Shown piece by piece: positions 1-64,000 of a stretch of DNA of 64,000 bases (positions are counted from its first letter, which is position 1; each line of letters opens with the position of its first letter). This stretch comes from Nocardia arthritidis (lineage in GTDB: Bacteria; Actinomycetota; Actinomycetes; Mycobacteriales; Mycobacteriaceae), in contig NZ_CP046172.1 in the NCBI RefSeq assembly GCF_011801145.1, positions 6,014,001-6,078,000 of the forward strand, given 5' to 3'. Under the pieces are notes generated by a model. The model made no database searches. It was not told the DNA's origin and saw only the letters and a list, made by a program, of their open reading frames with translations. A program made the translations under genes and the position numbers.

Positions 1-1
1 C

Positions 2-1636
2 TACCACGGCCCGAATGTGATGATGGGCTACGCCGAATCCGCCGCCGATCTGGCGCTCGGCCGGACCGTGCGCGCGCTGCGCACCGGCGATCTCGCGCAG
101 CGCACACCGGAGGGCCTGATCCGCATCGTCGGCAGGCGCAGCCGCTTCGCCAAGCCGTTCGGGCTCCGCATCGATCTGGAACGGCTCGAATCCGGGCTGG
201 CCGCAGCGGGATTCAGCACCTGCTGCGCCGAGGGCGACGCGGGCCTCGTGGTCGCCGTGCGCACCGACGGCTCGGCCACCGATCCGACCGCGCTCGTCAC
301 CGAACTGAGCGGTCTGCCCGCGAGCGCCATCCGGATCGTCCCGGTCGGCGAATTGCCGCGGCTGGCAAACGGAAAGCTCGACTACGCGGCCGTTCGTGGG
401 CTATCCGCCCCGGCGCCCGAACTCGCCGATATCCGGGCCATCTACGCCGACGCGCTCGGGCTGCGTCCCGAATCCATCGCCGCCGAACGCACTTTCGGCG
501 AGCTCGGCGGCAATTCGCTGACCTACGTGCACACTTCGGTCCGGCTCGGGCGCGTCATCGGCGCACTGCCCACCGACTGGCCGGATCGCACCGTCGCGGA
601 ACTGTCCGCGCTCCGTGCCGGCGAGACGGGTAAAGCCAAGCGCCACAGGCATTTCAGCCGGACCATCGACACCGCCACCGGACTGCGCGCGGCCGGTATC
701 GTGCTGATCGCGGGCACCCATATCGGCCTGTTCCAACTGCTGGGCGCGGCCCACGTGCTGCTCGCCGTCGCCGGATTCAACTTCGCCCGGTTCGCGCTCA
801 CCTCGGTGCCCGGGCCCGCGCGCACCCGGCACGCGCTACGCACCGCGGCGTTCATCGCGGTGCCGACCGCGCTGTGGGTGGCCGCGACGCTGCCGTTCAC
901 GGATTACTACGGCTGGCAGAACCTATTGCTGCTCAACAAGATTCTGGGTCCGGCCGAGAGCAGCACCGCGGGCCACCTGTGGTTCCTGGAGGTGCTCGTC
1001 TACTTCCTGATCGCCGCGGCGCTGCTCATCCGGCTACCGCTGGTGGACATGCTGGAGCGGCGCGACCCGTTCCGGTTCGCGCTCGGCCTGCTCACGGTCG
1101 CGCTGATCTTCCGGTACCTGCCCGTCGGACCGTATTCGTCCGCGGATGTGCCGTATTCGCCGCTGGCCGCCTGGTTCTTCGTCGTCGGCTGGGCCGCGGC
1201 CAAGGCGACGACGACGTGGCAGCGCGTGCTCGTCGGCGTCATCGTATTGGTAACGGTGCCAGGCTATTTCGCCGATGCCGAACGCGAGCGGCTGGTCATC
1301 GCGTGCCTCCTGCTGCTGGCCTGGCTGCCCGCACTGCGGGTGCCGGTACCGATCGCCGGGGTGGCGGCGCTGCTGGCCGACGGCTCACTGTTCGTCTACC
1401 TGTTGCACTGGCAGATCTATCCGCTGTTCGGAACACACGACAGCACAGCGCTTTTCGCCTGTCTTGCCGCTGGGATCGCGGCGAGTCACACGGTGGCGCT
1501 TATCCGACGCTGGGTGTTCGCGAGGAGCCGGAAGACGTCAGCGTTCGACGGTCCAGACCTGGGCCGCCGCGTCCTGGGCCAGCTTCGCGATGAGGATGTC
1601 ACGCGGAATCGTCTGGCCGGCAAGGTGATCGAGTGA
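2..1636 (+). CDS. Adenylation - carrier - membrane acyltransferase fusion (3' part only)
   Basis: The reading frame is open from base 2, so the gene starts before the window. The visible 544 residues begin inside an AMP-binding (ANL) domain: the YHGPNVMMGYAE segment and the lysine-containing C-subdomain loop LPRLANGKLDY are typical. A carrier-protein domain follows; GELGGNSL places the pantetheine serine at about visible residue 172. From about residue 235 to 510 there are roughly ten hydrophobic segments resembling acyltransferase-3/OafA membrane proteins, ending in LADGSLFVYLLHWQIYPLF. Inference: an acid is activated, loaded on the carrier and passed by the membrane domain to an acceptor (cell-wall glycan, lipid or alcohol). 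The substrate cannot be read. The 3' end overlaps the convergent small gene by 99 bases, so the true C-terminus may be extended by read-through of unrelated sequence. Confidence 0.8.
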   Translation, partial: YHGPNVMMGYAESAADLALGRTVRALRTGDLAQRTPEGLIRIVGRRSRFAKPFGLRIDLERLESGLAAAGFSTCCAEGDAGLVVAVRTDGSATDPTALVTELSGLPASAIRIVPVGELPRLANGKLDYAAVRGLSAPAPELADIRAIYADALGLRPESIAAERTFGELGGNSLTYVHTSVRLGRVIGALPTDWPDRTVAELSALRAGETGKAKRHRHFSRTIDTATGLRAAGIVLIAGTHIGLFQLLGAAHVLLAVAGFNFARFALTSVPGPARTRHALRTAAFIAVPTALWVAATLPFTDYYGWQNLLLLNKILGPAESSTAGHLWFLEVLVYFLIAAALLIRLPLVDMLERRDPFRFALGLLTVALIFRYLPVGPYSSADVPYSPLAAWFFVVGWAAAKATTTWQRVLVGVIVLVTVPGYFADAERERLVIACLLLLAWLPALRVPVPIAGVAALLADGSLFVYLLHWQIYPLFGTHDSTALFACLAAGIAASHTVALIRRWVFARSRKTSAFDGPDLGRRVLGQLRDEDVTRNRLAGKVIE

Positions 1637-1843
1637 GGGCACCACGACGTGGTGCGCGTCCGCGCGCTGCAGCTCCCGCGTCAGCTCCGCAAACGCCGTG
1701 CCGTCACCCGATGTCGATTCATGGAAAGTTGCGGCGAAGCACAGGCCTTCGGCACGGGCGAGGGTGCTCATCGCGTTCTCGAGCTCCTCGCTGTGCCCAT
1801 CGGCCAGATCGTCACGCAAATATCCATAGATCAACGCTTCCAC
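1538..1843 (-). CDS. Small resolvase-N-terminus-like protein
   Basis: A GTG start at 1843 is preceded by a good GGAGG site (caacGGAGGttcggGTG) and gives 101 residues. The sequence (IYGYLRDD near the start, later ADAHHVVVPSLDHLA) resembles the N-terminal fold of serine resolvases. It is too short for a recombinase and has no DNA-binding C-terminal domain. I do not see the usual catalytic Ser context (YxRVSS), so strand exchange is unlikely. Such short proteins are frequent in Nocardia and Streptomyces beside XRE/TPR regulators, as here with the divergent gene at 2081. A role with that regulator is inferred from position only. The 3' end overlaps the convergent acyltransferase gene. Confidence 0.75.
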   Translation of the reverse strand: MEALIYGYLRDDLADGHSEELENAMSTLARAEGLCFAATFHESTSGDGTAFAELTRELQRADAHHVVVPSLDHLAGQTIPRDILIAKLAQDAAAQVWTVER

Positions 1844-2048
1844 CCGAACCTCCGTTGGATGTGGGGATCGCTGTTCTCTTCGTGGATGACCCCCGGCAGC
1901 ATACCCGTCGGAGGCGTTGCGCATGTGCAAGTACAAATGTTCTTGCATCTGGGGTTTGGCAAACTCTCCGCGCCCAATATCAGGATGCGGAACGCCAGCA
2001 TGCAAATGCAGCTGTCAACCCGATGACATCTATCTGCCCTATTCGGGC

Positions 2049-2067
2049 CACCAGACGTTAACTGGTG
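2049..2067. promoter_or_regulatory. Inverted repeat, candidate XRE autoregulatory operator
   Basis: CACCAG-N7-CTGGTG is a perfect 6+6 inverted repeat ending 13 bases before the GTG start of the XRE gene, where an autorepressor site would be expected. The rest of the 237-bp divergent region (1844-2080) holds no gene I can support. Confidence 0.4.
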
Positions 2068-2080
2068 CGATACTAGGGGC

Positions 2081-3313
2081 GTGGCCGCTGGAGACGATCG
2101 ACCCGTCTGGGCTGTCCGAATGCGCTCCGAACGCGATGCCAGGGGGTGGTCACAAGCAGACGCCGTCCGGGTGATGCGCGCGAAGTCTTCGCACAACCTG
2201 CCGACCGACAGTACGTTGCTACGCAATTGGCGGCGGTGGGAGTCGGGCGAGTCGCGCCCCGACGACTTCTACGCACCCATCATCGCCGCCGCGTTCGACA
2301 CCGTGACCGCCGCCTTCTTCCCCAAGGCCCGGCCCAATCGCGACGACGAATTGCTCAGTGCCACAGGGATGGACACGCTCGAATTCATCGGACGACTGCG
2401 CATGTCCGATGTCTCGGCGGCCACCCTGGACGCCATCCGGATCACCGCCGAGCGGCTGTGCTGCGAGTATCCGATCGCCGATCCGCACGAGTTGCACACC
2501 GAGGGCACGGCGTGGCTGCGCCGCATCACCTCCCTGCTGGACGGCAGACTTACTCTGTCGCAACACCGGGAGATCCTCGTACTGGCCGGTTGGGTCGCGC
2601 TGCTGGTCGGCTGCGTCGACTACGACATCGGGCGGCGCACCACCGCCGAGGCCACCCGCCGCGCCGCGCACTCGCTCGGCCTGGAGGCGGAGAATCCCGA
2701 AATCACCGGCTGGGCAGCGGAAATGGCCGCTTGGTTTGCCCTTACTCAGGGTAACTACCGGGGTGCGATCGAGGCGGTCGACTCGGCCATCGACACGAGT
2801 CGGCAACTCGGCGTGGGTGTCCAGTTGTCCGCGCAGCGGGCCAAGGCACTCGCCCGGCTCGGCGAGCGCAAAGAGGTGGAGAACGCGCTCGGCGAGGGCC
2901 GAGCAATCTTGGAGCGACTCGACCATCCGGCCAATCTGGACAATCATTTCGTCGTCGATCCGCAAAAGTTCGACTTCTACGCGATGGACTGCTGCCGGGT
3001 AGCCGGCGAGGACCGGCTCGCCGAATCCTATGCGCGCGAGGTGATCCGGAACTCGACGCGGGCCGACGGCACGGTGCGCAACCCGATGCGGGTCTCCGAG
3101 GCGCACCTCACCCTCGCCGTCGTCGCGGTCCGCAACCGGGATCTGGAGCTCGCGGTGGACGAGGGCATGCGCGCCTTCGCGGGCAAGCGCCGCTCGCTAC
3201 CGTCGCTCATGTGGATCGCGGGCGAGACCGCGCGGGAAATCATCGAACGCTTCCCCGGCGACCCGCGCACCCGTATCTACCTCGATCAACTGCGCTCACT
3301 GTCCGCCGAGTGA
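2081..3313 (+). CDS. XRE-family regulator with TPR-like sensor region
   Basis: 410 residues from a GTG start. The N-terminal third carries a helix-turn-helix (RMRSERDARGWSQADAV, then TLLRNWRRWESGESRP). The rest (about residues 80-400) is all-helical with TPR-like spacing, as in actinobacterial XRE regulators of the BldD/Rgg-like type. Inference: a cytoplasmic transcription factor whose helical domain senses a ligand or peptide. It diverges from the small resolvase-like gene. The weak Shine-Dalgarno (aggggc immediately before GTG) leaves the start slightly uncertain. Its stop lies 165 bases before jetA; there is no evidence that it controls the jet genes. Confidence 0.85.
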   Translation: MAAGDDRPVWAVRMRSERDARGWSQADAVRVMRAKSSHNLPTDSTLLRNWRRWESGESRPDDFYAPIIAAAFDTVTAAFFPKARPNRDDELLSATGMDTLEFIGRLRMSDVSAATLDAIRITAERLCCEYPIADPHELHTEGTAWLRRITSLLDGRLTLSQHREILVLAGWVALLVGCVDYDIGRRTTAEATRRAAHSLGLEAENPEITGWAAEMAAWFALTQGNYRGAIEAVDSAIDTSRQLGVGVQLSAQRAKALARLGERKEVENALGEGRAILERLDHPANLDNHFVVDPQKFDFYAMDCCRVAGEDRLAESYAREVIRNSTRADGTVRNPMRVSEAHLTLAVVAVRNRDLELAVDEGMRAFAGKRRSLPSLMWIAGETAREIIERFPGDPRTRIYLDQLRSLSAE

Positions 3314-3433
3314 ATTCGGACCACCCCGCGTCGCGCAGACCAGCGCGGCGCGGTTCCCGTTCGCACGGTGCCGAATCACACTCAGCCGGAATGACGGATC
3401 CGCAACCGACCCAGCCAGGGCGGAGCGAGTGTT

Positions 3434-3499
3434 ATGAGCGACGTCCGCGACGCGGCGAATCAGAAACAAGCTATGCCGTGGCAAATTCGTCGGTGCTGA
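3434..3499 (+). CDS. 21-residue upstream ORF overlapping jetA
   Basis: ATG at 3434 follows GGAGCGAGTGTT, a better ribosome site than any I find before jetA. It encodes 21 residues (MSDVRDAANQ... ending RRC) and stops at 3499, about 20 bases inside the presumed jetA start. It could be a leader peptide coupled to jetA translation, or the original jetA N-terminus separated by a frameshift. There is no homology argument, only site quality and position. Confidence 0.4.
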   Translation: MSDVRDAANQKQAMPWQIRRC

Positions 3500-5052
3500 C
3501 CACTACCCTGTTTCCGGTGACCGACTCCACCGACGATCGGCTACGGCTGTTCTCCTTCGCCACCGCCGAGAAACGCGCAGAGTACCTGCTGGTGCTGCGC
3601 GCCTTCGACAGTGCGCGCGCGGCCTATGTGGTGTTGCTGCACGCCGACGATGTGGCGCGGTGGATCGAGCGCGATAGCCAGGGTCAGGACACGGCGGCGG
3701 TCGAGTGCCTGTCCGGCGCGGAGATCGGGCCGCTGCTGGAACAGTTACATCAGTGGGGCGTGTTGCAGCGAAGTTATGACGGCACCCGCGCGGCAACCCT
3801 GGCGGAATACCGGAATCGGCACTTCGTGTATCAGTTCTCGCAGGCCGGATTCCAGGCATACCGGGCGGTCGCCGGTGTCCTGGACGCGCGCTTGGACGAG
3901 GCGTCGCTGTCGCGGCTCGTGCTGCCGGAACTGCTCGCGGATCTGCAAACGCTCGCCGAGGTGAATCGGGCGGGCGACGCCGAGCGGGTCTATCGGACGC
4001 TGCGCAGGCTGGATACCGCGCTCACCGAGATGGCGGCGCGGGCGGCGCACTTCTATCTCTCGCTCGGCGATCTGGTGCGCACCACCGAGATCACGCCGGA
4101 ATCCTTTCTGGCGCACAAGGATGCGCTGCTGGCGCATATGCGCGAGTTCAGTATGGATCTGGCCAGGTTCGCGCCGCGGCTGGCCGCCGCCATCGCCGCC
4201 ATCGAGGAGACCGGCGCCGATGAGCTGATCGAGCGGGCGGCCCGCTGCGATGAGCGGGTTCTGCTGAGTTATGCTGAGCGGCAAGCGGATTGGCGCGCAC
4301 GCTGGCAGGGCCTGCGGACCTGGTTCGTCACCGTGCCGTCGGCGGACGGCTCGGGGGAATCCACCGAGGCGGATCGGTTGCGCGAGGCGACGATGAGCGC
4401 GATCGCCGCGGTGTTGTCGCTGCTGCGGCGGGTCACCGAGACGCGCAGGGGTGGGGTGAGCCGAGAATCGGCGCTGCGGCATCTGGCGGGCTGGTTCATC
4501 GCCGCGCCGACGGCCGACAGCGCGCACGCACTGTTCGACGCGGTATTCGGTTTGGGCAGGCCGCGGCATCTGGCCATGGAACATCCGGACGCGGAACTGA
4601 TTCCGCCGATGCGCTCCTGGTGGGAGGCGCCGCCGCTGGAGATCTCGCGCACGCTGGCCGAGACCGGCCGACCGCCCTCACCGGGCGCGCCGGCCCGCAT
4701 CCAGCGCAACGACGCCGGGATCCGGCGGCTGCGCGAGGCGCAGCTGGCGGCGCAGCGGGCCAGGGCCGAGGCCGCCGCATCGCTGGCCGCGGCGGATGTA
4801 TACGAGCGAGTGCTGGACGAGCGGGAGACCGAGGTGCTGTTGCGATTGCTGGACGCGGCGTCCACCGCGTGGGTGCCGGTGAGCGGAAGGGTCGGCGGCA
4901 CAACGGGTTCCGACAGCGGTGTCACGCTGACGGTCTCCGAGCACAGCGGTTCGACGGTGGTGCGCACCGCGCGCGGGCTGCTGCACCTGAACAATCGCAG
5001 GCTCGAGGTGCGGCCGACGCATCGGCGCGGCGGGAACGGCAAGCGCGGATGA
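3478..5052 (+). CDS. jetA: Wadjet JetA-like protein (TIGR02677/DUF2397)
   Basis: About 524 residues from the GTG at 3478, where the conserved N-terminus (LFPVTDSTDDRLRLFSFAT, then KRAEYLLVLRAF) begins. This matches the TIGR02677 family, first gene of a conserved four-gene neighbourhood named from Nocardia farcinica and others and later called Wadjet type II. JetA is the kleisin-like subunit bridging the SMC-like ATPase JetC. The middle of the protein is helical with a winged-helix-like beginning. The stop overlaps the jetB ATG (ATGA), so the genes are translationally coupled. The start is uncertain: no clear Shine-Dalgarno precedes 3478, and GTG codons at 3493 and 3514 are possible. Confidence 0.85.
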   Translation: MANSSVLTTTLFPVTDSTDDRLRLFSFATAEKRAEYLLVLRAFDSARAAYVVLLHADDVARWIERDSQGQDTAAVECLSGAEIGPLLEQLHQWGVLQRSYDGTRAATLAEYRNRHFVYQFSQAGFQAYRAVAGVLDARLDEASLSRLVLPELLADLQTLAEVNRAGDAERVYRTLRRLDTALTEMAARAAHFYLSLGDLVRTTEITPESFLAHKDALLAHMREFSMDLARFAPRLAAAIAAIEETGADELIERAARCDERVLLSYAERQADWRARWQGLRTWFVTVPSADGSGESTEADRLREATMSAIAAVLSLLRRVTETRRGGVSRESALRHLAGWFIAAPTADSAHALFDAVFGLGRPRHLAMEHPDAELIPPMRSWWEAPPLEISRTLAETGRPPSPGAPARIQRNDAGIRRLREAQLAAQRARAEAAASLAAADVYERVLDERETEVLLRLLDAASTAWVPVSGRVGGTTGSDSGVTLTVSEHSGSTVVRTARGLLHLNNRRLEVRPTHRRGGNGKRG

Positions 5053-6434
5053 TCCAGGCGCGCAAGATAGATTCGCTGGCGCTGGACAATTATCAGCGCG
5101 CGGCGCGGGTGGTGCTGGCCAATCATCTGGTCACCAGAACCTATCCGGACCGGATCGCGCTGCCGCTGATCCGGCGCTGGGCCACCGAACTGCGCGAGGA
5201 TCTGGCCGAGCTGTTCGGCTACCGGCTGGAGGTCACCGAGACCACGGCGCGGGTCTTCCCGCTGATCGATCGGCTGGATCCGGGTAAACCCGCGCGCACA
5301 CTCGCCGACCGGATCTTCGACCGCCGCCGCTACGCCTATCTGGCATTGGCGCTGGCCGCGCTGGGCCGGGCGGGCGATCAGATCACGTTGTCGGAGTTGG
5401 CCGATCAGGTCGCGGCCTATTCGGGCCGGGTGGACGGGCTGGAGCTGTCCACCGATCGCGCCGCGGACCGGGACGCCTTCGTCGACGCGGTCGGCTGGCT
5501 GGCGCTGCGCGGCGCGCTGACCCTCGCCGACGGCGACGCGGGCGGCTGGGCGGCCGATCCGGAGGCGGGCGAGGCGCTCTACGACATCGACCGGCCGGTG
5601 GTCTTCGCGCTGTTCCGGCCGCCGCGTGCGCTACAGCATCTGCACAGCGTGCACGGGCTGCTCGCGGAGGAGCCCGCCGCACCGGCCGATGCGGCGCGCC
5701 GAGTGCGACGCGCGCTCGTCGAACGTCCGGTCGTATATCTGGAAGACCTTGTGCCGCAGGAACGTCCGCTGCTCGGACAGGAGCGGCTGATCGCGGAGGT
5801 CGAACTGCTCACCGGGCTGCGGGCCGAGCGCAGGGCCGAGGGCGTCGCGCTGATCGACGTCTCGGGGCGGCTGTCGGATATCCGCTTCCCGAGCACCGGG
5901 ACGCTGGCCCAGGTGGCGTTGCTGCTGGTCGGCGAGATCGCCGATCTGGTGCTCGATATCGACAACCCGGTCGAAACCCGCACGGGCGCAACGGAACCGG
6001 ACTCGGCACTGGCCGAACAGCTGGACGCGGCGATTCCGGAATCCACGCTGTTCGCACCGCTCGCCGAGCTACCGCTACCGGATAACGAAGCGGCCGAACC
6101 GGATTCGGTGGACGAGGCCGAGGAGGACGCGGAACCCGAAGCGGCGCCGACATATCCGTACCTCGCCATGACGTGGGTGCGGGAAACGGTGCAGGCGCTG
6201 GCCGACCGGTACGGCAATACCTTCGCCGCCCAGTGGCAGGCCGATGTGCCCGGCCTGACCGCCGAGGTGGTCGCGCTGCTGGAGCGGCTGCGCCTGATCC
6301 GCACGGCGGACGACGGACTGCTGGTGCTGCCCGCGCTGGCGCGCTATCGCGGCGCCGTGGTGACCGTGCGCACCAAACGCGCCGAGGAGCTTTTCGTCAC
6401 AGCCGCCGAAACCATGGGCACGGAAGGGATTTGA
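5049..6434 (+). CDS. jetB: Wadjet JetB-like protein (TIGR02678/DUF2398)
   Basis: 461 residues, starting in an ATGA overlap with jetA. The sequence fits TIGR02678: LDNYQRAARVVLANHLVTRTYP at the start, then DRIFDRRRYAYLALALAAL and later VYLEDLVPQERPLL. In Wadjet complexes JetB is a KITE-type winged-helix subunit that binds JetA and the JetC heads. An acidic stretch near residues 345-375 (many Asp and Glu) looks like a flexible linker. The gene ends one base before the jetC ATG. No room remains for jetD between jetB and jetC. Confidence 0.88.
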   Translation: MIQARKIDSLALDNYQRAARVVLANHLVTRTYPDRIALPLIRRWATELREDLAELFGYRLEVTETTARVFPLIDRLDPGKPARTLADRIFDRRRYAYLALALAALGRAGDQITLSELADQVAAYSGRVDGLELSTDRAADRDAFVDAVGWLALRGALTLADGDAGGWAADPEAGEALYDIDRPVVFALFRPPRALQHLHSVHGLLAEEPAAPADAARRVRRALVERPVVYLEDLVPQERPLLGQERLIAEVELLTGLRAERRAEGVALIDVSGRLSDIRFPSTGTLAQVALLLVGEIADLVLDIDNPVETRTGATEPDSALAEQLDAAIPESTLFAPLAELPLPDNEAAEPDSVDEAEEDAEPEAAPTYPYLAMTWVRETVQALADRYGNTFAAQWQADVPGLTAEVVALLERLRLIRTADDGLLVLPALARYRGAVVTVRTKRAEELFVTAAETMGTEGI

Positions 6435-6435
6435 T

Positions 6436-9400
6436 ATGACGCTCATCCACGGCGGGGTCCGATTCGTGCCGACCCGGGCCGGCATCGTGAACCTGTGGGA
6501 CTACCGCGATCAGGAGTTCTGCTTCGCCGACGGCCGCCTGGTGCTGCGCGGGCCCAACGGTTCGGGCAAGACCAAGGCGCTGGAGGTGTTGTTCCCGTTC
6601 GTATTCGACGGGCGGATCGAGCCGCGCAGGCTCAACCCGTTCGCCGGTGAGGAACGCACCATGAAGTCGAATCTGCTGTATCGCAAGCAGGAATCGGCCT
6701 ACTCGTATGTGTGGATGGAGTTCGCGCGCGGCGACTGGGACGATCCGGAGGTCGTCACCATCGGTATCGGCATGCGCGCGACCCGCTCGTCCGACAAGGT
6801 GACCCGCTGGTATTTCGTCGCGGACGGCCGTGTCGGCGTTGATTTCTCGCTCATCGGCCCGGACGATCGGCCGTTCACCCGCAAGCAGCTGGCCGACGAG
6901 ATCGGCACCGACGCCATCGTCGACCGGCCGGTGGAATACCGGGCCGCGATCGATGCGCGAATGTTCGGCCTCGGCGTGCAGCGCTACGACCAGCTGATCA
7001 ATCTGATCCTCACGCTGCGCCGCCCGCAGCTGGCGAAAAACCTCGACCCGCGCGGACTTTCGCAGGCGCTCACCGACGGCCTGCGCCCGCTGGACGAGCA
7101 GCTGATCCTGGACGCGGCCCGCTCGTTCAGCGATATGGAGGAGGTCGGCAAGACGCTGGAGGGCCTGGTGCACGCCGACAGCGCGACCAGGACCTTCGTC
7201 GACGTATACCGGAAATACCTTGCGGTGCAGGCGAAGACGGATGTGGACCAGGTCCGCTCCCGGCTCGACGCGGTGACGCACGCGAGCACGGCGTTGTTCG
7301 CGGCCACCGCGCTGCGCGAGCGCAGGGAGGCCGAGCGCACCGCCGCCGAGACCCGCGCCGAGGACGCCGACCGCGCGTACGAGCAGGCGCTCAACGATCG
7401 CGAAACCCTGCAGCGCTCCAGCGCTTACGAGGGTAAGCAGCAGCTCGACGACCTGGCCGACGCGGTGCGCAGGCTGGAGACCTCGGCGGCGGTGCACCGG
7501 GACAAGGCGCTCAAGGCGCGCCAGACGCTCGACCAGCGGGCGCAGGAGGCCGAGCGGGCCCGCTCCTCGGTTCAGGCGGCCGCCGCCGCGCTCGCCCGGG
7601 GTGAGGACGATCTGCGCGCCGCGGCCGAGGAGGCCGGGATCACCTGGGTGACGCCCGCCGAGGACGCGCGCGCCGACCAGCTGACCACCGCCGTGCGCGG
7701 GCACGCCGAGGAGCGCGACGCCGATGTGCGCGCGGTGCGAAAGACGTTGGCGCTCATGGATACCGCCGCCGCCGAGCGAACGAGGGCGGAGCGGCTCGCC
7801 GATCGCGCACGGGAACTGCGCGAAACCGCCGCGGCCGAGGTCGCGCACGCGGAGGCCGCCGTCGCGCTGGCTCGCACCGAGGCGTCGGCCGCGCTGCGCG
7901 CCTGGTGGCAGGAGTATCGCGCGGTCTACTCCCCTATCCAGGACGGCCTTTTCGACGCGCTCGACGCCACCATCGCGCAGGCCGGATCCGATGCGGCGAC
8001 CATGCCCGCGGAGGTGCTGGCCGAGCGGTCCGAACCGCTGCTCGACGAGATACGCAATCGCCGTCAGGAGGCGCGCGCCGGGGCCGCCGCCGCGACGGCC
8101 CGGCTCGCCGGGCTGGCCGCGGAGCGGGACCGGGTCGCGGCGCAAAGCGACGATGCCCCACCGGCTTTCGCCGCCCGCACCGGCACCCGCGAGGACCGGC
8201 CCGGCGCTCCGCTGTGGCGGCTGGTCCGGTTCGCCGACGGCGTATCGCCCGCGGCCGCCGCGGGTATCGAGGCCGCGCTGCAGGCCGCCGATCTGCTCGA
8301 CGGCTGGGTGTGCGACGAACCGCCCGCCGATTACACCTCGGATCAGTTCCTGGTGCCGCTCCCGGCCGGCGCCCGGCCCAAGGGTCGCACCCTCGCGGAT
8401 GTTCTTGTGGTGGAAGAGGATTCGGCACAGCTCACGGTGCCGCGGGATACCGTCGCCGCGGTACTGTCCTCGATCGCGTTGTACGAGAAGGATTCCCAGC
8501 TCGACGGCGGTATCGCGGTCAGCAAGGCGGGCGGCTTCCGGCAGGGTGTCCAGATCGGCCGCCATCACAAGGCCGATGCCGAATTCATCGGCGCGACGGC
8601 CCGGGCCCGCCGCCGCGAGCTGCGCCTCGCCGAATTGGCCACCGCCATCGAGGCGGCCGAGGCCGAGCGCGACGAGGCGCTGGCGGCCGAGGCCGCCGCC
8701 GAGACCGAGCTGGCGCGAATCTCGGCCGCCGCCAAGGCCTTACCGCGCCCCGGCGCGGTCATCTCGGCGCTGCGCGCGGTCTCGGAGACCGCGGGCATGA
8801 TGCGCTCGCGCGCCGAGGCCGCCGCACAGGCCGAGCGCGATCTCGACCAGGCGGTCGCCGAGGCGACGGCCGTTGACAAGAAACTGCGCGCCGCGGCGGT
8901 CAAACACCGAACCCCGCGCGAGGCACGCGAACTCGACGCGCTGGCCGCGGCCATCCGGCATTTCGAGAACACCGGCACCGCGCTGCTGCGGCTGCGCGCC
9001 GACCACGAGCGGGAGCGCGAACGCGAACGCGAGGGCAGCGACCGGCACGACGAGGCCCGCGATCTGGCCGAGGCCTTCGCCGAGGAGGCCGAGGCCGCGC
9101 AGGCGGGTTATGACGAACAGCTGCGCAAGCTGGAGACGCTGCGCGAGGCGCTCGGCGCGAGCACGGCCGATATCGATCGCGAACTCGAACAGGCGCGGGC
9201 GCGGATCGAGGCGGCCAAGGCCGAACAGAAGGCGGCCCGCAAGGCGGCCAACGAGGCCATCGAGGCGGTCGGCGATGCCGAGGCCGCGTACCGCACCGCG
9301 CACGAATCGCTCGGCACCGCGCTCACCGAGGTGCTCGCCGACGTGAAAGCCCTTGCGCCCTATGCCCGCCCGGATCTGCTCTCGCTGCTCGGCGCGAATC

Positions 9401-10623
9401 CGGACAGCCGGTGGCCGAGCAGCGAGGCCGCCTGGTCCACGCCGGAGCAGCTGCTCTATCGCATCAGCGCGGCAGGCCCGGAACAGGAGCCGAGCGTGCT
9501 GCCGGACGAGGTCGCCGAACTCTTCGAAAATCTGTCCGCCGCAACGGCTTCGGTCAAGGCCACCGAGGCGAACCGGAAGTCGACGCGCAGCGCGGTGACC
9601 TCGGCGCTGCAGAAATTCGATGCGGCGCTGGCCGGTTCGGGCCGCGACTACCGGCTGCAGTGGGATGCCGCCGACGGGCTCACCGTCGTCCAGGTCACCG
9701 ACGACAACGGCGTCGCGGCGCTCGCCGATTTCGCGGCCCGCATCGATGCCGCCCGCCGCGATCAGGAACTGCTGCTCACCGACGCCGAACGCCGCATCCT
9801 GGAGGACGCGCTGCTCACCGGCCTGGCCCAGCAGATCCACGAACGCACAAGCGACGCACGCGATCTCATCACCCGGATGGGTACCGAGATGAAGCAGCGG
9901 CGGATGTCGTCCGGCAATACCATCGGCGTGCACTGGGTGCTCGCCGATACGCTGTCCGAGGCCGCCCGCGCCATGTGCAAGCTGCTGGACCGGGACGCCT
10001 CCGCGCTCACCCCGGAGGATCTGGCGGCCATCCGAGCGCACTTCGCGTCCGAGATCCGCGCGGCGCGGGCCGCGCACCCGGAGCGGTCGTATCCGGAAAT
10101 CCTGGCCGCCACGCTGGATTACCGCGCCTGGCGGGTGTTCTCGTTCACCATCATTTCCGGCGACGGCAGCGAGGACAAGCTCACCGTCGCCCGGCACAGC
10201 GCGCTGTCCGGCGGCGAGCAGTCGGTATCGCTGCACCTGCCGCTGTTCGCGGCCGCGCACGTGATGCTGGATTCGGCCGATCCGCAGGCGCCACGGCTGC
10301 TCGCGCTGGACGAGGCGTTCGCCGGTGTCGACGATAACGGCCGCAGCGAATTGCTCGGCCTCAGCGTGCAATTCGACCTCGACCTGTTCATGACCGGCTA
10401 CGACCTCTGGATCACCTACGCGCATGTGCCCGGTTGCGCGCACTACGATCTGGCCCATTCGACGGCCGAGAACACCGTCAGCGCGACGCTGCTGGTGTGG
10501 GACAGCGGCGAACTGCTCGCCGAGCACGACGGAACGGATCTGAGCAAGGCGCTCGGCTCACCGAACCGCCGCCGGGTGGCGCACACCATCGAGGGCGGAC
10601 TGACCCTGCAGAGCGTCGGCTGA
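6436..10623 (+). CDS. jetC: Wadjet JetC-like SMC/MukB ATPase (TIGR02680)
   Basis: 1395 residues. Walker A (GPNGSGKT) lies at residues 39-46, an ABC signature (LSGGEQS) near 1256 and Walker B (LLALDEAFAGVDD) near 1288. Two long Ala/Glu/Arg-rich coiled coils (about 250-560 and 730-1000) flank a globular hinge-like region (about 575-735). This is the architecture of TIGR02680, the motor of Wadjet type II systems, which extrudes loops and recognises small circular DNA. The ATG has a GGAAGGG site 7 bases upstream. The nuclease JetD (TIGR02679/DUF2399, Toprim) normally completes the operon but is not present anywhere in the window. JetC contains no obvious Toprim fusion. Confidence 0.92.
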   Translation: MTLIHGGVRFVPTRAGIVNLWDYRDQEFCFADGRLVLRGPNGSGKTKALEVLFPFVFDGRIEPRRLNPFAGEERTMKSNLLYRKQESAYSYVWMEFARGDWDDPEVVTIGIGMRATRSSDKVTRWYFVADGRVGVDFSLIGPDDRPFTRKQLADEIGTDAIVDRPVEYRAAIDARMFGLGVQRYDQLINLILTLRRPQLAKNLDPRGLSQALTDGLRPLDEQLILDAARSFSDMEEVGKTLEGLVHADSATRTFVDVYRKYLAVQAKTDVDQVRSRLDAVTHASTALFAATALRERREAERTAAETRAEDADRAYEQALNDRETLQRSSAYEGKQQLDDLADAVRRLETSAAVHRDKALKARQTLDQRAQEAERARSSVQAAAAALARGEDDLRAAAEEAGITWVTPAEDARADQLTTAVRGHAEERDADVRAVRKTLALMDTAAAERTRAERLADRARELRETAAAEVAHAEAAVALARTEASAALRAWWQEYRAVYSPIQDGLFDALDATIAQAGSDAATMPAEVLAERSEPLLDEIRNRRQEARAGAAAATARLAGLAAERDRVAAQSDDAPPAFAARTGTREDRPGAPLWRLVRFADGVSPAAAAGIEAALQAADLLDGWVCDEPPADYTSDQFLVPLPAGARPKGRTLADVLVVEEDSAQLTVPRDTVAAVLSSIALYEKDSQLDGGIAVSKAGGFRQGVQIGRHHKADAEFIGATARARRRELRLAELATAIEAAEAERDEALAAEAAAETELARISAAAKALPRPGAVISALRAVSETAGMMRSRAEAAAQAERDLDQAVAEATAVDKKLRAAAVKHRTPREARELDALAAAIRHFENTGTALLRLRADHEREREREREGSDRHDEARDLAEAFAEEAEAAQAGYDEQLRKLETLREALGASTADIDRELEQARARIEAAKAEQKAARKAANEAIEAVGDAEAAYRTAHESLGTALTEVLADVKALAPYARPDLLSLLGANPDSRWPSSEAAWSTPEQLLYRISAAGPEQEPSVLPDEVAELFENLSAATASVKATEANRKSTRSAVTSALQKFDAALAGSGRDYRLQWDAADGLTVVQVTDDNGVAALADFAARIDAARRDQELLLTDAERRILEDALLTGLAQQIHERTSDARDLITRMGTEMKQRRMSSGNTIGVHWVLADTLSEAARAMCKLLDRDASALTPEDLAAIRAHFASEIRAARAAHPERSYPEILAATLDYRAWRVFSFTIISGDGSEDKLTVARHSALSGGEQSVSLHLPLFAAAHVMLDSADPQAPRLLALDEAFAGVDDNGRSELLGLSVQFDLDLFMTGYDLWITYAHVPGCAHYDLAHSTAENTVSATLLVWDSGELLAEHDGTDLSKALGSPNRRRVAHTIEGGLTLQSVG

Positions 10624-10655
10624 ACGGCCGGCGCCACAACACATTTGGAACGAGT

Positions 10656-11993
10656 TTGACTTACGCACTACCCCGGAAGGTCGCCGCGGCGACCGTGATC
10701 GGCACCACCATGGAGTGGTACGACTTCATGCTCTACGGCACGGCATCGGCGCTGATCTTCAACAAACAGTTCTTCCCGACGCTGAGCCCGGCCGCGGGCA
10801 CGCTGGCCGCGTTCAGCACGTTCGCGGTCGGCTTCGGCGCGCGGCCGATCGGCGGGCTGCTGTTCGGCCATTTCGGCGACCGGATCGGCCGTAAGGCGAC
10901 GCTGGTGGTCTCGCTGCTGCTGATGGGTGTGAGCTCGACGCTGATCGGCGCGGTGCCGAATTACGCGAGCATCGGATTCTGGGCGCCCGCACTGCTTGTC
11001 GCGCTGCGGTTGCTCCAGGGCATCGGGCTCGGCGGCGAGGGCACGGGCGCGGTGGTGCTCTCGATGGAGCATGCGCCGCACGGCCGGGTCAACCGGTACG
11101 CGAGCTATCCGCAGCTGGGCACGCCCGCCGGTTTGATCATCGCCAATGCCGTCTTCCTCGGCACCAGCGCGCTGCTGCCGGATGCCGCGTTCCTGGACTG
11201 GGGGTGGCGAATCCCGTTCCTGCTCAGCGCGATTCTGGTGGGGCTCGGGTTGGTGGTGCGCCTCGGCATCGACGAATCGCCGGTATTCGCGACCGCCGCC
11301 GAACGCGGTGAGCTGGTGGCCTTCCCGCTGCGGGATTCGTTGCGGCTCGGCGTGGTTCGGCTCGTCCTCATCTCGCTGGCGACCATCGCGACCGGTGCGG
11401 TGGTCTACCTGTTCATGGCGTTCACGCTGACCTACGGCACCAAGGCCATCGGATACAGCCGGAATTTCCTGCTGCTCGCGGTGATCATCGCGTCGATCGT
11501 CTGGTGCGCGACCATGCCGCTGTGGGGTGCGCTCGGCGACAAGTTCGGCACCAGAAGGGTTTTCGCATTCGGCATGGCCGCGCTGCTGGTGTGGTGCGCG
11601 GTCTACTTCCCGCTGCTGAACACCGGTAATGCGGTGGCGGCGTATATCGCGCTGCTCGGCATGGGTGCCGTACTGCCGATCGGGCACAGCGTCGGCGGGA
11701 TCATCGTCGCCGAGCTGTTCCCGGCCGCGGTCCGCTATTCCGGCGCCTCCCTGGTGATTCAGGTCTCGGTGGCGCTCGGCGGCGGTTTCGCGCCGTTGAT
11801 CGCGGCGGCGCTGTGGGATGCCACCGGCGGCTCCGGCGGCGTCACCTGCTACGCGATGGGGCTCAGCGCGCTCAGTTTGATAAGCACGGTACTGCTGGCT
11901 CAGACCGGAAGGCCGAGCGCGCCCGCCACCGCCGCGGTGAGCCGGTCGGTGACCCGTTCCGGCGACCAGCCCCGGCACACCGTCAGGTCGTAG
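10656..11993 (+). CDS. MFS transporter, metabolite:H+ symporter (MHS) type
   Basis: A TTG start at 10656 after GGAACGAG gives 445 residues beginning MTYALPRKVAAATVIG. Twelve hydrophobic segments are visible. The start (GTTMEWYDFMLYGTASALIF) and loop (FGHFGDRIGRKATL) are diagnostic of the MHS/proline-betaine/shikimate-type symporters. It probably imports a small organic acid or zwitterion; the substrate is unknown. It begins 32 bases after jetC on the same strand, where jetD would be expected, so it may be co-transcribed with the jet genes. Its 3' end overlaps the convergent TetR gene by 94 bases. Confidence 0.85.
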   Translation: MTYALPRKVAAATVIGTTMEWYDFMLYGTASALIFNKQFFPTLSPAAGTLAAFSTFAVGFGARPIGGLLFGHFGDRIGRKATLVVSLLLMGVSSTLIGAVPNYASIGFWAPALLVALRLLQGIGLGGEGTGAVVLSMEHAPHGRVNRYASYPQLGTPAGLIIANAVFLGTSALLPDAAFLDWGWRIPFLLSAILVGLGLVVRLGIDESPVFATAAERGELVAFPLRDSLRLGVVRLVLISLATIATGAVVYLFMAFTLTYGTKAIGYSRNFLLLAVIIASIVWCATMPLWGALGDKFGTRRVFAFGMAALLVWCAVYFPLLNTGNAVAAYIALLGMGAVLPIGHSVGGIIVAELFPAAVRYSGASLVIQVSVALGGGFAPLIAAALWDATGGSGGVTCYAMGLSALSLISTVLLAQTGRPSAPATAAVSRSVTRSGDQPRHTVRS

Positions 11994-12571
11994 ATCACCC
12001 GCTCGTCGAAGACGGTGATCCACAGCAGCACCGCGTAGGTCGCCTCGAAGGATGCGGCTTCATCCTGTGCCACAAGGGATCCCAGTACATCGGCGAGGAT
12101 GTCGTGCAGCGCGGTGATGGATTCGTCACCCGCGTCGAGTCGCTCGATGAAACCCTTGTTGCTGCGGATGTGCCGCACCGCGGGCCCCCAGCGCATCGCC
12201 TCGGCCACCCAGACTCGGCAGAAGTCGTGGAAGCGCGCCGTCGGCTCGGCGGCGGGGTCGATCGCCCCGAGGGCCGCGACCAGCTGTTCGATCGCCCGCC
12301 GATGGAAGGCCTGCATGGCATCGAGCGGTGTCGGGAAATGCCGGTACGCGGTCGCGACGCCGACCCCGGCCGCCCCGGCGAGTTCCGGGACGGAGAAGCC
12401 GAGGCGGCCGGATTCGAGCAGGCCGCCGACGGCGTCGATCAGCATCGCAATGCTGCGCTGCGCGTCACTGCGCGTCTTCGCCGGTCCGCCGCCGCGGGTG
12501 GTCTCGCCGGTCGAGAGTGCCACTCGACTCAGCCGCCGGGCCGGAGGTTCGATGCCGGTCGTATCCGGCAT
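11900..12571 (-). CDS. TetR-family repressor
   Basis: 223 residues. The HTH is at about residues 45-85 (GFSVPELAGAAGVGVATAYRHFPTPLDAM), followed by an all-helical ligand domain. The first 30 residues are disordered and basic. It diverges from the MFS gene at 12730, and the intergenic region carries two GAGAAGAT-type inverted repeats. It most likely represses itself and that exporter until a ligand, often the exported drug, binds. The Shine-Dalgarno is weak, so the start may lie downstream. Confidence 0.87.
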   Translation of the reverse strand: MPDTTGIEPPARRLSRVALSTGETTRGGGPAKTRSDAQRSIAMLIDAVGGLLESGRLGFSVPELAGAAGVGVATAYRHFPTPLDAMQAFHRRAIEQLVAALGAIDPAAEPTARFHDFCRVWVAEAMRWGPAVRHIRSNKGFIERLDAGDESITALHDILADVLGSLVAQDEAASFEATYAVLLWITVFDERVIYDLTVCRGWSPERVTDRLTAAVAGALGLPV

Positions 12572-12668
12572 ATCCGCACGAAGTCAGCTGTCACGTTGGC
12601 AACCACCCGACCATCCTCCCTCTCGGCATGGGTTGTGCCACGCAGACCACACCTTTCGCCGTTGAGTA

Positions 12669-12682
12669 GAGAAGATATTCTC
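12669..12682. promoter_or_regulatory. Operator-like inverted repeat 1 (TetR/MFS)
   Basis: GAGAA-GATA-TTCTC is a perfect 5+5 inverted repeat in the TetR/MFS divergent region. A second related site starts 33 bases downstream, about three helical turns away. Confidence 0.5.
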
Positions 12683-12701
12683 AATTGTTTATGCTACAGG
12701 C

Positions 12702-12715
12702 GAGAAGATCTCCTC
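12702..12715. promoter_or_regulatory. Operator-like inverted repeat 2 (TetR/MFS)
   Basis: GAGAAGATCTCCTC repeats the GAGAAGAT half of site 1 with one mismatched arm base. It lies just before the AGGAGG ribosome site of the MFS gene, so repressor bound here would block transcription or initiation of that gene. Confidence 0.45.
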
Positions 12716-12729
12716 AGTTAGGAGGGCGG

Positions 12730-13896
12730 ATGCGCGCGACGGCCCCGGGTGTCCTACTCGTGCTGATCATGGCCCAGCCGAATCTGGCGACGGGCATGAT
12801 GCCGTACTACCGCCACGCCTGGGGGCTCGCGCCACTGCTTATCACGGTGATCTTCGCGGCCTACCTGTTCGCGCTGGTCCCGACGCTCGCGCTGCTCGGC
12901 ACCCCGCCGTCGCGCGCGGGCTGGTGGTGGCGCATCGGACTCGGCAGCGGCTGCGGCATCGCCGCGGATATCGCGATGAGCCTCGCCGATTCGGCGGCGC
13001 CCGCCTGTGTCGCGCGGATATTCGCCGGGCTGTCGGTCGGGCTGGTGACCGGATCGCTGGCCGGGCTGATCCTGGAGCGGTCCGGGGAACGCGGGCGCAC
13101 CGCGATGGCCACCGCGACGGTGCTCGGCTCGGCACTCGGCACCATCGGGGCCGCCTGGGCGGCGCAATATCTGCCCCGGCCCGGCGTCACCGCATACGCC
13201 GGTCATGCCGTGTTGTTGGGAATCGTTGCGGCCGTTGTCGTTTCGAGCCGCACACCGATCGAGCGCGCACCGATCGACGCGGCGCGTACCGCACCCCCGA
13301 GCACCGAACCGCCGATCGCCGGATATCTCAACGGAATCGCCGCATGGGTTTCGGCCGGATTGGTGGTGGCGCTGCTGCCGAGTTACGGCGCGGAACTGCT
13401 CGGCACCGGCAATCTGGCGCTGCTCGCACTGCCGGTGACCCTCTACCTCGTCAGCGCCTGGGTGGTGCAGCGGGCCGTGCCGCCGAATGTCCTTCCCGCC
13501 GAGCCGATTCTGGGTCAGCTCAGCATTATCGGCGGCATCGCGCTCGCGGCCGCGGTGGCGCTGGCGCCGAATCTGTTGCTGCTGCTGGCGGGCGCCGCGC
13601 TGGCGGGCTGCGGGCAGGGCATCGCCTATCGCACCGGGCTGCGCATCGTCAGCGCGGCGACGCCGCCGGATCGGCACGCGCGGGTCGCGGCGCGCTACGC
13701 GGCGGTCGCGTACCTGTGCGCGGCCGTCGCCACCATCGGCTTCGGCGTCGTCGCCACGGCGGGCACCATGCCGCTCGCCGTCGTCGCGGCGGCGATCGTG
13801 CTGTGCGCGGTGGCCGCGGCGACCGTACTCGTCCGCGGGCGTGCGACGGCGCGCGTCCCCGTCGATTCCCCGGCACCGACTACGACAACCGCATAA
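12730..13896 (+). CDS. MFS transporter, probable exporter
   Basis: ATG at 12730 has an excellent AGGAGG site 5-10 bases upstream and gives 388 residues. About twelve hydrophobic segments span the protein from MRATAPGVLLVLIMAQPNL onward. The loop after helix 2 (LGTPPSRAGWWWRIGLG) is a weakly conserved version of the MFS motif. The gene diverges from a TetR repressor, the usual layout for a drug or metabolite efflux pump. The substrate cannot be inferred. Confidence 0.82.
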   Translation: MRATAPGVLLVLIMAQPNLATGMMPYYRHAWGLAPLLITVIFAAYLFALVPTLALLGTPPSRAGWWWRIGLGSGCGIAADIAMSLADSAAPACVARIFAGLSVGLVTGSLAGLILERSGERGRTAMATATVLGSALGTIGAAWAAQYLPRPGVTAYAGHAVLLGIVAAVVVSSRTPIERAPIDAARTAPPSTEPPIAGYLNGIAAWVSAGLVVALLPSYGAELLGTGNLALLALPVTLYLVSAWVVQRAVPPNVLPAEPILGQLSIIGGIALAAAVALAPNLLLLLAGAALAGCGQGIAYRTGLRIVSAATPPDRHARVAARYAAVAYLCAAVATIGFGVVATAGTMPLAVVAAAIVLCAVAAATVLVRGRATARVPVDSPAPTTTTA

Positions 13897-13945
13897 CCGG
13901 ACTCGATCCGCATTACGCCCGAATTCCGGCATTCGCCGGATAGGG

Positions 13946-13959
13946 CGCGAATATTCGCG
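13946..13959. promoter_or_regulatory. Perfect 14-bp palindrome upstream of the permease operon
   Basis: CGCGAATATTCGCG is fully self-complementary and lies in the 256-bp gap between the MFS stop and the amino-acid permease start. No adjacent gene encodes an obvious regulator for it. Nothing else in the gap is recognised. Confidence 0.35.
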
Positions 13960-14152
13960 ATTCGGCACATCGGCCCCGATCGCGTATTTCGCATGCCTAA
14001 TTCCGGTGCCGCATAATATCTTTCATCTCGAATCCGGAAACAGGCTCGTTACTTTCGTTCATCGCGGGATAAAGACCCGATGTTTCACTTGAATACGGCC
14101 GAACGAAAAGTATTTTCGGCCTTGCTTATTCGGATAGTGAACGGACCCCGCC

Positions 14153-15556
14153 ATGGCCGCACCGACTCGACTCGGCCCGAACAATCCCGCAGCCCCCGGC
14201 GCACCGCCGACGGCGAATAACGAACTCAAACGCTCACTCGGGCGATTCGACCTGATCGCCATGGGCGTCGGCACCATCGTCGGCGCGGGCATCTTCGTCA
14301 CCACCGGTGTCGCCGCGGCCACCAAGGCCGGGCCCGCCATCGTCCTGTCCTTCGTGCTGGCCGGGCTGATCTGCGTACTCGTCGCGCTGTGCTACAGCGA
14401 ACTCGCCGCCATGACACCGTTTTCCGGCAGCGCGTACACCTACACCCGGGCCACCATGGGCGAGACGCCCGCCTTCCTGGTCGGCTGGAATCTGCTGCTC
14501 GAATACGCGGTCGCCGCGGCGGCGGTGGCCATCGGATGGTCCGGATTGTTCGGTGCGGCACTGCATTCCCTTTTCGGTGTGACATTGCCGCACGCGATAA
14601 GCGCCGGACCGTCGGACGGCGGTGTACTGAACCTGCCCGCCGTGCTGATCACCGCCGCGATCGTCGCAATTCTGGTGTTCGACGTGAAAGTCACCGCGGT
14701 TGTGGTGAAAACGCTCGTCGCGGTCACCATCGGGGTGCTGGTTCTCGTTATCGCGGTCGGCGGCCCGCATATCGAACCCGGGCGCTGGTCACCATTTCTT
14801 CCGTTCGGCGTCAACGGAATCGCCGCGGGCGCGGCACTGGCCTTCTTCGCCTATCTGGGCTTCGATATCGTCGCCACCTCCGCCGAGGAGACGCGCAGGC
14901 CGGCGCGCGATCTGCCGTGGGCCATCATCGGTTCGGTCGTGGTGGCCACCGCGCTGTACGTCGCGGTGAGCGCGGTGCTCACCGGTGTCGCGCCCTACGA
15001 GAGCCTGGACAATGCCGCGCCGGTGGCCACCGCACTGGCCGCCATCGGTGCGGGCTGGATCGGCAAGGTCATCCTGGTGGCCTCGGTCGTCGCGCTCACC
15101 AAGGGTCTGCTGATGCTGTTCTACGGGCAGACCCGGCTGATCTTCGCGATGAGTCGCGACGGCATGCTGCCACCGGTCTTGTGCCGCACCAGCTCTCGCG
15201 GTGTTCCGGTGCGCACCGGCCTGGTGCTCGGCGTGATCATCGCGGTGGTCGCCGGGCTGCTGCCCATCGCAACCGTCGCGGAGCTGGTGAATATCGGCGC
15301 GCTGTTCGCCTTCGTCACCGTGGCGATCGGCGTGGTGGTGCTGCGCCGCACCGCGGCCGATCGGCACCGGCCGTTCCGGGTGCCGTTCATGCCGGTCGTC
15401 CCGATTGCCGCCGTCGCGGGATGCGCCTGGCTGGCAACCACTTTCGAGGCACTCACCTGGCTGCGCTTCGCCGTGTGGAGCGCGGTGGGCGCGGCCGTCT
15501 ATTTCGGTTACGGCCGTGGTCATTCCGTGGCGGCCCCGACGAAAGGTCGAGCGTGA
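14153..15556 (+). CDS. APC-superfamily amino-acid permease
   Basis: 467 residues with about twelve hydrophobic segments. The family hallmark GVGTIVGAGIFVTTG lies in the first helix (residues 43-57), and PFSGSAYTYTRATMGE follows helix 3, as in the YfnA/CAT cationic amino-acid transporter group. It probably imports an amino acid by proton symport. Its stop overlaps the start of the FMN oxidase (GTGA), and the next two genes also follow without gaps. Import and oxidation of the same compound are therefore plausible. Confidence 0.87.
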   Translation: MAAPTRLGPNNPAAPGAPPTANNELKRSLGRFDLIAMGVGTIVGAGIFVTTGVAAATKAGPAIVLSFVLAGLICVLVALCYSELAAMTPFSGSAYTYTRATMGETPAFLVGWNLLLEYAVAAAAVAIGWSGLFGAALHSLFGVTLPHAISAGPSDGGVLNLPAVLITAAIVAILVFDVKVTAVVVKTLVAVTIGVLVLVIAVGGPHIEPGRWSPFLPFGVNGIAAGAALAFFAYLGFDIVATSAEETRRPARDLPWAIIGSVVVATALYVAVSAVLTGVAPYESLDNAAPVATALAAIGAGWIGKVILVASVVALTKGLLMLFYGQTRLIFAMSRDGMLPPVLCRTSSRGVPVRTGLVLGVIIAVVAGLLPIATVAELVNIGALFAFVTVAIGVVVLRRTAADRHRPFRVPFMPVVPIAAVAGCAWLATTFEALTWLRFAVWSAVGAAVYFGYGRGHSVAAPTKGRA

Positions 15557-16650
15557 CAGCGCAATTGGACAGCATGTATCCCACCCGGGTGGATTTCGGC
15601 ACGGTCGAGGAGATCCATCGGGCAGCGGCGGCCGCACTACCGCCGGACGTCTTCGATTTCGTCGAGGGCGGCGCCGGACGGGAAAGTACGCTGCGCGCCA
15701 ATCGGGCGGCCTTCGAGCGCTGGCGCATCCTGCCCGAGCCGATGAGCGGCGTCGCGGTACCCGACACCCGCACCGCCCTGCTCGGTATGCCACTCGAAAT
15801 CCCGGTGCTCACCGCGCCGTTCGGCGGTGACGCACTCTTCAACCCCGCCGGTCATCCGGCCGTGGCCACGGCCGCCCAACGGCACGGTGCGCTGTCGATC
15901 GTGCCGGAGGCGGGCAGCTTCTCGTATGAGCAGGTCCGAGCCGCCGCACCGGATGCGGCCCGGATCGCGCAGATCCACCCGTTCGCGCACGCGCCCGCGG
16001 TCGCCGAGCGGGTGCGCAGGGCCGGGTTCGCCGCGCTCTGTGTGACCGTCGACTGCGCGGTCGGCGGCTTCCGCACCCGGAATATGGGTAACCGCTTCGA
16101 TCCGGATATGCGGCATTTCGGCGGCAATCTCACCGGGCGCGACGGCGCGCCCGGGGTCGCCGAGGTGTTCGGACATCTGCTGAAACACGGTGCCACCGCG
16201 TGGAATTGGGCCGATCTGCGGGCGGCCGCCGCGGAATTCCGGCTGCCGTGGATCGCCAAGGGCATCTTGACGCCCGCGGCGGCCGAAATCGCGGCGGCGG
16301 CCGGTGCTGCGGCCATCGTCGTCTCCAATCACGGCGGCCGCCAAGTGGATCCGGCTCCGGCGAGCCTGGAGATGCTGCCGTCGATCCGGGCAGCGGTGGG
16401 ACCGGACATCCCGATCCTGTTCGACAGCGGAATACGCACGGGCAGCGATATTTTCATCGCCCTCGCACTCGGCGCCGACGCCGTGGTGCTCGGGCGCGCC
16501 ACGATATACGGCCTGGCCGCCGCGGGCGAGGCCGGGGTGAGCCGGGTACTCGAACTGCTCACCGAGGAGCTGCGCACCCTGATGATCCTGTCCGGCGCGG
16601 CCACCATCGCCGATATCGACGGCTCTCGGCTGCTGGCGGTGCGGGAATGA
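15553..16650 (+). CDS. FMN-dependent alpha-hydroxy-acid oxidase/dehydrogenase
   Basis: 365 residues from a GTG overlapping the permease stop. The TIM-barrel family motifs are present: FDFVEGGAGRE near the N-terminus, SNHGGRQVDPAP with the catalytic His and Arg, and the phosphate-binding FDSGIRTGSDIFIALALGA. The family oxidises L-2-hydroxy acids to 2-oxo acids using FMN. The usual ARD/RPR motif is replaced by WRILPEPMSG, so specificity may be unusual. The next gene, a RidA-type imine deaminase, suggests that the product is, or leads to, a reactive enamine/imine. The stop overlaps that gene (ATGA). Confidence 0.87.
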   Translation: MTAQLDSMYPTRVDFGTVEEIHRAAAAALPPDVFDFVEGGAGRESTLRANRAAFERWRILPEPMSGVAVPDTRTALLGMPLEIPVLTAPFGGDALFNPAGHPAVATAAQRHGALSIVPEAGSFSYEQVRAAAPDAARIAQIHPFAHAPAVAERVRRAGFAALCVTVDCAVGGFRTRNMGNRFDPDMRHFGGNLTGRDGAPGVAEVFGHLLKHGATAWNWADLRAAAAEFRLPWIAKGILTPAAAEIAAAAGAAAIVVSNHGGRQVDPAPASLEMLPSIRAAVGPDIPILFDSGIRTGSDIFIALALGADAVVLGRATIYGLAAAGEAGVSRVLELLTEELRTLMILSGAATIADIDGSRLLAVRE

Positions 16651-16991
16651 ACGCCCCGTTCCCCTCGGCCCGGCTCGGCTCCGGCCTGGTGTTCACCTCC
16701 GGACTCGCCTCGATCGACCCGGCCACCATGACGCCGAAACACACCGAATTCGCCGATCAGCTCGAAGACGTACTGCACCAACTGGATTCGGCGCTGATCG
16801 GGGCGGGCAGCTCGCGTGAGCGCACCCTCAAAATCGACTGTTATCTGGCGGATCGCCGCTGGTTCCCGGCCTGGAACGCCGCATTCGCCGCGTTTTTCGG
16901 GGCCACCGCGCCCGCCCGCACCACCACCGTCACCACGCTGCCCATCGACGGGCTGCTCATCGAAATCCAGGCCGTCGCCGTCGCGGGCTGA
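16647..16991 (+). CDS. RidA/YjgF-family protein
   Basis: 114 residues starting in an ATGA overlap with the oxidase. The fold-typical segments are visible: GSGLVFTSGLASIDP near the start, QLEDVLHQLDSALIGAG in the middle, and FFGATAPARTTTVTTLPIDG with the conserved Arg of imine-hydrolysing members. RidA proteins release ammonia from 2-imino/enamino acids. Position in the operon suggests it clears an imine formed from the oxidase substrate. Some relatives act in side-chain pathways rather than general RidA function. Confidence 0.85.
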   Translation: MNAPFPSARLGSGLVFTSGLASIDPATMTPKHTEFADQLEDVLHQLDSALIGAGSSRERTLKIDCYLADRRWFPAWNAAFAAFFGATAPARTTTVTTLPIDGLLIEIQAVAVAG

Positions 16992-17016
16992 CCATCGAAA
17001 TACAGGAGAATCCACC

Positions 17017-18021
17017 ATGACCGCAGCAACAACGATCGCACTGTTCAACCAGCCCGAAGCGCCCGGTCTCACCATTCGCGATGTGATCGAGGGCCAGACC
17101 GCCGCCCAATTGGTCGTCGCCGCCGACGACTGGGGTTGGTGGGCAACGCTTTTGAACGGCGACTCGATCGCGCCGACCAGCGGTATCCAGCACACCGTCA
17201 CCGAGGGCCTGGTGCGCGCCGGATTCCTGACCCGGCGCGGGCACCGCTTCCAGCTCACCCACACCGGCCACGACATCGCGAAGAATCGCGGCTTCATCCG
17301 GGTCGCGACCCGCGGCTGGGAGCCGACGTTCCGGCAGCTGTCCGGCAACGGCGACCGGCCATACATACCCGCCGCCACCGAACCGGCCGAGGTGGCCCGC
17401 GGCTGCACCGATATCGCGCGGCGACGCCCGGAAATCCTGCAGGGCATCGGACGTGCCATCGCCGCGCGGGAACCGGGCTGCACCATCGATCTCGGCTGCG
17501 CGGGCGCCGGGCGGGTGCGGGCGCTGGCCGAGCTCGCGCCCGCCGAACGGTTCATCGGAGTGGATATCGAGGACGAGGTGATCGCCGCTGCCGCCGCCGA
17601 AATCGCGGAATCGGCGGCGGCCGACCGGATCCGGCTCTTCACCGGATCCGTGCAGCCCGGCGATGCGATGCCCGACTGGCTCGCGCTGATCGACCGCGAC
17701 GCGGTGACCACCGCGATGTCGTTCTTCCTGCTGCATCAGCTGGCCAGCGACGGCGGCGGCATCCTGGCGGTGCTCGGCGCGTGGATGGACTGGTTTCCGA
17801 ATCTGCGCCGACTCGTCGTCGGGGACGGATATCTGCTCGACGCGCCGCAGTGGACGGCGCAGCCGTGGTTCGCGCCGACCTACGAGATCTACCACACCAT
17901 CACCGGTGTCCGGCTGTGGACGCGGGAGGAGTACGAGCAGGCCTTCCACGCGCTGGGCTGGTCGGTCGCGCGCAGCTTCGATGATCACACCATGCTGGTG
18001 ACGACCATTCTGGAGCGCTGA
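17017..18021 (+). CDS. SAM-dependent methyltransferase
   Basis: 334 residues from an ATG after CAGGAG. Residues 1-100 form a helical, winged-helix-like N-terminal domain (TVTEGLVRAGFLTRRGHRFQL), as in small-molecule O/N-methyltransferases that dimerise through it. The SAM-binding motif (IDLGCAGAGRVRALAEL, then FIGVDIEDEV) begins near residue 155. A family-typical tyrosine-rich C-terminus follows (FAPTYEIYHTITGVRLWTREEYE). It is the last gene of the permease-oxidase-RidA operon, 25 bases after RidA, so it probably modifies an intermediate or product of that pathway. Confidence 0.85.
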   Translation: MTAATTIALFNQPEAPGLTIRDVIEGQTAAQLVVAADDWGWWATLLNGDSIAPTSGIQHTVTEGLVRAGFLTRRGHRFQLTHTGHDIAKNRGFIRVATRGWEPTFRQLSGNGDRPYIPAATEPAEVARGCTDIARRRPEILQGIGRAIAAREPGCTIDLGCAGAGRVRALAELAPAERFIGVDIEDEVIAAAAAEIAESAAADRIRLFTGSVQPGDAMPDWLALIDRDAVTTAMSFFLLHQLASDGGGILAVLGAWMDWFPNLRRLVVGDGYLLDAPQWTAQPWFAPTYEIYHTITGVRLWTREEYEQAFHALGWSVARSFDDHTMLVTTILER

Positions 18022-18093
18022 ACCACCGTTGCGCGGGTGCGCCGGCATCGCGCAGCGATTCGATGAGGGGTGGTGGTCGGGTGACGGGTGGGC

Positions 18094-18627
18094 CTAGCGG
18101 TCGTGCGCGTCCGGGCGCATCGGCGGGCAGGCGCCGCCGGGGATGGTCGCGCGTTCGAAATGCCACCACTCGTTGGCGTACATCCGGCACAGGCCCCAGC
18201 GGGTGCCGTTGGCCTCCAGCCATTGCGCGCCCGCCTGCGGGCCGACGTCGACCGCCTGCCCGGAGACGTGTGTCGATTCGCCGGGCGGCAGCACCCAGCG
18301 GCGGGCGGCATCGGGACTGCCGTAGGTCCGCACCCCGTCGTCCCAGAGTCGCTGCTGTTCGGCGGGGGTGCGGTAGCCGGAGGTGATGGACAGCGGCACA
18401 CCCTCGGCGTGCGCAGCCCGCTCGGCGAGGGTGTACGCCACCGCGAGGCCGGGTTCCAGTCCCTCGGTGCCCGCCGCCGATCCGAGCGCCGCGCGCGGAT
18501 CGATCGGTAGGCCGGGTGCGGCCTGCGCGGCGCCCGCCGCCACAGTGGCCGCGACCACCGCGGGCAGCAGGACCGTGGGCAGTCCGAGCCGAATCCGATT
18601 CGCCGAGCCATCGTTCGTCAGCAACAT
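18094..18627 (-). CDS. Secreted D-alanyl-D-alanine carboxypeptidase, VanY type
   Basis: 177 residues from ATG 18627. A signal peptide is visible (basic start, LPTVLLPAVVAATVAAG, cleavage after AQA). The metallopeptidase domain carries STHVSGQAVDVG (zinc His and Asp) and EWWHFE (catalytic Glu region and third His) in the order of the VanY/peptidase M15B family, with SGYRTPAEQQRLW upstream. It acts outside the membrane trimming the terminal D-Ala of peptidoglycan stems. An alternative GTG 30 bases upstream has a GGGGAA site. The gene stands alone. Confidence 0.85.
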   Translation of the reverse strand: MLLTNDGSANRIRLGLPTVLLPAVVAATVAAGAAQAAPGLPIDPRAALGSAAGTEGLEPGLAVAYTLAERAAHAEGVPLSITSGYRTPAEQQRLWDDGVRTYGSPDAARRWVLPPGESTHVSGQAVDVGPQAGAQWLEANGTRWGLCRMYANEWWHFERATIPGGACPPMRPDAHDR

Positions 18628-19181
18628 GGTGGCGATGTTAGCGGCACAGTCCACAATTCCCCAGGAAAGGTCGTTGTCCACAAACCTATTCCAGTGTTGT
18701 GGATCACCATGCACACGAAATGGACATATATGAGTAACCGGAAAACTCCTGTGCTTTCGCAATTTTCGTGTTAGTCGCGTCATCGAATCGGACAATCGAG
18801 CCCAATCCCTCGCCAACGGCGGCGTGTCGGTCTCGATCGGGATGTCCCACATCGCCGATACCGCGCAGGACCAGGCCGTATCCGCCGCCAAGCCAGTGGT
18901 CCAGGCCCGCACGGTTGCCAATCCTCTTGGCGCACAGGACTTATCGCAACGACCGAGATCGATCGGCTATTCCGCACTCCCCCAACGATTTCCGCCTCGC
19001 CCAGAATGGCTGGTAGCTGGCCGGACATGAAAGATCCGGCGAAACAGCGCAGGGCGGACATTCGAAACCGACCGCCCCGCTTCAAGATATCCACAGCTTG
19101 CGGAATTCCACAATTCACTCCCCAACCATGTGAAGAGTGAATACATCTGAATTGCCGGCACGTCGCACGGCAGCCCCCGTG
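18628..19181. other. Long non-coding gap with DnaA-box-like 9-mers
   Basis: No gene is convincing in these 554 bases. They contain a perfect actinobacterial DnaA box TTGTCCACA at 18674-18682, single-mismatch boxes at 18698-18706 (reverse) and 19087-19095, and a weaker one at 18647-18655. Base composition is more AT-rich than the surroundings. Confidence 0.4.
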
Positions 19182-19637
19182 CTACCCCTCCGCGCGCCCC
19201 TCGAGCGCATGTCTGCCGTACGTTTCGGCGGCAGGCTGCATCCGGGTGCCCAGCCCGCGCTGGGCCGTCTCCGTCGACTCCCGATTGCGCCCGATGCGCG
19301 CCCCGATCTCGCTGCCGTGCTCACGCGCGTAGGCGACCGCCAGCTCGATTTTGCGCGAGTGCAGATCGGACTGGGCGCTGAGCACCGCGATGCGGCGCTC
19401 CACCGGGCCGTCCAATTCCTGTAGGCGCGCAACGATTTCCCACACATCCGGACCCGCCGCCAATGCGGCGCGGCGATCGCCGATGGGTCCGCGGAAAACG
19501 ATGCCAGGATGTTCCAGCTGCGCGACACCCTCGCGGATGAGGCGGTTCAGCAACACCTGGGCACTGGTACCTTCCCGGGACGCTCGCTCGGACAACCAGC
19601 GGCTGGTCGCGTCCGAGATACGAATAGACGTACTCAT
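19182..19637 (-). CDS. Ribbon-helix-helix, VapB-like antitoxin without visible toxin
   Basis: ATG 19637 follows a strong GAGGAGGGT site and gives 151 residues. The N-terminus (STSIRISDATSRWLSERASREG) is a ribbon-helix-helix motif. The middle (HPGIVFRGPIGDRRAALAAGPDVWE) matches the DUF433-like segment of actinobacterial VapB-type antitoxins, normally followed at once by a PIN-like DUF5615 toxin. Downstream (below 19182) I find no such toxin, so this is an orphan antitoxin or a stand-alone regulator. Residues beyond 110 look unstructured. Confidence 0.78.
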   Translation of the reverse strand: MSTSIRISDATSRWLSERASREGTSAQVLLNRLIREGVAQLEHPGIVFRGPIGDRRAALAAGPDVWEIVARLQELDGPVERRIAVLSAQSDLHSRKIELAVAYAREHGSEIGARIGRNRESTETAQRGLGTRMQPAAETYGRHALEGRAEG

Positions 19638-19704
19638 TACCCTCCTCGACCTCCATTGGCACTTCCTCGGCAACATGGGTTCGCCATCCAAGGGTGCCGC
19701 GAAA

Positions 19705-19744
19705 ACGGCGATGCCGCCCCGGTGATCGGGGGTGACATCGCCGT
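19705..19744 (-). terminator. Hairpin downstream of fumarase
   Basis: ACGGCGATG (19705-19713) pairs perfectly with CATCGCCGT (19736-19744), and an inner CCCC/GGGG adds to the stem. It sits 53 bases beyond the fumarase stop, with no T-run, as is common in actinobacteria. Confidence 0.55.
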
Positions 19745-19797
19745 GTCCGCACGGATGTCAAAGCGGTCGAACGCCCAGTTCAGCGGCCCGAAGCGGC

Positions 19798-21474
<1,677 letters not shown>

Positions 21475-21587
21475 GGGTCGCGCACTCCTTCGGGGTGGGT
21501 CGGTGGGCTCGCGCCCGGCGCGGCCGGAACCGAAATCGGCCCGCTGGGACAGAGCACAGCGAGCGTATCCGGCCATTAACCGCACCA

Positions 21588-21607
21588 GCTTGCTTAGGCA
21601 AGCCTTA
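21588..21607. promoter_or_regulatory. DtxR/IdeR-like iron box
   Basis: GCTTGC-TTAG-GCAAGC is a perfect inverted repeat. The 19-mer at 21589-21607 matches the DtxR/IdeR consensus at 13 of 19 positions by hand alignment, including the central TTAGGC. It lies 114 bases upstream of fumarase and about 104 bases upstream of the MarR gene. Confidence 0.5.
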
Positions 21608-21684
21608 TCGACGCCGCGGAATGTCCGCGGCTGGGACCCGTCACAAAAGGTTGCACGTTCAACCCCGGGGGTGTTACCTCTTAC

Positions 21685-21696
21685 CTGACACGTCAG
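21685..21696. promoter_or_regulatory. Inverted repeat before MarR gene
   Basis: CTGAC-AC-GTCAG is a perfect 5+5 inverted repeat whose end is 14 bases from the MarR start, a position typical of autorepression. Confidence 0.45.
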
Positions 21697-21710
21697 AGTT
21701 TGGAGCGACC

Positions 21711-22184
21711 GTGACAGAACCCCACTGGCTCGATGACGTCGAAATGCGTGCCTGGGTGGGTTTCGTGCGCACTCGGGATCTGATCGCCGCCGCCGTCGGT
21801 CGCGACTCCACCCGCGAGTCCAACCTCACCTATATCGAATATTCCGTTCTGGCGAACCTGGCGAATTCCGCCGACCATCGACTCACCTTCGCCGACCTGG
21901 CCGCGCGACTCGAATGGTCGCAAAGCCGGTTGTCCCATCAGATCACCCGGATGGAGAAACGCGGATTGGTGGTGCGCGAACCGATTCCGGATGACGCCCG
22001 CCGCACCGCCGCCCGGCTCACCCAGCGCGGAACCGATGTGCTGACCGCGGCCGCGCCCGCGCACGTGCTCAGCGTGCGCAGGCACATGATCGATGTGCTC
22101 GACCGCGAACAGCTGGCCGCGCTCGCCGATATATACGACGCGCTCCTCGCACACCACCGCGGCACCGCGACCGGAAACGACTGA
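21711..22184 (+). CDS. MarR-family regulator
   Basis: 157 residues from GTG 21711 with TGGAG upstream. The winged helix is clear: [30 protein letters not shown] is the recognition region and [19 protein letters not shown] the wing. It diverges from fumarase and converges on mftD. Its target is unknown; an inverted repeat directly upstream suggests autoregulation. Confidence 0.88.
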
Positions 22185-22204
22185 GGCCCGGAAACGACTG
22201 GGGT

Positions 22205-23377
22205 TCAGGGCAATCCGAGCGCGCGCTCGAATCCGTCGGGCACCACGATATCGCCCCGATCCAATTCCGCCACCGTGGTTTTGCGCAGGCCCAGCAGCGC
22301 CGAATCGATTCCGCCGCGCAGGATGTCGAGCACATTCTCGACGCCCGCCTGGCCGTTCGCGGCCAGACCCCACAAATAGGCCCGCCCGATCATGACCGCG
22401 CGTGCGCCGAGCGCCACCGCCTTGACCACATCGCTGCCGCGCCGAATTCCGCCGTCCAGCAAGACTTCCAGCTGCCCGCCGACCCGATCGGCCAGCACCG
22501 GGAGCGCGCGGATCGCCGCCGGTGTCCCGTCGAGGTTGTTGCCGCCGTGATTCGATACCGAGATCGCGGCGGCGCCCGCGTCGACCGCGCGCAGCGCGTC
22601 GTCCACCCGCATCACGCCCTTGAGCATGACCGGGCCGTCCCACTGTTCGCAGATCCAGCGCACATCGGACCAGTCCGGCGGCGGGGTGCCCATCCATTCG
22701 CCGTACGCGCCGAAAAAGCCGGGCGCAGGTCCGTCGCCGACGGCCATATTCGGCGCGGTGAGATCCGGAATATGCCTGGCGCGCAGGTACGTTGCCAGCC
22801 AGCGCGGCTTCGCCACGGTCTGCGGCGCGAATTTCAGCATGGTGCGCAGGTCCAGCTTTTCGGGAATCACCGGGCTGCCCCAGTCCCGGCCGTGTGAGAA
22901 GGACCAGTCGAGGGTGAGGATGAGGCCCACCGCGCCCGCGCTTTTCGCGCGCGACATCCGCTGCAGGATCTCGTCTTTGCCGCCGCACCAGTACAGCTGG
23001 AAGAAGGTGGCCGGGTTCGCGGCGATCACCTCCTCGACCGGTTTGCTCGCGAACGAGCTGAGCCCCATGGCGATTCCGCGCGCGGCGGCGGCCCTGGCCA
23101 CCGCGACCTCACCGTCCGGGTGCACCGCCTGCACGCCGGTGGGCGAGATCAGCACCGGCATCGAAAGCTTTTGTCCCAGTACGGTGGTCGATTGGTCACG
23201 GTCGCCGATCGGGCCCGCGATGTGTGGGGCGAAGCCGAGTTCGGCGAATGCGCGCTGATTGTCCTCGATGGTCTGGCCGCGCTCGGAGCCGGCCACCAGC
23301 GCGCCGTAAACCGATTTGGGCAGGCGCTTTTTCGCGCGCCGCTGCGCCTCGGCGACGGATTCGAACCACGGGTTCAT
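22205..23377 (-). CDS. mftD: Pre-mycofactocin synthase-like FMN oxidoreductase MftD
   Basis: 390 residues from ATG 23377, which overlaps the mftE stop (ATGA). It closely follows the actinobacterial MftD pattern: MNPWFESVAEAQRRAKKRLP at the start, SPTGVQAVHPDGEVAVARAAAARG, FSHGRDWGSPVIPEK, SNHGGNNLDGTPA and LLDGGIRRGSDVVKAVALGARAVMIGRAYLWGL. MftD oxidatively deaminates the peptide-derived heterocycle to form the redox-active pre-mycofactocin. The catalytic His (SNHGG) is present. Only mftE and mftR accompany it; mftA, mftB, mftC and mftF are not in the window. Confidence 0.9.
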   Translation of the reverse strand: MNPWFESVAEAQRRAKKRLPKSVYGALVAGSERGQTIEDNQRAFAELGFAPHIAGPIGDRDQSTTVLGQKLSMPVLISPTGVQAVHPDGEVAVARAAAARGIAMGLSSFASKPVEEVIAANPATFFQLYWCGGKDEILQRMSRAKSAGAVGLILTLDWSFSHGRDWGSPVIPEKLDLRTMLKFAPQTVAKPRWLATYLRARHIPDLTAPNMAVGDGPAPGFFGAYGEWMGTPPPDWSDVRWICEQWDGPVMLKGVMRVDDALRAVDAGAAAISVSNHGGNNLDGTPAAIRALPVLADRVGGQLEVLLDGGIRRGSDVVKAVALGARAVMIGRAYLWGLAANGQAGVENVLDILRGGIDSALLGLRKTTVAELDRGDIVVPDGFERALGLP

Positions 23378-24072
23378 CGGGGATGTCCTTCCGCGAGTGT
23401 GTCCGGCCACGACCGCCGGATATGTGCGACGAGGTCGGCGGTCAGCCGATCGAGCAGCTCGCGGCCCTCGATCGCGCAGGCGCCCACCGGATCTCCGAGC
23501 ACGCCGTTCGGGCTGACGGCGCGCACGCCGCCGGACCGCAGCAGCGGCATGATCTCGGAAAGGGCTCTGGTGTCGCCCTTTTCGGCACGCTCCAGGCGCA
23601 CCCTGGCCGGGTCGATGGCCAGTTGCAATGCGGTCTCGGACCGGCCCGCATGCGGATCACCCTGCCAGCGCGGTAGATACAGCCGGACGTCGCGAGATTC
23701 CCCGCGCAGCACCGCCACCGCCCGGTCGAGCGGTTCCAGGTTGCCGCCGTGCCCGCTGACCAGCAGGATGCGCTCGAATGTCGCGGTGGCCGACCGGCAC
23801 AGCTCGACCACCAGCAGCTCCAGCGCCGCCTGCCCGATCGAGACGGTGCCGGGAAATCCGGCGTGCTCACCGCTGGCGCCGTACGGAATGGCCGGTGCCA
23901 CAAGGACATTCGAATATCGCCCGGCCACCCGGCGGCAGAGTTCGACGGCGATGTCGGTATCGGTGGACAGCGGCAGATGGGGGCCGTGCTGTTCGGTCGC
24001 GCCGAGCGGTACGAGCAGCACCGCCGCGTCCAGGGCGTCCGCCTCCGGCCATGTGAGATCCGCCACCAGCAT
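23374..24072 (-). CDS. mftE: Mycofactocin peptidase MftE, creatininase family
   Basis: 232 residues. Creatininase-family metal-binding motifs are visible: GATEQHGPHLPLSTDTDIA near residue 24 and SGHGGN near residue 105. MftE cleaves the modified MftA peptide to release the C-terminal VY-derived cyclic core that MftD then oxidises. Here it precedes mftD with a coupled ATGA junction, whereas in mycobacteria D precedes E. It diverges from mftR across 65 bp, where a clear operator lies. Confidence 0.88.
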   Translation of the reverse strand: MLVADLTWPEADALDAAVLLVPLGATEQHGPHLPLSTDTDIAVELCRRVAGRYSNVLVAPAIPYGASGEHAGFPGTVSIGQAALELLVVELCRSATATFERILLVSGHGGNLEPLDRAVAVLRGESRDVRLYLPRWQGDPHAGRSETALQLAIDPARVRLERAEKGDTRALSEIMPLLRSGGVRAVSPNGVLGDPVGACAIEGRELLDRLTADLVAHIRRSWPDTLAEGHPR

Positions 24073-24080
24073 GCCGGGAG

Positions 24081-24104
24081 ATTATCGTCAGTCGCTGACA
24101 TAAT
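24081..24104. promoter_or_regulatory. Putative MftR operator
   Basis: GTCAG-TCG-CTGAC (24087-24099) is a perfect inverted repeat, extended outward by ATTAT and ATAAT. It occupies the middle of the 65-bp mftE/mftR divergent promoter region. Confidence 0.6.
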
Positions 24105-24137
24105 CAATATCCGGCAATCGCGCCATAATCATCAGCT

Positions 24138-24785
24138 GTGACGGCAACGCGCGGCCGCCCCCGCGGCACCACCAAACGCGAACTCGAACTCATCGCCATG
24201 CGGCTGTTCACCGAGCAGGGCTTCGACGAGACGACGGTCGATCAGATCGCCGCGGCCGCGGGTATCAGCGGGCGCACCTTCTTCCGTTACTTCCCGACCA
24301 AGGCCGAGGTGCTCTGGTATCAGTTCGACGACGAAGTAGCGTCATTGCGCGCGGCCTTCGCCACCGTGCCCGACGATATTCCGATGATGACCGCCGTGCG
24401 CCGAGTCGTGGTGAACGCCAATCGATATCGCGCAGAGGACGTCCCCGAGCTGCGCACCAGGATGCATCTGGTGAGCGCGGTGCCCGCCCTCGCGGCCACC
24501 GCGGGTGCGCACTACGACGCCTGGGAGCGCGCCGTAAGCGCCTTCGCCGCGCGCAGACTCGGCGAACCCGCGGACGCGCTGATCCCGCTGGCCGTCGGCC
24601 GGACCACCCTGGCCGCCGCGCGGGCGGCCTTCGACGCGTGGCTGGCCCGCGCCGACGCGGACCTCACCGTCTATCTCGACGCGGCGCTGGCCGCACTCGC
24701 GCGCGGCTTCGACCCGACCGACGCCGAAACCGATCAGCTATCGGAGCTACCGGAAGGTTTCGGCGGCAAACGGCTCGGGGTATGA
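24138..24785 (+). CDS. mftR: TetR-type mycofactocin regulator MftR
   Basis: 215 residues from GTG 24138. The HTH GFDETTVDQIAAAAGISGRTFFRYFPTKAEV and following WYQFDDE match MftR proteins, which characteristically have SGRTFFRYFP. MftR represses the mft promoter until long-chain acyl-CoA binds. Its start faces mftE across the candidate operator. Its 3' end contains the -35 and -10 elements of the putative stress promoter for rsbR. Confidence 0.85.
   Translation: MTATRGRPRGTTKRELELIAMRLFTEQGFDETTVDQIAAAAGISGRTFFRYFPTKAEVLWYQFDDEVASLRAAFATVPDDIPMMTAVRRVVVNANRYRAEDVPELRTRMHLVSAVPALAATAGAHYDAWERAVSAFAARRLGEPADALIPLAVGRTTLAAARAAFDAWLARADADLTVYLDAALAALARGFDPTDAETDQLSELPEGFGGKRLGV
24756..24783 (+). 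promoter_or_regulatory. SigF/SigB-type promoter for the rsb operon
   Basis: GGTTTC-N16-GGGTAT exactly fits the mycobacterial SigF-type consensus (GGTTTC/GTTT, 15-17 spacer, GGGTAT). It overlaps the end of mftR. Transcription would start near 24790, about 70 bases before rsbR, and would place the stressosome genes under the alternative sigma factor they regulate. Confidence 0.7.
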
Positions 24786-24859
24786 CTAGGCTCGGTAACG
24801 GCTCGCAGCCGACAAGCACGAACGACCCGACAGATCCGTCGAAAGGGGCAGGAATTTCC

Positions 24860-25765
24860 ATGTCCGAGGTTTCCATGAGCGTTTCGGCGGATTCGCTGCC
24901 GGCGGGCCCCGTCGACAACCTGCTCCCCGAACTCGTCGAGCATCTGCGGCAGAACCGCACCGCGCTGCGCGAGGAATGGGCCCGGCGCATCGGCGACGCC
25001 CAACTGCTCACCGCGATGACCCCGGAGGAAATCTTCTCCGAGGCGACCTCCATCTACGACAACTACGTCGAGGTGCTCGAGACCGGTAGCGCCGAGGCCC
25101 TGCAGGCCTACGCGCGCGACCTGTCCGAACGCATCATCCCGAGAGGCGTCGAGATCGAGGAGGTCATCGGCATCGTGCTGCTGCTGCGTGACGTGCTCGC
25201 CCGCTCGCTGTTCGAGAAGTACCAGGCCGATTTCGAATTGCTCAACGCGGTGCTCGACGCCTACGAGCCCGCCGCCAACCGCATCGCCAACACACTGGCC
25301 GTCTCGTTCGTGCAAGAGCGCGAACGCGTTATCCGCCAGCAGCAGGAGGCCATTCGCGAACTCTCGACTCCGGTGTTGCAGGTGCGCGAGCAGCTGCTCA
25401 TCCTGCCGATCATCGGCGTGCTGGACGGCCAGCGCGCCCGCCAGCTCACCGAGCAGCTGCTGCGCGCGATCCGGGCGAACCGCGCCAAGGTGGTCGTCAT
25501 CGATATCACCGGTGTGCCGCAGATCGATTCGACGGTGGCCAACCACCTGGTGCAGACGGTGGACGCCTCGGGCCTGATGGGCGCCAACGTCATCATCACC
25601 GGCCTGTCCTCGGAGATCGCCCTCACGCTGGTGACCATCGGCCTCGACCTGTCCAAGATGAACGCCGTCGGCGACCTCCAGGGTGGTATCGAGGAGGCGG
25701 AACGGCTACTCGGATACGAAGTTTCGCGGGTCACCGAGCGTGCCGGCGAGCGTGACGGTCGCTGA
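24860..25765 (+). CDS. rsbR: Stressosome scaffold RsbR
   Basis: 301 residues from ATG 24860, chosen over ATG 24782 because of the AGGAAT site and because the putative promoter would exclude the earlier start. Residues 1-165 are a helical, globin-like RsbR sensor (VEHLRQNRTALREEWARRI, then YDNYVEVLETGSAEAL). The STAS domain follows (VVVIDITGVPQIDSTVANHL, then ITGLSSEIALTLVTIGLDLS) with Ser/Thr at both positions that RsbT phosphorylates in Bacillus. It forms the stressosome core with RsbS. Confidence 0.9.
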   Translation: MSEVSMSVSADSLPAGPVDNLLPELVEHLRQNRTALREEWARRIGDAQLLTAMTPEEIFSEATSIYDNYVEVLETGSAEALQAYARDLSERIIPRGVEIEEVIGIVLLLRDVLARSLFEKYQADFELLNAVLDAYEPAANRIANTLAVSFVQERERVIRQQQEAIRELSTPVLQVREQLLILPIIGVLDGQRARQLTEQLLRAIRANRAKVVVIDITGVPQIDSTVANHLVQTVDASGLMGANVIITGLSSEIALTLVTIGLDLSKMNAVGDLQGGIEEAERLLGYEVSRVTERAGERDGR

Positions 25766-25777
25766 TCAGGCGGGCTC

Positions 25778-26170
25778 ATGCCGGTTCCTATTCTCAAGCA
25801 GGGTAACTATCTCATAGCGTCGGTCCAGTCAGCATTGACCGACGCCGATACCGAGCGCCTGCAGGACGACCTGATGAAGCAGGTCAGTAGATTTCGCGCA
25901 CAGGGGATCATCGTCGATGTCACCGCGATCGACGTGATGGATTCCTTCGCCGCGAGATCGCTGCGCACCATCGCGCATATGACGCGGCTGCGCGGCGCCG
26001 ATACGGTAATCGTCGGGCTGCAACCGGAAGTCGCGTTCGCGATGGTGCAGCTCGGGTTGACGTTCGAGGATATGCACACCGCCCTCGATCTCGAAGAGGG
26101 TCTCGCGTGGCTGAATCGCAAGACGCCGACCCGCCGCGCGCAGCGAGACGGTCGTGACAGTGGCCGCTGA
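25778..26170 (+). CDS. rsbS: Stressosome protein RsbS
   Basis: 130 residues. A single STAS domain with YLIASVQSALTD near the start and VTAIDVMDSFAARSLRTIA; Ser56 occupies the position of Bacillus RsbS Ser59, the RsbT target. RsbS is the minor scaffold subunit that sequesters RsbT in unstressed cells. It follows rsbR by 12 bases and overlaps the rsbT start by 17 bases. Confidence 0.92.
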   Translation: MPVPILKQGNYLIASVQSALTDADTERLQDDLMKQVSRFRAQGIIVDVTAIDVMDSFAARSLRTIAHMTRLRGADTVIVGLQPEVAFAMVQLGLTFEDMHTALDLEEGLAWLNRKTPTRRAQRDGRDSGR

Positions 26171-26573
26171 GAATGTGGTGATCGCGGTGCAGGTGTCGGG
26201 TGACATCGTGACCGCACGTCAAGCCGGACGTGAACTGGCAGCCAAACTCGGTTTCTCGCTGACCGATCGCACCATGATCTCCACCGCCATCTCCGAAATA
26301 GCCAGGAATATCACCAGTTACGCGGGCAGCGGCGAGATCCGGCTGCTGGTCGACGATCGCGAGGGCCGCCAGGCGCTGGTGGTCCAGGCCGAGGATCAGG
26401 GTCCCGGCATCCGCGATATCGCGCGGGCGCTCGAGGACGGCTACTCCACCGGGCGCGGGCTCGGCCTCGGATTGCCCGGCGCGAAAAGGCTGATGGACCG
26501 GTTGACCATCGAATCCTCGCCTGGCCGAGGCACGTTGGTGGAGATGTGGAAGTGGGTACCCAACGGTGCATGA
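26154..26573 (+). CDS. rsbT: Stressosome kinase RsbT
   Basis: 139 residues from GTG 26154 (a second GTG at 26160 is in frame). It is a GHKL serine kinase: the N-box ISEIARNITSYAGSG, the G1 box EDQGPGIRDI and the G2 box YSTGRGLGLGLPGAKRLMD are intact. It phosphorylates RsbR and RsbS, is released, and activates the RsbU-type phosphatase. It overlaps both neighbours, indicating coupled translation. Confidence 0.92.
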   Translation: MTVAAENVVIAVQVSGDIVTARQAGRELAAKLGFSLTDRTMISTAISEIARNITSYAGSGEIRLLVDDREGRQALVVQAEDQGPGIRDIARALEDGYSTGRGLGLGLPGAKRLMDRLTIESSPGRGTLVEMWKWVPNGA

Positions 26574-27201
26574 GGACGGGTTCATCGGCCGAATCGAATG
26601 GGCGGTGGCCGGTCGCGCACTGCCGGGTCAGCGGGTCTCCGGTGATCGCGGGGTCGTTCTCGACGCCGGTGGCGGTTCGGTGCTCTTCGCGGTGCTCGAC
26701 GGGCTCGGGCACGGTGCGCCCGCGGCCGACGCGGCCGACCGGGCCGCGCAGGTGCTCGCGGAGAACCGGGCCGAACCGCTGGACGTACTGATGGTGCTCT
26801 GTCACCGGGCGATGGCCGATACCCGCGGCGCCGCGGTGTCTTTGGCGCTGTTCGGCTCGGGCGATACGGTGCACTGGCTCGGGGTCGGCAATGTGGAGTC
26901 CCGGGTGCTGACGGCGGGGCCGGTCGGCCTGACGGTGCGCGCGAGCGCGCTGCTGACCGGCGGCATCGTCGGCTATCGACTACCGCAGAACCTGCAGACA
27001 CAGACCGTTCCGGTGCGCCCGGGCGATCTGCTGCTGATGTCCACCGACGGCATCGTCCCCGAATCCGCCGACGGCATAGATCTTTCCAAGTCGACCGCGG
27101 AGATCACCTCGGAGATTCTGGCCAGGCACGCCAAGGACACCGATGACGCGCTGGTGCTCGCGGCCCGCCACCGGGGCGGAACGGTCGCGGTGCCGTCATG
27201 A
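26566..27201 (+). CDS. rsbX: RsbX-like PP2C phosphatase
   Basis: 211 residues from GTG 26566, overlapping rsbT by 8 bases. A SpoIIE/PP2C fold with FAVLDGLGHGAPAADAADRA (metal-binding Asp) and LLLMSTDGIVPE is visible. RsbX dephosphorylates RsbR and RsbS and resets the stressosome. Order rsbR-S-T-X is that of complete actinobacterial and proteobacterial RST modules. The stop overlaps the next ATG. Confidence 0.88.
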   Translation: MHEDGFIGRIEWAVAGRALPGQRVSGDRGVVLDAGGGSVLFAVLDGLGHGAPAADAADRAAQVLAENRAEPLDVLMVLCHRAMADTRGAAVSLALFGSGDTVHWLGVGNVESRVLTAGPVGLTVRASALLTGGIVGYRLPQNLQTQTVPVRPGDLLLMSTDGIVPESADGIDLSKSTAEITSEILARHAKDTDDALVLAARHRGGTVAVPS

Positions 27202-29453
27202 GCGAGGTCTTGGCGGCGTTTCTGGAGGATTACGCGAAAGCGCTACGGCGCCATCTGGATTCGCCGTCACAGGCCGGACTCGGTGAGGGTTACGAACTCG
27301 GCAGGCGGGCGCTGGTGGAGGGCATCAGCCTGCTCGATCTCACCGAAAACCATTACCGGGTAACCCATTCGGTGGGCGGGCTGGATCCGCGGGTGACCGA
27401 GACGGCGCTGGAATTCCTGTTGCAGACGCTGGCGGCCCTCGATATCGCCACCCGCGGCTACCTCGACGGCGCCCGCCGCTACGAGCAACAGCGCACGCGC
27501 GCGGACGATCTCGCAGACCGTGACGCATTCCGCACCGCGCTGGTGGAATCGCTGCAGGACGGCTTCTTCGTCGCCGACGCGCGCGGCACCATCGTCGAGG
27601 TCAATTCGGCCTTCGGCGCGCTGACCGGCTACGGCCCGGCCGATGTGCCGTATCCGCTGCCGCATCCGTGGTCGGTGCCGGATGGGCCGCGCTATCCCGA
27701 CCTCGTCACCGCGGCACAGCGTTTCGTGCTGCCGATCCGGCACCGGGACGGGCGCCCGGTGTGGCTCGCGGTGAGCACGAGCGCGCTGATCAAACCGGAG
27801 AACAACGAGCGGATCTTCGTCGGCACCATCCGCGATGTCACCGCGGAACACGATGCGCAGGCCCGGGATCAGGCCGCGTCCCGGCTGGCCACCGCGGTGG
27901 CCTCGGCGACGAGTGTGGTCGAGGTGCTCGCGGTCGGCCTGGACGAATTGCGGCGCACCGTCGGCGCGCAGAGCGCGGTGGTCTCGGTGTGGCCGAACCG
28001 GCACACCGGGCCCGAGGTGTATGTCTCGGGCACGCAAGAGGATTCGGGTGACGCGGCTGGCGCCGGGCTCAGCGCGCGGGCGCGCGCGCTGCTCGACCGG
28101 GCGCGCAGGCAGCCGGGCCGCAGCCTGTTCGCGATTCCGGAGGGCACCGATTTCTCGGAGGGCATCGTCGCCCCGCTGGGCGAAACCGGCGATGCCGCAC
28201 TGTGGTTGCGCTTCGCCGCGCCGCGCGCGATCAGCGCCGCCGACTGGACCCTGTTCTCGCTGCTCATCGGGCATCTCAGCCTGGCGGTGCAGCGGGCGCG
28301 CAACTTCGATCAGGCGCGGTCCACCTCGCTGACGTTGCAGCGGGCCATGCTCGGCCCGATCGAACTGCCGCCGCGCTTCTCGGTGCACTACGAGCCCGCG
28401 CTGCCGCCGCTGGAGATCGGCGGCGACTGGTACGACGTGGTGCCGCTGAAGGACGGCACCATCGGCGTCGTGGTCGGCGACTGTGTGGGGCGCGGCCTGT
28501 CCGCCGCCGTGGTGATGGGTCAATTGCGCACCGCGGCAAGGGCTTTACTGCTGCGCGGCGCCGGGCCTGCACAGCTGCTCGCCGAACTCGACACCGTCGC
28601 GTCGCGGATACCCGGCGCGATGTGCACCACGGTGTGCGCCGCCGTACTGGATCCGGTGCGCGGGCTGGTCCGCTACAGCAGCGCCGGACATATGCCGCCG
28701 ATCCTCGCCGATGTGAATTCGACCGGCAGGCTGCTGGAGGGCGGGCGTTCGGTGCCGCTGGCCACCTTCGATCCGCCGCGGCGGCCCGAGGCCACCACCG
28801 CGCTGTCGCCCGGTTCGACGCTGGTGCTGTTCACCGACGGCCTGGTCGAGCAGCGCGGCGTCGATATCGATGACGGATTCGCCAAGATCGCCGCGGTGCT
28901 CGCCGACACCTCGGGCAAACTGCCGCGCGAGGTGGCCGATGCGGTGCTGTCGCGGCTGCGCCCAGCCGCGGGCTACGACGACGATGTCGCGATGGTGGTG
29001 TATCGGCAGCCGCCCGCCCCGCTGCATCTCGACGTGCCCGCCGAGGCGCGGCAGCTGGCCGGGCTGCGCCGCAGGCTGAAGGCGTGGTTCGCGGCGGCCG
29101 CGGTGCCACACGAACTGGCCGCCGATCTGGTCGCCGCGGCGAATGAGGCGTGCAGCAACTGCATCGAACACGCCTACCGCGACGGCGCCGCGATAGGAAC
29201 CGTTGTGCTGCATGCCGAATGCGATACCGAGAAGGTGGTCATCACGGTCGTCGACACCGGGTCGTGGAAGCCGCGCGCGGCGGATCCCGGCCATCGCGGC
29301 CGCGGCATCGATATGATGCGGGCGCTCACCGAGGAACTCGATATCGACCACACCGGACCGGGCACCCGCGTCCGCATGTCGGTCACCTTGCCCGCCATCG
29401 CGTTTCCGGTGGCCAATCCACTGCGCGGGACGGGTCGGCGGGTACCCGGGTAA
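27198..29453 (+). CDS. RsbU-type phosphatase with PAS, GAF-like and RsbW-like kinase domains
   Basis: 751 residues. Residues 1-105 resemble the RsbU N-terminal domain that docks RsbT (LGRRALVEGISLLDLTENHYR). A PAS domain follows (about 108-225, DGFFVADARGTIVEVNSAFGAL), then a GAF-like segment (about 228-370). A PP2C/SpoIIE domain spans about 375-595 (EIGGDWYDVVPL, VVGDCVGRGLSAAVVM, LFTDGLVEQR). The last part (about 605-735) is a GHKL anti-sigma kinase-like domain (ANEACSNCIEHAYRD, VVDTGSWKP, RGRGIDMMRAL). Phosphatase and kinase acting on an RsbV-type STAS protein would thus be joined. It ends the rsb operon at a strong terminator. Confidence 0.9.
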   Translation: MSEVLAAFLEDYAKALRRHLDSPSQAGLGEGYELGRRALVEGISLLDLTENHYRVTHSVGGLDPRVTETALEFLLQTLAALDIATRGYLDGARRYEQQRTRADDLADRDAFRTALVESLQDGFFVADARGTIVEVNSAFGALTGYGPADVPYPLPHPWSVPDGPRYPDLVTAAQRFVLPIRHRDGRPVWLAVSTSALIKPENNERIFVGTIRDVTAEHDAQARDQAASRLATAVASATSVVEVLAVGLDELRRTVGAQSAVVSVWPNRHTGPEVYVSGTQEDSGDAAGAGLSARARALLDRARRQPGRSLFAIPEGTDFSEGIVAPLGETGDAALWLRFAAPRAISAADWTLFSLLIGHLSLAVQRARNFDQARSTSLTLQRAMLGPIELPPRFSVHYEPALPPLEIGGDWYDVVPLKDGTIGVVVGDCVGRGLSAAVVMGQLRTAARALLLRGAGPAQLLAELDTVASRIPGAMCTTVCAAVLDPVRGLVRYSSAGHMPPILADVNSTGRLLEGGRSVPLATFDPPRRPEATTALSPGSTLVLFTDGLVEQRGVDIDDGFAKIAAVLADTSGKLPREVADAVLSRLRPAAGYDDDVAMVVYRQPPAPLHLDVPAEARQLAGLRRRLKAWFAAAAVPHELAADLVAAANEACSNCIEHAYRDGAAIGTVVLHAECDTEKVVITVVDTGSWKPRAADPGHRGRGIDMMRALTEELDIDHTGPGTRVRMSVTLPAIAFPVANPLRGTGRRVPG

Positions 29454-29467
29454 TCCGAGCTATCGAA

Positions 29468-29508
29468 CGACGCTCCCGAGGCCGGGAATACCGGCCTCGG
29501 GAGCGTCG
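29468..29508. terminator. Strong bidirectional hairpin terminator
   Basis: Perfect 18-bp stem (29468-29485 with 29491-29508) around a GAATA loop. It follows the phosphatase stop by 14 bases and also follows the minus-strand 34-codon gene by 20 bases, so it can end transcripts from both sides. Confidence 0.85.
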
Positions 29509-29528
29509 ACCAATTCGGAACTACTCTG

Positions 29529-29633
29529 CTACGCGGACTGCGACAGCTGCTCGAGTATCTTCAACAAAAACATGAATGTGGACGAACCACTATCGATGCC
29601 CGCACCGATCATCATATTGTACAAAGAGTGCAT
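29529..29633 (-). CDS. Small protein of 34 residues, unknown
   Basis: ATG 29633 follows TAGGAGCGAAA, a near-ideal ribosome site. The 34 residues start MHSLYNMMIGAGIDSGSS and continue with a hydrophobic stretch (FMFLLKILEQL) ending SQSA. There is no signal peptide. A strong terminator lies directly downstream, and upstream on the same strand is a plausible promoter and an inverted repeat. Size and amphipathic composition recall small mycolata membrane peptides, but I recognise no family. Confidence 0.5.
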   Translation of the reverse strand: MHSLYNMMIGAGIDSGSSTFMFLLKILEQLSQSA

Positions 29634-30447
29634 TTTCGCTCCTAGCCATCAGTGCTTCGAATCGTTGCCACGATTCCGTTCAGAAATGCTAGAGCTAAGT
29701 GAAGCATGTCACAGTCACAATTAGATGTGATGTAAGTCACTCATTCTCCGTAGTACGCATAACTTAGTCAGCCGAACGTCGCACCGCGGATTCCTGCCGG
29801 TCGCAGGCCGGAACTTCCCTGCGGGCCAGCATATTTCAGTCGCCAACGGCGACCGCGGCCACACCTCGGTCCGGCGACGGGAAGGGCAGGCAATGTCGCA
29901 GCAAAGCATTCTTCAGCAAATTTCGAGAATTTCATCGACCTGAAGTAAGCCGCTGGCGAAAACCGCACCGCGTACCCATTTGCCAGAAATAAGCGAGTAC
30001 CGGGAAGAATTTTCGGCCACCTGTGCGACAACTCCCCCGACCGGGCGAAATACACATCTATTGCGCGGATCGAGCCACCCGAGTTTGCGAGCTCGACGCG
30101 GCCTCGACCGAATGACCCGAGTGCGGGCGAGGCTCGATGCGGCGACACCCCGGACCACGACGTGACAACCGTCCACGATGGACAGGCGTCGTATAGGTTC
30201 GGTTACGGTGAGTGTGGCACGGTCGGTGCGTAGCCAGCGGTCGACAGGCTGTCCACCAGGCCCGAAGCCATGAGACGGATGGAGGAGATGCGGAAATCCG
30301 GCGCCGCGCCGACTGGAACGCCCCGGTTTCACCGGGATCGGACAGCGATCGGCATATGCTCGAAAGATCTTGTCGCGCAGGCTGTTACGACGGAATATCC
30401 CTGGTTGGGGCCGTTTTCGTGAACCATCAATAGTAGATTGGGATGCT
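29634..30447. other. Long gap with regulatory-looking sequence, no convincing gene
   Basis: 814 bases, more AT-rich than the rest near 29640-29780. Seen: TTGTGA (29715-29720, minus strand) 17 bases from TAGCTC (29692-29697), a possible promoter for the 34-codon gene, and the TCACA-N6-TGTGA repeat. From 29780 to 30430 I see only short open frames with poor codon use and no good ribosome sites. Confidence 0.4.
29715..29730. promoter_or_regulatory. Inverted repeat upstream of small gene
   Basis: TCACA-ATTAGA-TGTGA is a perfect 5+5 repeat overlapping the candidate -35 of the minus-strand small gene. The arms are in the opposite order to a CRP site, so CRP is not implied. Confidence 0.4.
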
Positions 30448-30828
30448 GTGACCAACACTTCCGGAGATGCGTATCCCCTGGCGGAAACGATGACCACCTC
30501 GGTGGTGGAGCACGAGGGCGCGACCGTACTCGCGGTAGCAGGCGAGGTCGACCTGGCGACGGCCCCCGCACTGGAGAGCGCGATCGAGGGGATCCTGAGC
30601 GGTAAACCCGCTGCGCTGATCATCGACCTGAGCGCCGTCAGCTTCCTCGCCTCGGCGGGTATGGCGGCGCTGGTGGCCGCGCACAAGCGGGCGGGCGCCG
30701 CCACCGTGATGGCGGTGGTCGCCGAGGGACCGGCGACCAGCCGTCAGCTCAAGATGACCAGTCTCGATCAGGTCTTCGCGCTACACGCGACCCTGGACGA
30801 TGCGCTCGCGGGGCTGCGCTCACGCTGA
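30448..30828 (+). CDS. STAS-domain anti-sigma factor antagonist (RsbV-like)
   Basis: 126 residues from GTG 30448 (ATG 30490 is an alternative). One STAS domain: VLAVAGEVDLATAPALESAI, then ALIIDLSAVSFLASAGMAALV. The serine in FLASAGM is the phosphorylation site of RsbV/SpoIIAA proteins. It is the natural substrate type for the phosphatase-kinase encoded 1 kb upstream, which is inferred from proximity. No sigma factor gene is adjacent. It converges on the F420 oxidoreductase with 4 bases between stops. Confidence 0.88.
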   Translation: MTNTSGDAYPLAETMTTSVVEHEGATVLAVAGEVDLATAPALESAIEGILSGKPAALIIDLSAVSFLASAGMAALVAAHKRAGAATVMAVVAEGPATSRQLKMTSLDQVFALHATLDDALAGLRSR

Positions 30829-30832
30829 TCGT

Positions 30833-31870
30833 TCAGCACAATTCCCGCAACTGCTCGACCAACTTCACCCGATCGGCCGGGGTGGCCGCCATGGGGACGA
30901 CGTTCAGCGTGGTGACACCCGCTTCGGCGAAGGCCGCGATCCGCTCCTTGACGTATCCGGCCGGGCCGACCAGCGAGATGTTGCGGACCAGTTCGTCCGG
31001 CACCACCTTGGCCGCCTCCTCCTTCTTGCCCGCCAGGTACAGCTCCTGGATGCGGTCGGCCTCGGCGCCGTAGCCGTATTTCGTGGCGAGGGTGTGATAG
31101 AAGTTCTTGCCCTTCGCGCCCATGCCGCCGATGTAGAGCGCCAGATGCGGTTTCACGAATTCCAGCAGCGGTTCGACATTTTCGCCGATGGCCAGGGCCG
31201 GGCCCGCGAAAACCTCCAGCTCGCCGAGCTGCGGGTCGCGCTTGGCCAGGCCGGCCTCGAGCGCGCCGCCCCAGATCTCCTTCGCCTTCTCCGGCAGGAA
31301 GAAGATGGGCTGCCAGCCCTCGGCGATCTCGGCGGCCAGCTCGACATTCTTCGGGCCGAGCGCGGCGAGCAGCACCGGAATGCGTTCCCGCACCGGGTGA
31401 TTGATGAGTTTGAGGGCCTTTCCCAGACCGGTGCCGCGCTCGGCGGGCAGCGGGATCTGGTAGTACTTGCCCTGGTATTCGAGGCGTTCACGCCGCCACA
31501 CCTTGCGGCAGATCTCCACCAGCTCCCTGGTGCGGCCGATCGGTGCGTCGTAGGGCACGCCGTGGAAACCCTCGATCACCTGCGGGCCGGAGGCGCCGAG
31601 GCCGAGGATGAACCGCCCGTCGGAGACGAAATCCAGACCCGCGGCGGTCATCGCGGTGAGCGATGGCGTGCGGGTGTAGATCTGCAGGATGCCGGAGGCC
31701 AACTGCAGCGTGCTGGTCTTCGCCGCGAGGTACCCGAGCGCGCTGACGGCGTCGAACGAGTAAGCCTCCGGGACGAAGACGGTGTCCAGACCGGCCCGTT
31801 CCAGGTCGGCGACCTCGGCCGCCGCTTCCTTGAAACCGCCCGAATAGTTGATGCCCAATCCGATCCGCAT
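30833..31870 (-). CDS. LLM-class F420-dependent oxidoreductase
   Basis: 345 residues from ATG 31870. The luciferase-like TIM barrel pattern is clear: MRIGLGINYSGGF at the start, VFVPEAYSFDAVSALGYLA, GRFILGLGASGPQVIEGFHG, and a C-terminal GPAGYVKERIAAFAEAGV. This group in mycolata uses F420 rather than FMN and reduces or oxidises varied alcohols, imines or lipids. The substrate cannot be assigned. It diverges from the cyclodeaminase gene. The Shine-Dalgarno is weak. Confidence 0.87.
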   Translation of the reverse strand: MRIGLGINYSGGFKEAAAEVADLERAGLDTVFVPEAYSFDAVSALGYLAAKTSTLQLASGILQIYTRTPSLTAMTAAGLDFVSDGRFILGLGASGPQVIEGFHGVPYDAPIGRTRELVEICRKVWRRERLEYQGKYYQIPLPAERGTGLGKALKLINHPVRERIPVLLAALGPKNVELAAEIAEGWQPIFFLPEKAKEIWGGALEAGLAKRDPQLGELEVFAGPALAIGENVEPLLEFVKPHLALYIGGMGAKGKNFYHTLATKYGYGAEADRIQELYLAGKKEEAAKVVPDELVRNISLVGPAGYVKERIAAFAEAGVTTLNVVPMAATPADRVKLVEQLRELC

Positions 31871-32017
31871 AACCGCGGAGTCTAATTTGCCGCGTTGTCC
31901 CGCAACCGCCGGTACCGGCCGACTCTCCGGACTCACCGGACGCGCGGGCGGGGTATGGATCGGGAACCGGTAGCGTGGAACGGCATCCGACGTCGCACTC
32001 CGAAAGGCAAACCACCC

Positions 32018-32647
32018 GTGTCGCAGTCGTTCGCCGAGGCCACCCTCGCGCAGTACCTGTCCGATCTGGCGGCGAAGGTGCCCGCGCCGGGCGGGGGCGC
32101 GGTGGCCGCACTGCACGCCGCGCAGGGTGCGGCGCTGGTCGCGATGGTGGCCCGCTACACGACCAGGGCCAAGGACGCCGACAACCGTCCCGTGGTGGAC
32201 CGGATCATCGAGGCCGCCGACGCGGCCCGGCAGCGGGCGCTCGCGCTGGCCGACGCCGACGCCGCGGCGTTCACCGCGGTCGGCGCGGCGTACAAACTGC
32301 CCAAGGACACGCCAGAGCAGGTCGCCGCCCGCACCGCCGCGATCAACGACGCGCTGGTGCAGGCCGCCAAGGTGCCCGCCGCCGTGGTGGACGAGGCCGA
32401 CGAAATCCTCACCCTGGCCGCCGAACTGCTGCCGATCGGCAATCCGAACGTGGTCACCGATATCGGCGCGGCCGCCGACGCCTGCCGCGCCGCCGCGGGC
32501 AGCTCCCAGCTCAATATCGAGATCAACGTCGGCTCGCTGCCCGCGGCGGAGGGCGACCGCTTCGCCCCGGTTCTGATTCGCATCGACGAACTGCGCGCCC
32601 GCGCCGACGCGCTGCACGCCGACGTCCTGCACGTCGTACGTAGCTGA
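32018..32647 (+). CDS. Cyclodeaminase/cyclohydrolase family protein
   Basis: 209 residues from GTG 32018 with GAAAGG upstream. AKVPAPGGGAVAALHAAQGAALVAMVARYT near residue 17 is the hallmark of the FTCD cyclodeaminase/methenyl-THF cyclohydrolase (FchA) family, a helical dimer acting on one-carbon folates. It probably processes formimino- or methenyl-tetrahydrofolate, alongside FolD encoded at 46 kb. It is monocistronic here. Confidence 0.87.
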   Translation: MSQSFAEATLAQYLSDLAAKVPAPGGGAVAALHAAQGAALVAMVARYTTRAKDADNRPVVDRIIEAADAARQRALALADADAAAFTAVGAAYKLPKDTPEQVAARTAAINDALVQAAKVPAAVVDEADEILTLAAELLPIGNPNVVTDIGAAADACRAAAGSSQLNIEINVGSLPAAEGDRFAPVLIRIDELRARADALHADVLHVVRS

Positions 32648-32783
32648 AAGGCGTTGCGGCACAGGCTCGGTCCTGTCACGGACGCGGCCGGTCCGGAGCG
32701 GCCGAAAGGCGTTGCGACACATCGACGACCTTGCTACGGCGGGTCCAGAACTCGCCGGGTCGATCGAAAGGTGTTACGGCACA
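32646..32783. repeat. Three degenerate tandem repeats at gene ends
   Basis: The 18-mer GAAAGGCGTTGCGGCACA or a close variant starts at 32646, 32704 and 32766, so units are about 58-62 bases. The third copy overlaps the last codons of the minus-strand oxidoreductase (KIVLVP-stop). The other two look like decayed copies of the same gene end. Confidence 0.6.
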
Positions 32784-33667
32784 AGCACGATCTTGCCGCG
32801 TACCTGCCCGGATTCGCTGAGGCGGTGTGCCTCGGCGGCCTCGGCGAGCGGCAGGGTCCGATCGATTTCGGGGCGCAGAACGCCCTGGTCGACGAGGTCG
32901 GCGATGGTTTCCAGGTCGGCACCGGACGGGTTGACGTACAGGCGTTCATAGCGCGGGTCGGATTCGGCGTCGTTGCCCTGCGCGTCGATGAGCCTGCCGC
33001 CGGGGCGCAGCACCTTCAGTGAGCGGGAACCGTATTCGCCGCCGACCAGGTCGAAGACGATATCGATATCGCCGGTGACCTCGGTGAAATCGGCGGTGCG
33101 GTAATCGATCAGCTCGTCCGCGCCGAGGCCGCGCAGGAATTCGTGCTTCGCCCCGCTCGCGGTGCCGATCACATGCGCCCCATGGTATTTCGCGATCTGC
33201 ACGGCGAGATGGCCGACGCCGCCTGCCGCGGCATGGATCAGGATCCGTTGTCCTGGAAGCACATTCGTGAACGCCTGCCATGCGGTGAGCACAGCGGTCG
33301 GCAGCGCCGCGGCATGCGGATGGTCCAGGGTCTTCGGCTTGGCCGCGGCAAATTCCGCAGGGACGACCACATATTCGGCGTACGCGCCGCTGCGACTGAA
33401 CACCATCGAATACACCTCGCCGCCGACCGCGAACCGGTCGACGCCCGCACCGAGCTGCGCGACCACCCCGGACACGTCGAAGCCGAGGGTGAACGGCGGC
33501 TCGCCCATCTTCCGGATCTCGCCGGAGCGCAACTTCCAATCGGCGGCATTGACGCTGGTCGCGGCGACCCGCACCAATAACTCACCGGCCGAGGGCGTCG
33601 GCCGCTCCACCTCGGCCAGCCGCAGCACCTCGGGACCACCGAACACATCTTGCGTAATCGCGAACAT
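32774..33667 (-). CDS. NADPH quinone-type (zinc-free MDR) oxidoreductase
   Basis: 297 residues from ATG 33667 with GGAGA upstream. The MDR fold is clear: GGPEVLRLAEVERPTPSAGELLVRV, GFDVSGVVAQLGAGVDRFAVG, and the nucleotide motif ILIHAAAGGVGHLAVQIAK at about residue 142. No zinc-binding Cys cluster is seen, as in quinone oxidoreductases and enoyl reductases. It diverges from an HxlR regulator, typical for electrophile- or quinone-responsive pairs. Confidence 0.9.
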   Translation of the reverse strand: MFAITQDVFGGPEVLRLAEVERPTPSAGELLVRVAATSVNAADWKLRSGEIRKMGEPPFTLGFDVSGVVAQLGAGVDRFAVGGEVYSMVFSRSGAYAEYVVVPAEFAAAKPKTLDHPHAAALPTAVLTAWQAFTNVLPGQRILIHAAAGGVGHLAVQIAKYHGAHVIGTASGAKHEFLRGLGADELIDYRTADFTEVTGDIDIVFDLVGGEYGSRSLKVLRPGGRLIDAQGNDAESDPRYERLYVNPSGADLETIADLVDQGVLRPEIDRTLPLAEAAEAHRLSESGQVRGKIVLVP

Positions 33668-33734
33668 GACGACGATTCTCCGGTGACCTAGTATCCATTG
33701 GAAATAAGGCACTTTTATGATACCGAGGTACCTG

Positions 33735-34151
33735 ATGGATACCGTCTGCGGCTGGGTCGAGTCCGACAACCTGGTCGAAAGCTATGTGAAGCAATGCCCG
33801 GCCCGGGAGGTACTCGGCGTACTCGCCGACAAATGGGTGCTGCTCGTGCTCGGCACGCTCCGAATGAACGGCGGCCCGATCCGCTTCAACGAGCTGCGCC
33901 GCAGGCTCGACGGCATCACCCAGAAGATGCTCACCCGCACCCTGCGCAATCTGGAACGCGATGGGCTCATCCGGCGCACCGTCTATCCGACCGTGCCGCC
34001 GCGCGTCGAATACGCGCTCACCGAACTCGGCGCCAGCCTCGGCGAGGTCAGCCACGCGATGGGCGTTTGGGCGGTGCGGCATCAGGGTCAGATCTTGGCC
34101 GCGCGCAACGAATTCGACGCGCGCGCGGAGCTGGAGCCGCAACCGCTCTGA
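33735..34151 (+). CDS. HxlR-family regulator
   Basis: 138 residues from ATG 33735, chosen for its GAGG site; ATG 33717 would add six residues. The pattern CPAREVLGVLADKWVLLVLGTL then RFNELRRRLDGITQKMLTRTLRNLERDGLIRR is the HxlR winged helix with the redox-sensitive N-terminal Cys (QCPAR). Divergence from the quinone-type oxidoreductase suggests it represses that gene until a quinone or electrophile modifies the Cys. Confidence 0.9.
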   Translation: MDTVCGWVESDNLVESYVKQCPAREVLGVLADKWVLLVLGTLRMNGGPIRFNELRRRLDGITQKMLTRTLRNLERDGLIRRTVYPTVPPRVEYALTELGASLGEVSHAMGVWAVRHQGQILAARNEFDARAELEPQPL

Positions 34152-34232
34152 GATCTTTGCCCAGGTCGGCGCGATCATGGACGGCGTAAACTGGAGTTTT
34201 GCGTACCACACCAGCTCAAAGGGGTGGAGCCA

Positions 34233-34985
34233 ATGAGGAGCGCTCTCCGAAATCTGTTTCTCGCGACCGCGGTCGTCGCGTTCGGCGTCTTCGGATCCGG
34301 TGCGGCAACGGCAGCCATGATCGATGCGCCACCCGGCCCCGCGGTGGTCGGTATCGCACCGTCCGCCGGTCAGACAGTGGGCATTGCCGCGCCCGTGACG
34401 GTGACATTCGCCGCCGCCGTCCAAGACCGGGCCCGCGCCGAACACGCCTTCACCATCAGCGCGCCGAAACCGGTGACCGGAACCTTCAGCTGGATAGACG
34501 ACCGCGACCTGCGCTGGAATCCCAGCGGCTTCCTGCCCGCCGACGCCAGGATCAATGTCGGACTAGGACCGGTGCACACCCAATTCCAGACCAACGGCGG
34601 CGTCTCCGGTGAGGGCGATATGTCCGCACACACCTTCAGCATCCTGATCGGCGGACAGGTGGTGCGGACCATGCCCGCCTCCTACGGCAAACCGGGTTGG
34701 GAAACACCGCCCGGCACCTGGCCGGTGCTGGAGAAGGCCCGCAGCGTGGTATTCGATTCCCGCACCATCGGCATCCCGCTCAGCTCGCCGCAGGGCTACA
34801 TCATCAACGGTGAATTCGCCGAAAGGCTCACCTGGGGCGGCGTTTACATCCATTCGGCACCGTGGTCGGTCGAGCAGCAAGGTAATTCGAACGTCAGCCA
34901 CGGCTGCGTGAACCTGGCGCCCGGCGACGCCGAATGGGTTTACAACACCATCAACGTCGGCGATCCGGTGAACCTGCACTGGTGA
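34233..34985 (+). CDS. L,D-transpeptidase (YkuD) with N-terminal Ig-like domain
   Basis: 250 residues from ATG 34233 with GGTGGAG 3-9 bases upstream. A signal peptide is visible (LFLATAVVAFGVFGSGAATA). Residues 40-125 resemble the Ig-like domain of mycobacterial Ldt enzymes. The catalytic YkuD domain has YIHSAPW and SHGCVNLAP with the active-site Cys. It makes 3-3 peptidoglycan cross-links outside the membrane. It converges on the ABC gene with a single base between stops. Confidence 0.92.
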   Translation: MRSALRNLFLATAVVAFGVFGSGAATAAMIDAPPGPAVVGIAPSAGQTVGIAAPVTVTFAAAVQDRARAEHAFTISAPKPVTGTFSWIDDRDLRWNPSGFLPADARINVGLGPVHTQFQTNGGVSGEGDMSAHTFSILIGGQVVRTMPASYGKPGWETPPGTWPVLEKARSVVFDSRTIGIPLSSPQGYIINGEFAERLTWGGVYIHSAPWSVEQQGNSNVSHGCVNLAPGDAEWVYNTINVGDPVNLHW

Positions 34986-34986
34986 T

Positions 34987-36744
34987 TCAGGCCGCCACCC
35001 GCACCGCGTCGTCGCGGGAAACCAGTGCGGCGTAACGACCTTCGCGGGCCAGCAGCTCCTCGTGGGTGCCGCGTTCCACGATGCGGCCGCGGTCGAGCAC
35101 CACGATCTGGTCGGCGTCACGGATGGTGGACAACCGGTGCGCGATGGTGATCGTGGTGCGGCCCGCCGACAGCGCGTCGAGCGCGGCCTGCACCTCGTGC
35201 TCGGTCTGAGTGTCGAGCGCGCTCGTCGCCTCGTCCAGCACCAGGATCGGCGGATCGCGCAGGATCGCCCTGGCCACCGCGAGGCGCTGCTTCTCACCGC
35301 CGGAGAAGCGGTAGCCGCGCTCGCCGACCAGGGTGTCGTAGCCGTCGGGCAGGCTCGCGATGTGATCGTGTATCCGCGCGGCCTTGGCGGCGGCGTGCAA
35401 TTCCTGGTCCGTCGCATCGGGTTTCGCGAAACGCAGGTTGTCGGCGACCGAGGCGTGGAAGAGGTAGGTCTCCTGGGAGACCACGCCCACCGCTGCCGCC
35501 AGATCCGCGAAACTCAGGTCGCGCACGTCGATTCCGTCGATCGTCACCCGGCCCGAGGTCACATCGTAGAGGCGGGCCACCAGGTAGCCGAGAGTCGTTT
35601 TCCCGGAACCGGTTTCGCCGACCACCGCGAGGCTCGTACCCGCCGGGACCGTGATATCGATATCGGTGAGCACCGCACCGGTGCCGCCGCCGTAGCCGAA
35701 TCCGACGTGGTCGAACGCGATCTCGCCTTTAATATCCGGCGCGGGCACCGGGTCGGTGGGTTCCGCGAGATCCGGTCGCAGATCGAGATATTCGAAGATC
35801 CGGCCGAACAGCGCCAGCGAACTCTGCACCTCGACGCCGGTCGAGAGCAGCTGCACCATCGGGCGCAGCAGGCTGGTCTGCAGGGTGGTGAACGCGACGA
35901 GGGTGCCGATGGAAACCAGCGGATGCCCTGCGGCAACGGTCATTCCGGCCGCCCAGTAGATGACGGCCGGCATCGCGGACATGATTATCTGGATCGTCGA
36001 CTGCCGCCACCGGCCCGCCATATTCGACCGGATCTCCAGATCCACCAGGCCGCGGGATTCCCTGGTGAAATCGCCGACCAGTTCGGGTGCGCGACCCATG
36101 GTGCGCCCCAACAGGATTCCGCTCACCGACAGCGATTCCTCGACGATCGCCGACATGCTCGCCAACTGCTGCTGGCGCCGGCCGGTGATCCGGCGGCGCT
36201 CATCGCCGACCCGGCGGCTCACCCAGACGAAGAAGGGCAGCATCACCAGCGAGATGATGGTCAGCCGCCAGTCGAGCGCGACCATCGCGACCATCGCGGC
36301 GATGACGGTGGTGAAATTCGAGACCAGCGAGGTCGCGGTGGAGGTCACCGTCGACTGCATGCCGCCGATATCGTTGGCGATCCTGGACTGCACCTCACCG
36401 GTGCGCGTTGTGGTGAAGAACGCCAACGGCATTCGCTGCAGCTGCGCGTAGACCCCCGAGCGCAGGTCGTGCATCACCTCCTGGCCGACGGCGGTCGAGA
36501 GGTAGGTCTGTAGCACGCCGAACACGCTGGTGAGCGCGGCGACACCGATCATGCCCGCGGCGAGCAGGGTGAGCAGACCGGTGCGGCCGTGCGGCAGCGC
36601 GTCGTCGAGTATGCCGCGCAACATGAACGGTGATGCCAGGGCCACCACCGAGGACAGGCCGACCAGTGCCGCGACCACGGCCAGTCGGGCGCGATAGGGA
36701 TGGAAGAGCCGGACGATCCGGCGGAGTTGATGCGGTGACTGCAC
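34987..36744 (-). CDS. ABC exporter, fused permease and ATPase
   Basis: 585 residues from GTG 36744 with AAGGAGG upstream. Six membrane segments lie in residues 1-310, then an ATPase: Walker A VGETGSGKTTLG, Q-loop VVSQETYLF, signature FSGGEKQRLAVARA, Walker B ILVLDEATSALD and H-loop IAHRLSTI. It is a B-family (MsbA/LmrA-like) half transporter that probably works as a homodimer exporting a lipid or drug. A MarR gene diverges from it across 85 bases with two MarR boxes. Confidence 0.92.
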   Translation of the reverse strand: MQSPHQLRRIVRLFHPYRARLAVVAALVGLSSVVALASPFMLRGILDDALPHGRTGLLTLLAAGMIGVAALTSVFGVLQTYLSTAVGQEVMHDLRSGVYAQLQRMPLAFFTTTRTGEVQSRIANDIGGMQSTVTSTATSLVSNFTTVIAAMVAMVALDWRLTIISLVMLPFFVWVSRRVGDERRRITGRRQQQLASMSAIVEESLSVSGILLGRTMGRAPELVGDFTRESRGLVDLEIRSNMAGRWRQSTIQIIMSAMPAVIYWAAGMTVAAGHPLVSIGTLVAFTTLQTSLLRPMVQLLSTGVEVQSSLALFGRIFEYLDLRPDLAEPTDPVPAPDIKGEIAFDHVGFGYGGGTGAVLTDIDITVPAGTSLAVVGETGSGKTTLGYLVARLYDVTSGRVTIDGIDVRDLSFADLAAAVGVVSQETYLFHASVADNLRFAKPDATDQELHAAAKAARIHDHIASLPDGYDTLVGERGYRFSGGEKQRLAVARAILRDPPILVLDEATSALDTQTEHEVQAALDALSAGRTTITIAHRLSTIRDADQIVVLDRGRIVERGTHEELLAREGRYAALVSRDDAVRVAA

Positions 36745-36780
36745 GGGCGCCTCCTTCCGCGACGAGTTATCCCATAAAAC

Positions 36781-36793
36781 TGAGTATTGCTCA
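36781..36793. promoter_or_regulatory. MarR box 1
   Basis: TGAGTATTGCTCA is an imperfect palindrome. With box 2 (31 bases away, three helical turns) it forms a larger inverted arrangement filling the MarR/ABC promoter region. Confidence 0.65.
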
Positions 36794-36811
36794 TAATTGT
36801 CCCCCAAACAA

Positions 36812-36824
36812 TGAGCTATGCTCA
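36812..36824. promoter_or_regulatory. MarR box 2
   Basis: TGAGC-TAT-GCTCA is a perfect 5+5 palindrome ending five bases before the preferred MarR start and covering the alternative ATG at 36818. Confidence 0.65.
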
Positions 36825-36829
36825 GAAAC

Positions 36830-37261
36830 ATGGACACCGCTCCCGACCTACCCGAGCTGTTCCTGCGCACCGCCCGCCGCATCCGCCGCAACCAGATGAC
36901 CAGGCTCGCACCCATCGGCATCACCCCGGGGCAGGCCCGAGCGCTGCGCATCATCGGGCATCAGGACGAACCGCCGCGGATGGCGGCGCTGGCCGAACGC
37001 CTCGGCATCGTCCCCCGCTCCGCCACCACCGTCGTCGACGCACTCGAGGCCGCGGGACTCGTCACCCGCGCCGCCGACCCGAACAACCGGCGCTCCACCC
37101 TCGTCTCGCTCACCGCAGACGGCCGGGAAGCGCTGCGCCGGATCGACGGAGCCCGCCGCGCCGCGGCCGAGGAGATCTTCGCCACGCTGTCCGAGAACCA
37201 GCGGGAGACCTTGCGAAACCTCTTGGCCGCCTTGGAATCCGTCGAATTGTCTCGCCCCTGA
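36830..37261 (+). CDS. MarR-family regulator of the ABC exporter
   Basis: 143 residues from ATG 36830 (ATG 36818 adds four and lies inside an operator box). The winged helix is visible: PPRMAALAERLGIVPRSATTVVDALEAAGLV, then DPNNRRSTLVSLTADGREAL. No Shine-Dalgarno precedes either start, so the transcript may be leaderless. Twin boxes upstream argue for repression of itself and of the divergent exporter. Confidence 0.88.
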   Translation: MDTAPDLPELFLRTARRIRRNQMTRLAPIGITPGQARALRIIGHQDEPPRMAALAERLGIVPRSATTVVDALEAAGLVTRAADPNNRRSTLVSLTADGREALRRIDGARRAAAEEIFATLSENQRETLRNLLAALESVELSRP

Positions 37262-37341
37262 CACCATGTCAGGACCGTGTCGGTCCCGTGTCAGGGCCGT
37301 CGCCGATCGTGGCGTAACAACCAGCCACGAAAGGTAATTCG

Positions 37342-38568
37342 ATGACTCAGACGGTTCCCGTCCCACAGGGCCTGCCCATGGCGCGCAACGCCGGTCCCTT
37401 CGTTCCGCCGCTGGAAATCACCCGGCTACGCGCGGCGCGCCCGGTCAGCCCCATGGTGTTCCCCGATGGTCACGAGGGCTGGCTCATCACCGGGTACGAG
37501 GAGGTCCGCCAGGTGCTGGCCGACACCCGGTTCAGCTCCCGCCAGGACATCGGCATCATCCACGTGCCGTTCGAAACCCCCGGCATGCCAAGACCCACCG
37601 AACCATCCCCGCAGACGCCGGGCCTGTTCGTCGCCATGGACCCGCCGGACCACACCCGGCTGCGGCGCAAGCTCACCGGCGCCTTCACCGTCAAACGCAT
37701 GAAGGAGCTAGAGGAGCACATCGTCGAAATCGCCGAGCGGCAGCTGGACGCGATGACGCGGATGACCCCGCCGGTCGACCTGGTCAAGGAGTTCGCGCTG
37801 CCGGTGCCCTCGCTGGTGATCTGCGAACTGCTCGGCGTCCCCTACGCGGACCGGGCGAACTTCCAGGTCAACTCCGCCAAGTTCCTGGAGCGGGAGGTGA
37901 CGCTCGAGGACAAGATGGCCGCGTACGGCGCGATGACCACATACCTGGCCGGACTCGTCATGGGCAAACGCGCCGAACCCGGCGAGGACATCCTGTCCGA
38001 CCTGGCCCGCGATGACGATCTCGGCATCGATGAATTGGTCGGCATCGCCTTCCTGCTGCTGCTCGCGGGGCACGAGACCACCGCGAACATGCTGGGGCTC
38101 GGCACCTTCGCGCTGCTGGAGAATCCGGAACAGCTCGCCGAACTGCGCGCCGACCCGGACCTGTTGCCGGATGCCGTCGACGAACTGCTGCGCTACCTGT
38201 CCGTCGCCGACATCTTCTATCGCTACGCCACCGAAGATATCGAGCTCGGCGGCGAGACGATCGGCAAGGGATCGACCGTCGTCATCTCGCTGCTGGCCGC
38301 CAACCACGACCCCAAGCGCTTCCACGACCCCGACACCCTCGACATCCACCGCAGGGCCCGCGGCCTGGTGGCCTTCGGACACGGCATACACCAGTGCCTG
38401 GGCCAGCAATTGGCCCGCGTCGAGATGCGCGCCGGATTCGCGGCACTGCTGCGCCGCTTCCCGACCCTCGAGCTCGCCGTCCCCGCGAACGAGGTGCGAC
38501 TGCGCACCGATATGAATATCTACGGCGTCCACGAATTGCCGGTCACCTGGACGGAAACGGCCCAGTAG
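37342..38568 (+). CDS. Cytochrome P450
   Basis: 408 residues with AAAGG upstream. All P450 landmarks are present: I-helix AGHETTAN, ExxR in VDELLRYL, and the heme loop FGHGIHQCLGQQLAR with the Cys ligand. The soluble bacterial CYP105/107-like pattern lacks a membrane anchor. No ferredoxin or reductase gene is adjacent, so electrons come from elsewhere. The substrate is unknown. It lies 80 bases after the MarR gene on the same strand. Confidence 0.93.
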   Translation: MTQTVPVPQGLPMARNAGPFVPPLEITRLRAARPVSPMVFPDGHEGWLITGYEEVRQVLADTRFSSRQDIGIIHVPFETPGMPRPTEPSPQTPGLFVAMDPPDHTRLRRKLTGAFTVKRMKELEEHIVEIAERQLDAMTRMTPPVDLVKEFALPVPSLVICELLGVPYADRANFQVNSAKFLEREVTLEDKMAAYGAMTTYLAGLVMGKRAEPGEDILSDLARDDDLGIDELVGIAFLLLLAGHETTANMLGLGTFALLENPEQLAELRADPDLLPDAVDELLRYLSVADIFYRYATEDIELGGETIGKGSTVVISLLAANHDPKRFHDPDTLDIHRRARGLVAFGHGIHQCLGQQLARVEMRAGFAALLRRFPTLELAVPANEVRLRTDMNIYGVHELPVTWTETAQ

Positions 38569-38593
38569 ACGACGCCGAAGCATCAACCCGCAC

Positions 38594-38617
38594 GGCCGAT
38601 TTCGATCGAATTCGGCC
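38594..38617. terminator. Palindromic terminator between P450 and DUF6194 genes
   Basis: A 24-bp near-perfect palindrome (GGCCGA arm against TCGGCC, centred on CGATCG) lies between two convergent genes and could end both transcripts. Confidence 0.6.
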
Positions 38618-38638
38618 ATCCGGATCGGCGGCTGCGGA

Positions 38639-39109
38639 TTACGCGGTGGCGGGCCTGCGGCGGAGCCAGTTGGTGTGTTTGCGGACCGCGAAGTCGTAGG
38701 CCTCGGCGAGGAGGGGGCGCAGGGTGGGGAACGTTTCGGCGGCGGGGTCGATGATGGCGACCCAGTGCTGGGCGGCGTAGAAGGGGTTGGGTATCAGGGT
38801 GTTTCGAGCCTTGTAGTCGTAATCGGTGATGAGGACGCCGTTTTCGTCGCGCTTGGTCGGGGCCGGGCCCAGCAGGGATGTGTAGGTTTCCTTGGTGAGG
38901 CCGATGTTCAGGCGGTAATCGCCGGGAGCGGTCAGTGCGGAGACATTGTCGTAGTGGTCGCCGGTGACGATCGTTGCGAACGGCTGCTGACGCTTGGGCG
39001 GCAGATCACCGGCCGGGTCGTAGATGAAGAAGCTGTCGCCGAGATTCGTCGCGACGGTCGTTCCGGGGAATTCGTCGGCGATGTACTGCTTGATGATTTC
39101 GGGGTCCAT
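38639..39109 (-). CDS. DUF6194 family protein
   Basis: 156 residues from ATG 39109 with AAAGGATT upstream. The pattern (DPEIIKQYIADEFPGTTV, then GDSFFIYDP and PFATIVTGDHYDN) matches the small cytoplasmic DUF6194 family of actinobacteria. The fold resembles MmcQ/YjbR-type proteins, from its HP.YAAQHWVAI-like middle and its size. Function is unknown. It diverges from the tandem MerR gene. Confidence 0.8.
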   Translation of the reverse strand: MDPEIIKQYIADEFPGTTVATNLGDSFFIYDPAGDLPPKRQQPFATIVTGDHYDNVSALTAPGDYRLNIGLTKETYTSLLGPAPTKRDENGVLITDYDYKARNTLIPNPFYAAQHWVAIIDPAAETFPTLRPLLAEAYDFAVRKHTNWLRRRPATA

Positions 39110-39237
39110 ACCGGAATCCTTTCTTCGAAATATCGACGATTAAATCTTCTCATTGAATTGCTTATTGAGACTTTTCGGCGATATCACGGAATAAGGTCTC
39201 GGAAACACTCAAATCCGGTAGCAGCTATGGTTGAGGG

Positions 39238-39951
39238 GTGAGCGCACGGGCGACGCGGCGGTGGCGGGTGACGGAGCTGGCCAGGGCGGCCGGTGTCTCG
39301 GAACAACAGGTACGCAACTATGTCGACGCCGGGGTGCTGCCGCCGGTCGAGCGCACCGCGGCCGGATACCGGGTATTCACCGATCAGCACGCCGACGCCT
39401 TGGCCGCAGCGCGGGCCATGGCCATCGGATACGGCTGGACATGCACTCGAAAAGTGTTGAGCGCCATACACGATGACGACCTGTCTGGCGCACTGGCCGC
39501 GCTCGACGAGAGCCACGCCGAGCTGGCGCGGGAGCGCGACAGAATCGCCGCCGCACTCGCCGCGTTCACCAAGGCGGCGAAAAGCCAAGCGCCACAGACC
39601 CGCAAGACCGCGCACATCGGACAGGTCGCCGCCGATTCCGGGGTGCGAACGCCCGTGCTGCGGCTGTGGGAGCGGCGCGGACTACTGCGCCCGCAACGGG
39701 ATCGGGCCACCGGCTACCGCACCTACGACCCGGTCGAACAGCGCGCCGCCCACCTCGTCGCGGTGCTGCGCCGCGGCGGCTTCGCCTTCCCGGATATCAC
39801 CGCCGCGCTCGACCACCTACGCACCAACGGCAGCGTCGAGAAGGCCCGCACCGAACTCGCCCGCCGCGAACATCAGGTGACCGAGATCAGCCTGCAACGC
39901 CTGCGCGGCTCGGCGGCGCTGCACAGCTATCTCGAAAACCATTACGTCTGA
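39238..39951 (+). CDS. MerR-family regulator with two HTH domains
   Basis: 237 residues from GTG 39238. Two MerR winged helices occur in one chain: RRWRVTELARAAGVSEQQVRNYVDAG (residues 8-33) and TAHIGQVAADSGVRTPVLRLWERRGLL (about 121-147), the second followed by RATGYRTYDPVEQRAAHLV. TioE-type regulators of antibiotic loci share this layout. The first domain is joined to a helix with no Cys cluster, so metal sensing is unlikely. The adjacent DUF6194 gene is a possible target by position. Confidence 0.87.
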   Translation: MSARATRRWRVTELARAAGVSEQQVRNYVDAGVLPPVERTAAGYRVFTDQHADALAAARAMAIGYGWTCTRKVLSAIHDDDLSGALAALDESHAELARERDRIAAALAAFTKAAKSQAPQTRKTAHIGQVAADSGVRTPVLRLWERRGLLRPQRDRATGYRTYDPVEQRAAHLVAVLRRGGFAFPDITAALDHLRTNGSVEKARTELARREHQVTEISLQRLRGSAALHSYLENHYV

Positions 39952-39962
39952 TCGACCGAGAC

Positions 39963-41102
39963 CTATGCCGCCTCGACGAGGTACTTGGCCACCGCCGCCT
40001 CGTCGAGCTCGATGCCGATGCCCGGACGCTCTGAAATCCGAACCTTGTTGTCCCCATATGTCATTCGCGTTTCCGGGGTGAGCAGTTGCTCGAAGTTGTA
40101 GATCCCCTTGTCCAGCGCGAAGAATTCGACGACGAGGGTGTTCTGGGTGGCGCCGCACAGGTGGACGTGCAGGTTGTGATGCCAGTGCGGTGCCATTCGC
40201 AGGCCGAACGAGTCGGCGGTGTGCGCGATGCGGACCCATTCGGTGACACCACCGACGACGCCCGCATCGGCCTGCAGGATCGCGGCGGCCCCGGATTCGA
40301 TGAGATGGCGGAATTCCCAACGGGTTTGGTGGATCTCTCCGGTGGCGACCGGGGTGCGGATCCGCCGGGCCAGCTCGGCATGCCCCGCGACGGCGTCCGG
40401 GGTGAGCGGTTCCTCGAACCACCAGATGCCCGCATCGCCCGCCGCCCGCTCGAAGGCCTCGATCGCCGACTGCGCCTCGGGCACGGATCGGTAGGCGTTG
40501 TTCGCGTCGAGCGCGAGTCGCCCCGTGTCGCCGATGGTTTCGATGGCGGCGGCGACCCGGCGGGCGTCCTCGGCGACCGAGAGCCCGCCCACTTTGATCT
40601 TGTGGTCGGTGAACCCCTGCGCGGCGTTGAACCGGATCTCGGCGCGCACGGCGTCGGTCCACGCGCCGTCGTCCGGGCGGTAGTAGCCGCCGGACGCGTA
40701 CGCGGGCAACGCGGTCACCGCGCCGCCGAGCAGATTCACCAGCGGCAGCCCGGCGCGCTTGGCGCGCAGATCCCACAGCGCGATATCGATCGCCGACAGC
40801 GCGCGCAGCACCGCGCCGCGACGGCCCGCGAGCAGGGTTTCCTGATAGGCGCGGCCCCACAGCCCGTAGACATCGTTGACATCGGCGCCGAGATATACCG
40901 GCGCGAGCAGGTCGTCCACTGCGCGCTTGGTGAGCGCTCCCCCGGTGACGCCCGCGTAGGTGTAGCCCAGACCCGTTGCGCCCGAGTCGTCTTCGAGTTC
41001 GACGAGCAGATATTGCCGGTCGTTCAGTTCGCGGTTGGACATCCGGGTCGGCCGGTCGACCGGAATCGCGACCACGCGGGTGCGGATTCGGGTGATGGTC
41101 AT
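39963..41102 (-). CDS. Enolase-superfamily dehydratase/racemase (mandelate racemase group)
   Basis: 379 residues, ATGA-coupled to the aldehyde dehydrogenase. The KxK base motif (DHKIKVGG), metal ligands in ALDANNAY, WWFEEPLTP and VATGEIHQ, then QADAGVVGGVTEW and the His of HWHHNLH, place it in the mandelate racemase subgroup. Such enzymes mainly dehydrate sugar acids or related hydroxy acids to 2-keto acids. A 2-keto acid is the substrate type of the ThDP decarboxylase in the same operon, which suggests the order dehydratase, decarboxylase, dehydrogenase. Confidence 0.88.
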   Translation of the reverse strand: MTITRIRTRVVAIPVDRPTRMSNRELNDRQYLLVELEDDSGATGLGYTYAGVTGGALTKRAVDDLLAPVYLGADVNDVYGLWGRAYQETLLAGRRGAVLRALSAIDIALWDLRAKRAGLPLVNLLGGAVTALPAYASGGYYRPDDGAWTDAVRAEIRFNAAQGFTDHKIKVGGLSVAEDARRVAAAIETIGDTGRLALDANNAYRSVPEAQSAIEAFERAAGDAGIWWFEEPLTPDAVAGHAELARRIRTPVATGEIHQTRWEFRHLIESGAAAILQADAGVVGGVTEWVRIAHTADSFGLRMAPHWHHNLHVHLCGATQNTLVVEFFALDKGIYNFEQLLTPETRMTYGDNKVRISERPGIGIELDEAAVAKYLVEAA

Positions 41103-42463
41103 GCTCTGCTCCTCGGAACCTGGGCGGTGCGCACCGCCTGGATATTGGCGAATTCCAGCGCGCCGTAGGCGCTCAGCTCGCGGCCGTAACCGCTGGCCGC
41201 GACGCCGCCGACGGGCAGCCGCGGATCGGATTCGGAGATCCGGTTGATGAATACCGATCCGGCCGTGACCCGGTCGGCGAGCCGATCGATCCGCGACCGG
41301 TCGGTCCCCCAGATGGCGCAGCTGAGGCCGTAGACGGACGAATTGGCAACGGCCAGCGCATGTTCTGCGGAACCCACCGGGAACACCGCACCGAGCGGGC
41401 CGAACGTCTCCTCGCGGAAGGCCGGGCAGTCCGGACCGGGCACCTCGATCAGCGTCGGGGTGAACCAGGCGCCGGGACGGTCATCGAATTCGCCACCGGA
41501 CAACACCTTCGCGCCCGCCGCTACTGAAGCGTCGAGCTGACGGCGCAATTCGTCGCGCAGATCGATTCGCGCCATCGGGCCGATGAACGTCTCGGGCAGC
41601 GCCGGATCGCCGTAGGCCAATGTGCCGAGCGCACCGGTCAATTCGGCGACGAACTCGGAAAATACAGAGCGCTCCACGATGATCCGTTTGGCGGCGAGGC
41701 AGCTCTGCCCGTTGTTCAGATATCGCGACCGGGCCGCGGCCGCCGCGGCCAGTGGCACGTCGGCATCGGCGAGCACGATGAACGGATCGGATCCGCCGAG
41801 CTCCAGCACGGATTTCTTCACCGCCCGCCCGGCCCGCGCCCCCACGACGGCGCCGACCCGATTGCTGCCGGTGAAGGCCACGGCCGCGACGGCGGGATCG
41901 TCGATGAGCCGTCCGATCCGCTCGGGTTCCAGCCGGACGCCGGTCAGCACGCCGGGGCCGAATGCCTCGTCGAACAGTCGCTGGACCGCGACCGCGCACC
42001 CGCTGACATTGTCGGCGTGCTTGAGCAACACCCGATTGCCGATGGCGATGGCGGGCGCCATCGACCGGAACACCTGCCAGAACGGGTAATTCCACGGCAT
42101 GATCGCCAGAACCACACCGAGCGGCCGCATTCGGATGCGGCCGGTGTCGGGCAGTACGTCGACCGATTGCGGCGCAAGCAGTTCCGCCAAGTGGTCGGCG
42201 TAGTACTCGCAGGTGACGGCGCACTTCTCGAGTTCGGCGGCGGCCTGGGTGATCGACTTGCCCATCTCCGCGGTGATCAGCGCGGCCAGCGACACCGATT
42301 CATCGCGGAGCCGAACCGCCAACCGCCGCAGGCCGTTCGCGCGTTCATCCACCGATAATTCGCGCCGCACCGCCAGCTCCAGTGCGGCCGCGAGTTCCGC
42401 ATCGGTGGTGAAAGGGTAAGTGTCCAAAGGCTTCCCGGTGGCCGGGTCGATCGTGGTGATCAC
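41099..42463 (-). CDS. NAD(P)-dependent aldehyde dehydrogenase
   Basis: 454 residues starting 4 bases inside the ThDP beta-subunit gene end. Catalytic residues are intact: ELGGSDPFIVLADAD with the Glu, and NNGQSCLAAKR with the nucleophilic Cys. PWNYPFWQVFRSMAPAIAIGN is typical of the succinate-semialdehyde dehydrogenase (Sad/YneI-like) group. It likely oxidises the aldehyde made by the decarboxylase. The exact substrate is unknown. Confidence 0.9.
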   Translation of the reverse strand: MITTIDPATGKPLDTYPFTTDAELAAALELAVRRELSVDERANGLRRLAVRLRDESVSLAALITAEMGKSITQAAAELEKCAVTCEYYADHLAELLAPQSVDVLPDTGRIRMRPLGVVLAIMPWNYPFWQVFRSMAPAIAIGNRVLLKHADNVSGCAVAVQRLFDEAFGPGVLTGVRLEPERIGRLIDDPAVAAVAFTGSNRVGAVVGARAGRAVKKSVLELGGSDPFIVLADADVPLAAAAAARSRYLNNGQSCLAAKRIIVERSVFSEFVAELTGALGTLAYGDPALPETFIGPMARIDLRDELRRQLDASVAAGAKVLSGGEFDDRPGAWFTPTLIEVPGPDCPAFREETFGPLGAVFPVGSAEHALAVANSSVYGLSCAIWGTDRSRIDRLADRVTAGSVFINRISESDPRLPVGGVAASGYGRELSAYGALEFANIQAVRTAQVPRSRA

Positions 42464-43050
42464 CGGACCTCCGCGGAATCCGTCCGCGCGGCGAGCCAGT
42501 CCTGGAATCGCCTGCCCAGCACCACCGGATGCTCCAGCAGCTTCGGCACATCCGGCGCGTTGCCGACGGCCAGCCGCACATGGAGCAGCACCGGTCCGTC
42601 GATCGTCAGCACCTCGCGCATGCCCCGCTCGAGCTCCCGCTCGTCCGCGGCCCGGCGCACGGTCCAGCCCGCCGCTATCGCCAACTCCCCCAGGTCGATT
42701 CGCGAACCGTAGGTCGGCAGGTTCGCGGTGGCGCCGTATACGCCGTTGTCCAGCAGCACCAGCACAAGTTTCGCCGGGCGCAGAAAGCCCGCCGTGGCAA
42801 GCACATTCGGATTCATCAGCAGCGAGCCGTCGCCCTCGACGGTGACCACCTTGGGCACCGGCCGGTCGGCCAGCCCGAGCGCGATACCGGTGCCGACCGA
42901 TCCGGCCAGACCCATCGAATCCAGCAGATAAAGGTGATTCGGCCGGTCGGCCACCGCCGCCAGTTCCCGGCTCGACGCCGCACAGGTGACCACGACCGGC
43001 AGGTCCGCGGTGTGCGCGGCGATAATGCGCAGCGCGTCTATGCGTTTCAC
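42460..43050 (-). CDS. ThDP-dependent 2-oxo acid decarboxylase, beta subunit
   Basis: 196 residues from GTG 43050, two bases after the alpha-subunit stop. It carries the ThDP-binding motif GDGSLLMNPN...LLDNG (GDG to N about 28 residues) and a family start like sulfopyruvate or phosphonopyruvate decarboxylase beta (MGLAGSVGTGIALGLADRP). The alpha subunit is the preceding gene. Together they decarboxylate a 2-oxo acid to an aldehyde. Neither sulfonate nor phosphonate genes are nearby, so substrate specificity is open. Confidence 0.87.
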   Translation of the reverse strand: MKRIDALRIIAAHTADLPVVVTCAASSRELAAVADRPNHLYLLDSMGLAGSVGTGIALGLADRPVPKVVTVEGDGSLLMNPNVLATAGFLRPAKLVLVLLDNGVYGATANLPTYGSRIDLGELAIAAGWTVRRAADERELERGMREVLTIDGPVLLHVRLAVGNAPDVPKLLEHPVVLGRRFQDWLAARTDSAEVR

Positions 43051-43052
43051 GA

Positions 43053-43595
43053 TCAGGCCGCCTTTCCGTCGGTGGACCAGAAGTGCGCGAGCACGACGAC
43101 GGGCCGGAAGGTCATGCGCGCGTGCACGCCCGCCTCGGTGACCACCGCCCGCCAGTCGGATGGCCCACTGCGCCGGTCCAATTCGAAATATCTGATGCCG
43201 AGTTCGTCGAGCAGGCCGGGCACATGCTGGCTGAACGTGTGGATCATCGAGTTGTACTCACCGAGCCCGCCGCGGGTGTTGGCGACGATCAGCAGCGGCA
43301 GCTGATAGGCGACGTTGAAGGTGGTCAACGCGGTCAGCGCATTTCCGAAACCATTGTCCTGCATGATGATCGCGCCGAATCGGCCGGTCAGCGGCAGCGC
43401 GCCGAGCACGCCCGCGGCCTCCTCCTCACGGGAGAGCGGGAAGACGGTGGCCGATTGCCCGTCGCGCCCACCGCTGGTTTCCACCAGCGCCGAGATGACG
43501 GGCGCGACGCTGACCGACGGAACGTAGCCGACCAGATCCACCCGCGCGGCCCACACACCCTCGGCGACCGCCGCCGCGTACGCATTGGAATTCAC
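43053..43595 (-). CDS. ThDP-dependent 2-oxo acid decarboxylase, alpha subunit
   Basis: 180 residues from GTG 43595 with AAGGGG 6 bases upstream. It is the pyrimidine-binding half of a split ThDP enzyme (ComD/sulfopyruvate decarboxylase alpha-like): FPLSREEEAAGVLGAL supplies the glutamate that activates ThDP, and IIMQDNGFGNALTALTTFN follows. It is first in the enzyme operon (alpha, beta, aldehyde dehydrogenase, dehydratase), 118 bases from the gntR gene end, where an AGCATGC operator lies. Confidence 0.87.
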   Translation of the reverse strand: MNSNAYAAAVAEGVWAARVDLVGYVPSVSVAPVISALVETSGGRDGQSATVFPLSREEEAAGVLGALPLTGRFGAIIMQDNGFGNALTALTTFNVAYQLPLLIVANTRGGLGEYNSMIHTFSQHVPGLLDELGIRYFELDRRSGPSDWRAVVTEAGVHARMTFRPVVVLAHFWSTDGKAA

Positions 43596-43662
43596 GAAAG
43601 CCCCTTCGCCGGAACCGACTGGTGATAGCCCACCAGGTGATAGAAACATACTACCTATCCTG

Positions 43663-43676
43663 AGTAGCATGCAACT
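43663..43676. promoter_or_regulatory. GntR/FadR operator candidate A
   Basis: AGTAGCATGCAACT is an inverted repeat with one mismatched pair around GCATGC. A related perfect palindrome precedes the transporter, suggesting one regulator for both. The same gap also carries a direct repeat of GGTGATAG at 43621 and 43636. Confidence 0.6.
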
Positions 43677-43714
43677 AGCAGATAGCAGCGAATTCCCAAG
43701 CGCCGAAACGCGGT

Positions 43715-44437
43715 TCAGTAGACGATCTGCTCCCCCGCAGGCACCGATATCGATACCCAACGCCGCCACTCGGCGACCAGCCCCCGATTGTCCTCGCTGC
43801 TGTGCGCGACCAGCAGATCCCCCGAACGCACCAGATGGATGCGCATCGCGCGCTCGGCGGCCACCCCGTCGCGGGCGCGTAGCGCATCGATGATCGCCTT
43901 GTGATCGCCGAGCGCCGTCTCCACCGACTGATATTTCGGCACGCTGTAGCGCCCGTCGAGGGAGAGCGTCTGGCGTAGCTCGGCGACGAATTTGGCCAGC
44001 CGCCGATTGCCGCTGGCCCGCAGGATCAGATCGTGCAGCCGCTCGTCGGCGGCGAAGTATTCGGCGCTGCCGTCGGCGGTGGCCGCCATGATGTCGTACT
44101 GCTCCCGCAGCTCGGCGTCGTCGCGGCTGGTCAGCACCGCGGCGGCGCTGCGGCAGGCGGGCGGTTCCAGCAGCACACGCAGGCTGCACAGGTCGACGAT
44201 GCCGCGGCCGTCCTGCCCGAGCACCCTGGCCCCGCGATTGCGCTCGATCCGCACCAGGCCCAGATCGGCGAGCTTGAGCAGCGCCTCGCGCACCGGCGTC
44301 CGCGATGCGCCGAAGCGCTCGCCGAGCTCGCGCGACGAATAGAGCACGCCGCGTTCGAGCCGACCCTGCCGGATCGCGTCCCGGATCTCCTGGGCGATCT
44401 GCTCGGATTTGCTGTCTACCGACTCATCCTGGGACAA
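43715..44437 (-). CDS. GntR-family (FadR subfamily) regulator
   Basis: 240 residues from a TTG start after AGAGG. Winged helix at residues 10-75 (GVLYSSRELGERFGASRTPVREALLKLADLGLVRIERNRGARV), then a helical FCD ligand domain with metal-binding His in ADERLHDLILRASGNRRL and DHKAIIDAL. FCD regulators bind organic acids. It is encoded between the enzymes and the transporter, all on the minus strand, with operators A and B at both, and is the obvious local regulator. Confidence 0.9.
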   Translation of the reverse strand: MSQDESVDSKSEQIAQEIRDAIRQGRLERGVLYSSRELGERFGASRTPVREALLKLADLGLVRIERNRGARVLGQDGRGIVDLCSLRVLLEPPACRSAAAVLTSRDDAELREQYDIMAATADGSAEYFAADERLHDLILRASGNRRLAKFVAELRQTLSLDGRYSVPKYQSVETALGDHKAIIDALRARDGVAAERAMRIHLVRSGDLLVAHSSEDNRGLVAEWRRWVSISVPAGEQIVY

Positions 44438-44465
44438 GACACCTCTTCATGGACCCGTGAGCAAG

Positions 44466-44503
44466 CGGAAATCGCCCGTGGCACAACCGCCCCGGGCGAT
44501 TCC
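44466..44503 (-). terminator. Hairpin after transporter gene
   Basis: AATCGCCCG (44470-44478) pairs with CGGGCGATT (44493-44501), and GG/CC extend the stem. It follows the transporter stop and precedes gntR, so those genes are likely separate transcripts. Confidence 0.55.
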
Positions 44504-44530
44504 TCAGCATAGTCGCTCGGCGAGCCGCCC

Positions 44531-45856
44531 TTAGGCACCCGCCCGCACCGCGTCGCGCGCCCGCCACCGCAGCCCCAGGATGACCAGCAGCGCACCGACA
44601 TTGGCCGCGATCATCACCCCCATCGCCAGCCCGGTGTCACCGCCCGACGCGTCCTCGATCCAGCCGAACGCGTACGGGCTGACAAATCCGGCCGCGTTAC
44701 CGAGCGAATTGATCAGCGCGATGCCGCTCGCCGCGCCCGCGCCGGCGAGGTAAGCCGTTGGCACCGACCAGAACAGCGGTTTCGCGGTCTGCGCCGCCAT
44801 GGTCGCGATGCTGATCGCGATGAACGCGACGGCCGCGGTGTGCAGATTCCCGGCGGTGACCACGAAGGCGACCACCGAGACGGCCAGTGCGACGAGAACC
44901 GGTTTGGCCGAACGCTCGTCGCGCACCAGCCGCCCGCAGACGTACATGCAGATCGCGGCGAGCAGGAACGGCACCGCCGACAACCAGCCGACCTGGGCGC
45001 CGGTCAGCCCGTGCCCGACATCCTTGATCACCGACGGCATCCAGTAGGTGAGCGGGTACGCGCCGCACAGCAGCAGGAAGTAGGCCAGGCAGAGGGCGAT
45101 CACCCGCTTGTCGAGCAGCGCGGCCCGATGTCCGGCCGGCGCGACGAGTGCCCGCTCGGCCTCCTCCGCGGCGAGGGTGCGGCACAGCCAGTCCCGCTCC
45201 AGGTCGGTCAACCACTTTGCGTCGCTTGGCTTTTCGGTGAGCAGGAAGAAGAAGGCGACGCCGAGCGCGACCGCGGGCAGCCCGCCGACGACGAGTACCC
45301 AGCGCCAGCCGCTGAATCCGAGCGCACCGTCGAAGGCGTCGAGTATCCAGCCGTTGAGCGGGCCGCCGAGCACGCTGGCGATCGGGATGGACACCATGAC
45401 GGTCGAAATCACTTTGGTGCGATGGTCGTTCGGATACCAGCGGGTGAGATGGACGATGATGCCCGGAAAGAAGCCCGCCTCGGCGACGCCGAGCAGGAAA
45501 CGCAGCGCGTACGCCGTCGGCAGATTGGGCGCGAAAGCCGTTGCGGTGGCGATGATTCCCCAGGTCACCAGGATTCGGCTCAGCCAGAGCCGGGCGCCGA
45601 CCCTGGTCATGATCACATTGCTCGGCACCTCGGCCAGCACGTATCCGATGAAGAAGATGCCCGCCAGGAATCCGTATTGGGTGGCGCTCATCCCGAATGT
45701 CTTCTCCATGCCGAATTTGGCGAAACCGATATTGATCCGGTCGAGGTAGCTCACGATGTAGCCGACCATCAGCAGCGGGACCATCCGCAGCGTGATCTTG
45801 CGAATCGCGTTCTCCTGCAACGGGTCCGCCGCGATGCGGGACGTCGCCTGATTCAT
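44531..45856 (-). CDS. MFS transporter, anion:cation symporter (ACS) type
   Basis: 441 residues from ATG 45856 with TGGAGGAAAG upstream. It has about twelve hydrophobic segments. The start (KITLRMVPLLMVGYIVSYLDRINIGFAK) and YGFLAGIFFIGYVLAEVPSNVIMTRVGARLWLSRI are hallmarks of the ACS family (tartrate, galactonate, phthalate and similar carboxylates). It probably brings the substrate of the neighbouring dehydratase-decarboxylase-dehydrogenase pathway into the cell. A perfect GTAGCATGCTAC palindrome lies 70-83 bases upstream of its start. Confidence 0.9.
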   Translation of the reverse strand: MNQATSRIAADPLQENAIRKITLRMVPLLMVGYIVSYLDRINIGFAKFGMEKTFGMSATQYGFLAGIFFIGYVLAEVPSNVIMTRVGARLWLSRILVTWGIIATATAFAPNLPTAYALRFLLGVAEAGFFPGIIVHLTRWYPNDHRTKVISTVMVSIPIASVLGGPLNGWILDAFDGALGFSGWRWVLVVGGLPAVALGVAFFFLLTEKPSDAKWLTDLERDWLCRTLAAEEAERALVAPAGHRAALLDKRVIALCLAYFLLLCGAYPLTYWMPSVIKDVGHGLTGAQVGWLSAVPFLLAAICMYVCGRLVRDERSAKPVLVALAVSVVAFVVTAGNLHTAAVAFIAISIATMAAQTAKPLFWSVPTAYLAGAGAASGIALINSLGNAAGFVSPYAFGWIEDASGGDTGLAMGVMIAANVGALLVILGLRWRARDAVRAGA

Positions 45857-45925
45857 CTTTCCTCCACAGCGCAGAGCCAGCCGTGTTGGCATGCAACCCT
45901 GTGAAGTGACATGCCTTATTTGATG

Positions 45926-45939
45926 TGTAGCATGCTACT
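45926..45939. promoter_or_regulatory. GntR/FadR operator candidate B
   Basis: GTAGCATGCTAC (45927-45938) is a perfect 12-bp palindrome upstream of the ACS transporter. It shares the AGCATGC core with site A before the decarboxylase operon. Confidence 0.65.
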
Positions 45940-45988
45940 TATGTTGTGACCTGGCGCACAAGGGTTTTCGCGAAGATCCCGGAACGCG

Positions 45989-46032
45989 GACATCCCCGCC
46001 GTCCCGGTTCAGCTCGGGACGACGGGGATGTC
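45989..46032 (-). terminator. Terminator of folD
   Basis: 18-bp stem (45989-46006 with 46015-46032) with one pair that becomes G-U in the minus-strand RNA, around an 8-base loop. It starts 45 bases after the folD stop. Confidence 0.8.
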
Positions 46033-46076
46033 GTTGCGGTGTCAGCGGTTCCGTCGCGCGACGGAACCGGATGCGC

Positions 46077-46916
46077 TCAGCGTGACCGCTCCGCGGCGAC
46101 CACCACATGCCGCAGCAGCAGCGCCGTGGTCACCGGGCCGATCCCGCCGGGCACCGGGGTGAGCGCGGAAGCCTTGCCGCGCACCGAATCCGCGTCGACA
46201 TCGCCGACGATGCCGCCGTCGGCCGCCTCGTTGGTGCCGACATCGATCACCACCGCGCCCTCCCGCACATGCTTACCGGTGACCAGCCCGGCCCGGCCCG
46301 CCGCGGCGACGACGATATCGGCGGCGGTGGTGACGGCGGCCAGATCCGCGGTGCGGGAATGGCACACCGTGACCGTCGCGTCCTCGGCCAGCAGCAGCTG
46401 GGCCAGCGGCTTGCCGACTATGTTGGACCGCCCGACGACCGCGACATGCCGACCCGACAGCGGGATTTCGTAATGCTTCAGCACTTCGACGACGGCCTCG
46501 GAGGTGGCGGCGACGAAGCCCGGCAGACCCGAGGCGAGCAGGCCGAGCGACAGCGGGCTCACGCCGTCCACATCCTTGGCGGCGACGATCGCGGACGAGA
46601 CATCGTTCAGGGTGACGCCCGCGGGCAGCGGGGTCTGCAGCATGATCCCGTCGGTCGCGGCGTCGGCACTGCGGGCCGCGAGTTCGGCGCGGATCGCTTC
46701 CGCGCTCGCGTCCGCACCGAGATCGACCGTGTCGCAAGCGATTCCGAGCCGCTCGGCGGCCTTGCGCAGCGAGTTGACATACCAGGCGCTCGCCGGATCG
46801 GCATTGGCGACGACCAGGGCCAGGCGCGGGGCCGGGTCGAGCGCGGCCGCGCGCTGCTTGGTATCGGCGTTGACGGCGGCGGCGAGTTCCTTGCCGGTGA
46901 GCGAAACGGTATCCAC
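46077..46916 (-). CDS. folD: Methylene-THF dehydrogenase/methenyl-THF cyclohydrolase FolD
   Basis: 279 residues from GTG 46916 with AAGGTG upstream. Family motifs are intact: ASAWYVNSLRKAAERLGI with the catalytic Lys, LQTPLPAGV, the NADP-binding VVGRSNIVGKPLAQLLL and the C-terminal TPVPGGIGPVTTALLL. It interconverts one-carbon folates for purine and methionine synthesis. It diverges from the YdcF-like gene across about 200 bases in which I see no firm promoter. Confidence 0.96.
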   Translation of the reverse strand: MDTVSLTGKELAAAVNADTKQRAAALDPAPRLALVVANADPASAWYVNSLRKAAERLGIACDTVDLGADASAEAIRAELAARSADAATDGIMLQTPLPAGVTLNDVSSAIVAAKDVDGVSPLSLGLLASGLPGFVAATSEAVVEVLKHYEIPLSGRHVAVVGRSNIVGKPLAQLLLAEDATVTVCHSRTADLAAVTTAADIVVAAAGRAGLVTGKHVREGAVVIDVGTNEAADGGIVGDVDADSVRGKASALTPVPGGIGPVTTALLLRHVVVAAERSR

Positions 46917-47134
46917 GTTGTCACACCTTATCCGGGGCCGCCGGACCGCGGGCACAGCGGATCGCCCCGGTTCGCCCGCTTTGTCGGCAATTCGAAAATT
47001 CATCCACCGAATACGGCGAGCAATTACGTGTTCATCGGGGTAACCGGTCGTATCGTGTTGGGTGCTGAGCCACCGGCTAACTGCCAGCTGACGTACCTGA
47101 AGATCGCTCCACGCTCGGAAAGGTGTCGACTGTA

Positions 47135-48010
47135 GTGAAGATCTCGGAGCATGTGAAAACCGTGGTCGCCGCCACCGCGGCGGCCATCGCCCTCACCGGA
47201 CTATCCGGCCTGCCCGCTCAGGCCGCACCACCCGATACCGACGCCCTCTACAACTCCGCCCAGCGCAATTTCACCGACGGCGACGACGCCGCGGGCCGCG
47301 CCGACCTGCGCACGCTGCTCGGCGCCGATCCGCGCGACGCGGAGGCGCTTGCGCTGCAGGCCATCTGGTCCCACTACGCCAACGACCTGCCCGCCATGGC
47401 CGATGCGATGGCCCGGCTCAACGCGCTCGACCCGGCCATGGCCGCCGGAACCACCAACGTGCTCAACGCGATCGGCGCCGCCGTCGGCACACTGCCGAAT
47501 CCGCTGCCCGCGCTGGTCGGCCCGCAGACCGGCATCGTGGTGCTCGGTTACGGGCTGCTGCCCGACGGCGCGCTGCGCCCCGAACTGGTGAACCGGCTGC
47601 AGGCAGCCTGGCTGCAGGCGGTCGCGTCACCGTTGTCCCCGGTGGTCGTCACCGGCGGCAATCCGCAGAACGGCGTCACCGAGGCCGAGGCCATGCGCGC
47701 CTGGCTGGTCGGGCACGGGCTGCCCGCGAACCGGGTGAGCGTGGAGAACCGGGCCGGATCCACAGTGCAGAACGCCCTGTACAGCGCCGGACTGCTGCGC
47801 GATCTCGGTGCGAGCAGCGCCGTCGTGGTGACATCGCCGAACCACATCCGCCGCGCCGTCGCCGATTTCATCGTCGCCGGGGTCCGGGTGGTGGGCGCGA
47901 CGACCTCGCTGGACCAGTTGGTCTCGCAGCTTCCGCCGCCCGCCCGGCAGAGTCAGCGCGGCATCTACCTCGATGCCACCCGCACCTTCCGGTTGGCAAC
48001 CGCTCGTTGA
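47135..48010 (+). CDS. Secreted YdcF-family (DUF218) protein
   Basis: 291 residues from GTG 47135, chosen because GGAAAGG lies about 11 bases upstream; GTG 47123 is too close to that site. A signal peptide is visible (VVAATAAAIALTGLSGLPAQA). Residues 30-115 are helical with TPR-like repeats (AQRNFTDGDDAAGRADLRTLL). The DUF218 domain follows: GIVVLGYGLLPDGALRPELVNRL, VVVTGGNPQNGVTEAEAMRAWL, NRAGSTVQNALYS, VVVTSPNHIRRA. It acts outside the cell membrane; its substrate is unknown, perhaps a nucleotide or polyprenyl-type phosphate. Confidence 0.87.
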   Translation: MKISEHVKTVVAATAAAIALTGLSGLPAQAAPPDTDALYNSAQRNFTDGDDAAGRADLRTLLGADPRDAEALALQAIWSHYANDLPAMADAMARLNALDPAMAAGTTNVLNAIGAAVGTLPNPLPALVGPQTGIVVLGYGLLPDGALRPELVNRLQAAWLQAVASPLSPVVVTGGNPQNGVTEAEAMRAWLVGHGLPANRVSVENRAGSTVQNALYSAGLLRDLGASSAVVVTSPNHIRRAVADFIVAGVRVVGATTSLDQLVSQLPPPARQSQRGIYLDATRTFRLATAR

Positions 48011-48021
48011 TCCGCGTGCGT

Positions 48022-48047
48022 CGTGCGGGCGAGTCATCGCCCGCACG
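48022..48047. terminator. Terminator after YdcF-like gene
   Basis: CGTGCGGGCGA pairs perfectly with TCGCCCGCACG across a GTCA loop, 11 bases after the stop. Confidence 0.75.
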
Positions 48048-48097
48048 GCGCGTGTTAATGATTGGCGTCACCGGACGACGGTGGCGAGGATGTGCGG

Positions 48098-48892
48098 ATG
48101 ATGTCGACGGATGACGCCGCGGTGGTCGCGCGGCTGCGGGCGGCGGGGTGTGTGTTCGCCGAGGACGAGGCCCGGCTGCTGATCGAGGCGGCCGCTACCG
48201 GTGCCGAGCTGGAAAGTCTTGTCGCGCAGCGGGTTTCCGGGACGCCGCTGGAATATCTGGTGGGGTGGGCGGAGTTTCGCAAGCTGCGGGTCGCCGTCGC
48301 GCCGGGGGTTTTCGTACCGCGGCGGCGGACCGCGCTGCTGGTGGACGAGGCGGTGGCCGCGGTGACCGGTCGCACCGAGGTGGTCGCGGTCGATCTGTGT
48401 TGCGGTTCGGGGGCTTTGGGGATGGCGTTCACGACCGAGCTCGAGGGGATTCGCGTCGAGCTCGTCGCGAGCGATATCGAACCGGCCGCGGTGGACTGTG
48501 CTCGGCGCAATCTGGAACCACTCGGTGGGCGGGTCTACCAGGGCGATCTGTTCGCCGCGCTGCCAAGGGAACTGGCGGGGCGCATCGATATTCTGCTCGC
48601 GAACGTGCCGTATGTGCCGACCGCGGCGATCGCGGATATGCCGCCCGAGGCACGCGATTACGAACCGCGCATCACCCTCGACGGCGGGGATGACGGGTTG
48701 GCGGTATTCCGCCGGGTCGCGGCGGCGGCGCCGGACTGGTTGGCGCCGGGCGGCAAGGTGTTCGTGGAAGCCGGTGCGGCGCAGGTCGAATCGGCCGCGG
48801 CGTATCTCGAACGATGCGGATTGACCGCGCGGGTGGCGGAATCGGATGAGTACTACGCGACCGCCGTGATCGGCACTCGACCGAATCAGTAA
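48098..48892 (+). CDS. PrmC-like N5-glutamine methyltransferase, variant NVPY
   Basis: 264 residues from ATG 48098, placed 7 bases after GGCGAGGA. A short helical N-terminal domain precedes the methyltransferase with VVAVDLCCGSGALGMAF and VASDIEPAAVDCARRNL. The active-site loop is LLANVPYVP instead of the usual NPPY. Family members with this variant are annotated as putative protein N5-glutamine methyltransferase of unknown substrate, distinct from the release-factor enzyme. It converges on the anchored small protein with a 7-base overlap. Confidence 0.87.
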   Translation: MMSTDDAAVVARLRAAGCVFAEDEARLLIEAAATGAELESLVAQRVSGTPLEYLVGWAEFRKLRVAVAPGVFVPRRRTALLVDEAVAAVTGRTEVVAVDLCCGSGALGMAFTTELEGIRVELVASDIEPAAVDCARRNLEPLGGRVYQGDLFAALPRELAGRIDILLANVPYVPTAAIADMPPEARDYEPRITLDGGDDGLAVFRRVAAAAPDWLAPGGKVFVEAGAAQVESAAAYLERCGLTARVAESDEYYATAVIGTRPNQ

Positions 48893-49392
48893 GGGCCGAA
48901 ACTTCTTTGGATTTCGGCGACCATCGCGAGTTGTTTGCGCACCTGGTCGAGCTGGGCGACATTGCCCTGGGTGACGGCCTCGGAGTACTGCGCGACACCG
49001 GCTTCGATCGCCTGCACCGCGTGCAGGGCGGTCATCAGGAGGTTCCCGCGCAGGGCGGGCGCGACGCCGTAGAGGGCGACGATGTGATCGTCCACCGCCA
49101 GCGCCGACTGTTCCAGATCGGCGCGTAGGTTCAGGCCCATTCCGTTGTCGAAGGGGATGACCGTGCGCAGCGCCGCCATCGCGTCGCGCAATCGACGGTG
49201 CAGCAGTGCCTCGCGTTCGTTGGAGGTCAGCCAGTGCAGCGGGGCGCGGGTGGGGCGGCCGGGGATGACCTCGTTCGCCTGGTTTGCCTGGGCCTGTTCG
49301 CGCTTCCTGATACCGCTTTTGCTCGCCACGATCATGATCACGATGAACGAAATGATCCCCACCGGTATAAGTGGGCCTAGCACGGCTTGCAT
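48886..49392 (-). CDS. Membrane-anchored protein, paralogue B
   Basis: 168 residues from ATG 49392 with GGGAGGT upstream. One N-terminal membrane segment (LGPLIPVGIISFIVIMIVA) is followed by a soluble helical domain: RPTRAPLHWLTSNEREALLHRRLRDAMAAL, then LRADLEQSALAVDDHIVALYG. It is clearly paralogous to the upstream neighbour (shared GRPTRAP, LLHRRLRDAMAALRTV, LRADLEQ-AL-DDH). No family recognised. As the last gene of the zinc-ribbon operon, it probably acts in the same membrane complex. Confidence 0.78.
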   Translation of the reverse strand: MQAVLGPLIPVGIISFIVIMIVASKSGIRKREQAQANQANEVIPGRPTRAPLHWLTSNEREALLHRRLRDAMAALRTVIPFDNGMGLNLRADLEQSALAVDDHIVALYGVAPALRGNLLMTALHAVQAIEAGVAQYSEAVTQGNVAQLDQVRKQLAMVAEIQRSFGPY

Positions 49393-49432
49393 GACCTACC
49401 TCCCCTTCAACGCACCGCGCGTCGCGACCGGA

Positions 49433-49936
49433 TCACCGAGAGCCCAGGCTCTTCTCGATCTCGGCGATCAACGTCAGCTGGTCGCGCACCGCTCCCAGAC
49501 CCGACTCCAACTGCGCGGTATCGGCCCTTGTCGCCGACGACGCATATTCTGCTACACCGGTCTCGACGGCTTCCACCGCCTTCGTCGCCGCGGCCAGCAA
49601 CTCGGCCTTGTTCGCCTGCGGCAACCCGGAGATGGCGACGAGATGGTCGTCTATCGACAGCGCCGTCTGCTCCAGATCCGCGCGCAGCACGATGCTGGTG
49701 CCGTTGTCGATGGCGCTCACCGTGCGCAGCGCTGCCATCGCGTCGCGCAACCGGCGGTGCAGCCGCGCCTCCGGATCGTGCGAACCCGCCCAGGAGATCG
49801 GCGCGCGGGTCGGACGGCCGGGGACGACCTCGTTCGCCGCGGCCTGCGAACGCTGTTGGTTGCGCGAGAGCACGACCACCGCACCAACCACGCCCGCGAT
49901 GATCAGCACCACCACGATCAGCAAGATCACGATCAT
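49433..49936 (-). CDS. Membrane-anchored protein, paralogue A
   Basis: 167 residues from ATG 49936 with AGGAGG (overlapping the previous stop). An N-terminal membrane helix (MIVILLIVVVLIIAGVVGAVVVLS) is followed by a helical domain sharing RPTRAP, RLHRRLRDAMAALRTV and LRADLEQTALSIDDHLVAISG with paralogue B. The pair arose by tandem duplication. Function is unknown; coupling to the zinc-ribbon protein suggests a role in its membrane complex. Confidence 0.78.
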   Translation of the reverse strand: MIVILLIVVVLIIAGVVGAVVVLSRNQQRSQAAANEVVPGRPTRAPISWAGSHDPEARLHRRLRDAMAALRTVSAIDNGTSIVLRADLEQTALSIDDHLVAISGLPQANKAELLAAATKAVEAVETGVAEYASSATRADTAQLESGLGAVRDQLTLIAEIEKSLGSR

Positions 49937-49939
49937 GCG

Positions 49940-51961
49940 CTACCTCCTGGTATGCGTCGAATGACTGGTCGAATGTCCGTGTGCGCGTAAATAACTGAAG
50001 ATCGCGATGGCGATGACGACGATCACGACAGCCGCGAGCACCGCGAGCGCGATCTTCACCTTGCTCCACGGCCGATCGCCGGACACCTGCCCGGTGAGAC
50101 CGTTGATGTACACCTGGAACGGCTTCTCGTTGTATATCACCGTGAGCAGCCAGATCGGCAGCAGCAGATGTTTGAAACCCAGGTAGCGCCAATCGATTTG
50201 GAGATTGTGGATGCGCTGGTGGTCGCCGCCGATATCGGAGCGCACCGTCGATTCGATGGCGTGCTCCATCCGCTGCTGCGCCTCCGGCAGCGACTGCTCG
50301 GCATCCTTGTCGTAGGTGCGGCACAGGTGCCCGGCCACGAATTCCGGTGAATACGAACGGGCCTCGTCCACCGGCCACGGTTCCAGCGACGCGATCCGCT
50401 TGCGGTCCAGGTTCTCGCCGTCGTTGGCCAGCACCGGCAGATCCGCGAAATCATTGGCGACCTGCCCGGATACGTGATACCAGTTGGTGCGCGTCTCGTA
50501 TATCGGATCGCCGTCGTCATCGGTGCCGACCCGCACCTGATAGTCGTCGCCGCGCTCACCCTCGTACCAGGTGCTGGTGTCGGCGTCATAGGTGAAGTAG
50601 GCGGTGTACAGGCTGGAGAACGCGCCGACACGTCGGTACTTCTTGAAATCGCTCGGCGCGAACCACCGCCTGGTGACCCACTTTTCGATGAGCTGCCTGG
50701 CCTGCTTCTCATCGATCCGGAACGGCACCAGGCCGTCCACCGGCAGGCGGGCCGGGGCGTTGTGCACATCGTCGCGCTGGATCGGCGTCGCGCAGTAAGG
50801 GCATTTGGTCGCGGTCAGGCTGCCGTTGAATTCGGTTTTACCACCGCAGTTCTGGCAGACCACCTCCCACTGCCCGCTCACCTGCGGACCGGATCGGTTC
50901 GCCTGCAGCTCCCGCAATTCCGCCATGGCCGAATACAATTCGCGCGTCTGCGGCGGCGTATTCGGCGCGGTGATCTCGGAATAGTTGCCGCAGTTCGGGC
51001 AGCGCAACTTCTGGCTGGCGATATCGAAGGCCAACTGCCCACCGCACGCCGAACACGGATAGGTGCGCGTCAACTCGGTGCGATGCAGCATCGCCCGATC
51101 CGCCACCTCCGGCGCGGACTGATCCTGTTCCTGTTGCCTGGCCGGAACAGGTTGCGGCGCAATCTGAATCCCGATCGCCGGAGCGACATTCGGCCCCGCT
51201 GTGGCGACCGGCGCAGCCGCGTAGCCCGGCTGTCCCGCGAACTGCGGCCCGCCCGACTGCTGCTGCGGCAACGGCGGCGGACCGGCCGGACGCAGCGGCG
51301 GCGGGCCACCCATCCCCGGACCGCCCTGCGGCGGCAGCGGCGGCGGACCACCCACTCCGACACCGCCCGGCGGCGATGGCGGCGGACCGGTTGGTCGCAG
51401 CGGCGGCGGACCACCCATCCCCGGACCGCCCTGCGGGGGCAGCGGCGGCGGACCGGCCACCCCGACACCACCCTGCGGCGATGGCGGCGGACCTGCCGGA
51501 ACCTGCCCAATCGGCGGAGCGGAACCCGCACCCCCCGATTGCGCTGGCGGCAGACCATCCGACGACACGCCAACTCCCTGCGGCGGCAACGACATCGAAC
51601 TGCCCGGATAAGGCATGCCCGACTGTGCCGGATCAGCAGGACCAGTGCCCATCCGCGGGGACGGCGGCGTCGCACCATACGGATCGGCCGATCGCGGCGG
51701 CAGCGGCGGTGGACCGGCCGGAGCGGCGGATCCAGCGGGCGGCGACATCGGACCGGCTCCGAAGTTCTGGGGCGGGTAGGGAGTTGCCGACGGCGGACCG
51801 GCTGGGGCCTGGCCTATCTGTGGGCCGGATCCCGGGAATGGCGGGCCATCGTTGCGAGGACCCGGCAGCGGCGGTGGACCGGAAGGGGTCCGGTCCGGGG
51901 CCGGGCCGGTGGGCGGCGGGTTACCCGGGAGTGGCGGCGGTTGCGGCGGTTGGTAATTCAC
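49940..51961 (-). CDS. Proline-rich zinc-ribbon membrane protein
   Basis: 673 residues from a GTG start without a strong ribosome site. Residues 1-280 are a proline/glycine-rich tail with many PPPLP-type repeats. Two zinc ribbons follow: CSACGG with CPNCGN, and CQNCGGKTE with CPYC. A domain like those of the B. subtilis YdjG-type proteins follows (PFRIDEKQARQLIEKWVTRRWFAPSDF). One membrane segment lies near the C-terminus (VKIALAVLAAVVIVVIAIAIF). It is the partner type of the SPFH protein encoded upstream. Confidence 0.82.
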   Translation of the reverse strand: MNYQPPQPPPLPGNPPPTGPAPDRTPSGPPPLPGPRNDGPPFPGSGPQIGQAPAGPPSATPYPPQNFGAGPMSPPAGSAAPAGPPPLPPRSADPYGATPPSPRMGTGPADPAQSGMPYPGSSMSLPPQGVGVSSDGLPPAQSGGAGSAPPIGQVPAGPPPSPQGGVGVAGPPPLPPQGGPGMGGPPPLRPTGPPPSPPGGVGVGGPPPLPPQGGPGMGGPPPLRPAGPPPLPQQQSGGPQFAGQPGYAAAPVATAGPNVAPAIGIQIAPQPVPARQQEQDQSAPEVADRAMLHRTELTRTYPCSACGGQLAFDIASQKLRCPNCGNYSEITAPNTPPQTRELYSAMAELRELQANRSGPQVSGQWEVVCQNCGGKTEFNGSLTATKCPYCATPIQRDDVHNAPARLPVDGLVPFRIDEKQARQLIEKWVTRRWFAPSDFKKYRRVGAFSSLYTAYFTYDADTSTWYEGERGDDYQVRVGTDDDGDPIYETRTNWYHVSGQVANDFADLPVLANDGENLDRKRIASLEPWPVDEARSYSPEFVAGHLCRTYDKDAEQSLPEAQQRMEHAIESTVRSDIGGDHQRIHNLQIDWRYLGFKHLLLPIWLLTVIYNEKPFQVYINGLTGQVSGDRPWSKVKIALAVLAAVVIVVIAIAIFSYLRAHGHSTSHSTHTRR

Positions 51962-52283
51962 GTTTGTTCACTGGTTCTGTGCGCGCGCCACATCGGGCGG
52001 GTGGTGCGGATTATGCTTGAGGGCCGGGTGCTCGACAGCGCCGCCGAGGACCTGGGCCGGGCGAGCCGGATGCCGCCGCGTCGGAGCGGGTAGCTCCGTC
52101 CGCGGAACCGTATGTTCTCCCCCTGACACGGATGTGTCTCCTTCGCGAACTGTTCGGTCCCGACTTCGAGCGAAACCCTCGGGATACGGCTGCTCGAGCT
52201 GCCATATCGCCGAATGGACAACGCTCGGCCCCGGAGCCGAATCCGTTGATATGCAACAAGATTCGACTCCGAGGGCCGAACAC
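51962..52283. other. Gap between SPFH gene and zinc-ribbon gene
   Basis: 322 bases. Apart from the SPFH terminator at 52224-52280, I see no gene or convincing promoter. Confidence 0.5.
52224..52280 (-). terminator. Long imperfect hairpin after SPFH gene
   Basis: 52224-52243 pairs imperfectly with 52260-52280 (TCGGCC/GGCCGA and GAATC/GATTC matches) with a 16-base loop. It begins four bases after the SPFH stop on the minus strand. Confidence 0.6.
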
Positions 52284-53456
52284 TCAGTGCGGCAGCGGCG
52301 GCGGGTTGCCCGGCAGCGGCGGCGGCGCGGCGAACAGCGTCTGTAGCGCGGGCACCGTCGACGCGGCGGCCCACCCGGCCATGCCCTCGCTCCACACATT
52401 GGTGTCGCGGGTCAGCTGATCGCTCGAAACATATTGGCGCAGTTGGTCGATCGGGAACGGCCCGGCCGCCTGCCCGTTCAGCTCGAAATGGAAGACCTGC
52501 TGCTGCGGCAGCGGCGGCGGGGCCTGCTGCGGCTGCGGCTGGTAGCCCTGCTGCTGGTACCCCTGCTGCGGGAAACCGCCTTGCACCGCACCCGCCATCT
52601 GACCGCCGAGCACCACGCCGAGCCCGGCCTGCATGGCCGCGCCCGCGACACCGCCGCCCTCGTTCTGCGCGGCGGCGAGCATGGCATCGGCCGCCCGCAC
52701 CTGGGTCAGGCGGTTCACATCACCGATATTGTTGATGTAGCCGCTCTCCTCCAGACCGCGCGCGACACCGCGGGTCATGGCCTGCTGGATCTCCTCCGGC
52801 AGCGAGATGGTCATGGTGACCGCGTCGATGCCGAGCCCGAACGACTGCACCCGCTGTGCGACGAATTCGCGCAGCTTATCGGACAATTCGACCTGACGGC
52901 CCTGTAGGTCGATGGCGCCGAGCCCGCTGGCCATGACCATATCGGAGAAGGCGAGGGCGATATTGCGGCGGATCATCTCGGTGATCTGCTCCATATCGAC
53001 AACGCTCTCGGTGCCGATCACCTGACGCAGGAACGTCGCCGGATCGATCACCTTCACGATGGTGGTGCCGTTGGCCCGCACCTGCACCATGCGGAAATCG
53101 GGGTCGCGAACCGTGACCGGTTGCGGTGTGCCCCAGCGCAGATCGGTGACCGGGCGGGTGTTGATGTAGTAGACCTCCGACCGGAACGGGCTGTTGAACC
53201 CGTACCGCCAACCCTGCAGCGTCGACATGATCGGCATGTTCTCGCTGGTCAGCGTGTAATGGCCGGGACCGTAGGTGTCGGCGAGCTGACCGCGGTAGAC
53301 GAAGATGGCCTGCTGACCCTCCCGGACGATCAGCTCGGCGCCGTTCTTGATCTCGTTCTCGTAGCGGGGAAAGCGCCAGGCCAACGTCGTATTCGTATCA
53401 TCGAGCCATTCGATGATGTCGACGAATTCGCCCCTGATCATGTCCATCAGGCCCAT
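52284..53456 (-). CDS. SPFH-domain protein with C-terminal GYF_2 domain
   Basis: 390 residues from ATG 53456. Residues 1-290 are a YdjI-like SPFH/virion-core domain (FVDIIEWLDDTNTTLAWRFP, LIVREGQQAIFVYRGQL, RPVTDLRWGTPQPVTVRDPD). A Gln/Pro-rich linker precedes a GYF_2 (DUF4339) domain (FHFELNGQAAGPFPIDQLRQYV) at about 315-370, then PPPLPGNPPPLP. Related proteins in Bacillus belong to the PspA-type ydjFGHI membrane-stress operon. GYF domains bind proline-rich segments, which fits the neighbouring protein. Confidence 0.87.
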   Translation of the reverse strand: MGLMDMIRGEFVDIIEWLDDTNTTLAWRFPRYENEIKNGAELIVREGQQAIFVYRGQLADTYGPGHYTLTSENMPIMSTLQGWRYGFNSPFRSEVYYINTRPVTDLRWGTPQPVTVRDPDFRMVQVRANGTTIVKVIDPATFLRQVIGTESVVDMEQITEMIRRNIALAFSDMVMASGLGAIDLQGRQVELSDKLREFVAQRVQSFGLGIDAVTMTISLPEEIQQAMTRGVARGLEESGYINNIGDVNRLTQVRAADAMLAAAQNEGGGVAGAAMQAGLGVVLGGQMAGAVQGGFPQQGYQQQGYQPQPQQAPPPLPQQQVFHFELNGQAAGPFPIDQLRQYVSSDQLTRDTNVWSEGMAGWAAASTVPALQTLFAAPPPLPGNPPPLPH

Positions 53457-53576
53457 GTGTGTGTTCCGTCCTCCCTCGGGCACAGCTTACCCGCAGCGCC
53501 AGAGTAAACCACGGCGCGGTAAGCCTGCGCCCCTTGCGATGTCAGTATCCATCGGAGCACAGGCCGCGTTAATGTC

Positions 53577-54404
53577 TCATGAACGGGTGCGGCCGGTGAA
53601 GTCGTCCATCGAGTGGTATACGCCGACGCTGTTGAGGAACATATCGCGCAACTTGATGGGTAGCAGTCCGGAGATGGCGCGGTTCAGCCGCGAGGTCCAC
53701 GGCAACACCACCAGCGGGGTTCCGTCCTTCATCTCGCGCCACGCGGTGTCGACCACCGAGTCGGCGTCCAGGATCGGGGTGAACAGGAAACCCTTTGCGC
53801 CGTCGAACATTCCGGTGTTGATGTAGGTCGGGCACACCGTGGTGACGGTGACGTGCGTATGCCCGGCCTGCTCCAGTTCGATGCGCACCGAATCGGACCA
53901 GCCGAGCGCGGCCCATTTGGAGGCGGCGTACACGCTCATCCTCGGGTTGGCCACCAATCCCGCCGAGGAGGCGATGGTGAGCACACAGGCGTCGCCGGTC
54001 CCGGCCACCATGGCGGGCAGGAATTCCAGCGTCACGTACATGGGTGCGAGGGAGTTGATCGCCATCGTCTTATCGATGTCGGTGCGATCCTTCGTCTCCC
54101 AGAAGTAGTTGTTGCCGCGCACGATTCCGGCGTTGTTGACCAGGATGTCGATATCGCCGACGTCCGCGCGCACCGCAGCGGCCGCCTCGGTGATGGCCTC
54201 GGGCCGCGCGACGTCGACGGTGTAGTGGTGCACAGTGCCGCCCCGCGCGGCGAGTTCGGCGGCGGTCTCGCGCAGCGCGACTTCGTTGATATCCCACAGC
54301 ACGACGGCGGCCGCGTCCTCGCTCACCGCGCGCTCGGCGAACAGCCTGCCGAGACCCATCGCCGCACCGGTGATCAGAACCCGTTTGCCCGCAACCGTTT
54401 TCAT
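53577..54404 (-). CDS. Short-chain dehydrogenase/reductase (SDR)
   Basis: 275 residues from ATG 54404 with GGAG upstream. NAD(P)-binding TGAAMGLGR, NNAGIVRGN and the catalytic ASSAG...YAASKWA are intact. The longer C-terminal region (LPWTSRLNRAISGLLPIKLRDMFL) is typical of actinobacterial SDRs acting on steroid, lipid or other hydrophobic alcohols. It follows the aldehyde dehydrogenase gene by 28 bases, probably in one operon. Confidence 0.9.
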   Translation of the reverse strand: MKTVAGKRVLITGAAMGLGRLFAERAVSEDAAAVVLWDINEVALRETAAELAARGGTVHHYTVDVARPEAITEAAAAVRADVGDIDILVNNAGIVRGNNYFWETKDRTDIDKTMAINSLAPMYVTLEFLPAMVAGTGDACVLTIASSAGLVANPRMSVYAASKWAALGWSDSVRIELEQAGHTHVTVTTVCPTYINTGMFDGAKGFLFTPILDADSVVDTAWREMKDGTPLVVLPWTSRLNRAISGLLPIKLRDMFLNSVGVYHSMDDFTGRTRS

Positions 54405-54432
54405 TACGCTCCTGTTCGATGTGGTGGGAAGG

Positions 54433-55989
54433 CTATTTCTGGCGCAGCGTTTTCATCACGCCGAAGTAGGCCGTCATGGCCTTGGCCCACAGCTCCTCGG
54501 ACATGCCGGGCAGCGGCGCGATCGGCAATACCCGTTGCACCGCAATGGTTTGCGTATCGATGTACTTGAGCAGCCCCTCCGGACCGTGCCTGCGCCCGGT
54601 GCCGGAGATGCCGAGCCCACCGGATGGCGCGTCGGCGCTGCCCCAAGCGGCGATGAAACCCTCGTTGACGTTCACCGACCCGGCGTTGATCCGGGCCGCG
54701 ACCGCGCGGCCGCGCGCCGTATCCCGGGTCCACACACTGGCGTTCAACCCGTACGCGGTGTCGTTGGCCTGTTCGACGGCCTCGTCGTCGCTGCCGACCC
54801 GGTAGAGCGAGACGACGGGTCCGAACGTCTCCTCCCGATAGACGGTCATGCCGGGCCGGACGCCGGCGAGCACGGTCGGTTCGTAGAAATAGGGGCCGAG
54901 GTCGGGCCGCGCCTTACCGCCCGCGAGCACGGTCGCGCCCTTGGCCACCGCGTCGTCGACATGCGCGGCGACCGTGTCGATTTGGCGCTGGAAGGTGAGC
55001 GAACCCATATCGCTGTCGAAGTCGAGGCCGCCGCCGAGCCTGATTTCCTTGACGTTGGACACGAATTCGGCGGTGAACGCGTCGTACACCTTGTCGTGCA
55101 CGTAGATTCGCTCGATCGATTCACAGAGCTGCCCGGCGGAGGCGAAGCAGGCGCGCACCGCGATCTTGGCGGCGCGGGCGATATCGGCGTCGTCGAGTAC
55201 CAGCAGCGGATTCTTGCCGCCCAGTTCGAGCGAGTAGCCGATCAGCCGCTCCCCCGCCTGCCGCGCGATGGTGCGGCCGGTCGCGCTGGATCCGGTGTAG
55301 TCGATGTAGTCGGCGCGGGCGATCACCTCGCCGCCGATGGCCGAACCGCGGCCGAGCACCGCCTGCCACAGTCCGCGCGGCAGGCCGGCGCGCTCGGCGG
55401 CATCGATGGCCCACAGCGCGGTGAGCGCGGTCTGGTTGTCCGGGCGCGCCACCACGGCATTGCCCGCGATCAGGGCGGGCAGCGCATCGGATGCGGCGAG
55501 GGCGAGCGGATAGTTCCACGGCGAGATAACCGCGACAACGCCTTTCGGCCGGTGCCGCACATCCACCCGGGTGAGCACCGGGAGCACGCCGCGCGGCCTG
55601 CGGGTGGCCAGCAGCCGCCCGGCGACCGACGCGTAATACCTGGCGTTCACCGCGACATCGCCGACCTCGTCGAAGGCGTGCGCCCTGGACTTGCCGGTCT
55701 CGGTCTGCACGATATCGAGGATCGCGTCCTGTTCGGCCAGCACGATGTCGTGGAAGCGGCGCAGCACCGCGGCCCGCTCGGCGACCGGCGTACGGGCCCA
55801 AACCTGTTGCGCGCGACGGGCTTCGGCGAAGGCGCGGTCGATATCGGCGGTGGACGACTGGGGCAGGTCGACGATTTTGCGCCCGGTGGCGGGCGCGTAC
55901 ACCTCGACGGCGGGCGCACCGCCCGCGACGGCGTGCCGCAGCAGCGACGCCACCTCGGCGAGCGCCCGCGGTTCGGCCAGCTGGGTCAT
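54433..55989 (-). CDS. Succinic-semialdehyde dehydrogenase-like (GabD2-type)
   Basis: 518 residues from ATG 55989, the same length as M. tuberculosis GabD2. Motifs are complete: ISPWNYPLALAASDALPALIAGN, ELGGKNPLLVLDDADIARAAK, the Cys in FASAGQLCESIERIYVHDK, and the C-terminal AWGSADAPSGGLGISGTGRRHGPEGLLKY. It oxidises an aldehyde, in the best-known case succinic semialdehyde, but the SDR partner and TetR context point to a dedicated alcohol/aldehyde route. Confidence 0.9.
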   Translation of the reverse strand: MTQLAEPRALAEVASLLRHAVAGGAPAVEVYAPATGRKIVDLPQSSTADIDRAFAEARRAQQVWARTPVAERAAVLRRFHDIVLAEQDAILDIVQTETGKSRAHAFDEVGDVAVNARYYASVAGRLLATRRPRGVLPVLTRVDVRHRPKGVVAVISPWNYPLALAASDALPALIAGNAVVARPDNQTALTALWAIDAAERAGLPRGLWQAVLGRGSAIGGEVIARADYIDYTGSSATGRTIARQAGERLIGYSLELGGKNPLLVLDDADIARAAKIAVRACFASAGQLCESIERIYVHDKVYDAFTAEFVSNVKEIRLGGGLDFDSDMGSLTFQRQIDTVAAHVDDAVAKGATVLAGGKARPDLGPYFYEPTVLAGVRPGMTVYREETFGPVVSLYRVGSDDEAVEQANDTAYGLNASVWTRDTARGRAVAARINAGSVNVNEGFIAAWGSADAPSGGLGISGTGRRHGPEGLLKYIDTQTIAVQRVLPIAPLPGMSEELWAKAMTAYFGVMKTLRQK

Positions 55990-56008
55990 GGTTCCGCCCT
56001 CTCCCACA

Positions 56009-56036
56009 ATTAACTGAACAGTGGTGTTAGATTAAT
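56009..56036. promoter_or_regulatory. TetR operator candidate
   Basis: ATTAACTGAACA-GTGG-TGTTAGATTAAT is an imperfect inverted repeat (9 of 12 arm positions match), AT-rich in a GC-rich region. It lies in the divergent promoter between the GabD2-like gene and TetR. Confidence 0.6.
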
Positions 56037-56111
56037 GTGCCCGCCGGGATCCGTGTCAAGCTCTTCGGGTGCGGCACAGGTATGACAAGCTCCGGGTTGT
56101 GAGGCGCCACG

Positions 56112-56789
56112 ATGGCAACTGATACCGCCGCACCGAAACGCGGCCGCCCGCCGCAGACGCCGGAACAGGCCGGCGAGGTGCGGGCCAGGATCGTGCTCGC
56201 CACGGCCGAGGTCTTCACCAGGGTTGGGTCGCGCGGGCTCAGCGTCGCACAGATCATCGAGCAGGCCGGTCTGGCGCGGCCGACCTTCTACCGCTATTTC
56301 GGCAATGCCACCGAACCGCTGCACGCACTGCTCACCGCGTCCAACGAGGGGCTGGTCGGCGGGATCAGGGAGGCGCTCACCGGCTCCGACGAACCGGTGC
56401 AGCTCGGCATCCGGCTCATCGACGCCTATCTCGACTGGGCCCGCGGGCACGGACCGATGCTGCGGCCGTTGTTCGCCGAACTCCACGACCCGGCCTCACC
56501 GGTATCGGCGTACCGCGAGCGGGCCTTCGACGATATACGCGCGCTGGTCCGCGAAACCTTCACCGCCCTCGGCCGTCCCGTGCCGAGCCCGCTGGATCTC
56601 GATGCGGCACTGCACGTCTGCGAATACGTGGTCTACCGGATCGCCTCCGGTGCGACGCCGGGCGGCGAGCCCGACGCGGAAATCGTTGCCGCGGCACGGC
56701 TCACGATGATCCGGGTGCTGCTCACCACCCTCGGCACCCGCGACGACCTCGCCTACGCGATGGAACTGCCCGGCATCTTCGCCGATTGA
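56112..56789 (+). CDS. TetR-family regulator
   Basis: 225 residues from ATG 56112 with GAGG upstream. The HTH is clear: SRGLSVAQIIEQAGLARPTFYRYFGNATEPL. The C-terminal domain is helical with few conserved residues. It diverges from the aldehyde-dehydrogenase/SDR operon across 122 bases that contain an AT-rich inverted repeat, and is its likely regulator. Confidence 0.9.
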   Translation: MATDTAAPKRGRPPQTPEQAGEVRARIVLATAEVFTRVGSRGLSVAQIIEQAGLARPTFYRYFGNATEPLHALLTASNEGLVGGIREALTGSDEPVQLGIRLIDAYLDWARGHGPMLRPLFAELHDPASPVSAYRERAFDDIRALVRETFTALGRPVPSPLDLDAALHVCEYVVYRIASGATPGGEPDAEIVAAARLTMIRVLLTTLGTRDDLAYAMELPGIFAD

Positions 56790-56866
56790 ACCCCGGCCGC
56801 GCGATCCGCGTGATCTCAGGTGTGGCCGGATGAAAATGCCCGGCCCCCAATCGAATCGGAGAGATC

Positions 56867-57226
56867 ATGGGCAAACGTGCCATGCCGCTGTTCGCCGCGG
56901 CGATCACCATCGCCGCGGGACTGCTGCTGACCCCTACCGCGAGCGCGTCGGCCGAGGCCCAGGGCTGCTCGGTCACCGCCAGTTGGGGCATGGTCGACGG
57001 GAGCCGGTCACGCCTGCTCCTGCACGGCAAGAACGTTTGTCCCCCAGGGGTAACGAACAATGTGATCAGCGCCCGCATCTTCGCCAACGGGGTGGAAGTA
57101 GCGCAACGGAGCAGCAGCACAGGCACTCTCGACTGGGTGCACTTCTGCACCGGAGCCCTGACCACCGACTGGAAAGCGGTGTGGAACAGCGGACAGGTCA
57201 CCGAGGGCACCTTCGACTGCAACTGA
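56867..57226 (+). CDS. Small secreted protein, four cysteines
   Basis: 119 residues from ATG 56867 with GGAGAG upstream. A signal peptide (PLFAAAITIAAGLLLTPTASASA) gives a mature domain of about 90 residues. The mature part has four Cys (GCSVTA, NVCPPG, HFCTG, FDCN), probably two disulfides. Its beta-rich sequence resembles small secreted proteins of mycolata, but I recognise no family. It stands alone 77 bases after TetR. Its mRNA probably ends at the 57348-57372 hairpin. Confidence 0.75.
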   Translation: MGKRAMPLFAAAITIAAGLLLTPTASASAEAQGCSVTASWGMVDGSRSRLLLHGKNVCPPGVTNNVISARIFANGVEVAQRSSSTGTLDWVHFCTGALTTDWKAVWNSGQVTEGTFDCN

Positions 57227-57347
57227 CGGCGCAGTGGGTCTCGTTGCGCCGCAACGGAGTTCATTTCCGTTCCGAAATGCGGGATGTACGCGAGAGTACG
57301 CGGACGAGCCGTAGTGAGGTCACTCACATCGATTCGCTATGACCACA

Positions 57348-57372
57348 CCCCTAGGGCCACAGGCCCTAGGGG
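57348..57372. terminator. Perfect hairpin terminator
   Basis: CCCCTAGGGCC-ACA-GGCCCTAGGGG, 11-bp stem, in the gap after the secreted protein. It also lies 11 bases beyond the stop of the possible minus-strand gene at 57383, so it could serve both strands. Confidence 0.8.
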
Positions 57373-57382
57373 CACAACACCA

Positions 57383-57586
57383 TTAGCCGCGCGTTCGCCA
57401 TTGCGCGCCTTGCACCACGAAACTTGCATCGACGCGAACCACCGCACATGCTCCGAGCGGGCAGTGCCCGGATGCGAGCGCACGGTAAGCCCCATCATTG
57501 CCAGCAAACGCACCATTGGTGCGACTCGCTGAAACAGCTATCTCGAAAGGGTAACTGTCCCAGAAAGATTCGTCCGAGTTGTGCAT
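57383..57586 (-). CDS. Possible 67-residue protein, unknown
   Basis: ATG 57586 follows TAGGAACGGCT, a plausible ribosome site, and a terminator lies directly past its stop. The sequence starts MHNSDESFWDSYPFEIAVSA, with HCPLGACAVV in the middle and a basic end. It diverges from the nlt operon. No family recognised; codon use is less clear than in large genes, so this is tentative. A small precursor peptide is one possibility. Confidence 0.4.
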   Translation of the reverse strand: MHNSDESFWDSYPFEIAVSASRTNGAFAGNDGAYRALASGHCPLGACAVVRVDASFVVQGAQWRTRG

Positions 57587-57678
57587 AGCCGTTCCTAGTT
57601 ACCGTCGGGTAGTGTCCGTCGCACCGACGATCAGAGACGATCCGGAACCGTAACAATCAACGATTCCCAGGAGCGCAC

Positions 57679-58728
57679 GTGTCGCATTCTCGGTTCGAAT
57701 CCATCGGTGCCTATCTGCCCGAGAAAGTCGTTACAACTCAGGAGTTGCTTTCCCGCCTGAAGGAGCCCCCTACTTTCGATCTCGAAAAAATCACGGGTGT
57801 CAAGGAACGTCGGGTGCACGCCACCGATCCGGACGATTACGAGGACTCCTTCGCCATCGCGATCAAGGCCGCGACGGACTGTCTGTCCAGGTCACGGTAT
57901 GAGGCCGGGGAGATCGACGTGGTGATCTCCAGTTCGATCACGCGCAGTAGGCACGCGACCCGGATGTACATGGAACCGTCCTTCGCCGGGGCCATCGCCC
58001 GGCATATCGGCGCGAACAATGCCATTACGTTCGATATTTCGAATGCCTGCGCCGGAATGCTCACCGGCGCCTACATTCTCGACCGGATGATCCGTTCCGG
58101 CGCCGTCCGGAACGGTTTGGTGGTAAGCGGCGAGGCGATTACCCCTATCGCCGATACCGCGGTGGACGAGATTTCCGAGAAATACGATCTGCAGTTCGCC
58201 TCGCTGTCGGTCGGCGATTCCGGCGCGGCCGTGGTACTCGACGAGGCGGTCGACGAGAACGATGTCATCCACTACATCGAGCTGATGACCGCGGCGGAAT
58301 ATTCGCTGTGCTGCCTGGGCATGCCGAGCGATCGGACCCAGGGTATCGCGCTCTACACCGACAACCGCCGGATGCACAACGAAGACCGGTTCCTGCTCGG
58401 CACCGATGCGCAGCAGACCTTCCTGGCCTCGCGGGGGCGGGTATTCGCCGACGAGAAGTTCGACTACGTCATCCACCACCAGTTCGGCGCGGCGGCCATC
58501 CCGTGGATGAACGCCATCTGCGAGCGCGAATTCGGCAGCCCGATGCCACCGGACCTGCGGGTTATCGAGAAGTACGGAAACACCTCCACCACTTCGCATT
58601 TCATCGTGCTGCACGACCAGCTGAGCGAGCAGGCCATCCCGGCGGGTTCGAAGCTGCTGCTCATCCCCGCGGCCTCCGGCATCGTCACCGGATTCGTGTC
58701 AACCACCATCTCGTCGCTGAAGGTCTGA
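57679..58728 (+). CDS. nltA: OleA/KASIII-like thiolase-fold condensing enzyme, NltA type
   Basis: 349 residues from GTG 57679 with AGGAG 6-10 bases upstream. The active site is intact: Cys124 in FDISNACAGM, His267 in VIHHQFG, Asn301 in KYGNTSTTS; Glu99 in YMEPSFA corresponds to the OleA base. In nocardiolactone biosynthesis the NltA/NltB pair joins two acyl thioesters to a beta-keto acid by head-to-head Claisen condensation. It is the first gene of an operon through at least 63938. Confidence 0.88.
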   Translation: MSHSRFESIGAYLPEKVVTTQELLSRLKEPPTFDLEKITGVKERRVHATDPDDYEDSFAIAIKAATDCLSRSRYEAGEIDVVISSSITRSRHATRMYMEPSFAGAIARHIGANNAITFDISNACAGMLTGAYILDRMIRSGAVRNGLVVSGEAITPIADTAVDEISEKYDLQFASLSVGDSGAAVVLDEAVDENDVIHYIELMTAAEYSLCCLGMPSDRTQGIALYTDNRRMHNEDRFLLGTDAQQTFLASRGRVFADEKFDYVIHHQFGAAAIPWMNAICEREFGSPMPPDLRVIEKYGNTSTTSHFIVLHDQLSEQAIPAGSKLLLIPAASGIVTGFVSTTISSLKV

Positions 58729-58736
58729 GGTCGATC

Positions 58737-59636
58737 ATGGGCATTCGTATCGAATCCGTCGGGGTGAGCACCGGCAACGACACGCACAGCGCGGTCGAGC
58801 ACGGTGGGCGCGCGGCTCGAAAGAGCTTGGAGCTGGCCGGAATCCGGCCCGATCAGGTGGGCGTGCTGATCAACGCGGGCATCTTCCGCGACTCGAATAC
58901 GGTCGAACCGGCCGTCTCGGCGCTGATCCAGCGGGCGGCGGGGATCGGGCTGGAGTACGCCAAGGACGATCCGCGCACCTTCTCCTTCGATCTGATGAAC
59001 GGCGCGACCGGTGTGCTCAACGCCGTCCAGGTGGCCGCGTCGATCCTGGAGACCGGCAGCGCCGAGCACGTCCTGGTCGTCTCCGGCGACACCCACCCGT
59101 CGCTGACCCGTTTCGCGGCCGCCGACGACTTTCCTTACCGCACAGCGGGTTCCGCGCTGCTGCTGGCGCGCACCGACGAGCCGGAGGGTTTCGGCCGGGT
59201 GCACACCGTGGCAGGCGAGGGCACCCCGGCGGTGCAGGCCTACGTCGACACCGCGACCATGGGTCCGATCGGTCGCGGCCTGATGACCGTGGAGCGGGAG
59301 CCGGATTTCGCGCAGCGGCTGCTCGACGTCGCGGTGCGGGCCGCGCGCGGCGTGCTGATCGATACCGACGGCGTCGCGCTCATCGCCTCGACGCCGACTG
59401 CTGAATTCCCGCTGCGGTTGGCGGAAAGCCTTGGTATCGAGGCGGATTCGGTGTTCACCCCGGATCTCACCTACGGTGACCCGCACACCGCCGCGCTGCC
59501 GCTGGCCTACGCGCGGGCGCTCGCCGGGGGTGGATTCGGTACGCACACGCAGGTGTTGTTCGTGGCGGCGGGCGCGGGTCCGGCCGCAGCCGCATCCCTC
59601 TACCGCCTTCCGGCGCTCGTGGGAGCCCCCGCGTGA
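58737..59636 (+). CDS. nltB: Degenerate OleA-like partner subunit, NltB type
   Basis: 299 residues from ATG 58737 with TGAGG upstream. It is a shortened thiolase-fold protein aligned with NltA at NTVEPAVSAL (Glu57) and at FDLMNGATGVL, where the nucleophilic Cys is replaced by Ala90. The His and Asn of the active site are also not evident. It therefore cannot form the acyl-enzyme alone and probably contributes the Glu to a heterodimer with NltA. The stop overlaps nltC (GTGA). Confidence 0.87.
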   Translation: MGIRIESVGVSTGNDTHSAVEHGGRAARKSLELAGIRPDQVGVLINAGIFRDSNTVEPAVSALIQRAAGIGLEYAKDDPRTFSFDLMNGATGVLNAVQVAASILETGSAEHVLVVSGDTHPSLTRFAAADDFPYRTAGSALLLARTDEPEGFGRVHTVAGEGTPAVQAYVDTATMGPIGRGLMTVEREPDFAQRLLDVAVRAARGVLIDTDGVALIASTPTAEFPLRLAESLGIEADSVFTPDLTYGDPHTAALPLAYARALAGGGFGTHTQVLFVAAGAGPAAAASLYRLPALVGAPA

Positions 59637-61306
59637 CAACGGGAACCTATTGGCAGGCCATCGACCGGTTCCGCGAGGTCGTCCGGAGCGAGCCCGACCG
59701 CGAGGCCGTGCTCTACCCGGACGGCACGAATCCCGATGGCCTGCCTGCCTACCGGGATATCACCTACCGCGAGCTCGACGCCTGGTCCGACGCCATCGCC
59801 GAACATCTGCGGGCCGCGGGCGTCGGATCCGGCACCCGCACCATCGTGCTGGTGCTGCCGAGCCCGGAGCTCTACGCGATCCTGTTCGGGCTGTTGAAGA
59901 TCGGCGCGGTACCGGTCGTCATCGATCCGGGCATGGGTGTGCGAAAGATGTTGCGCTGCTTGCGCGCCGTCGACGCCGAGGCGTTCATCGGCATACCGCA
60001 GGCACATGCGCTGCGGGTGCTGTTCCGCGGCGGCTTCCGCCGGGTGCGCACCGCGGTCACCGTCGGCAGGCGGTGGTTCTGGGGTGGTGACACGCTGCGC
60101 GAGTGGGGCCGGGTACCCGCTGGGACACTGCCCGCCGCGACACCGGCGCCGGACGGCGATCTGCTCGTCATCGGATTCACCACGGGCAGTACGGGTCCCG
60201 CCAAAGCGGTGGAGATGACGCACGGCAACCTGGCCGCGATGGTCGAGCAGGTGCACGTGGCGCGCGGTGAGATCGCGCCGCAGACCTCGCTGATCACCCT
60301 GCCGCTGGTCGGAATTCTCGATCTGCTGCTCGGATCGCGGTGCGTGCTACCGCCGCTGATCCCGAGCAAGGTCGGCGCGACAGATCCGGCGCATGTGGTG
60401 CACGCTATCGAAACATTCGGCGTGCGAACCATGTTCGCCTCGCCCGCGGTGCTCATCCCGCTGCTGGCGCACCTGCGGCGACACCCGGCGGATCTGAAAT
60501 CGTTGCGCAGCATCTATTCCGGCGGTGCGCCGGTGCCGGACTGGTGCATCGCCGGACTGCGCGAGGTGCTGCCCGAGGAGATCCTGATCTTCGCGGGCTA
60601 CGGCTCGACCGAGGCGCTGCCGATGTCCACCATCGAATCCCGGGAACTGTTCTCCGGTCTCACCGAGCGGACGCACCGCGGTGACGGCACCTGCATCGGA
60701 CGTCCGGCGCACCGGGTCGAGGCGCGCATCATCGCCGTCACCGACGATCCGATACCCACCTGGGAGCGGGTCGACGAGCTCGCGGCCGAGCTCGAAAAAA
60801 CCGGTGGCATAGGCGAACTGGTCGTCGCCGGGCCGAATGTCAGCAGCAGGTACTACTGGCCGGAATCGGCGAATCTGTTCGGCAAGATCGCCGAGGGCGA
60901 CCGGATCTGGCATCGCACCGGCGATCTCGCCTGGATCGACGACGACGGCCGGATCTGGTTCTGCGGGCGCAAGAGTCAGCGGGTGGTCACCGCGGCGGGG
61001 CCGATGTTCACCGTGCGGGTGGAGCAGGTCTTCAATGTCGTCGCGGGCGTCGCCCGCACCGCGCTGGTCGGCGTCGGGCCGCGCGGCGCGCAGCGGCCGG
61101 TGCTGTGTTTCGAACTCGAGCCGGGGGCCGATGCCGCCGCCGTCGAGGCGGCGCTGCGGGCGCGCGGCGCGGAATTCGAGCTCACCAGGACGATTTCGGA
61201 TTTCCTGTGCCACCGGGAATTCCCGGTCGATATCCGGCACAACGCCAAGATCGGGCGTGAACAGCTCGCCGTCTGGGCGGCGAAGCAGCTCGGGGTCGCG
61301 CGATGA
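59633..61306 (+). CDS. nltC: OleC-like beta-lactone synthetase, NltC type (ANL family)
   Basis: 557 residues from GTG 59633. Adenylate-forming motifs: FTTGSTGPAKAVEMTHGNL near residue 180, YGSTEALPM near 322, and WHRTGDLAWIDDDGRIWFCGRKSQRV near 425. OleC-type enzymes adenylate beta-hydroxy acids and close a beta-lactone ring. No OleB beta-lactone decarboxylase (alpha/beta hydrolase) lies nearby, so the lactone would be the end product rather than an olefin. It overlaps both neighbours by four bases. Confidence 0.9.
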   Translation: MTTGTYWQAIDRFREVVRSEPDREAVLYPDGTNPDGLPAYRDITYRELDAWSDAIAEHLRAAGVGSGTRTIVLVLPSPELYAILFGLLKIGAVPVVIDPGMGVRKMLRCLRAVDAEAFIGIPQAHALRVLFRGGFRRVRTAVTVGRRWFWGGDTLREWGRVPAGTLPAATPAPDGDLLVIGFTTGSTGPAKAVEMTHGNLAAMVEQVHVARGEIAPQTSLITLPLVGILDLLLGSRCVLPPLIPSKVGATDPAHVVHAIETFGVRTMFASPAVLIPLLAHLRRHPADLKSLRSIYSGGAPVPDWCIAGLREVLPEEILIFAGYGSTEALPMSTIESRELFSGLTERTHRGDGTCIGRPAHRVEARIIAVTDDPIPTWERVDELAAELEKTGGIGELVVAGPNVSSRYYWPESANLFGKIAEGDRIWHRTGDLAWIDDDGRIWFCGRKSQRVVTAAGPMFTVRVEQVFNVVAGVARTALVGVGPRGAQRPVLCFELEPGADAAAVEAALRARGAEFELTRTISDFLCHREFPVDIRHNAKIGREQLAVWAAKQLGVAR

Positions 61307-61668
61307 AAACCTATGCGCTGCGGGCGATTCCGGTGCTCGGATGGGTGTACCTGGCCGGTGGCGTCGCCGCCGCGGCCACCGGCAACGCGCCGGAGAGCAG
61401 GGTGCTGCGTGCGGTGTTCTGGATCGACGCGTTCCTCAGCGTCGTGGTGCACGCCGCGCAGATACCGGCGGCGCTGCGGGCGGCCCAAGGGTCGGGACGG
61501 CCGCCCGCACGCACCGCACTGCTCACGCAAATATTCGGAATGACTTGGCGGGCTGAGCACGACGACGCCTCGCTGGCGCTCGGCTTTCGTCGTGCTCAGC
61601 AGACGCTGGTCCGTTACCGGGGGCGCTTCGCTTCCCCGGTAAGCGTGGAGTCGGGGAAGGGAGCGTAG
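61303..61668 (+). CDS. Small membrane protein in the beta-lactone operon
   Basis: 121 residues in an ATGA overlap with nltC. Two hydrophobic segments: IPVLGWVYLAGGVAAAATG and AVFWIDAFLSVVVHAAQIPAAL. The tail after residue 80 is soluble and is encoded within two perfect inverted repeats (61552-61600 and 61614-61642). No family recognised. It may be a membrane adaptor or part of lactone export, by position only. The gene ends five bases before nltD. Confidence 0.7.
   Translation: MKTYALRAIPVLGWVYLAGGVAAAATGNAPESRVLRAVFWIDAFLSVVVHAAQIPAALRAAQGSGRPPARTALLTQIFGMTWRAEHDDASLALGFRRAQQTLVRYRGRFASPVSVESGKGA
61552..61600. repeat. 14-bp perfect inverted repeat inside the small membrane protein gene
   Basis: GCTGAGCACGACGA (61552-61565) pairs with TCGTCGTGCTCAGC (61587-61600) around a 21-base loop. 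As RNA it would form a stable hairpin within the coding region. Confidence 0.8.
61614..61642. repeat. Second inverted repeat before nltD
   Basis: TTACCGGGG (61614-61622) pairs with CCCCGGTAA (61634-61642), a second hairpin 14 bases after the first and 31 bases before nltD. Confidence 0.75.
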
Positions 61669-61673
61669 AGACG

Positions 61674-62717
61674 ATGAGAGTGTTGGTAACGGGGGCGTCC
61701 GGGTTTCTCGGCGGGGCGTTGGTGCGCAGGCTGGTCGACGACGGCGAACACGAGGTGGCGATCCTCGTGCGCGGCAGCAGCAGGCTCGACGATCTCGGGC
61801 CCGCCATCGACCGGGTGCGGGTGATTGTCGGCGACCTCGCCGATCCCGCGTCGCTGGACCGCGCCACCGTGGACATCGAGACCGTATTCCACAGTGCCGC
61901 AAGGGTCGACGAGCGTGGGACGCGGGAGCAGTTCTGGTCGGAGAACGTGCGCGCCACCACCCGTCTGCTCGGCTCGGCCCGGGCCGCGGGGGCCGCGCGG
62001 TTCGTGTTCATCTCCAGCCCGAGCGCGCTCATGGACTACCACGGTGGGGATCTGCTCGATGTCGACGAGTCGCTTCCCTATCCGCATCGCTATCTGAACC
62101 TCTACTCGGAGACCAAGGCGGCTGCCGAGCGCGCCGTATTGTCCGGGAACACCGCGGGATTCAGCACCTGCGCGCTGCGGCCGCGCGCCATCTGGGGTGC
62201 GGGTGACCGGTCCGGGCCGATCGTGCGGCTGCTGAGCCGCGCCGCAGCGGGACGGCTGCCCGATTTGTCGTTCGGCCGACAGGTGTACGCCTCGCTGTGC
62301 CACGTGGACAATATCGTCGACGCCTGTGTCAAGGCGGCGGCCTCGGATGCGGTGGGCGGCAAGGCATATTTCGTCGCCGATGCCGAAAAGACCGATGTCT
62401 GGGAGTTTCTCGGACAGGTCGGCGCCGACCTCGGCTATCCGCCGCTCCGCCGCGAACCGAACCCGCGGGTGATCGCCGCCGTGGTGAACGTCATCGAGAC
62501 GATCTGGCGGGTGCCCGCCGTCGCCACCCGCTGGTCGCCGCCGCTGTCGCGCTACGCGTTCGCGCTGCTCACCCGCAGCGCCACCTACGACACCTCTGCT
62601 GCCACAAGGGATTTCGGCTATCAGCCGATTGTCGACCGGGAGACCGGGCTCAAAAGCTTTTTGGACTGGCTGCAAACGCAGGGCGGCATCGCCGCACTCA
62701 CCCGCGACCTGCGCTGA
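61674..62717 (+). CDS. nltD: OleD-like 3-ketoacid reductase, NltD type
   Basis: 347 residues. An extended SDR (NAD-dependent epimerase/3beta-HSD) with MRVLVTGASGFLGGALVRRL, VFHSAARVDERG and the catalytic YSETKAAAE. OleD-type enzymes reduce the NltAB beta-keto acid to the beta-hydroxy acid that NltC cyclises. It resumes the operon five bases after the small membrane protein. Confidence 0.9.
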   Translation: MRVLVTGASGFLGGALVRRLVDDGEHEVAILVRGSSRLDDLGPAIDRVRVIVGDLADPASLDRATVDIETVFHSAARVDERGTREQFWSENVRATTRLLGSARAAGAARFVFISSPSALMDYHGGDLLDVDESLPYPHRYLNLYSETKAAAERAVLSGNTAGFSTCALRPRAIWGAGDRSGPIVRLLSRAAAGRLPDLSFGRQVYASLCHVDNIVDACVKAAASDAVGGKAYFVADAEKTDVWEFLGQVGADLGYPPLRREPNPRVIAAVVNVIETIWRVPAVATRWSPPLSRYAFALLTRSATYDTSAATRDFGYQPIVDRETGLKSFLDWLQTQGGIAALTRDLR

Positions 62718-62744
62718 ACCGCACACTCGCCGATCGGAGCACCG

Positions 62745-63938
62745 ATGAGCACTGACACCGTTTTCCGCAGGCGGATCTCGCCGACCGAACGCATGTATCT
62801 GTGGGCGCGCGAACTCGCGCCGCCGTTCCTGATGCAGATAGTCATTCACGGCTCGGGTGACCTCGACCCGGGTGCGGTGCAGCGGGCCGTCGATATCGCC
62901 TCGGCGGCGAATCCCGGCTCCCGGCTGATCCGCGACGGCCGGTATTGGGTGGACAGCGGCCAGGCCGCCGCGGTTCGCGTCGTGCCGGGCGCGACGGTGA
63001 AATACCCGCTGCTGGAGGAGGATCCGGTGCTGACCAGCCCGATCGGACCGACCTCCGATCGCACCTGCGAGGTGCTGCTGCTCACCGGCGCGCCGGTCAC
63101 CCTGGTGGTGCGCACCTTTCACGGCGTCATGGACGGTATGGGCACGGTGATGTGGGTGCTGGATATCTTCCGTGCGCTGCGCGGCGAGGAGCCGATCGGC
63201 GCGGCCGATCCGATCGCGGACGCGGAACTCGTCTCCCGGATCGGCGCGCCAGGCAAGCCGACGCCGATACTGCCGATCTATCCGGCCGCGACCGGTCACG
63301 GCAGGCAGCTGCCCGGTATGAAGCGACATCTGTTGCGGCAGCGGACCATCGATATCGCCGGGAAGAGCCCGCTCGCCCGGGTGGCCGCGATCCTCGCCGA
63401 AACCGCGGGCGCCACTTCACGTTTCATGATTCCGGTCGATCTGCGCAGGCACGCTCCGGAGCTGCGCTCCACCGCGAATCTGGCACTGCCGCTGTTCGTC
63501 GACGTCGCACCCGGCGAGGATTGGCGCGCGATCAACGCGCGGATCCGCACCGGGCTCGCGGAGAAGCGCGAGCTGAACCAGATGAACAACGGCGGCCTGC
63601 TGGCGTTCCCCGACGGCGTTGCGCACGCGATCATGCACGCGGGCAACTGGATCGGCGCACGGCTCGGCCGGAATATGGTCTCGGCCACCGTCAGCAATAT
63701 GGGCCGCTTCCGCCTCGACGACCTGTCCGTGCCCGGCTGGCGGGCCACCGATATCCGGATGCTGCCGCAACACAGCGGGATGATGCCGCTGCTGTTCGGG
63801 GTCGCGGAATACGATGGCCGAACCCATATCACCGTATCCGCCCGCAACGGCGTCGGCGTCGAGGAGCGGCTGGAGGCGCTGCTGGACCGGATCGCCGCGA
63901 CGCTGGAACGCGAATTCGCACCCGCCGCGGCGGACTGA
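62745..63938 (+). CDS. Condensation-domain/WS-DGAT-like acyltransferase
   Basis: 397 residues from ATG 62745. The HxxxDG active-site motif is present as FHGVMDGMG near residue 126, and RFMIPVDLRRHAPELRSTANLALPLFV plus SNMGRFRLDDL match the condensation/wax-ester-synthase-like fold. Such enzymes transfer acyl groups to alcohols or amines. In this operon it might esterify the lactone or a chain hydroxyl, or act on a neighbouring product. The gene is 27 bases after nltD. Confidence 0.85.
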   Translation: MSTDTVFRRRISPTERMYLWARELAPPFLMQIVIHGSGDLDPGAVQRAVDIASAANPGSRLIRDGRYWVDSGQAAAVRVVPGATVKYPLLEEDPVLTSPIGPTSDRTCEVLLLTGAPVTLVVRTFHGVMDGMGTVMWVLDIFRALRGEEPIGAADPIADAELVSRIGAPGKPTPILPIYPAATGHGRQLPGMKRHLLRQRTIDIAGKSPLARVAAILAETAGATSRFMIPVDLRRHAPELRSTANLALPLFVDVAPGEDWRAINARIRTGLAEKRELNQMNNGGLLAFPDGVAHAIMHAGNWIGARLGRNMVSATVSNMGRFRLDDLSVPGWRATDIRMLPQHSGMMPLLFGVAEYDGRTHITVSARNGVGVEERLEALLDRIAATLEREFAPAAAD

Positions 63939-63940
63939 CC

Positions 63941-64000
63941 ATGGTCACCTGGGCTCGTCTCGTCATCTCCAGGCCGCGCACGGTGCTGTGCATCGTCGCC
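63941..64000 (+). CDS. MMPL/RND-family transporter, N-terminus only
   Basis: ATG 63941 lies two bases after the previous stop. The 20 visible residues (MVTWARLVISRPRTVLCIVA) match the N-terminus of MMPL-type lipid transporters: a short basic segment then the first membrane helix. It would be an exporter for the operon product. The gene continues past the window. Confidence 0.7.
   Translation, partial: MVTWARLVISRPRTVLCIVA

Follow-up and report, generated by a model that had tools for sequence, protein, structure and literature searches.

The Locus and Its Six Genes

An enzyme of the mandelate racemase (MR) subgroup is encoded close to a two-subunit ThDP decarboxylase in the 10.0-Mb genome of a Nocardia, a soil bacterium, raising the question of which acid these enzymes would degrade, and by what route. 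A sequence-only reading had proposed that six linked genes import an acid, dehydrate it, decarboxylate it and oxidize the product. Within the window, i.e., the whole 64,000-nucleotide stretch of DNA analysed, all six reading frames were open on the minus strand where that reading had placed them:

39963..41102, minus strand: MR-subgroup enolase-superfamily enzyme (ENO), presumed acid dehydratase; MR_MLE_N and MR_MLE_C
41099..42463, minus strand: aldehyde dehydrogenase (ALDH), Sad/GabD1 succinate-semialdehyde type; PF00171, 378 bits
42460..43050, minus strand: split ThDP decarboxylase beta, ThDP-binding; PF02775, 59 bits; GDG...LLDN motif
43053..43595, minus strand: split ThDP decarboxylase alpha, GTG start; TIGR03845, 81 bits, below cut-off
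43664..43675, no strand: operator-like palindrome GTAGCATGCAAC before alpha; conserved pattern, putative regulator site
43715..44437, minus strand: GntR/FCD transcription regulator, TTG start; PF07729, 90 bits; PF00392, 56 bits
44531..45856, minus strand: MFS importer, D-galactonate-transporter-like; PF07690, 159 bits
45927..45938, no strand: operator-like palindrome GTAGCATGCTAC before the MFS gene; conserved pattern, putative regulator site

Alpha and beta are separated by 2 bases, and 4-bp overlaps join beta to ALDH and ALDH to the enolase gene. A longer frame of the MFS gene starts at 45892; the start at 45856 has the better ribosome site. Pfam matches above cut-off were MR_MLE_N, MR_MLE_C, Aldedh, TPP_enzyme_C (beta), GntR, FCD and MFS_1, and the Pfam scan of alpha gave no match. 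In the window, the Rfam scan returned nothing at the gathering score and the tRNA search found no tRNA.

Conservation of the Gene Set

Eighty enolase loci were compared, each searched within its fetched flanks. Alpha and beta were both present in all 18 loci with a close enolase (72-83% identity, five genera) and absent from the fetched flanks of all 62 loci with a more distant one (44-65% identity). The close loci also carried the GntR gene (18/18), the MFS gene (18/18) and ALDH (17/18); in the remaining locus, L037, ALDH was not found within 10 kb. Since alpha, beta, GntR and MFS recur in every close locus and ALDH in all except one, the linkage is not due to chance. The six-gene set stands as it had been described. 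Clustering of the ORFs of the close loci showed broad recurrence across genera for these six genes only; not every member of the six was picked up by the method, and a few antisense or two-locus clusters also emerged. A self-contained catabolic regulon, as yet putative, is the best explanation of the locus. An MFS copy of 60% identity adjoins the sister enolase in L040. One relative, P0154, is a 635-aa joined ALDH-enolase protein, which may be a genuine fusion or may stem from a frame error where the two genes overlap. Across the six proteins, pairwise distances gave Spearman correlations of 0.43-0.78 without a control gene set, and these were not counted as evidence.

Operator-like Palindromes

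In 19 of 19 loci, palindromes with at most two mismatches stand both before the MFS gene and before alpha. The two sites are near-identical, one at each of two promoters. The 10,014,015-base host genome has two exact copies of GTWGCATGCWAC, both at this locus, and none of its reversed control; eight relatives have 1-2 sites each and none for the control. The MFS site of L033 carries two mismatches, and L024 has one extra site with two mismatches. A search at up to three mismatches found 14 sites in the window vs. 14.43 expected, i.e., no signal, and we therefore gave weight only to sites that match exactly or nearly so, and to how far these are conserved. Since the genome-wide search used the exact pattern only, degenerate sites elsewhere are possible. 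We infer that the FCD regulator binds both palindromes until the substrate, or an intermediate, releases it. If so, the locus would provide a sensor for an acid, built from two promoters and a single regulator.

The Enolase-superfamily Enzyme and Its Sister Loci

As a member of the MR subgroup, the enolase matched the MR_MLE N and C domains, with 181.8 bits (cut-off 29.4) and 64.8 bits (cut-off 22). Residues K168/K170, D199, E231, E256, D279 and H306 were invariant in 20 of 20 aligned rows, and we take them to be the KxK base, three acidic metal ligands and His-Asp dyad of a full MR-type catalytic set. The enzyme scored 231 vs. 500 bits for the NCBIfam L-talarate/galactarate dehydratase equivalog. 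Fold comparisons ranked a putative racemase (2ovl) first, with 3,6-anhydrogalactonate cycloisomerases (5xd9, 5xd8) close behind. We also compared 200 sequences (61 close, 108 intermediate, 31 distant), comprising the best 120 proteins among the matches listed, minus one joined protein, together with the loci and the window. Group consensus separated the enolases at nine positions (6, 23, 70, 85, 237, 249, 309, 327 and 333), and these positions did not reveal a specificity. Candidate active-site residues are common to the enolase groups.

Loci of sister enolases carry members of families that act on 2-hydroxy or 2-keto-3-deoxy acids: an IlvD/EDD dehydratase (774 vs. cut-off 539), a 2-hydroxyacid oxidase-like protein (326 vs. 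299), a nickel-pincer isomerase (431 vs. 400) and, below cut-off, a KduD-like SDR (220 vs. 339) and a DHDPS protein for which 3dz1 and L-2-keto-3-deoxyarabonate dehydratase tied (94 and 93 bits) as nearest solved proteins. The IlvD/EDD dehydratases belong to the PRK06131 subfamily and fall short of the L-arabinonate dehydratase model (669 vs. 882). The FAH hydrolase of L049 best matched HpaG (146 vs. 276), and less well 2,4-didehydro-3-deoxy-L-rhamnonate hydrolase (108 vs. 500). In the Halomonas group, the DHDPS protein scored higher with DapA-labelled and YagE entries (182 and 94 bits) than with 4-hydroxy-2-oxoglutarate aldolase (70); the three genes before the Halomonas-type enolase we presume, from size and order, to be TRAP genes.

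The Split Decarboxylase, ALDH and Their Relatives

Beta scored 59.3 bits with PF02775 (cut-off 21.9), and its alignment contains the GDG...N motif of a ThDP-dependent decarboxylase. All six proteins scored below the cut-off of the curated NCBIfam model that each matched best. Scores for sulfopyruvate decarboxylase were 81 vs. 148 for alpha (TIGR03845) and 130 vs. 221 for beta (TIGR03846), and for phosphonopyruvate decarboxylase (TIGR03297) 111 for beta and 34 for alpha vs. 312. ALDH scored 443 vs. 855 with NF010575 (Sad) and 425 vs. 730 with NF006915, both succinate-semialdehyde dehydrogenase (SSADH) models, the MFS protein 284 vs. 395 with TIGR00893, and the GntR protein 96 vs. 271 with its best curated match, phnR_burk. 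The locus therefore does not correspond to a catalogued system for sulfopyruvate, phosphonopyruvate or talarate. The nearest solved structures to ALDH (3efv, 8qmq and 4it9) are all labelled SSADH. Alpha carries the motif MQDNGFGN...RGGLGEYNSMIH, a pattern shared by 22 of the 23 alphas in the alignment and lacking in the single sulfonate-context ComD included there. Members of this decarboxylase group are often named sulfopyruvate or phosphonopyruvate decarboxylase by their sources.

Relatives of alpha-beta were found in seven other contexts (15 loci), profile scans being run on one member per group. An enzyme making a 2-oxo acid (aminotransferase or 2-hydroxyacid oxidase) lay beside alpha or beta in three of the seven: a class I aminotransferase with 5-oxoprolinase PxpA (316 vs. 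226) and an SSADH-family ALDH (548 vs. 646) in L129, L130, L132 and L133; a class V aminotransferase in L134 and L135; and an L-2-hydroxyglutarate oxidase (481 vs. 299) in L109. L127 and L128 have an MFS-RidA-alpha-beta-ALDH run, its ALDH 50-51% identical to that of the locus, with the sole candidate 2-oxo-acid maker 4.5 kb away. No clear maker was seen in L108/L124-126, L110 or L131. In the first of these three contexts, alpha-beta is convergent to 4-oxalomesaconate genes, and no relative of the locus ALDH or enolase was found at E <= 1e-10; the RraA-like gene of L124-L126 owes its label to an indirect match.

Sampling for alpha-beta gave 5 of 298 genomes at order level, 1 of 393 at class level (the host itself) and, at 38-40% identity, 3 of 220 in family f31; sampling for the enolase at phylum level gave 2 of 396. 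The family of G377 (locus L108) had alpha-beta in 15 of 297 genomes; 13 were fetched anew, and G1331, whose beta match falls in two pieces, was left out. Among the 13, L136 duplicates the cluster already represented by L027 (Actinocrispum). Ten further genomes were also searched, and 87 plasmid records held relatives only at <60% identity. Left out of the context count were L111-L115 and L148 (no alpha match; beta at 33-38%), L147 (sulfonate-type) and L106 and L107 (narrow stretches only).

Proposed Route and Alternatives

The MFS protein would import a polyhydroxy acid (aldonate or aldarate), from which the enolase-superfamily enzyme would abstract the proton alpha to the carboxylate and eliminate the 3-hydroxyl to form a 2-keto-3-deoxy acid. 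ThDP-dependent decarboxylation of this product by alpha-beta would leave an aldehyde shortened by one carbon, and ALDH would oxidize the aldehyde to an acid entering general metabolism. Since conserved synteny, shared promoter sites and some contexts of the decarboxylase relatives support this order, the three steps of dehydration, decarboxylation and oxidation probably describe the pathway; that part of the original proposal is supported, and its substrate is a guess. We counted in favor of the route the confinement of alpha-beta to close-enolase loci, the palindromes, the full MR-type catalytic set, the proximity of ALDH to SSADHs, the three contexts with a 2-oxo-acid maker together with the L127/L128 run, and the families in the sister loci. 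Counted against it were the scores below the best NCBIfam cut-offs, the L037 locus, the three contexts without a clear maker, the 4.5-kb distance of the candidate in L127/L128 and the scope of the genome-wide operator search, which covered the exact pattern.

Among substrates, sugar acids are the preferred class. Our tentative and rather doubtful choice within it is a pentaric acid (xylarate, arabinarate/lyxarate or ribarate), which would pass through 4-hydroxy-2-oxoglutarate and 2-hydroxy-4-oxobutanoate (malate semialdehyde) to malate. A C4-C6 aldonate such as a pentonate, likewise rather doubtful, competes with the pentarate and not with the three-step route: the same steps would end in a 3-hydroxy acid (3-hydroxypropionate from tetronate, 3,4-dihydroxybutanoate from pentonate) finished by other pathways. 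The PRK06131 dehydratases, DHDPS protein, KduD-like SDR and FAH-family hydrolase of the sister loci would fit aldonates, as would active-site residues shared among enolase groups, and the matches of the L049 hydrolase and Halomonas-group DHDPS protein likewise seem to weigh against the pentarate. However, the enzymes closest to ALDH are those for a dicarboxylic semialdehyde, and the exact operator pattern marks no further enzyme in the host genome. That pattern also bears on tartrate, one of the substrates originally suggested, which would be dehydrated to oxaloacetate, the carboxy analogue of sulfopyruvate and phosphonopyruvate, and then converted through malonate semialdehyde to malonate. 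Two neighbors of alpha-beta relatives suit it, a threo-3-hydroxyaspartate ammonia-lyase-like gene in L127 (445 vs. 452; outside the run described above) and the 4-oxalomesaconate genes (L124 tautomerase, 475 vs. 440), both pathways yielding oxaloacetate. But malonate needs further enzymes, none of them under the exact pattern, and since oxaloacetate is already central, needing no decarboxylase, that step would be wasteful; we regard tartrate as quite unlikely.

Another unlikely reading, if marginally less so, takes the enolase for a racemase/epimerase or cycloisomerase rather than a dehydratase, with the 2-keto acid supplied from another source. The MR subgroup includes racemases and cycloisomerases, and a putative racemase leads the fold ranking with cycloisomerases close behind, but the six conserved genes hold no other enzyme making a 2-oxo acid, and in sister loci the enolase is accompanied by IlvD/EDD dehydratases and by distinct genes for 2-hydroxyacid isomerase or redox enzymes. 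Least probable, and very much so, is a true sulfopyruvate or phosphonopyruvate decarboxylase sharing a regulon with an enolase that acts on something else. The best curated matches of alpha-beta (TIGR03846/TIGR03845 and TIGR03297) and of the GntR protein point that way; all fall far below cut-off, the host genome holds no Xsc over cut-off (310 vs. 676), and the alpha motif is unlike that of the one sulfonate-context ComD compared. The absence of sulfonate and phosphonate genes nearby, noted in the sequence-only reading, was borne out in the 10 flanking window genes scanned, none of which bears such a name (two had no Pfam match). Sulfolactate, another acid it listed, finds no support in the decarboxylase and Xsc scores.

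If the three-step route is correct, sugar-acid catabolism has a natural chain-shortening branch. Within a limited literature search, we know of such shortening only from engineered routes; engineered butanetriol synthesis, for example, runs through keto-acid decarboxylation. The decarboxylase group would also gain a function, and annotations as sulfopyruvate or phosphonopyruvate decarboxylase would be corrected. A bolder version, which we hold possible rather than likely, combines a natural fourth fate of 2-keto-3-deoxy acids (e.g., pentaric acid to malate) with an unrecognised split ThDP decarboxylase family, marked by the alpha motif QDNG(F/I)GN...RGG(L/P)GEYN(S/A)MIH, whose members would act on 2-oxo acids bearing a second carboxylate in several catabolic pathways other than those of sulfonates and phosphonates.

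Comparison with Known Systems

L-talarate/galactarate dehydratase (TalrD, 2pp0; Polaromonas 2og9/3cb3) is the best curated and profile match of the enolase and has the same MR-subgroup fold and catalytic set, but the two are only 31-35% identical in structural alignment. We know of no ThDP decarboxylase in its pathway. Sad (YneI), the SSADH of E. coli/Salmonella, is the nearest solved ALDH and has the same catalytic motif region; the residue before NNGQSC is Leu in the locus ALDH and Gln in Sad (8qmq, 3efv). Sulfopyruvate decarboxylase ComDE is likewise a two-subunit ThDP decarboxylase with the same subunit order. However, identity to the annotated Leisingera comDE, which adjoins a histidinol-dehydrogenase-annotated gene and TRAP genes, is 27% for alpha and 38% for beta, and the alpha motif differs in the one sulfonate-context ComD compared.

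In the non-phosphorylative Routes I-III, as set out by Watanabe et al. (2019; PMC6336799), an acid is likewise dehydrated to a 2-keto-3-deoxy acid, which is then cleaved, dehydrated or dehydrogenated, and the genes are clustered with a transporter and a regulator. The enzymes of those routes (aldolase, keto-acid dehydratase, dehydrogenase plus hydrolase) are absent among the six conserved genes. Compared with the routes described there, the sole candidate next step at this locus is a ThDP decarboxylase, and we infer that decarboxylation would join aldol cleavage, dehydration and dehydrogenation as a fourth way of processing 2-keto-3-deoxy acids.

Organization and family assignment of the cluster

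The genome is a single contig of 10,014,015 bases, in which the window covers positions 6,014,001-6,078,000. Its putative dehydratase, split ThDP decarboxylase and aldehyde dehydrogenase (ALDH) cluster, correctly recognized by the sequence-only reading, consists of six genes read head to tail on the minus strand, with 4-base overlaps at the beta/ALDH and ALDH/enolase junctions. Pfam placed five of the six proteins, and none reached the cut-off of its best NCBIfam model. By sequence, the families of all six are clear, while their substrates are not.

Genes of the cluster (window 39963-45892, minus strand, in order), with best NCBIfam model and bit score vs cut-off
MFS importer; 284 vs 395
GntR/FCD regulator; 96 vs 271
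ThDP decarboxylase alpha; sulfopyruvate decarboxylase, 81 vs 148
ThDP decarboxylase beta; sulfopyruvate decarboxylase, 130 vs 221
ALDH; Sad (succinate-semialdehyde dehydrogenase), 443 vs 855
MR-subgroup enolase; talarate/galactarate dehydratase, 231 vs 500

The best enolase match (99% identity) came from an unclassified Nocardia, and the best named matches to beta were also from Nocardia (81-85%), which places the host in this genus. The cluster shows no GC break (window GC 0.64-0.73 in 2-kb steps), and a Pfam scan found ordinary-looking flanks, with an ABC exporter, MarR, cytochrome P450, DUF6194 and MerR on one side and FolD, a DUF218 protein and a methyltransferase on the other. In line with the sequence-only reading, no sulfonate or phosphonate genes were indicated among the 10 flanking genes scanned, two of which had no Pfam match. 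The start of the ABC exporter abuts that of the opposite-strand MarR regulator, with the P450 next (window 34987-38568). On the minus strand lie two adjacent small proteins of 168 and 167 aa (48886-49392 and 49433-49936), similar by eye, the second without a match in the Pfam scan, and a 673-aa protein without a Pfam match (49940-51961), whose long proline/glycine-rich N-terminal part is built on 42- and 105-base tandem repeats (51265-51500).

Conservation and predicted regulation

With an alignment of 20 enolases as query, at least 575 stretches were confirmed, and the best 80 loci, all in named genomes, were fetched. In 18 of these, from Nocardia, Amycolatopsis, Actinomadura, Actinocrispum and Pseudonocardia, the enolase was 72-83% identical to ours; alpha, beta, GntR and MFS were each present in 18/18 and ALDH in 17/18, none being found within 10 kb in L037 (Pseudonocardia acaciae). 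Neither alpha nor beta was detected by tblastn (E <= 1e-6 and >45 bits) in the fetched flanks, some of them short, of the 62 loci with sister enolases (44-65%). Rough ORF clustering, which also gave a few antisense or two-locus clusters, showed the six genes recurring across genera and the flanking genes within Nocardia. The beta gene occurred at >=72% identity in 17 of 150 Nocardia genomes. P0154, a 635-aa protein from a Pseudonocardia MAG, has an ALDH part joined to enolase, either a real fusion or a frame error.

Palindromes precede the MFS gene (GTAGCATGCTAC) and alpha (GTTGCATGCTAC) in the window, and all 18 other loci have a site with <=2 mismatches before both genes; beyond those, these loci together hold one extra such site (in L024). 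The genome-wide search covered the exact pattern GTWGCATGCWAC, which has two copies in the host genome, both at this cluster, and one or two copies in each of eight relatives, the reversed control pattern having none in any of them. In the five relatives with two sites, the spacing is that of the corresponding locus. A 3-mismatch palindrome search of the window did no better than chance. We take the importer and enzymes to be one closed regulon, a prediction under which use of the end product should require no additional gene with this control.

The enolase and its sisters

All residues of the catalytic set are present and do not vary across the 20 rows of the enolase alignment, and K170 aligns with K197 of L-talarate/galactarate dehydratase (TalrD, 2pp0), the residue altered in entry 2pp3. 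Since R24 aligns with an arginine of TalrD, we infer that an acidic or polyhydroxy substrate is favoured over an aromatic one. Structure prediction gave a confident model (mean pLDDT 92.4), which resembles many MR-subgroup folds equally.

Around the sister enolases, representative proteins were scanned, mostly from six loci (L043, L049, L053, L085, L089, L097). Actinobacterial sets include an L-2-hydroxyglutarate-oxidase-like protein (326 vs 299) and an IlvD/EDD dehydratase (774 vs 539), both above the cut-off. A KduD-like SDR (220 vs 339) and a hydrolase of the FAH family fall below theirs; for the hydrolase, HpaG is the best model (146 vs 276), and 2,4-didehydro-3-deoxy-L-rhamnonate hydrolase scores 108 vs 500. 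The same sets also contain a D-2-hydroxyacid dehydrogenase, a GMC oxidoreductase and a DHDPS protein for which 3dz1 (94 bits) and L-2-keto-3-deoxyarabonate dehydratase (93 bits) tie. In Halomonas-type sets, a GntR relative, IlvD/EDD and three genes resembling a TRAP transporter accompany the enolase, together with a protein of the DHDPS family, a GhrB-like dehydrogenase (371 vs 492) and an FMN 2-hydroxyacid dehydrogenase. L085, a set of Chloroflexota type, differs in having an amidohydrolase, a peptide-type binding protein, and MaoC-like and nitroreductase proteins. Since the actinobacterial and Halomonas-type sets suit 2-hydroxy acids and 2-keto-3-deoxy acids, a keto acid of this kind is the most likely product of our enolase. 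The 60% identical enolase of L040 occurs together with a 60% identical MFS protein, which suggests that this locus and ours import a common acid. In L053, a group 22 nickel-pincer-cofactor isomerase (8661-10004; 431 vs 400) adjoins the sister enolase and IlvD/EDD dehydratase, with the same sequence cluster in L050, L051 and L069, which suggests C2 epimerization of an acid, then dehydration.

Contexts of decarboxylase relatives

Stretches around beta relatives were fetched and representatives annotated, giving seven contexts in 15 loci.

Contexts of beta relatives (identity to window proteins; bit score vs cut-off)
1 (L129, L130, L132, L133; beta 56%): GntR, class I aminotransferase, alpha, beta; 5-oxoprolinase subunits PxpA and CT_C_D (CT_A_B called only in L129, L130), MFS; divergent SSADH-family ALDH (548 vs 646)
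2 (L134, L135; beta 40-41%): class V aminotransferase adjoining alpha
3 (L109; beta 41%): L-2-hydroxyglutarate oxidase (481 vs 299), DHDPS, RraA, SDR, GntR
4 (L127, L128; beta 61-62%, ALDH 50-51%): MFS, RidA, alpha, beta, ALDH in one direction
5 (L108, L124-126; beta 61-62%, alpha 71%): convergent to MFS, amidohydrolase and 4-oxalomesaconate tautomerase (475 vs 440, scanned in L124) genes
6 (L110; beta 42%): SDR, ABC-type genes, leucyl aminopeptidase
7 (L131; beta 57%): TRAP-like genes, aldo/keto reductase

A 2-oxo-acid-making enzyme is clear in contexts 1-3, perhaps present in 4, where an AsnC-type regulator and a threo-3-hydroxyaspartate ammonia-lyase-like gene (445 vs 452) lie ~4.5 kb off, and not clear in 5-7; an ALDH related to ours occurs in 1 and 4. 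Context 1, conserved in the family of the genome bearing L108, looks like catabolism of a modified pyroglutamate via a 2-oxoglutarate analogue. The gene company of context 5 is as in gallate or protocatechuate breakdown. The pattern QDNG(F/I)GN...RGG(L/P)GEYN(S/A)MIH was found in 22 of 23 aligned alphas, the sole exception being a sulfopyruvate decarboxylase alpha subunit (ComD) from a sulfonate-type plasmid region. In two loci of the host's genus (L112, L113), an ALDH and a D-2-hydroxyacid-dehydrogenase-like gene lie near a single-chain frame resembling phosphonopyruvate decarboxylase, an arrangement that may serve phosphonate biosynthesis.

Proposed route and comparison with known pathways

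In the simplest reading, which we consider somewhat more probable than not, an acid would be imported by the MFS protein and pass through a three-step route, being dehydrated to a 2-keto-3-deoxy acid, which would be decarboxylated by the ThDP enzyme and the product oxidized. The catabolic route of the sequence-only reading is plausible in outline. As the substrate, a pentaric acid is the best single guess, held at low probability. It is favoured because the regulon seems closed and malate is a central metabolite, because malate semialdehyde is the hydroxy analogue of succinate semialdehyde, to whose dehydrogenase type the ALDH belongs, and because enzymes of C5 dicarboxylates figure in contexts 1 and 3. 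Against it, 4-hydroxy-2-oxoglutarate aldolase is no close match of the Halomonas-group DHDPS protein, and the sister loci contain enzymes that would fit an aldonate substrate instead.

As far as seen in a limited literature search, the cluster combines known enzyme families in a new way. According to Watanabe et al. (2019; PMC6336799), the fates of 2-keto-3-deoxy acids are aldol cleavage, dehydration and dehydrogenation, to which the decarboxylation proposed here would add a fourth.
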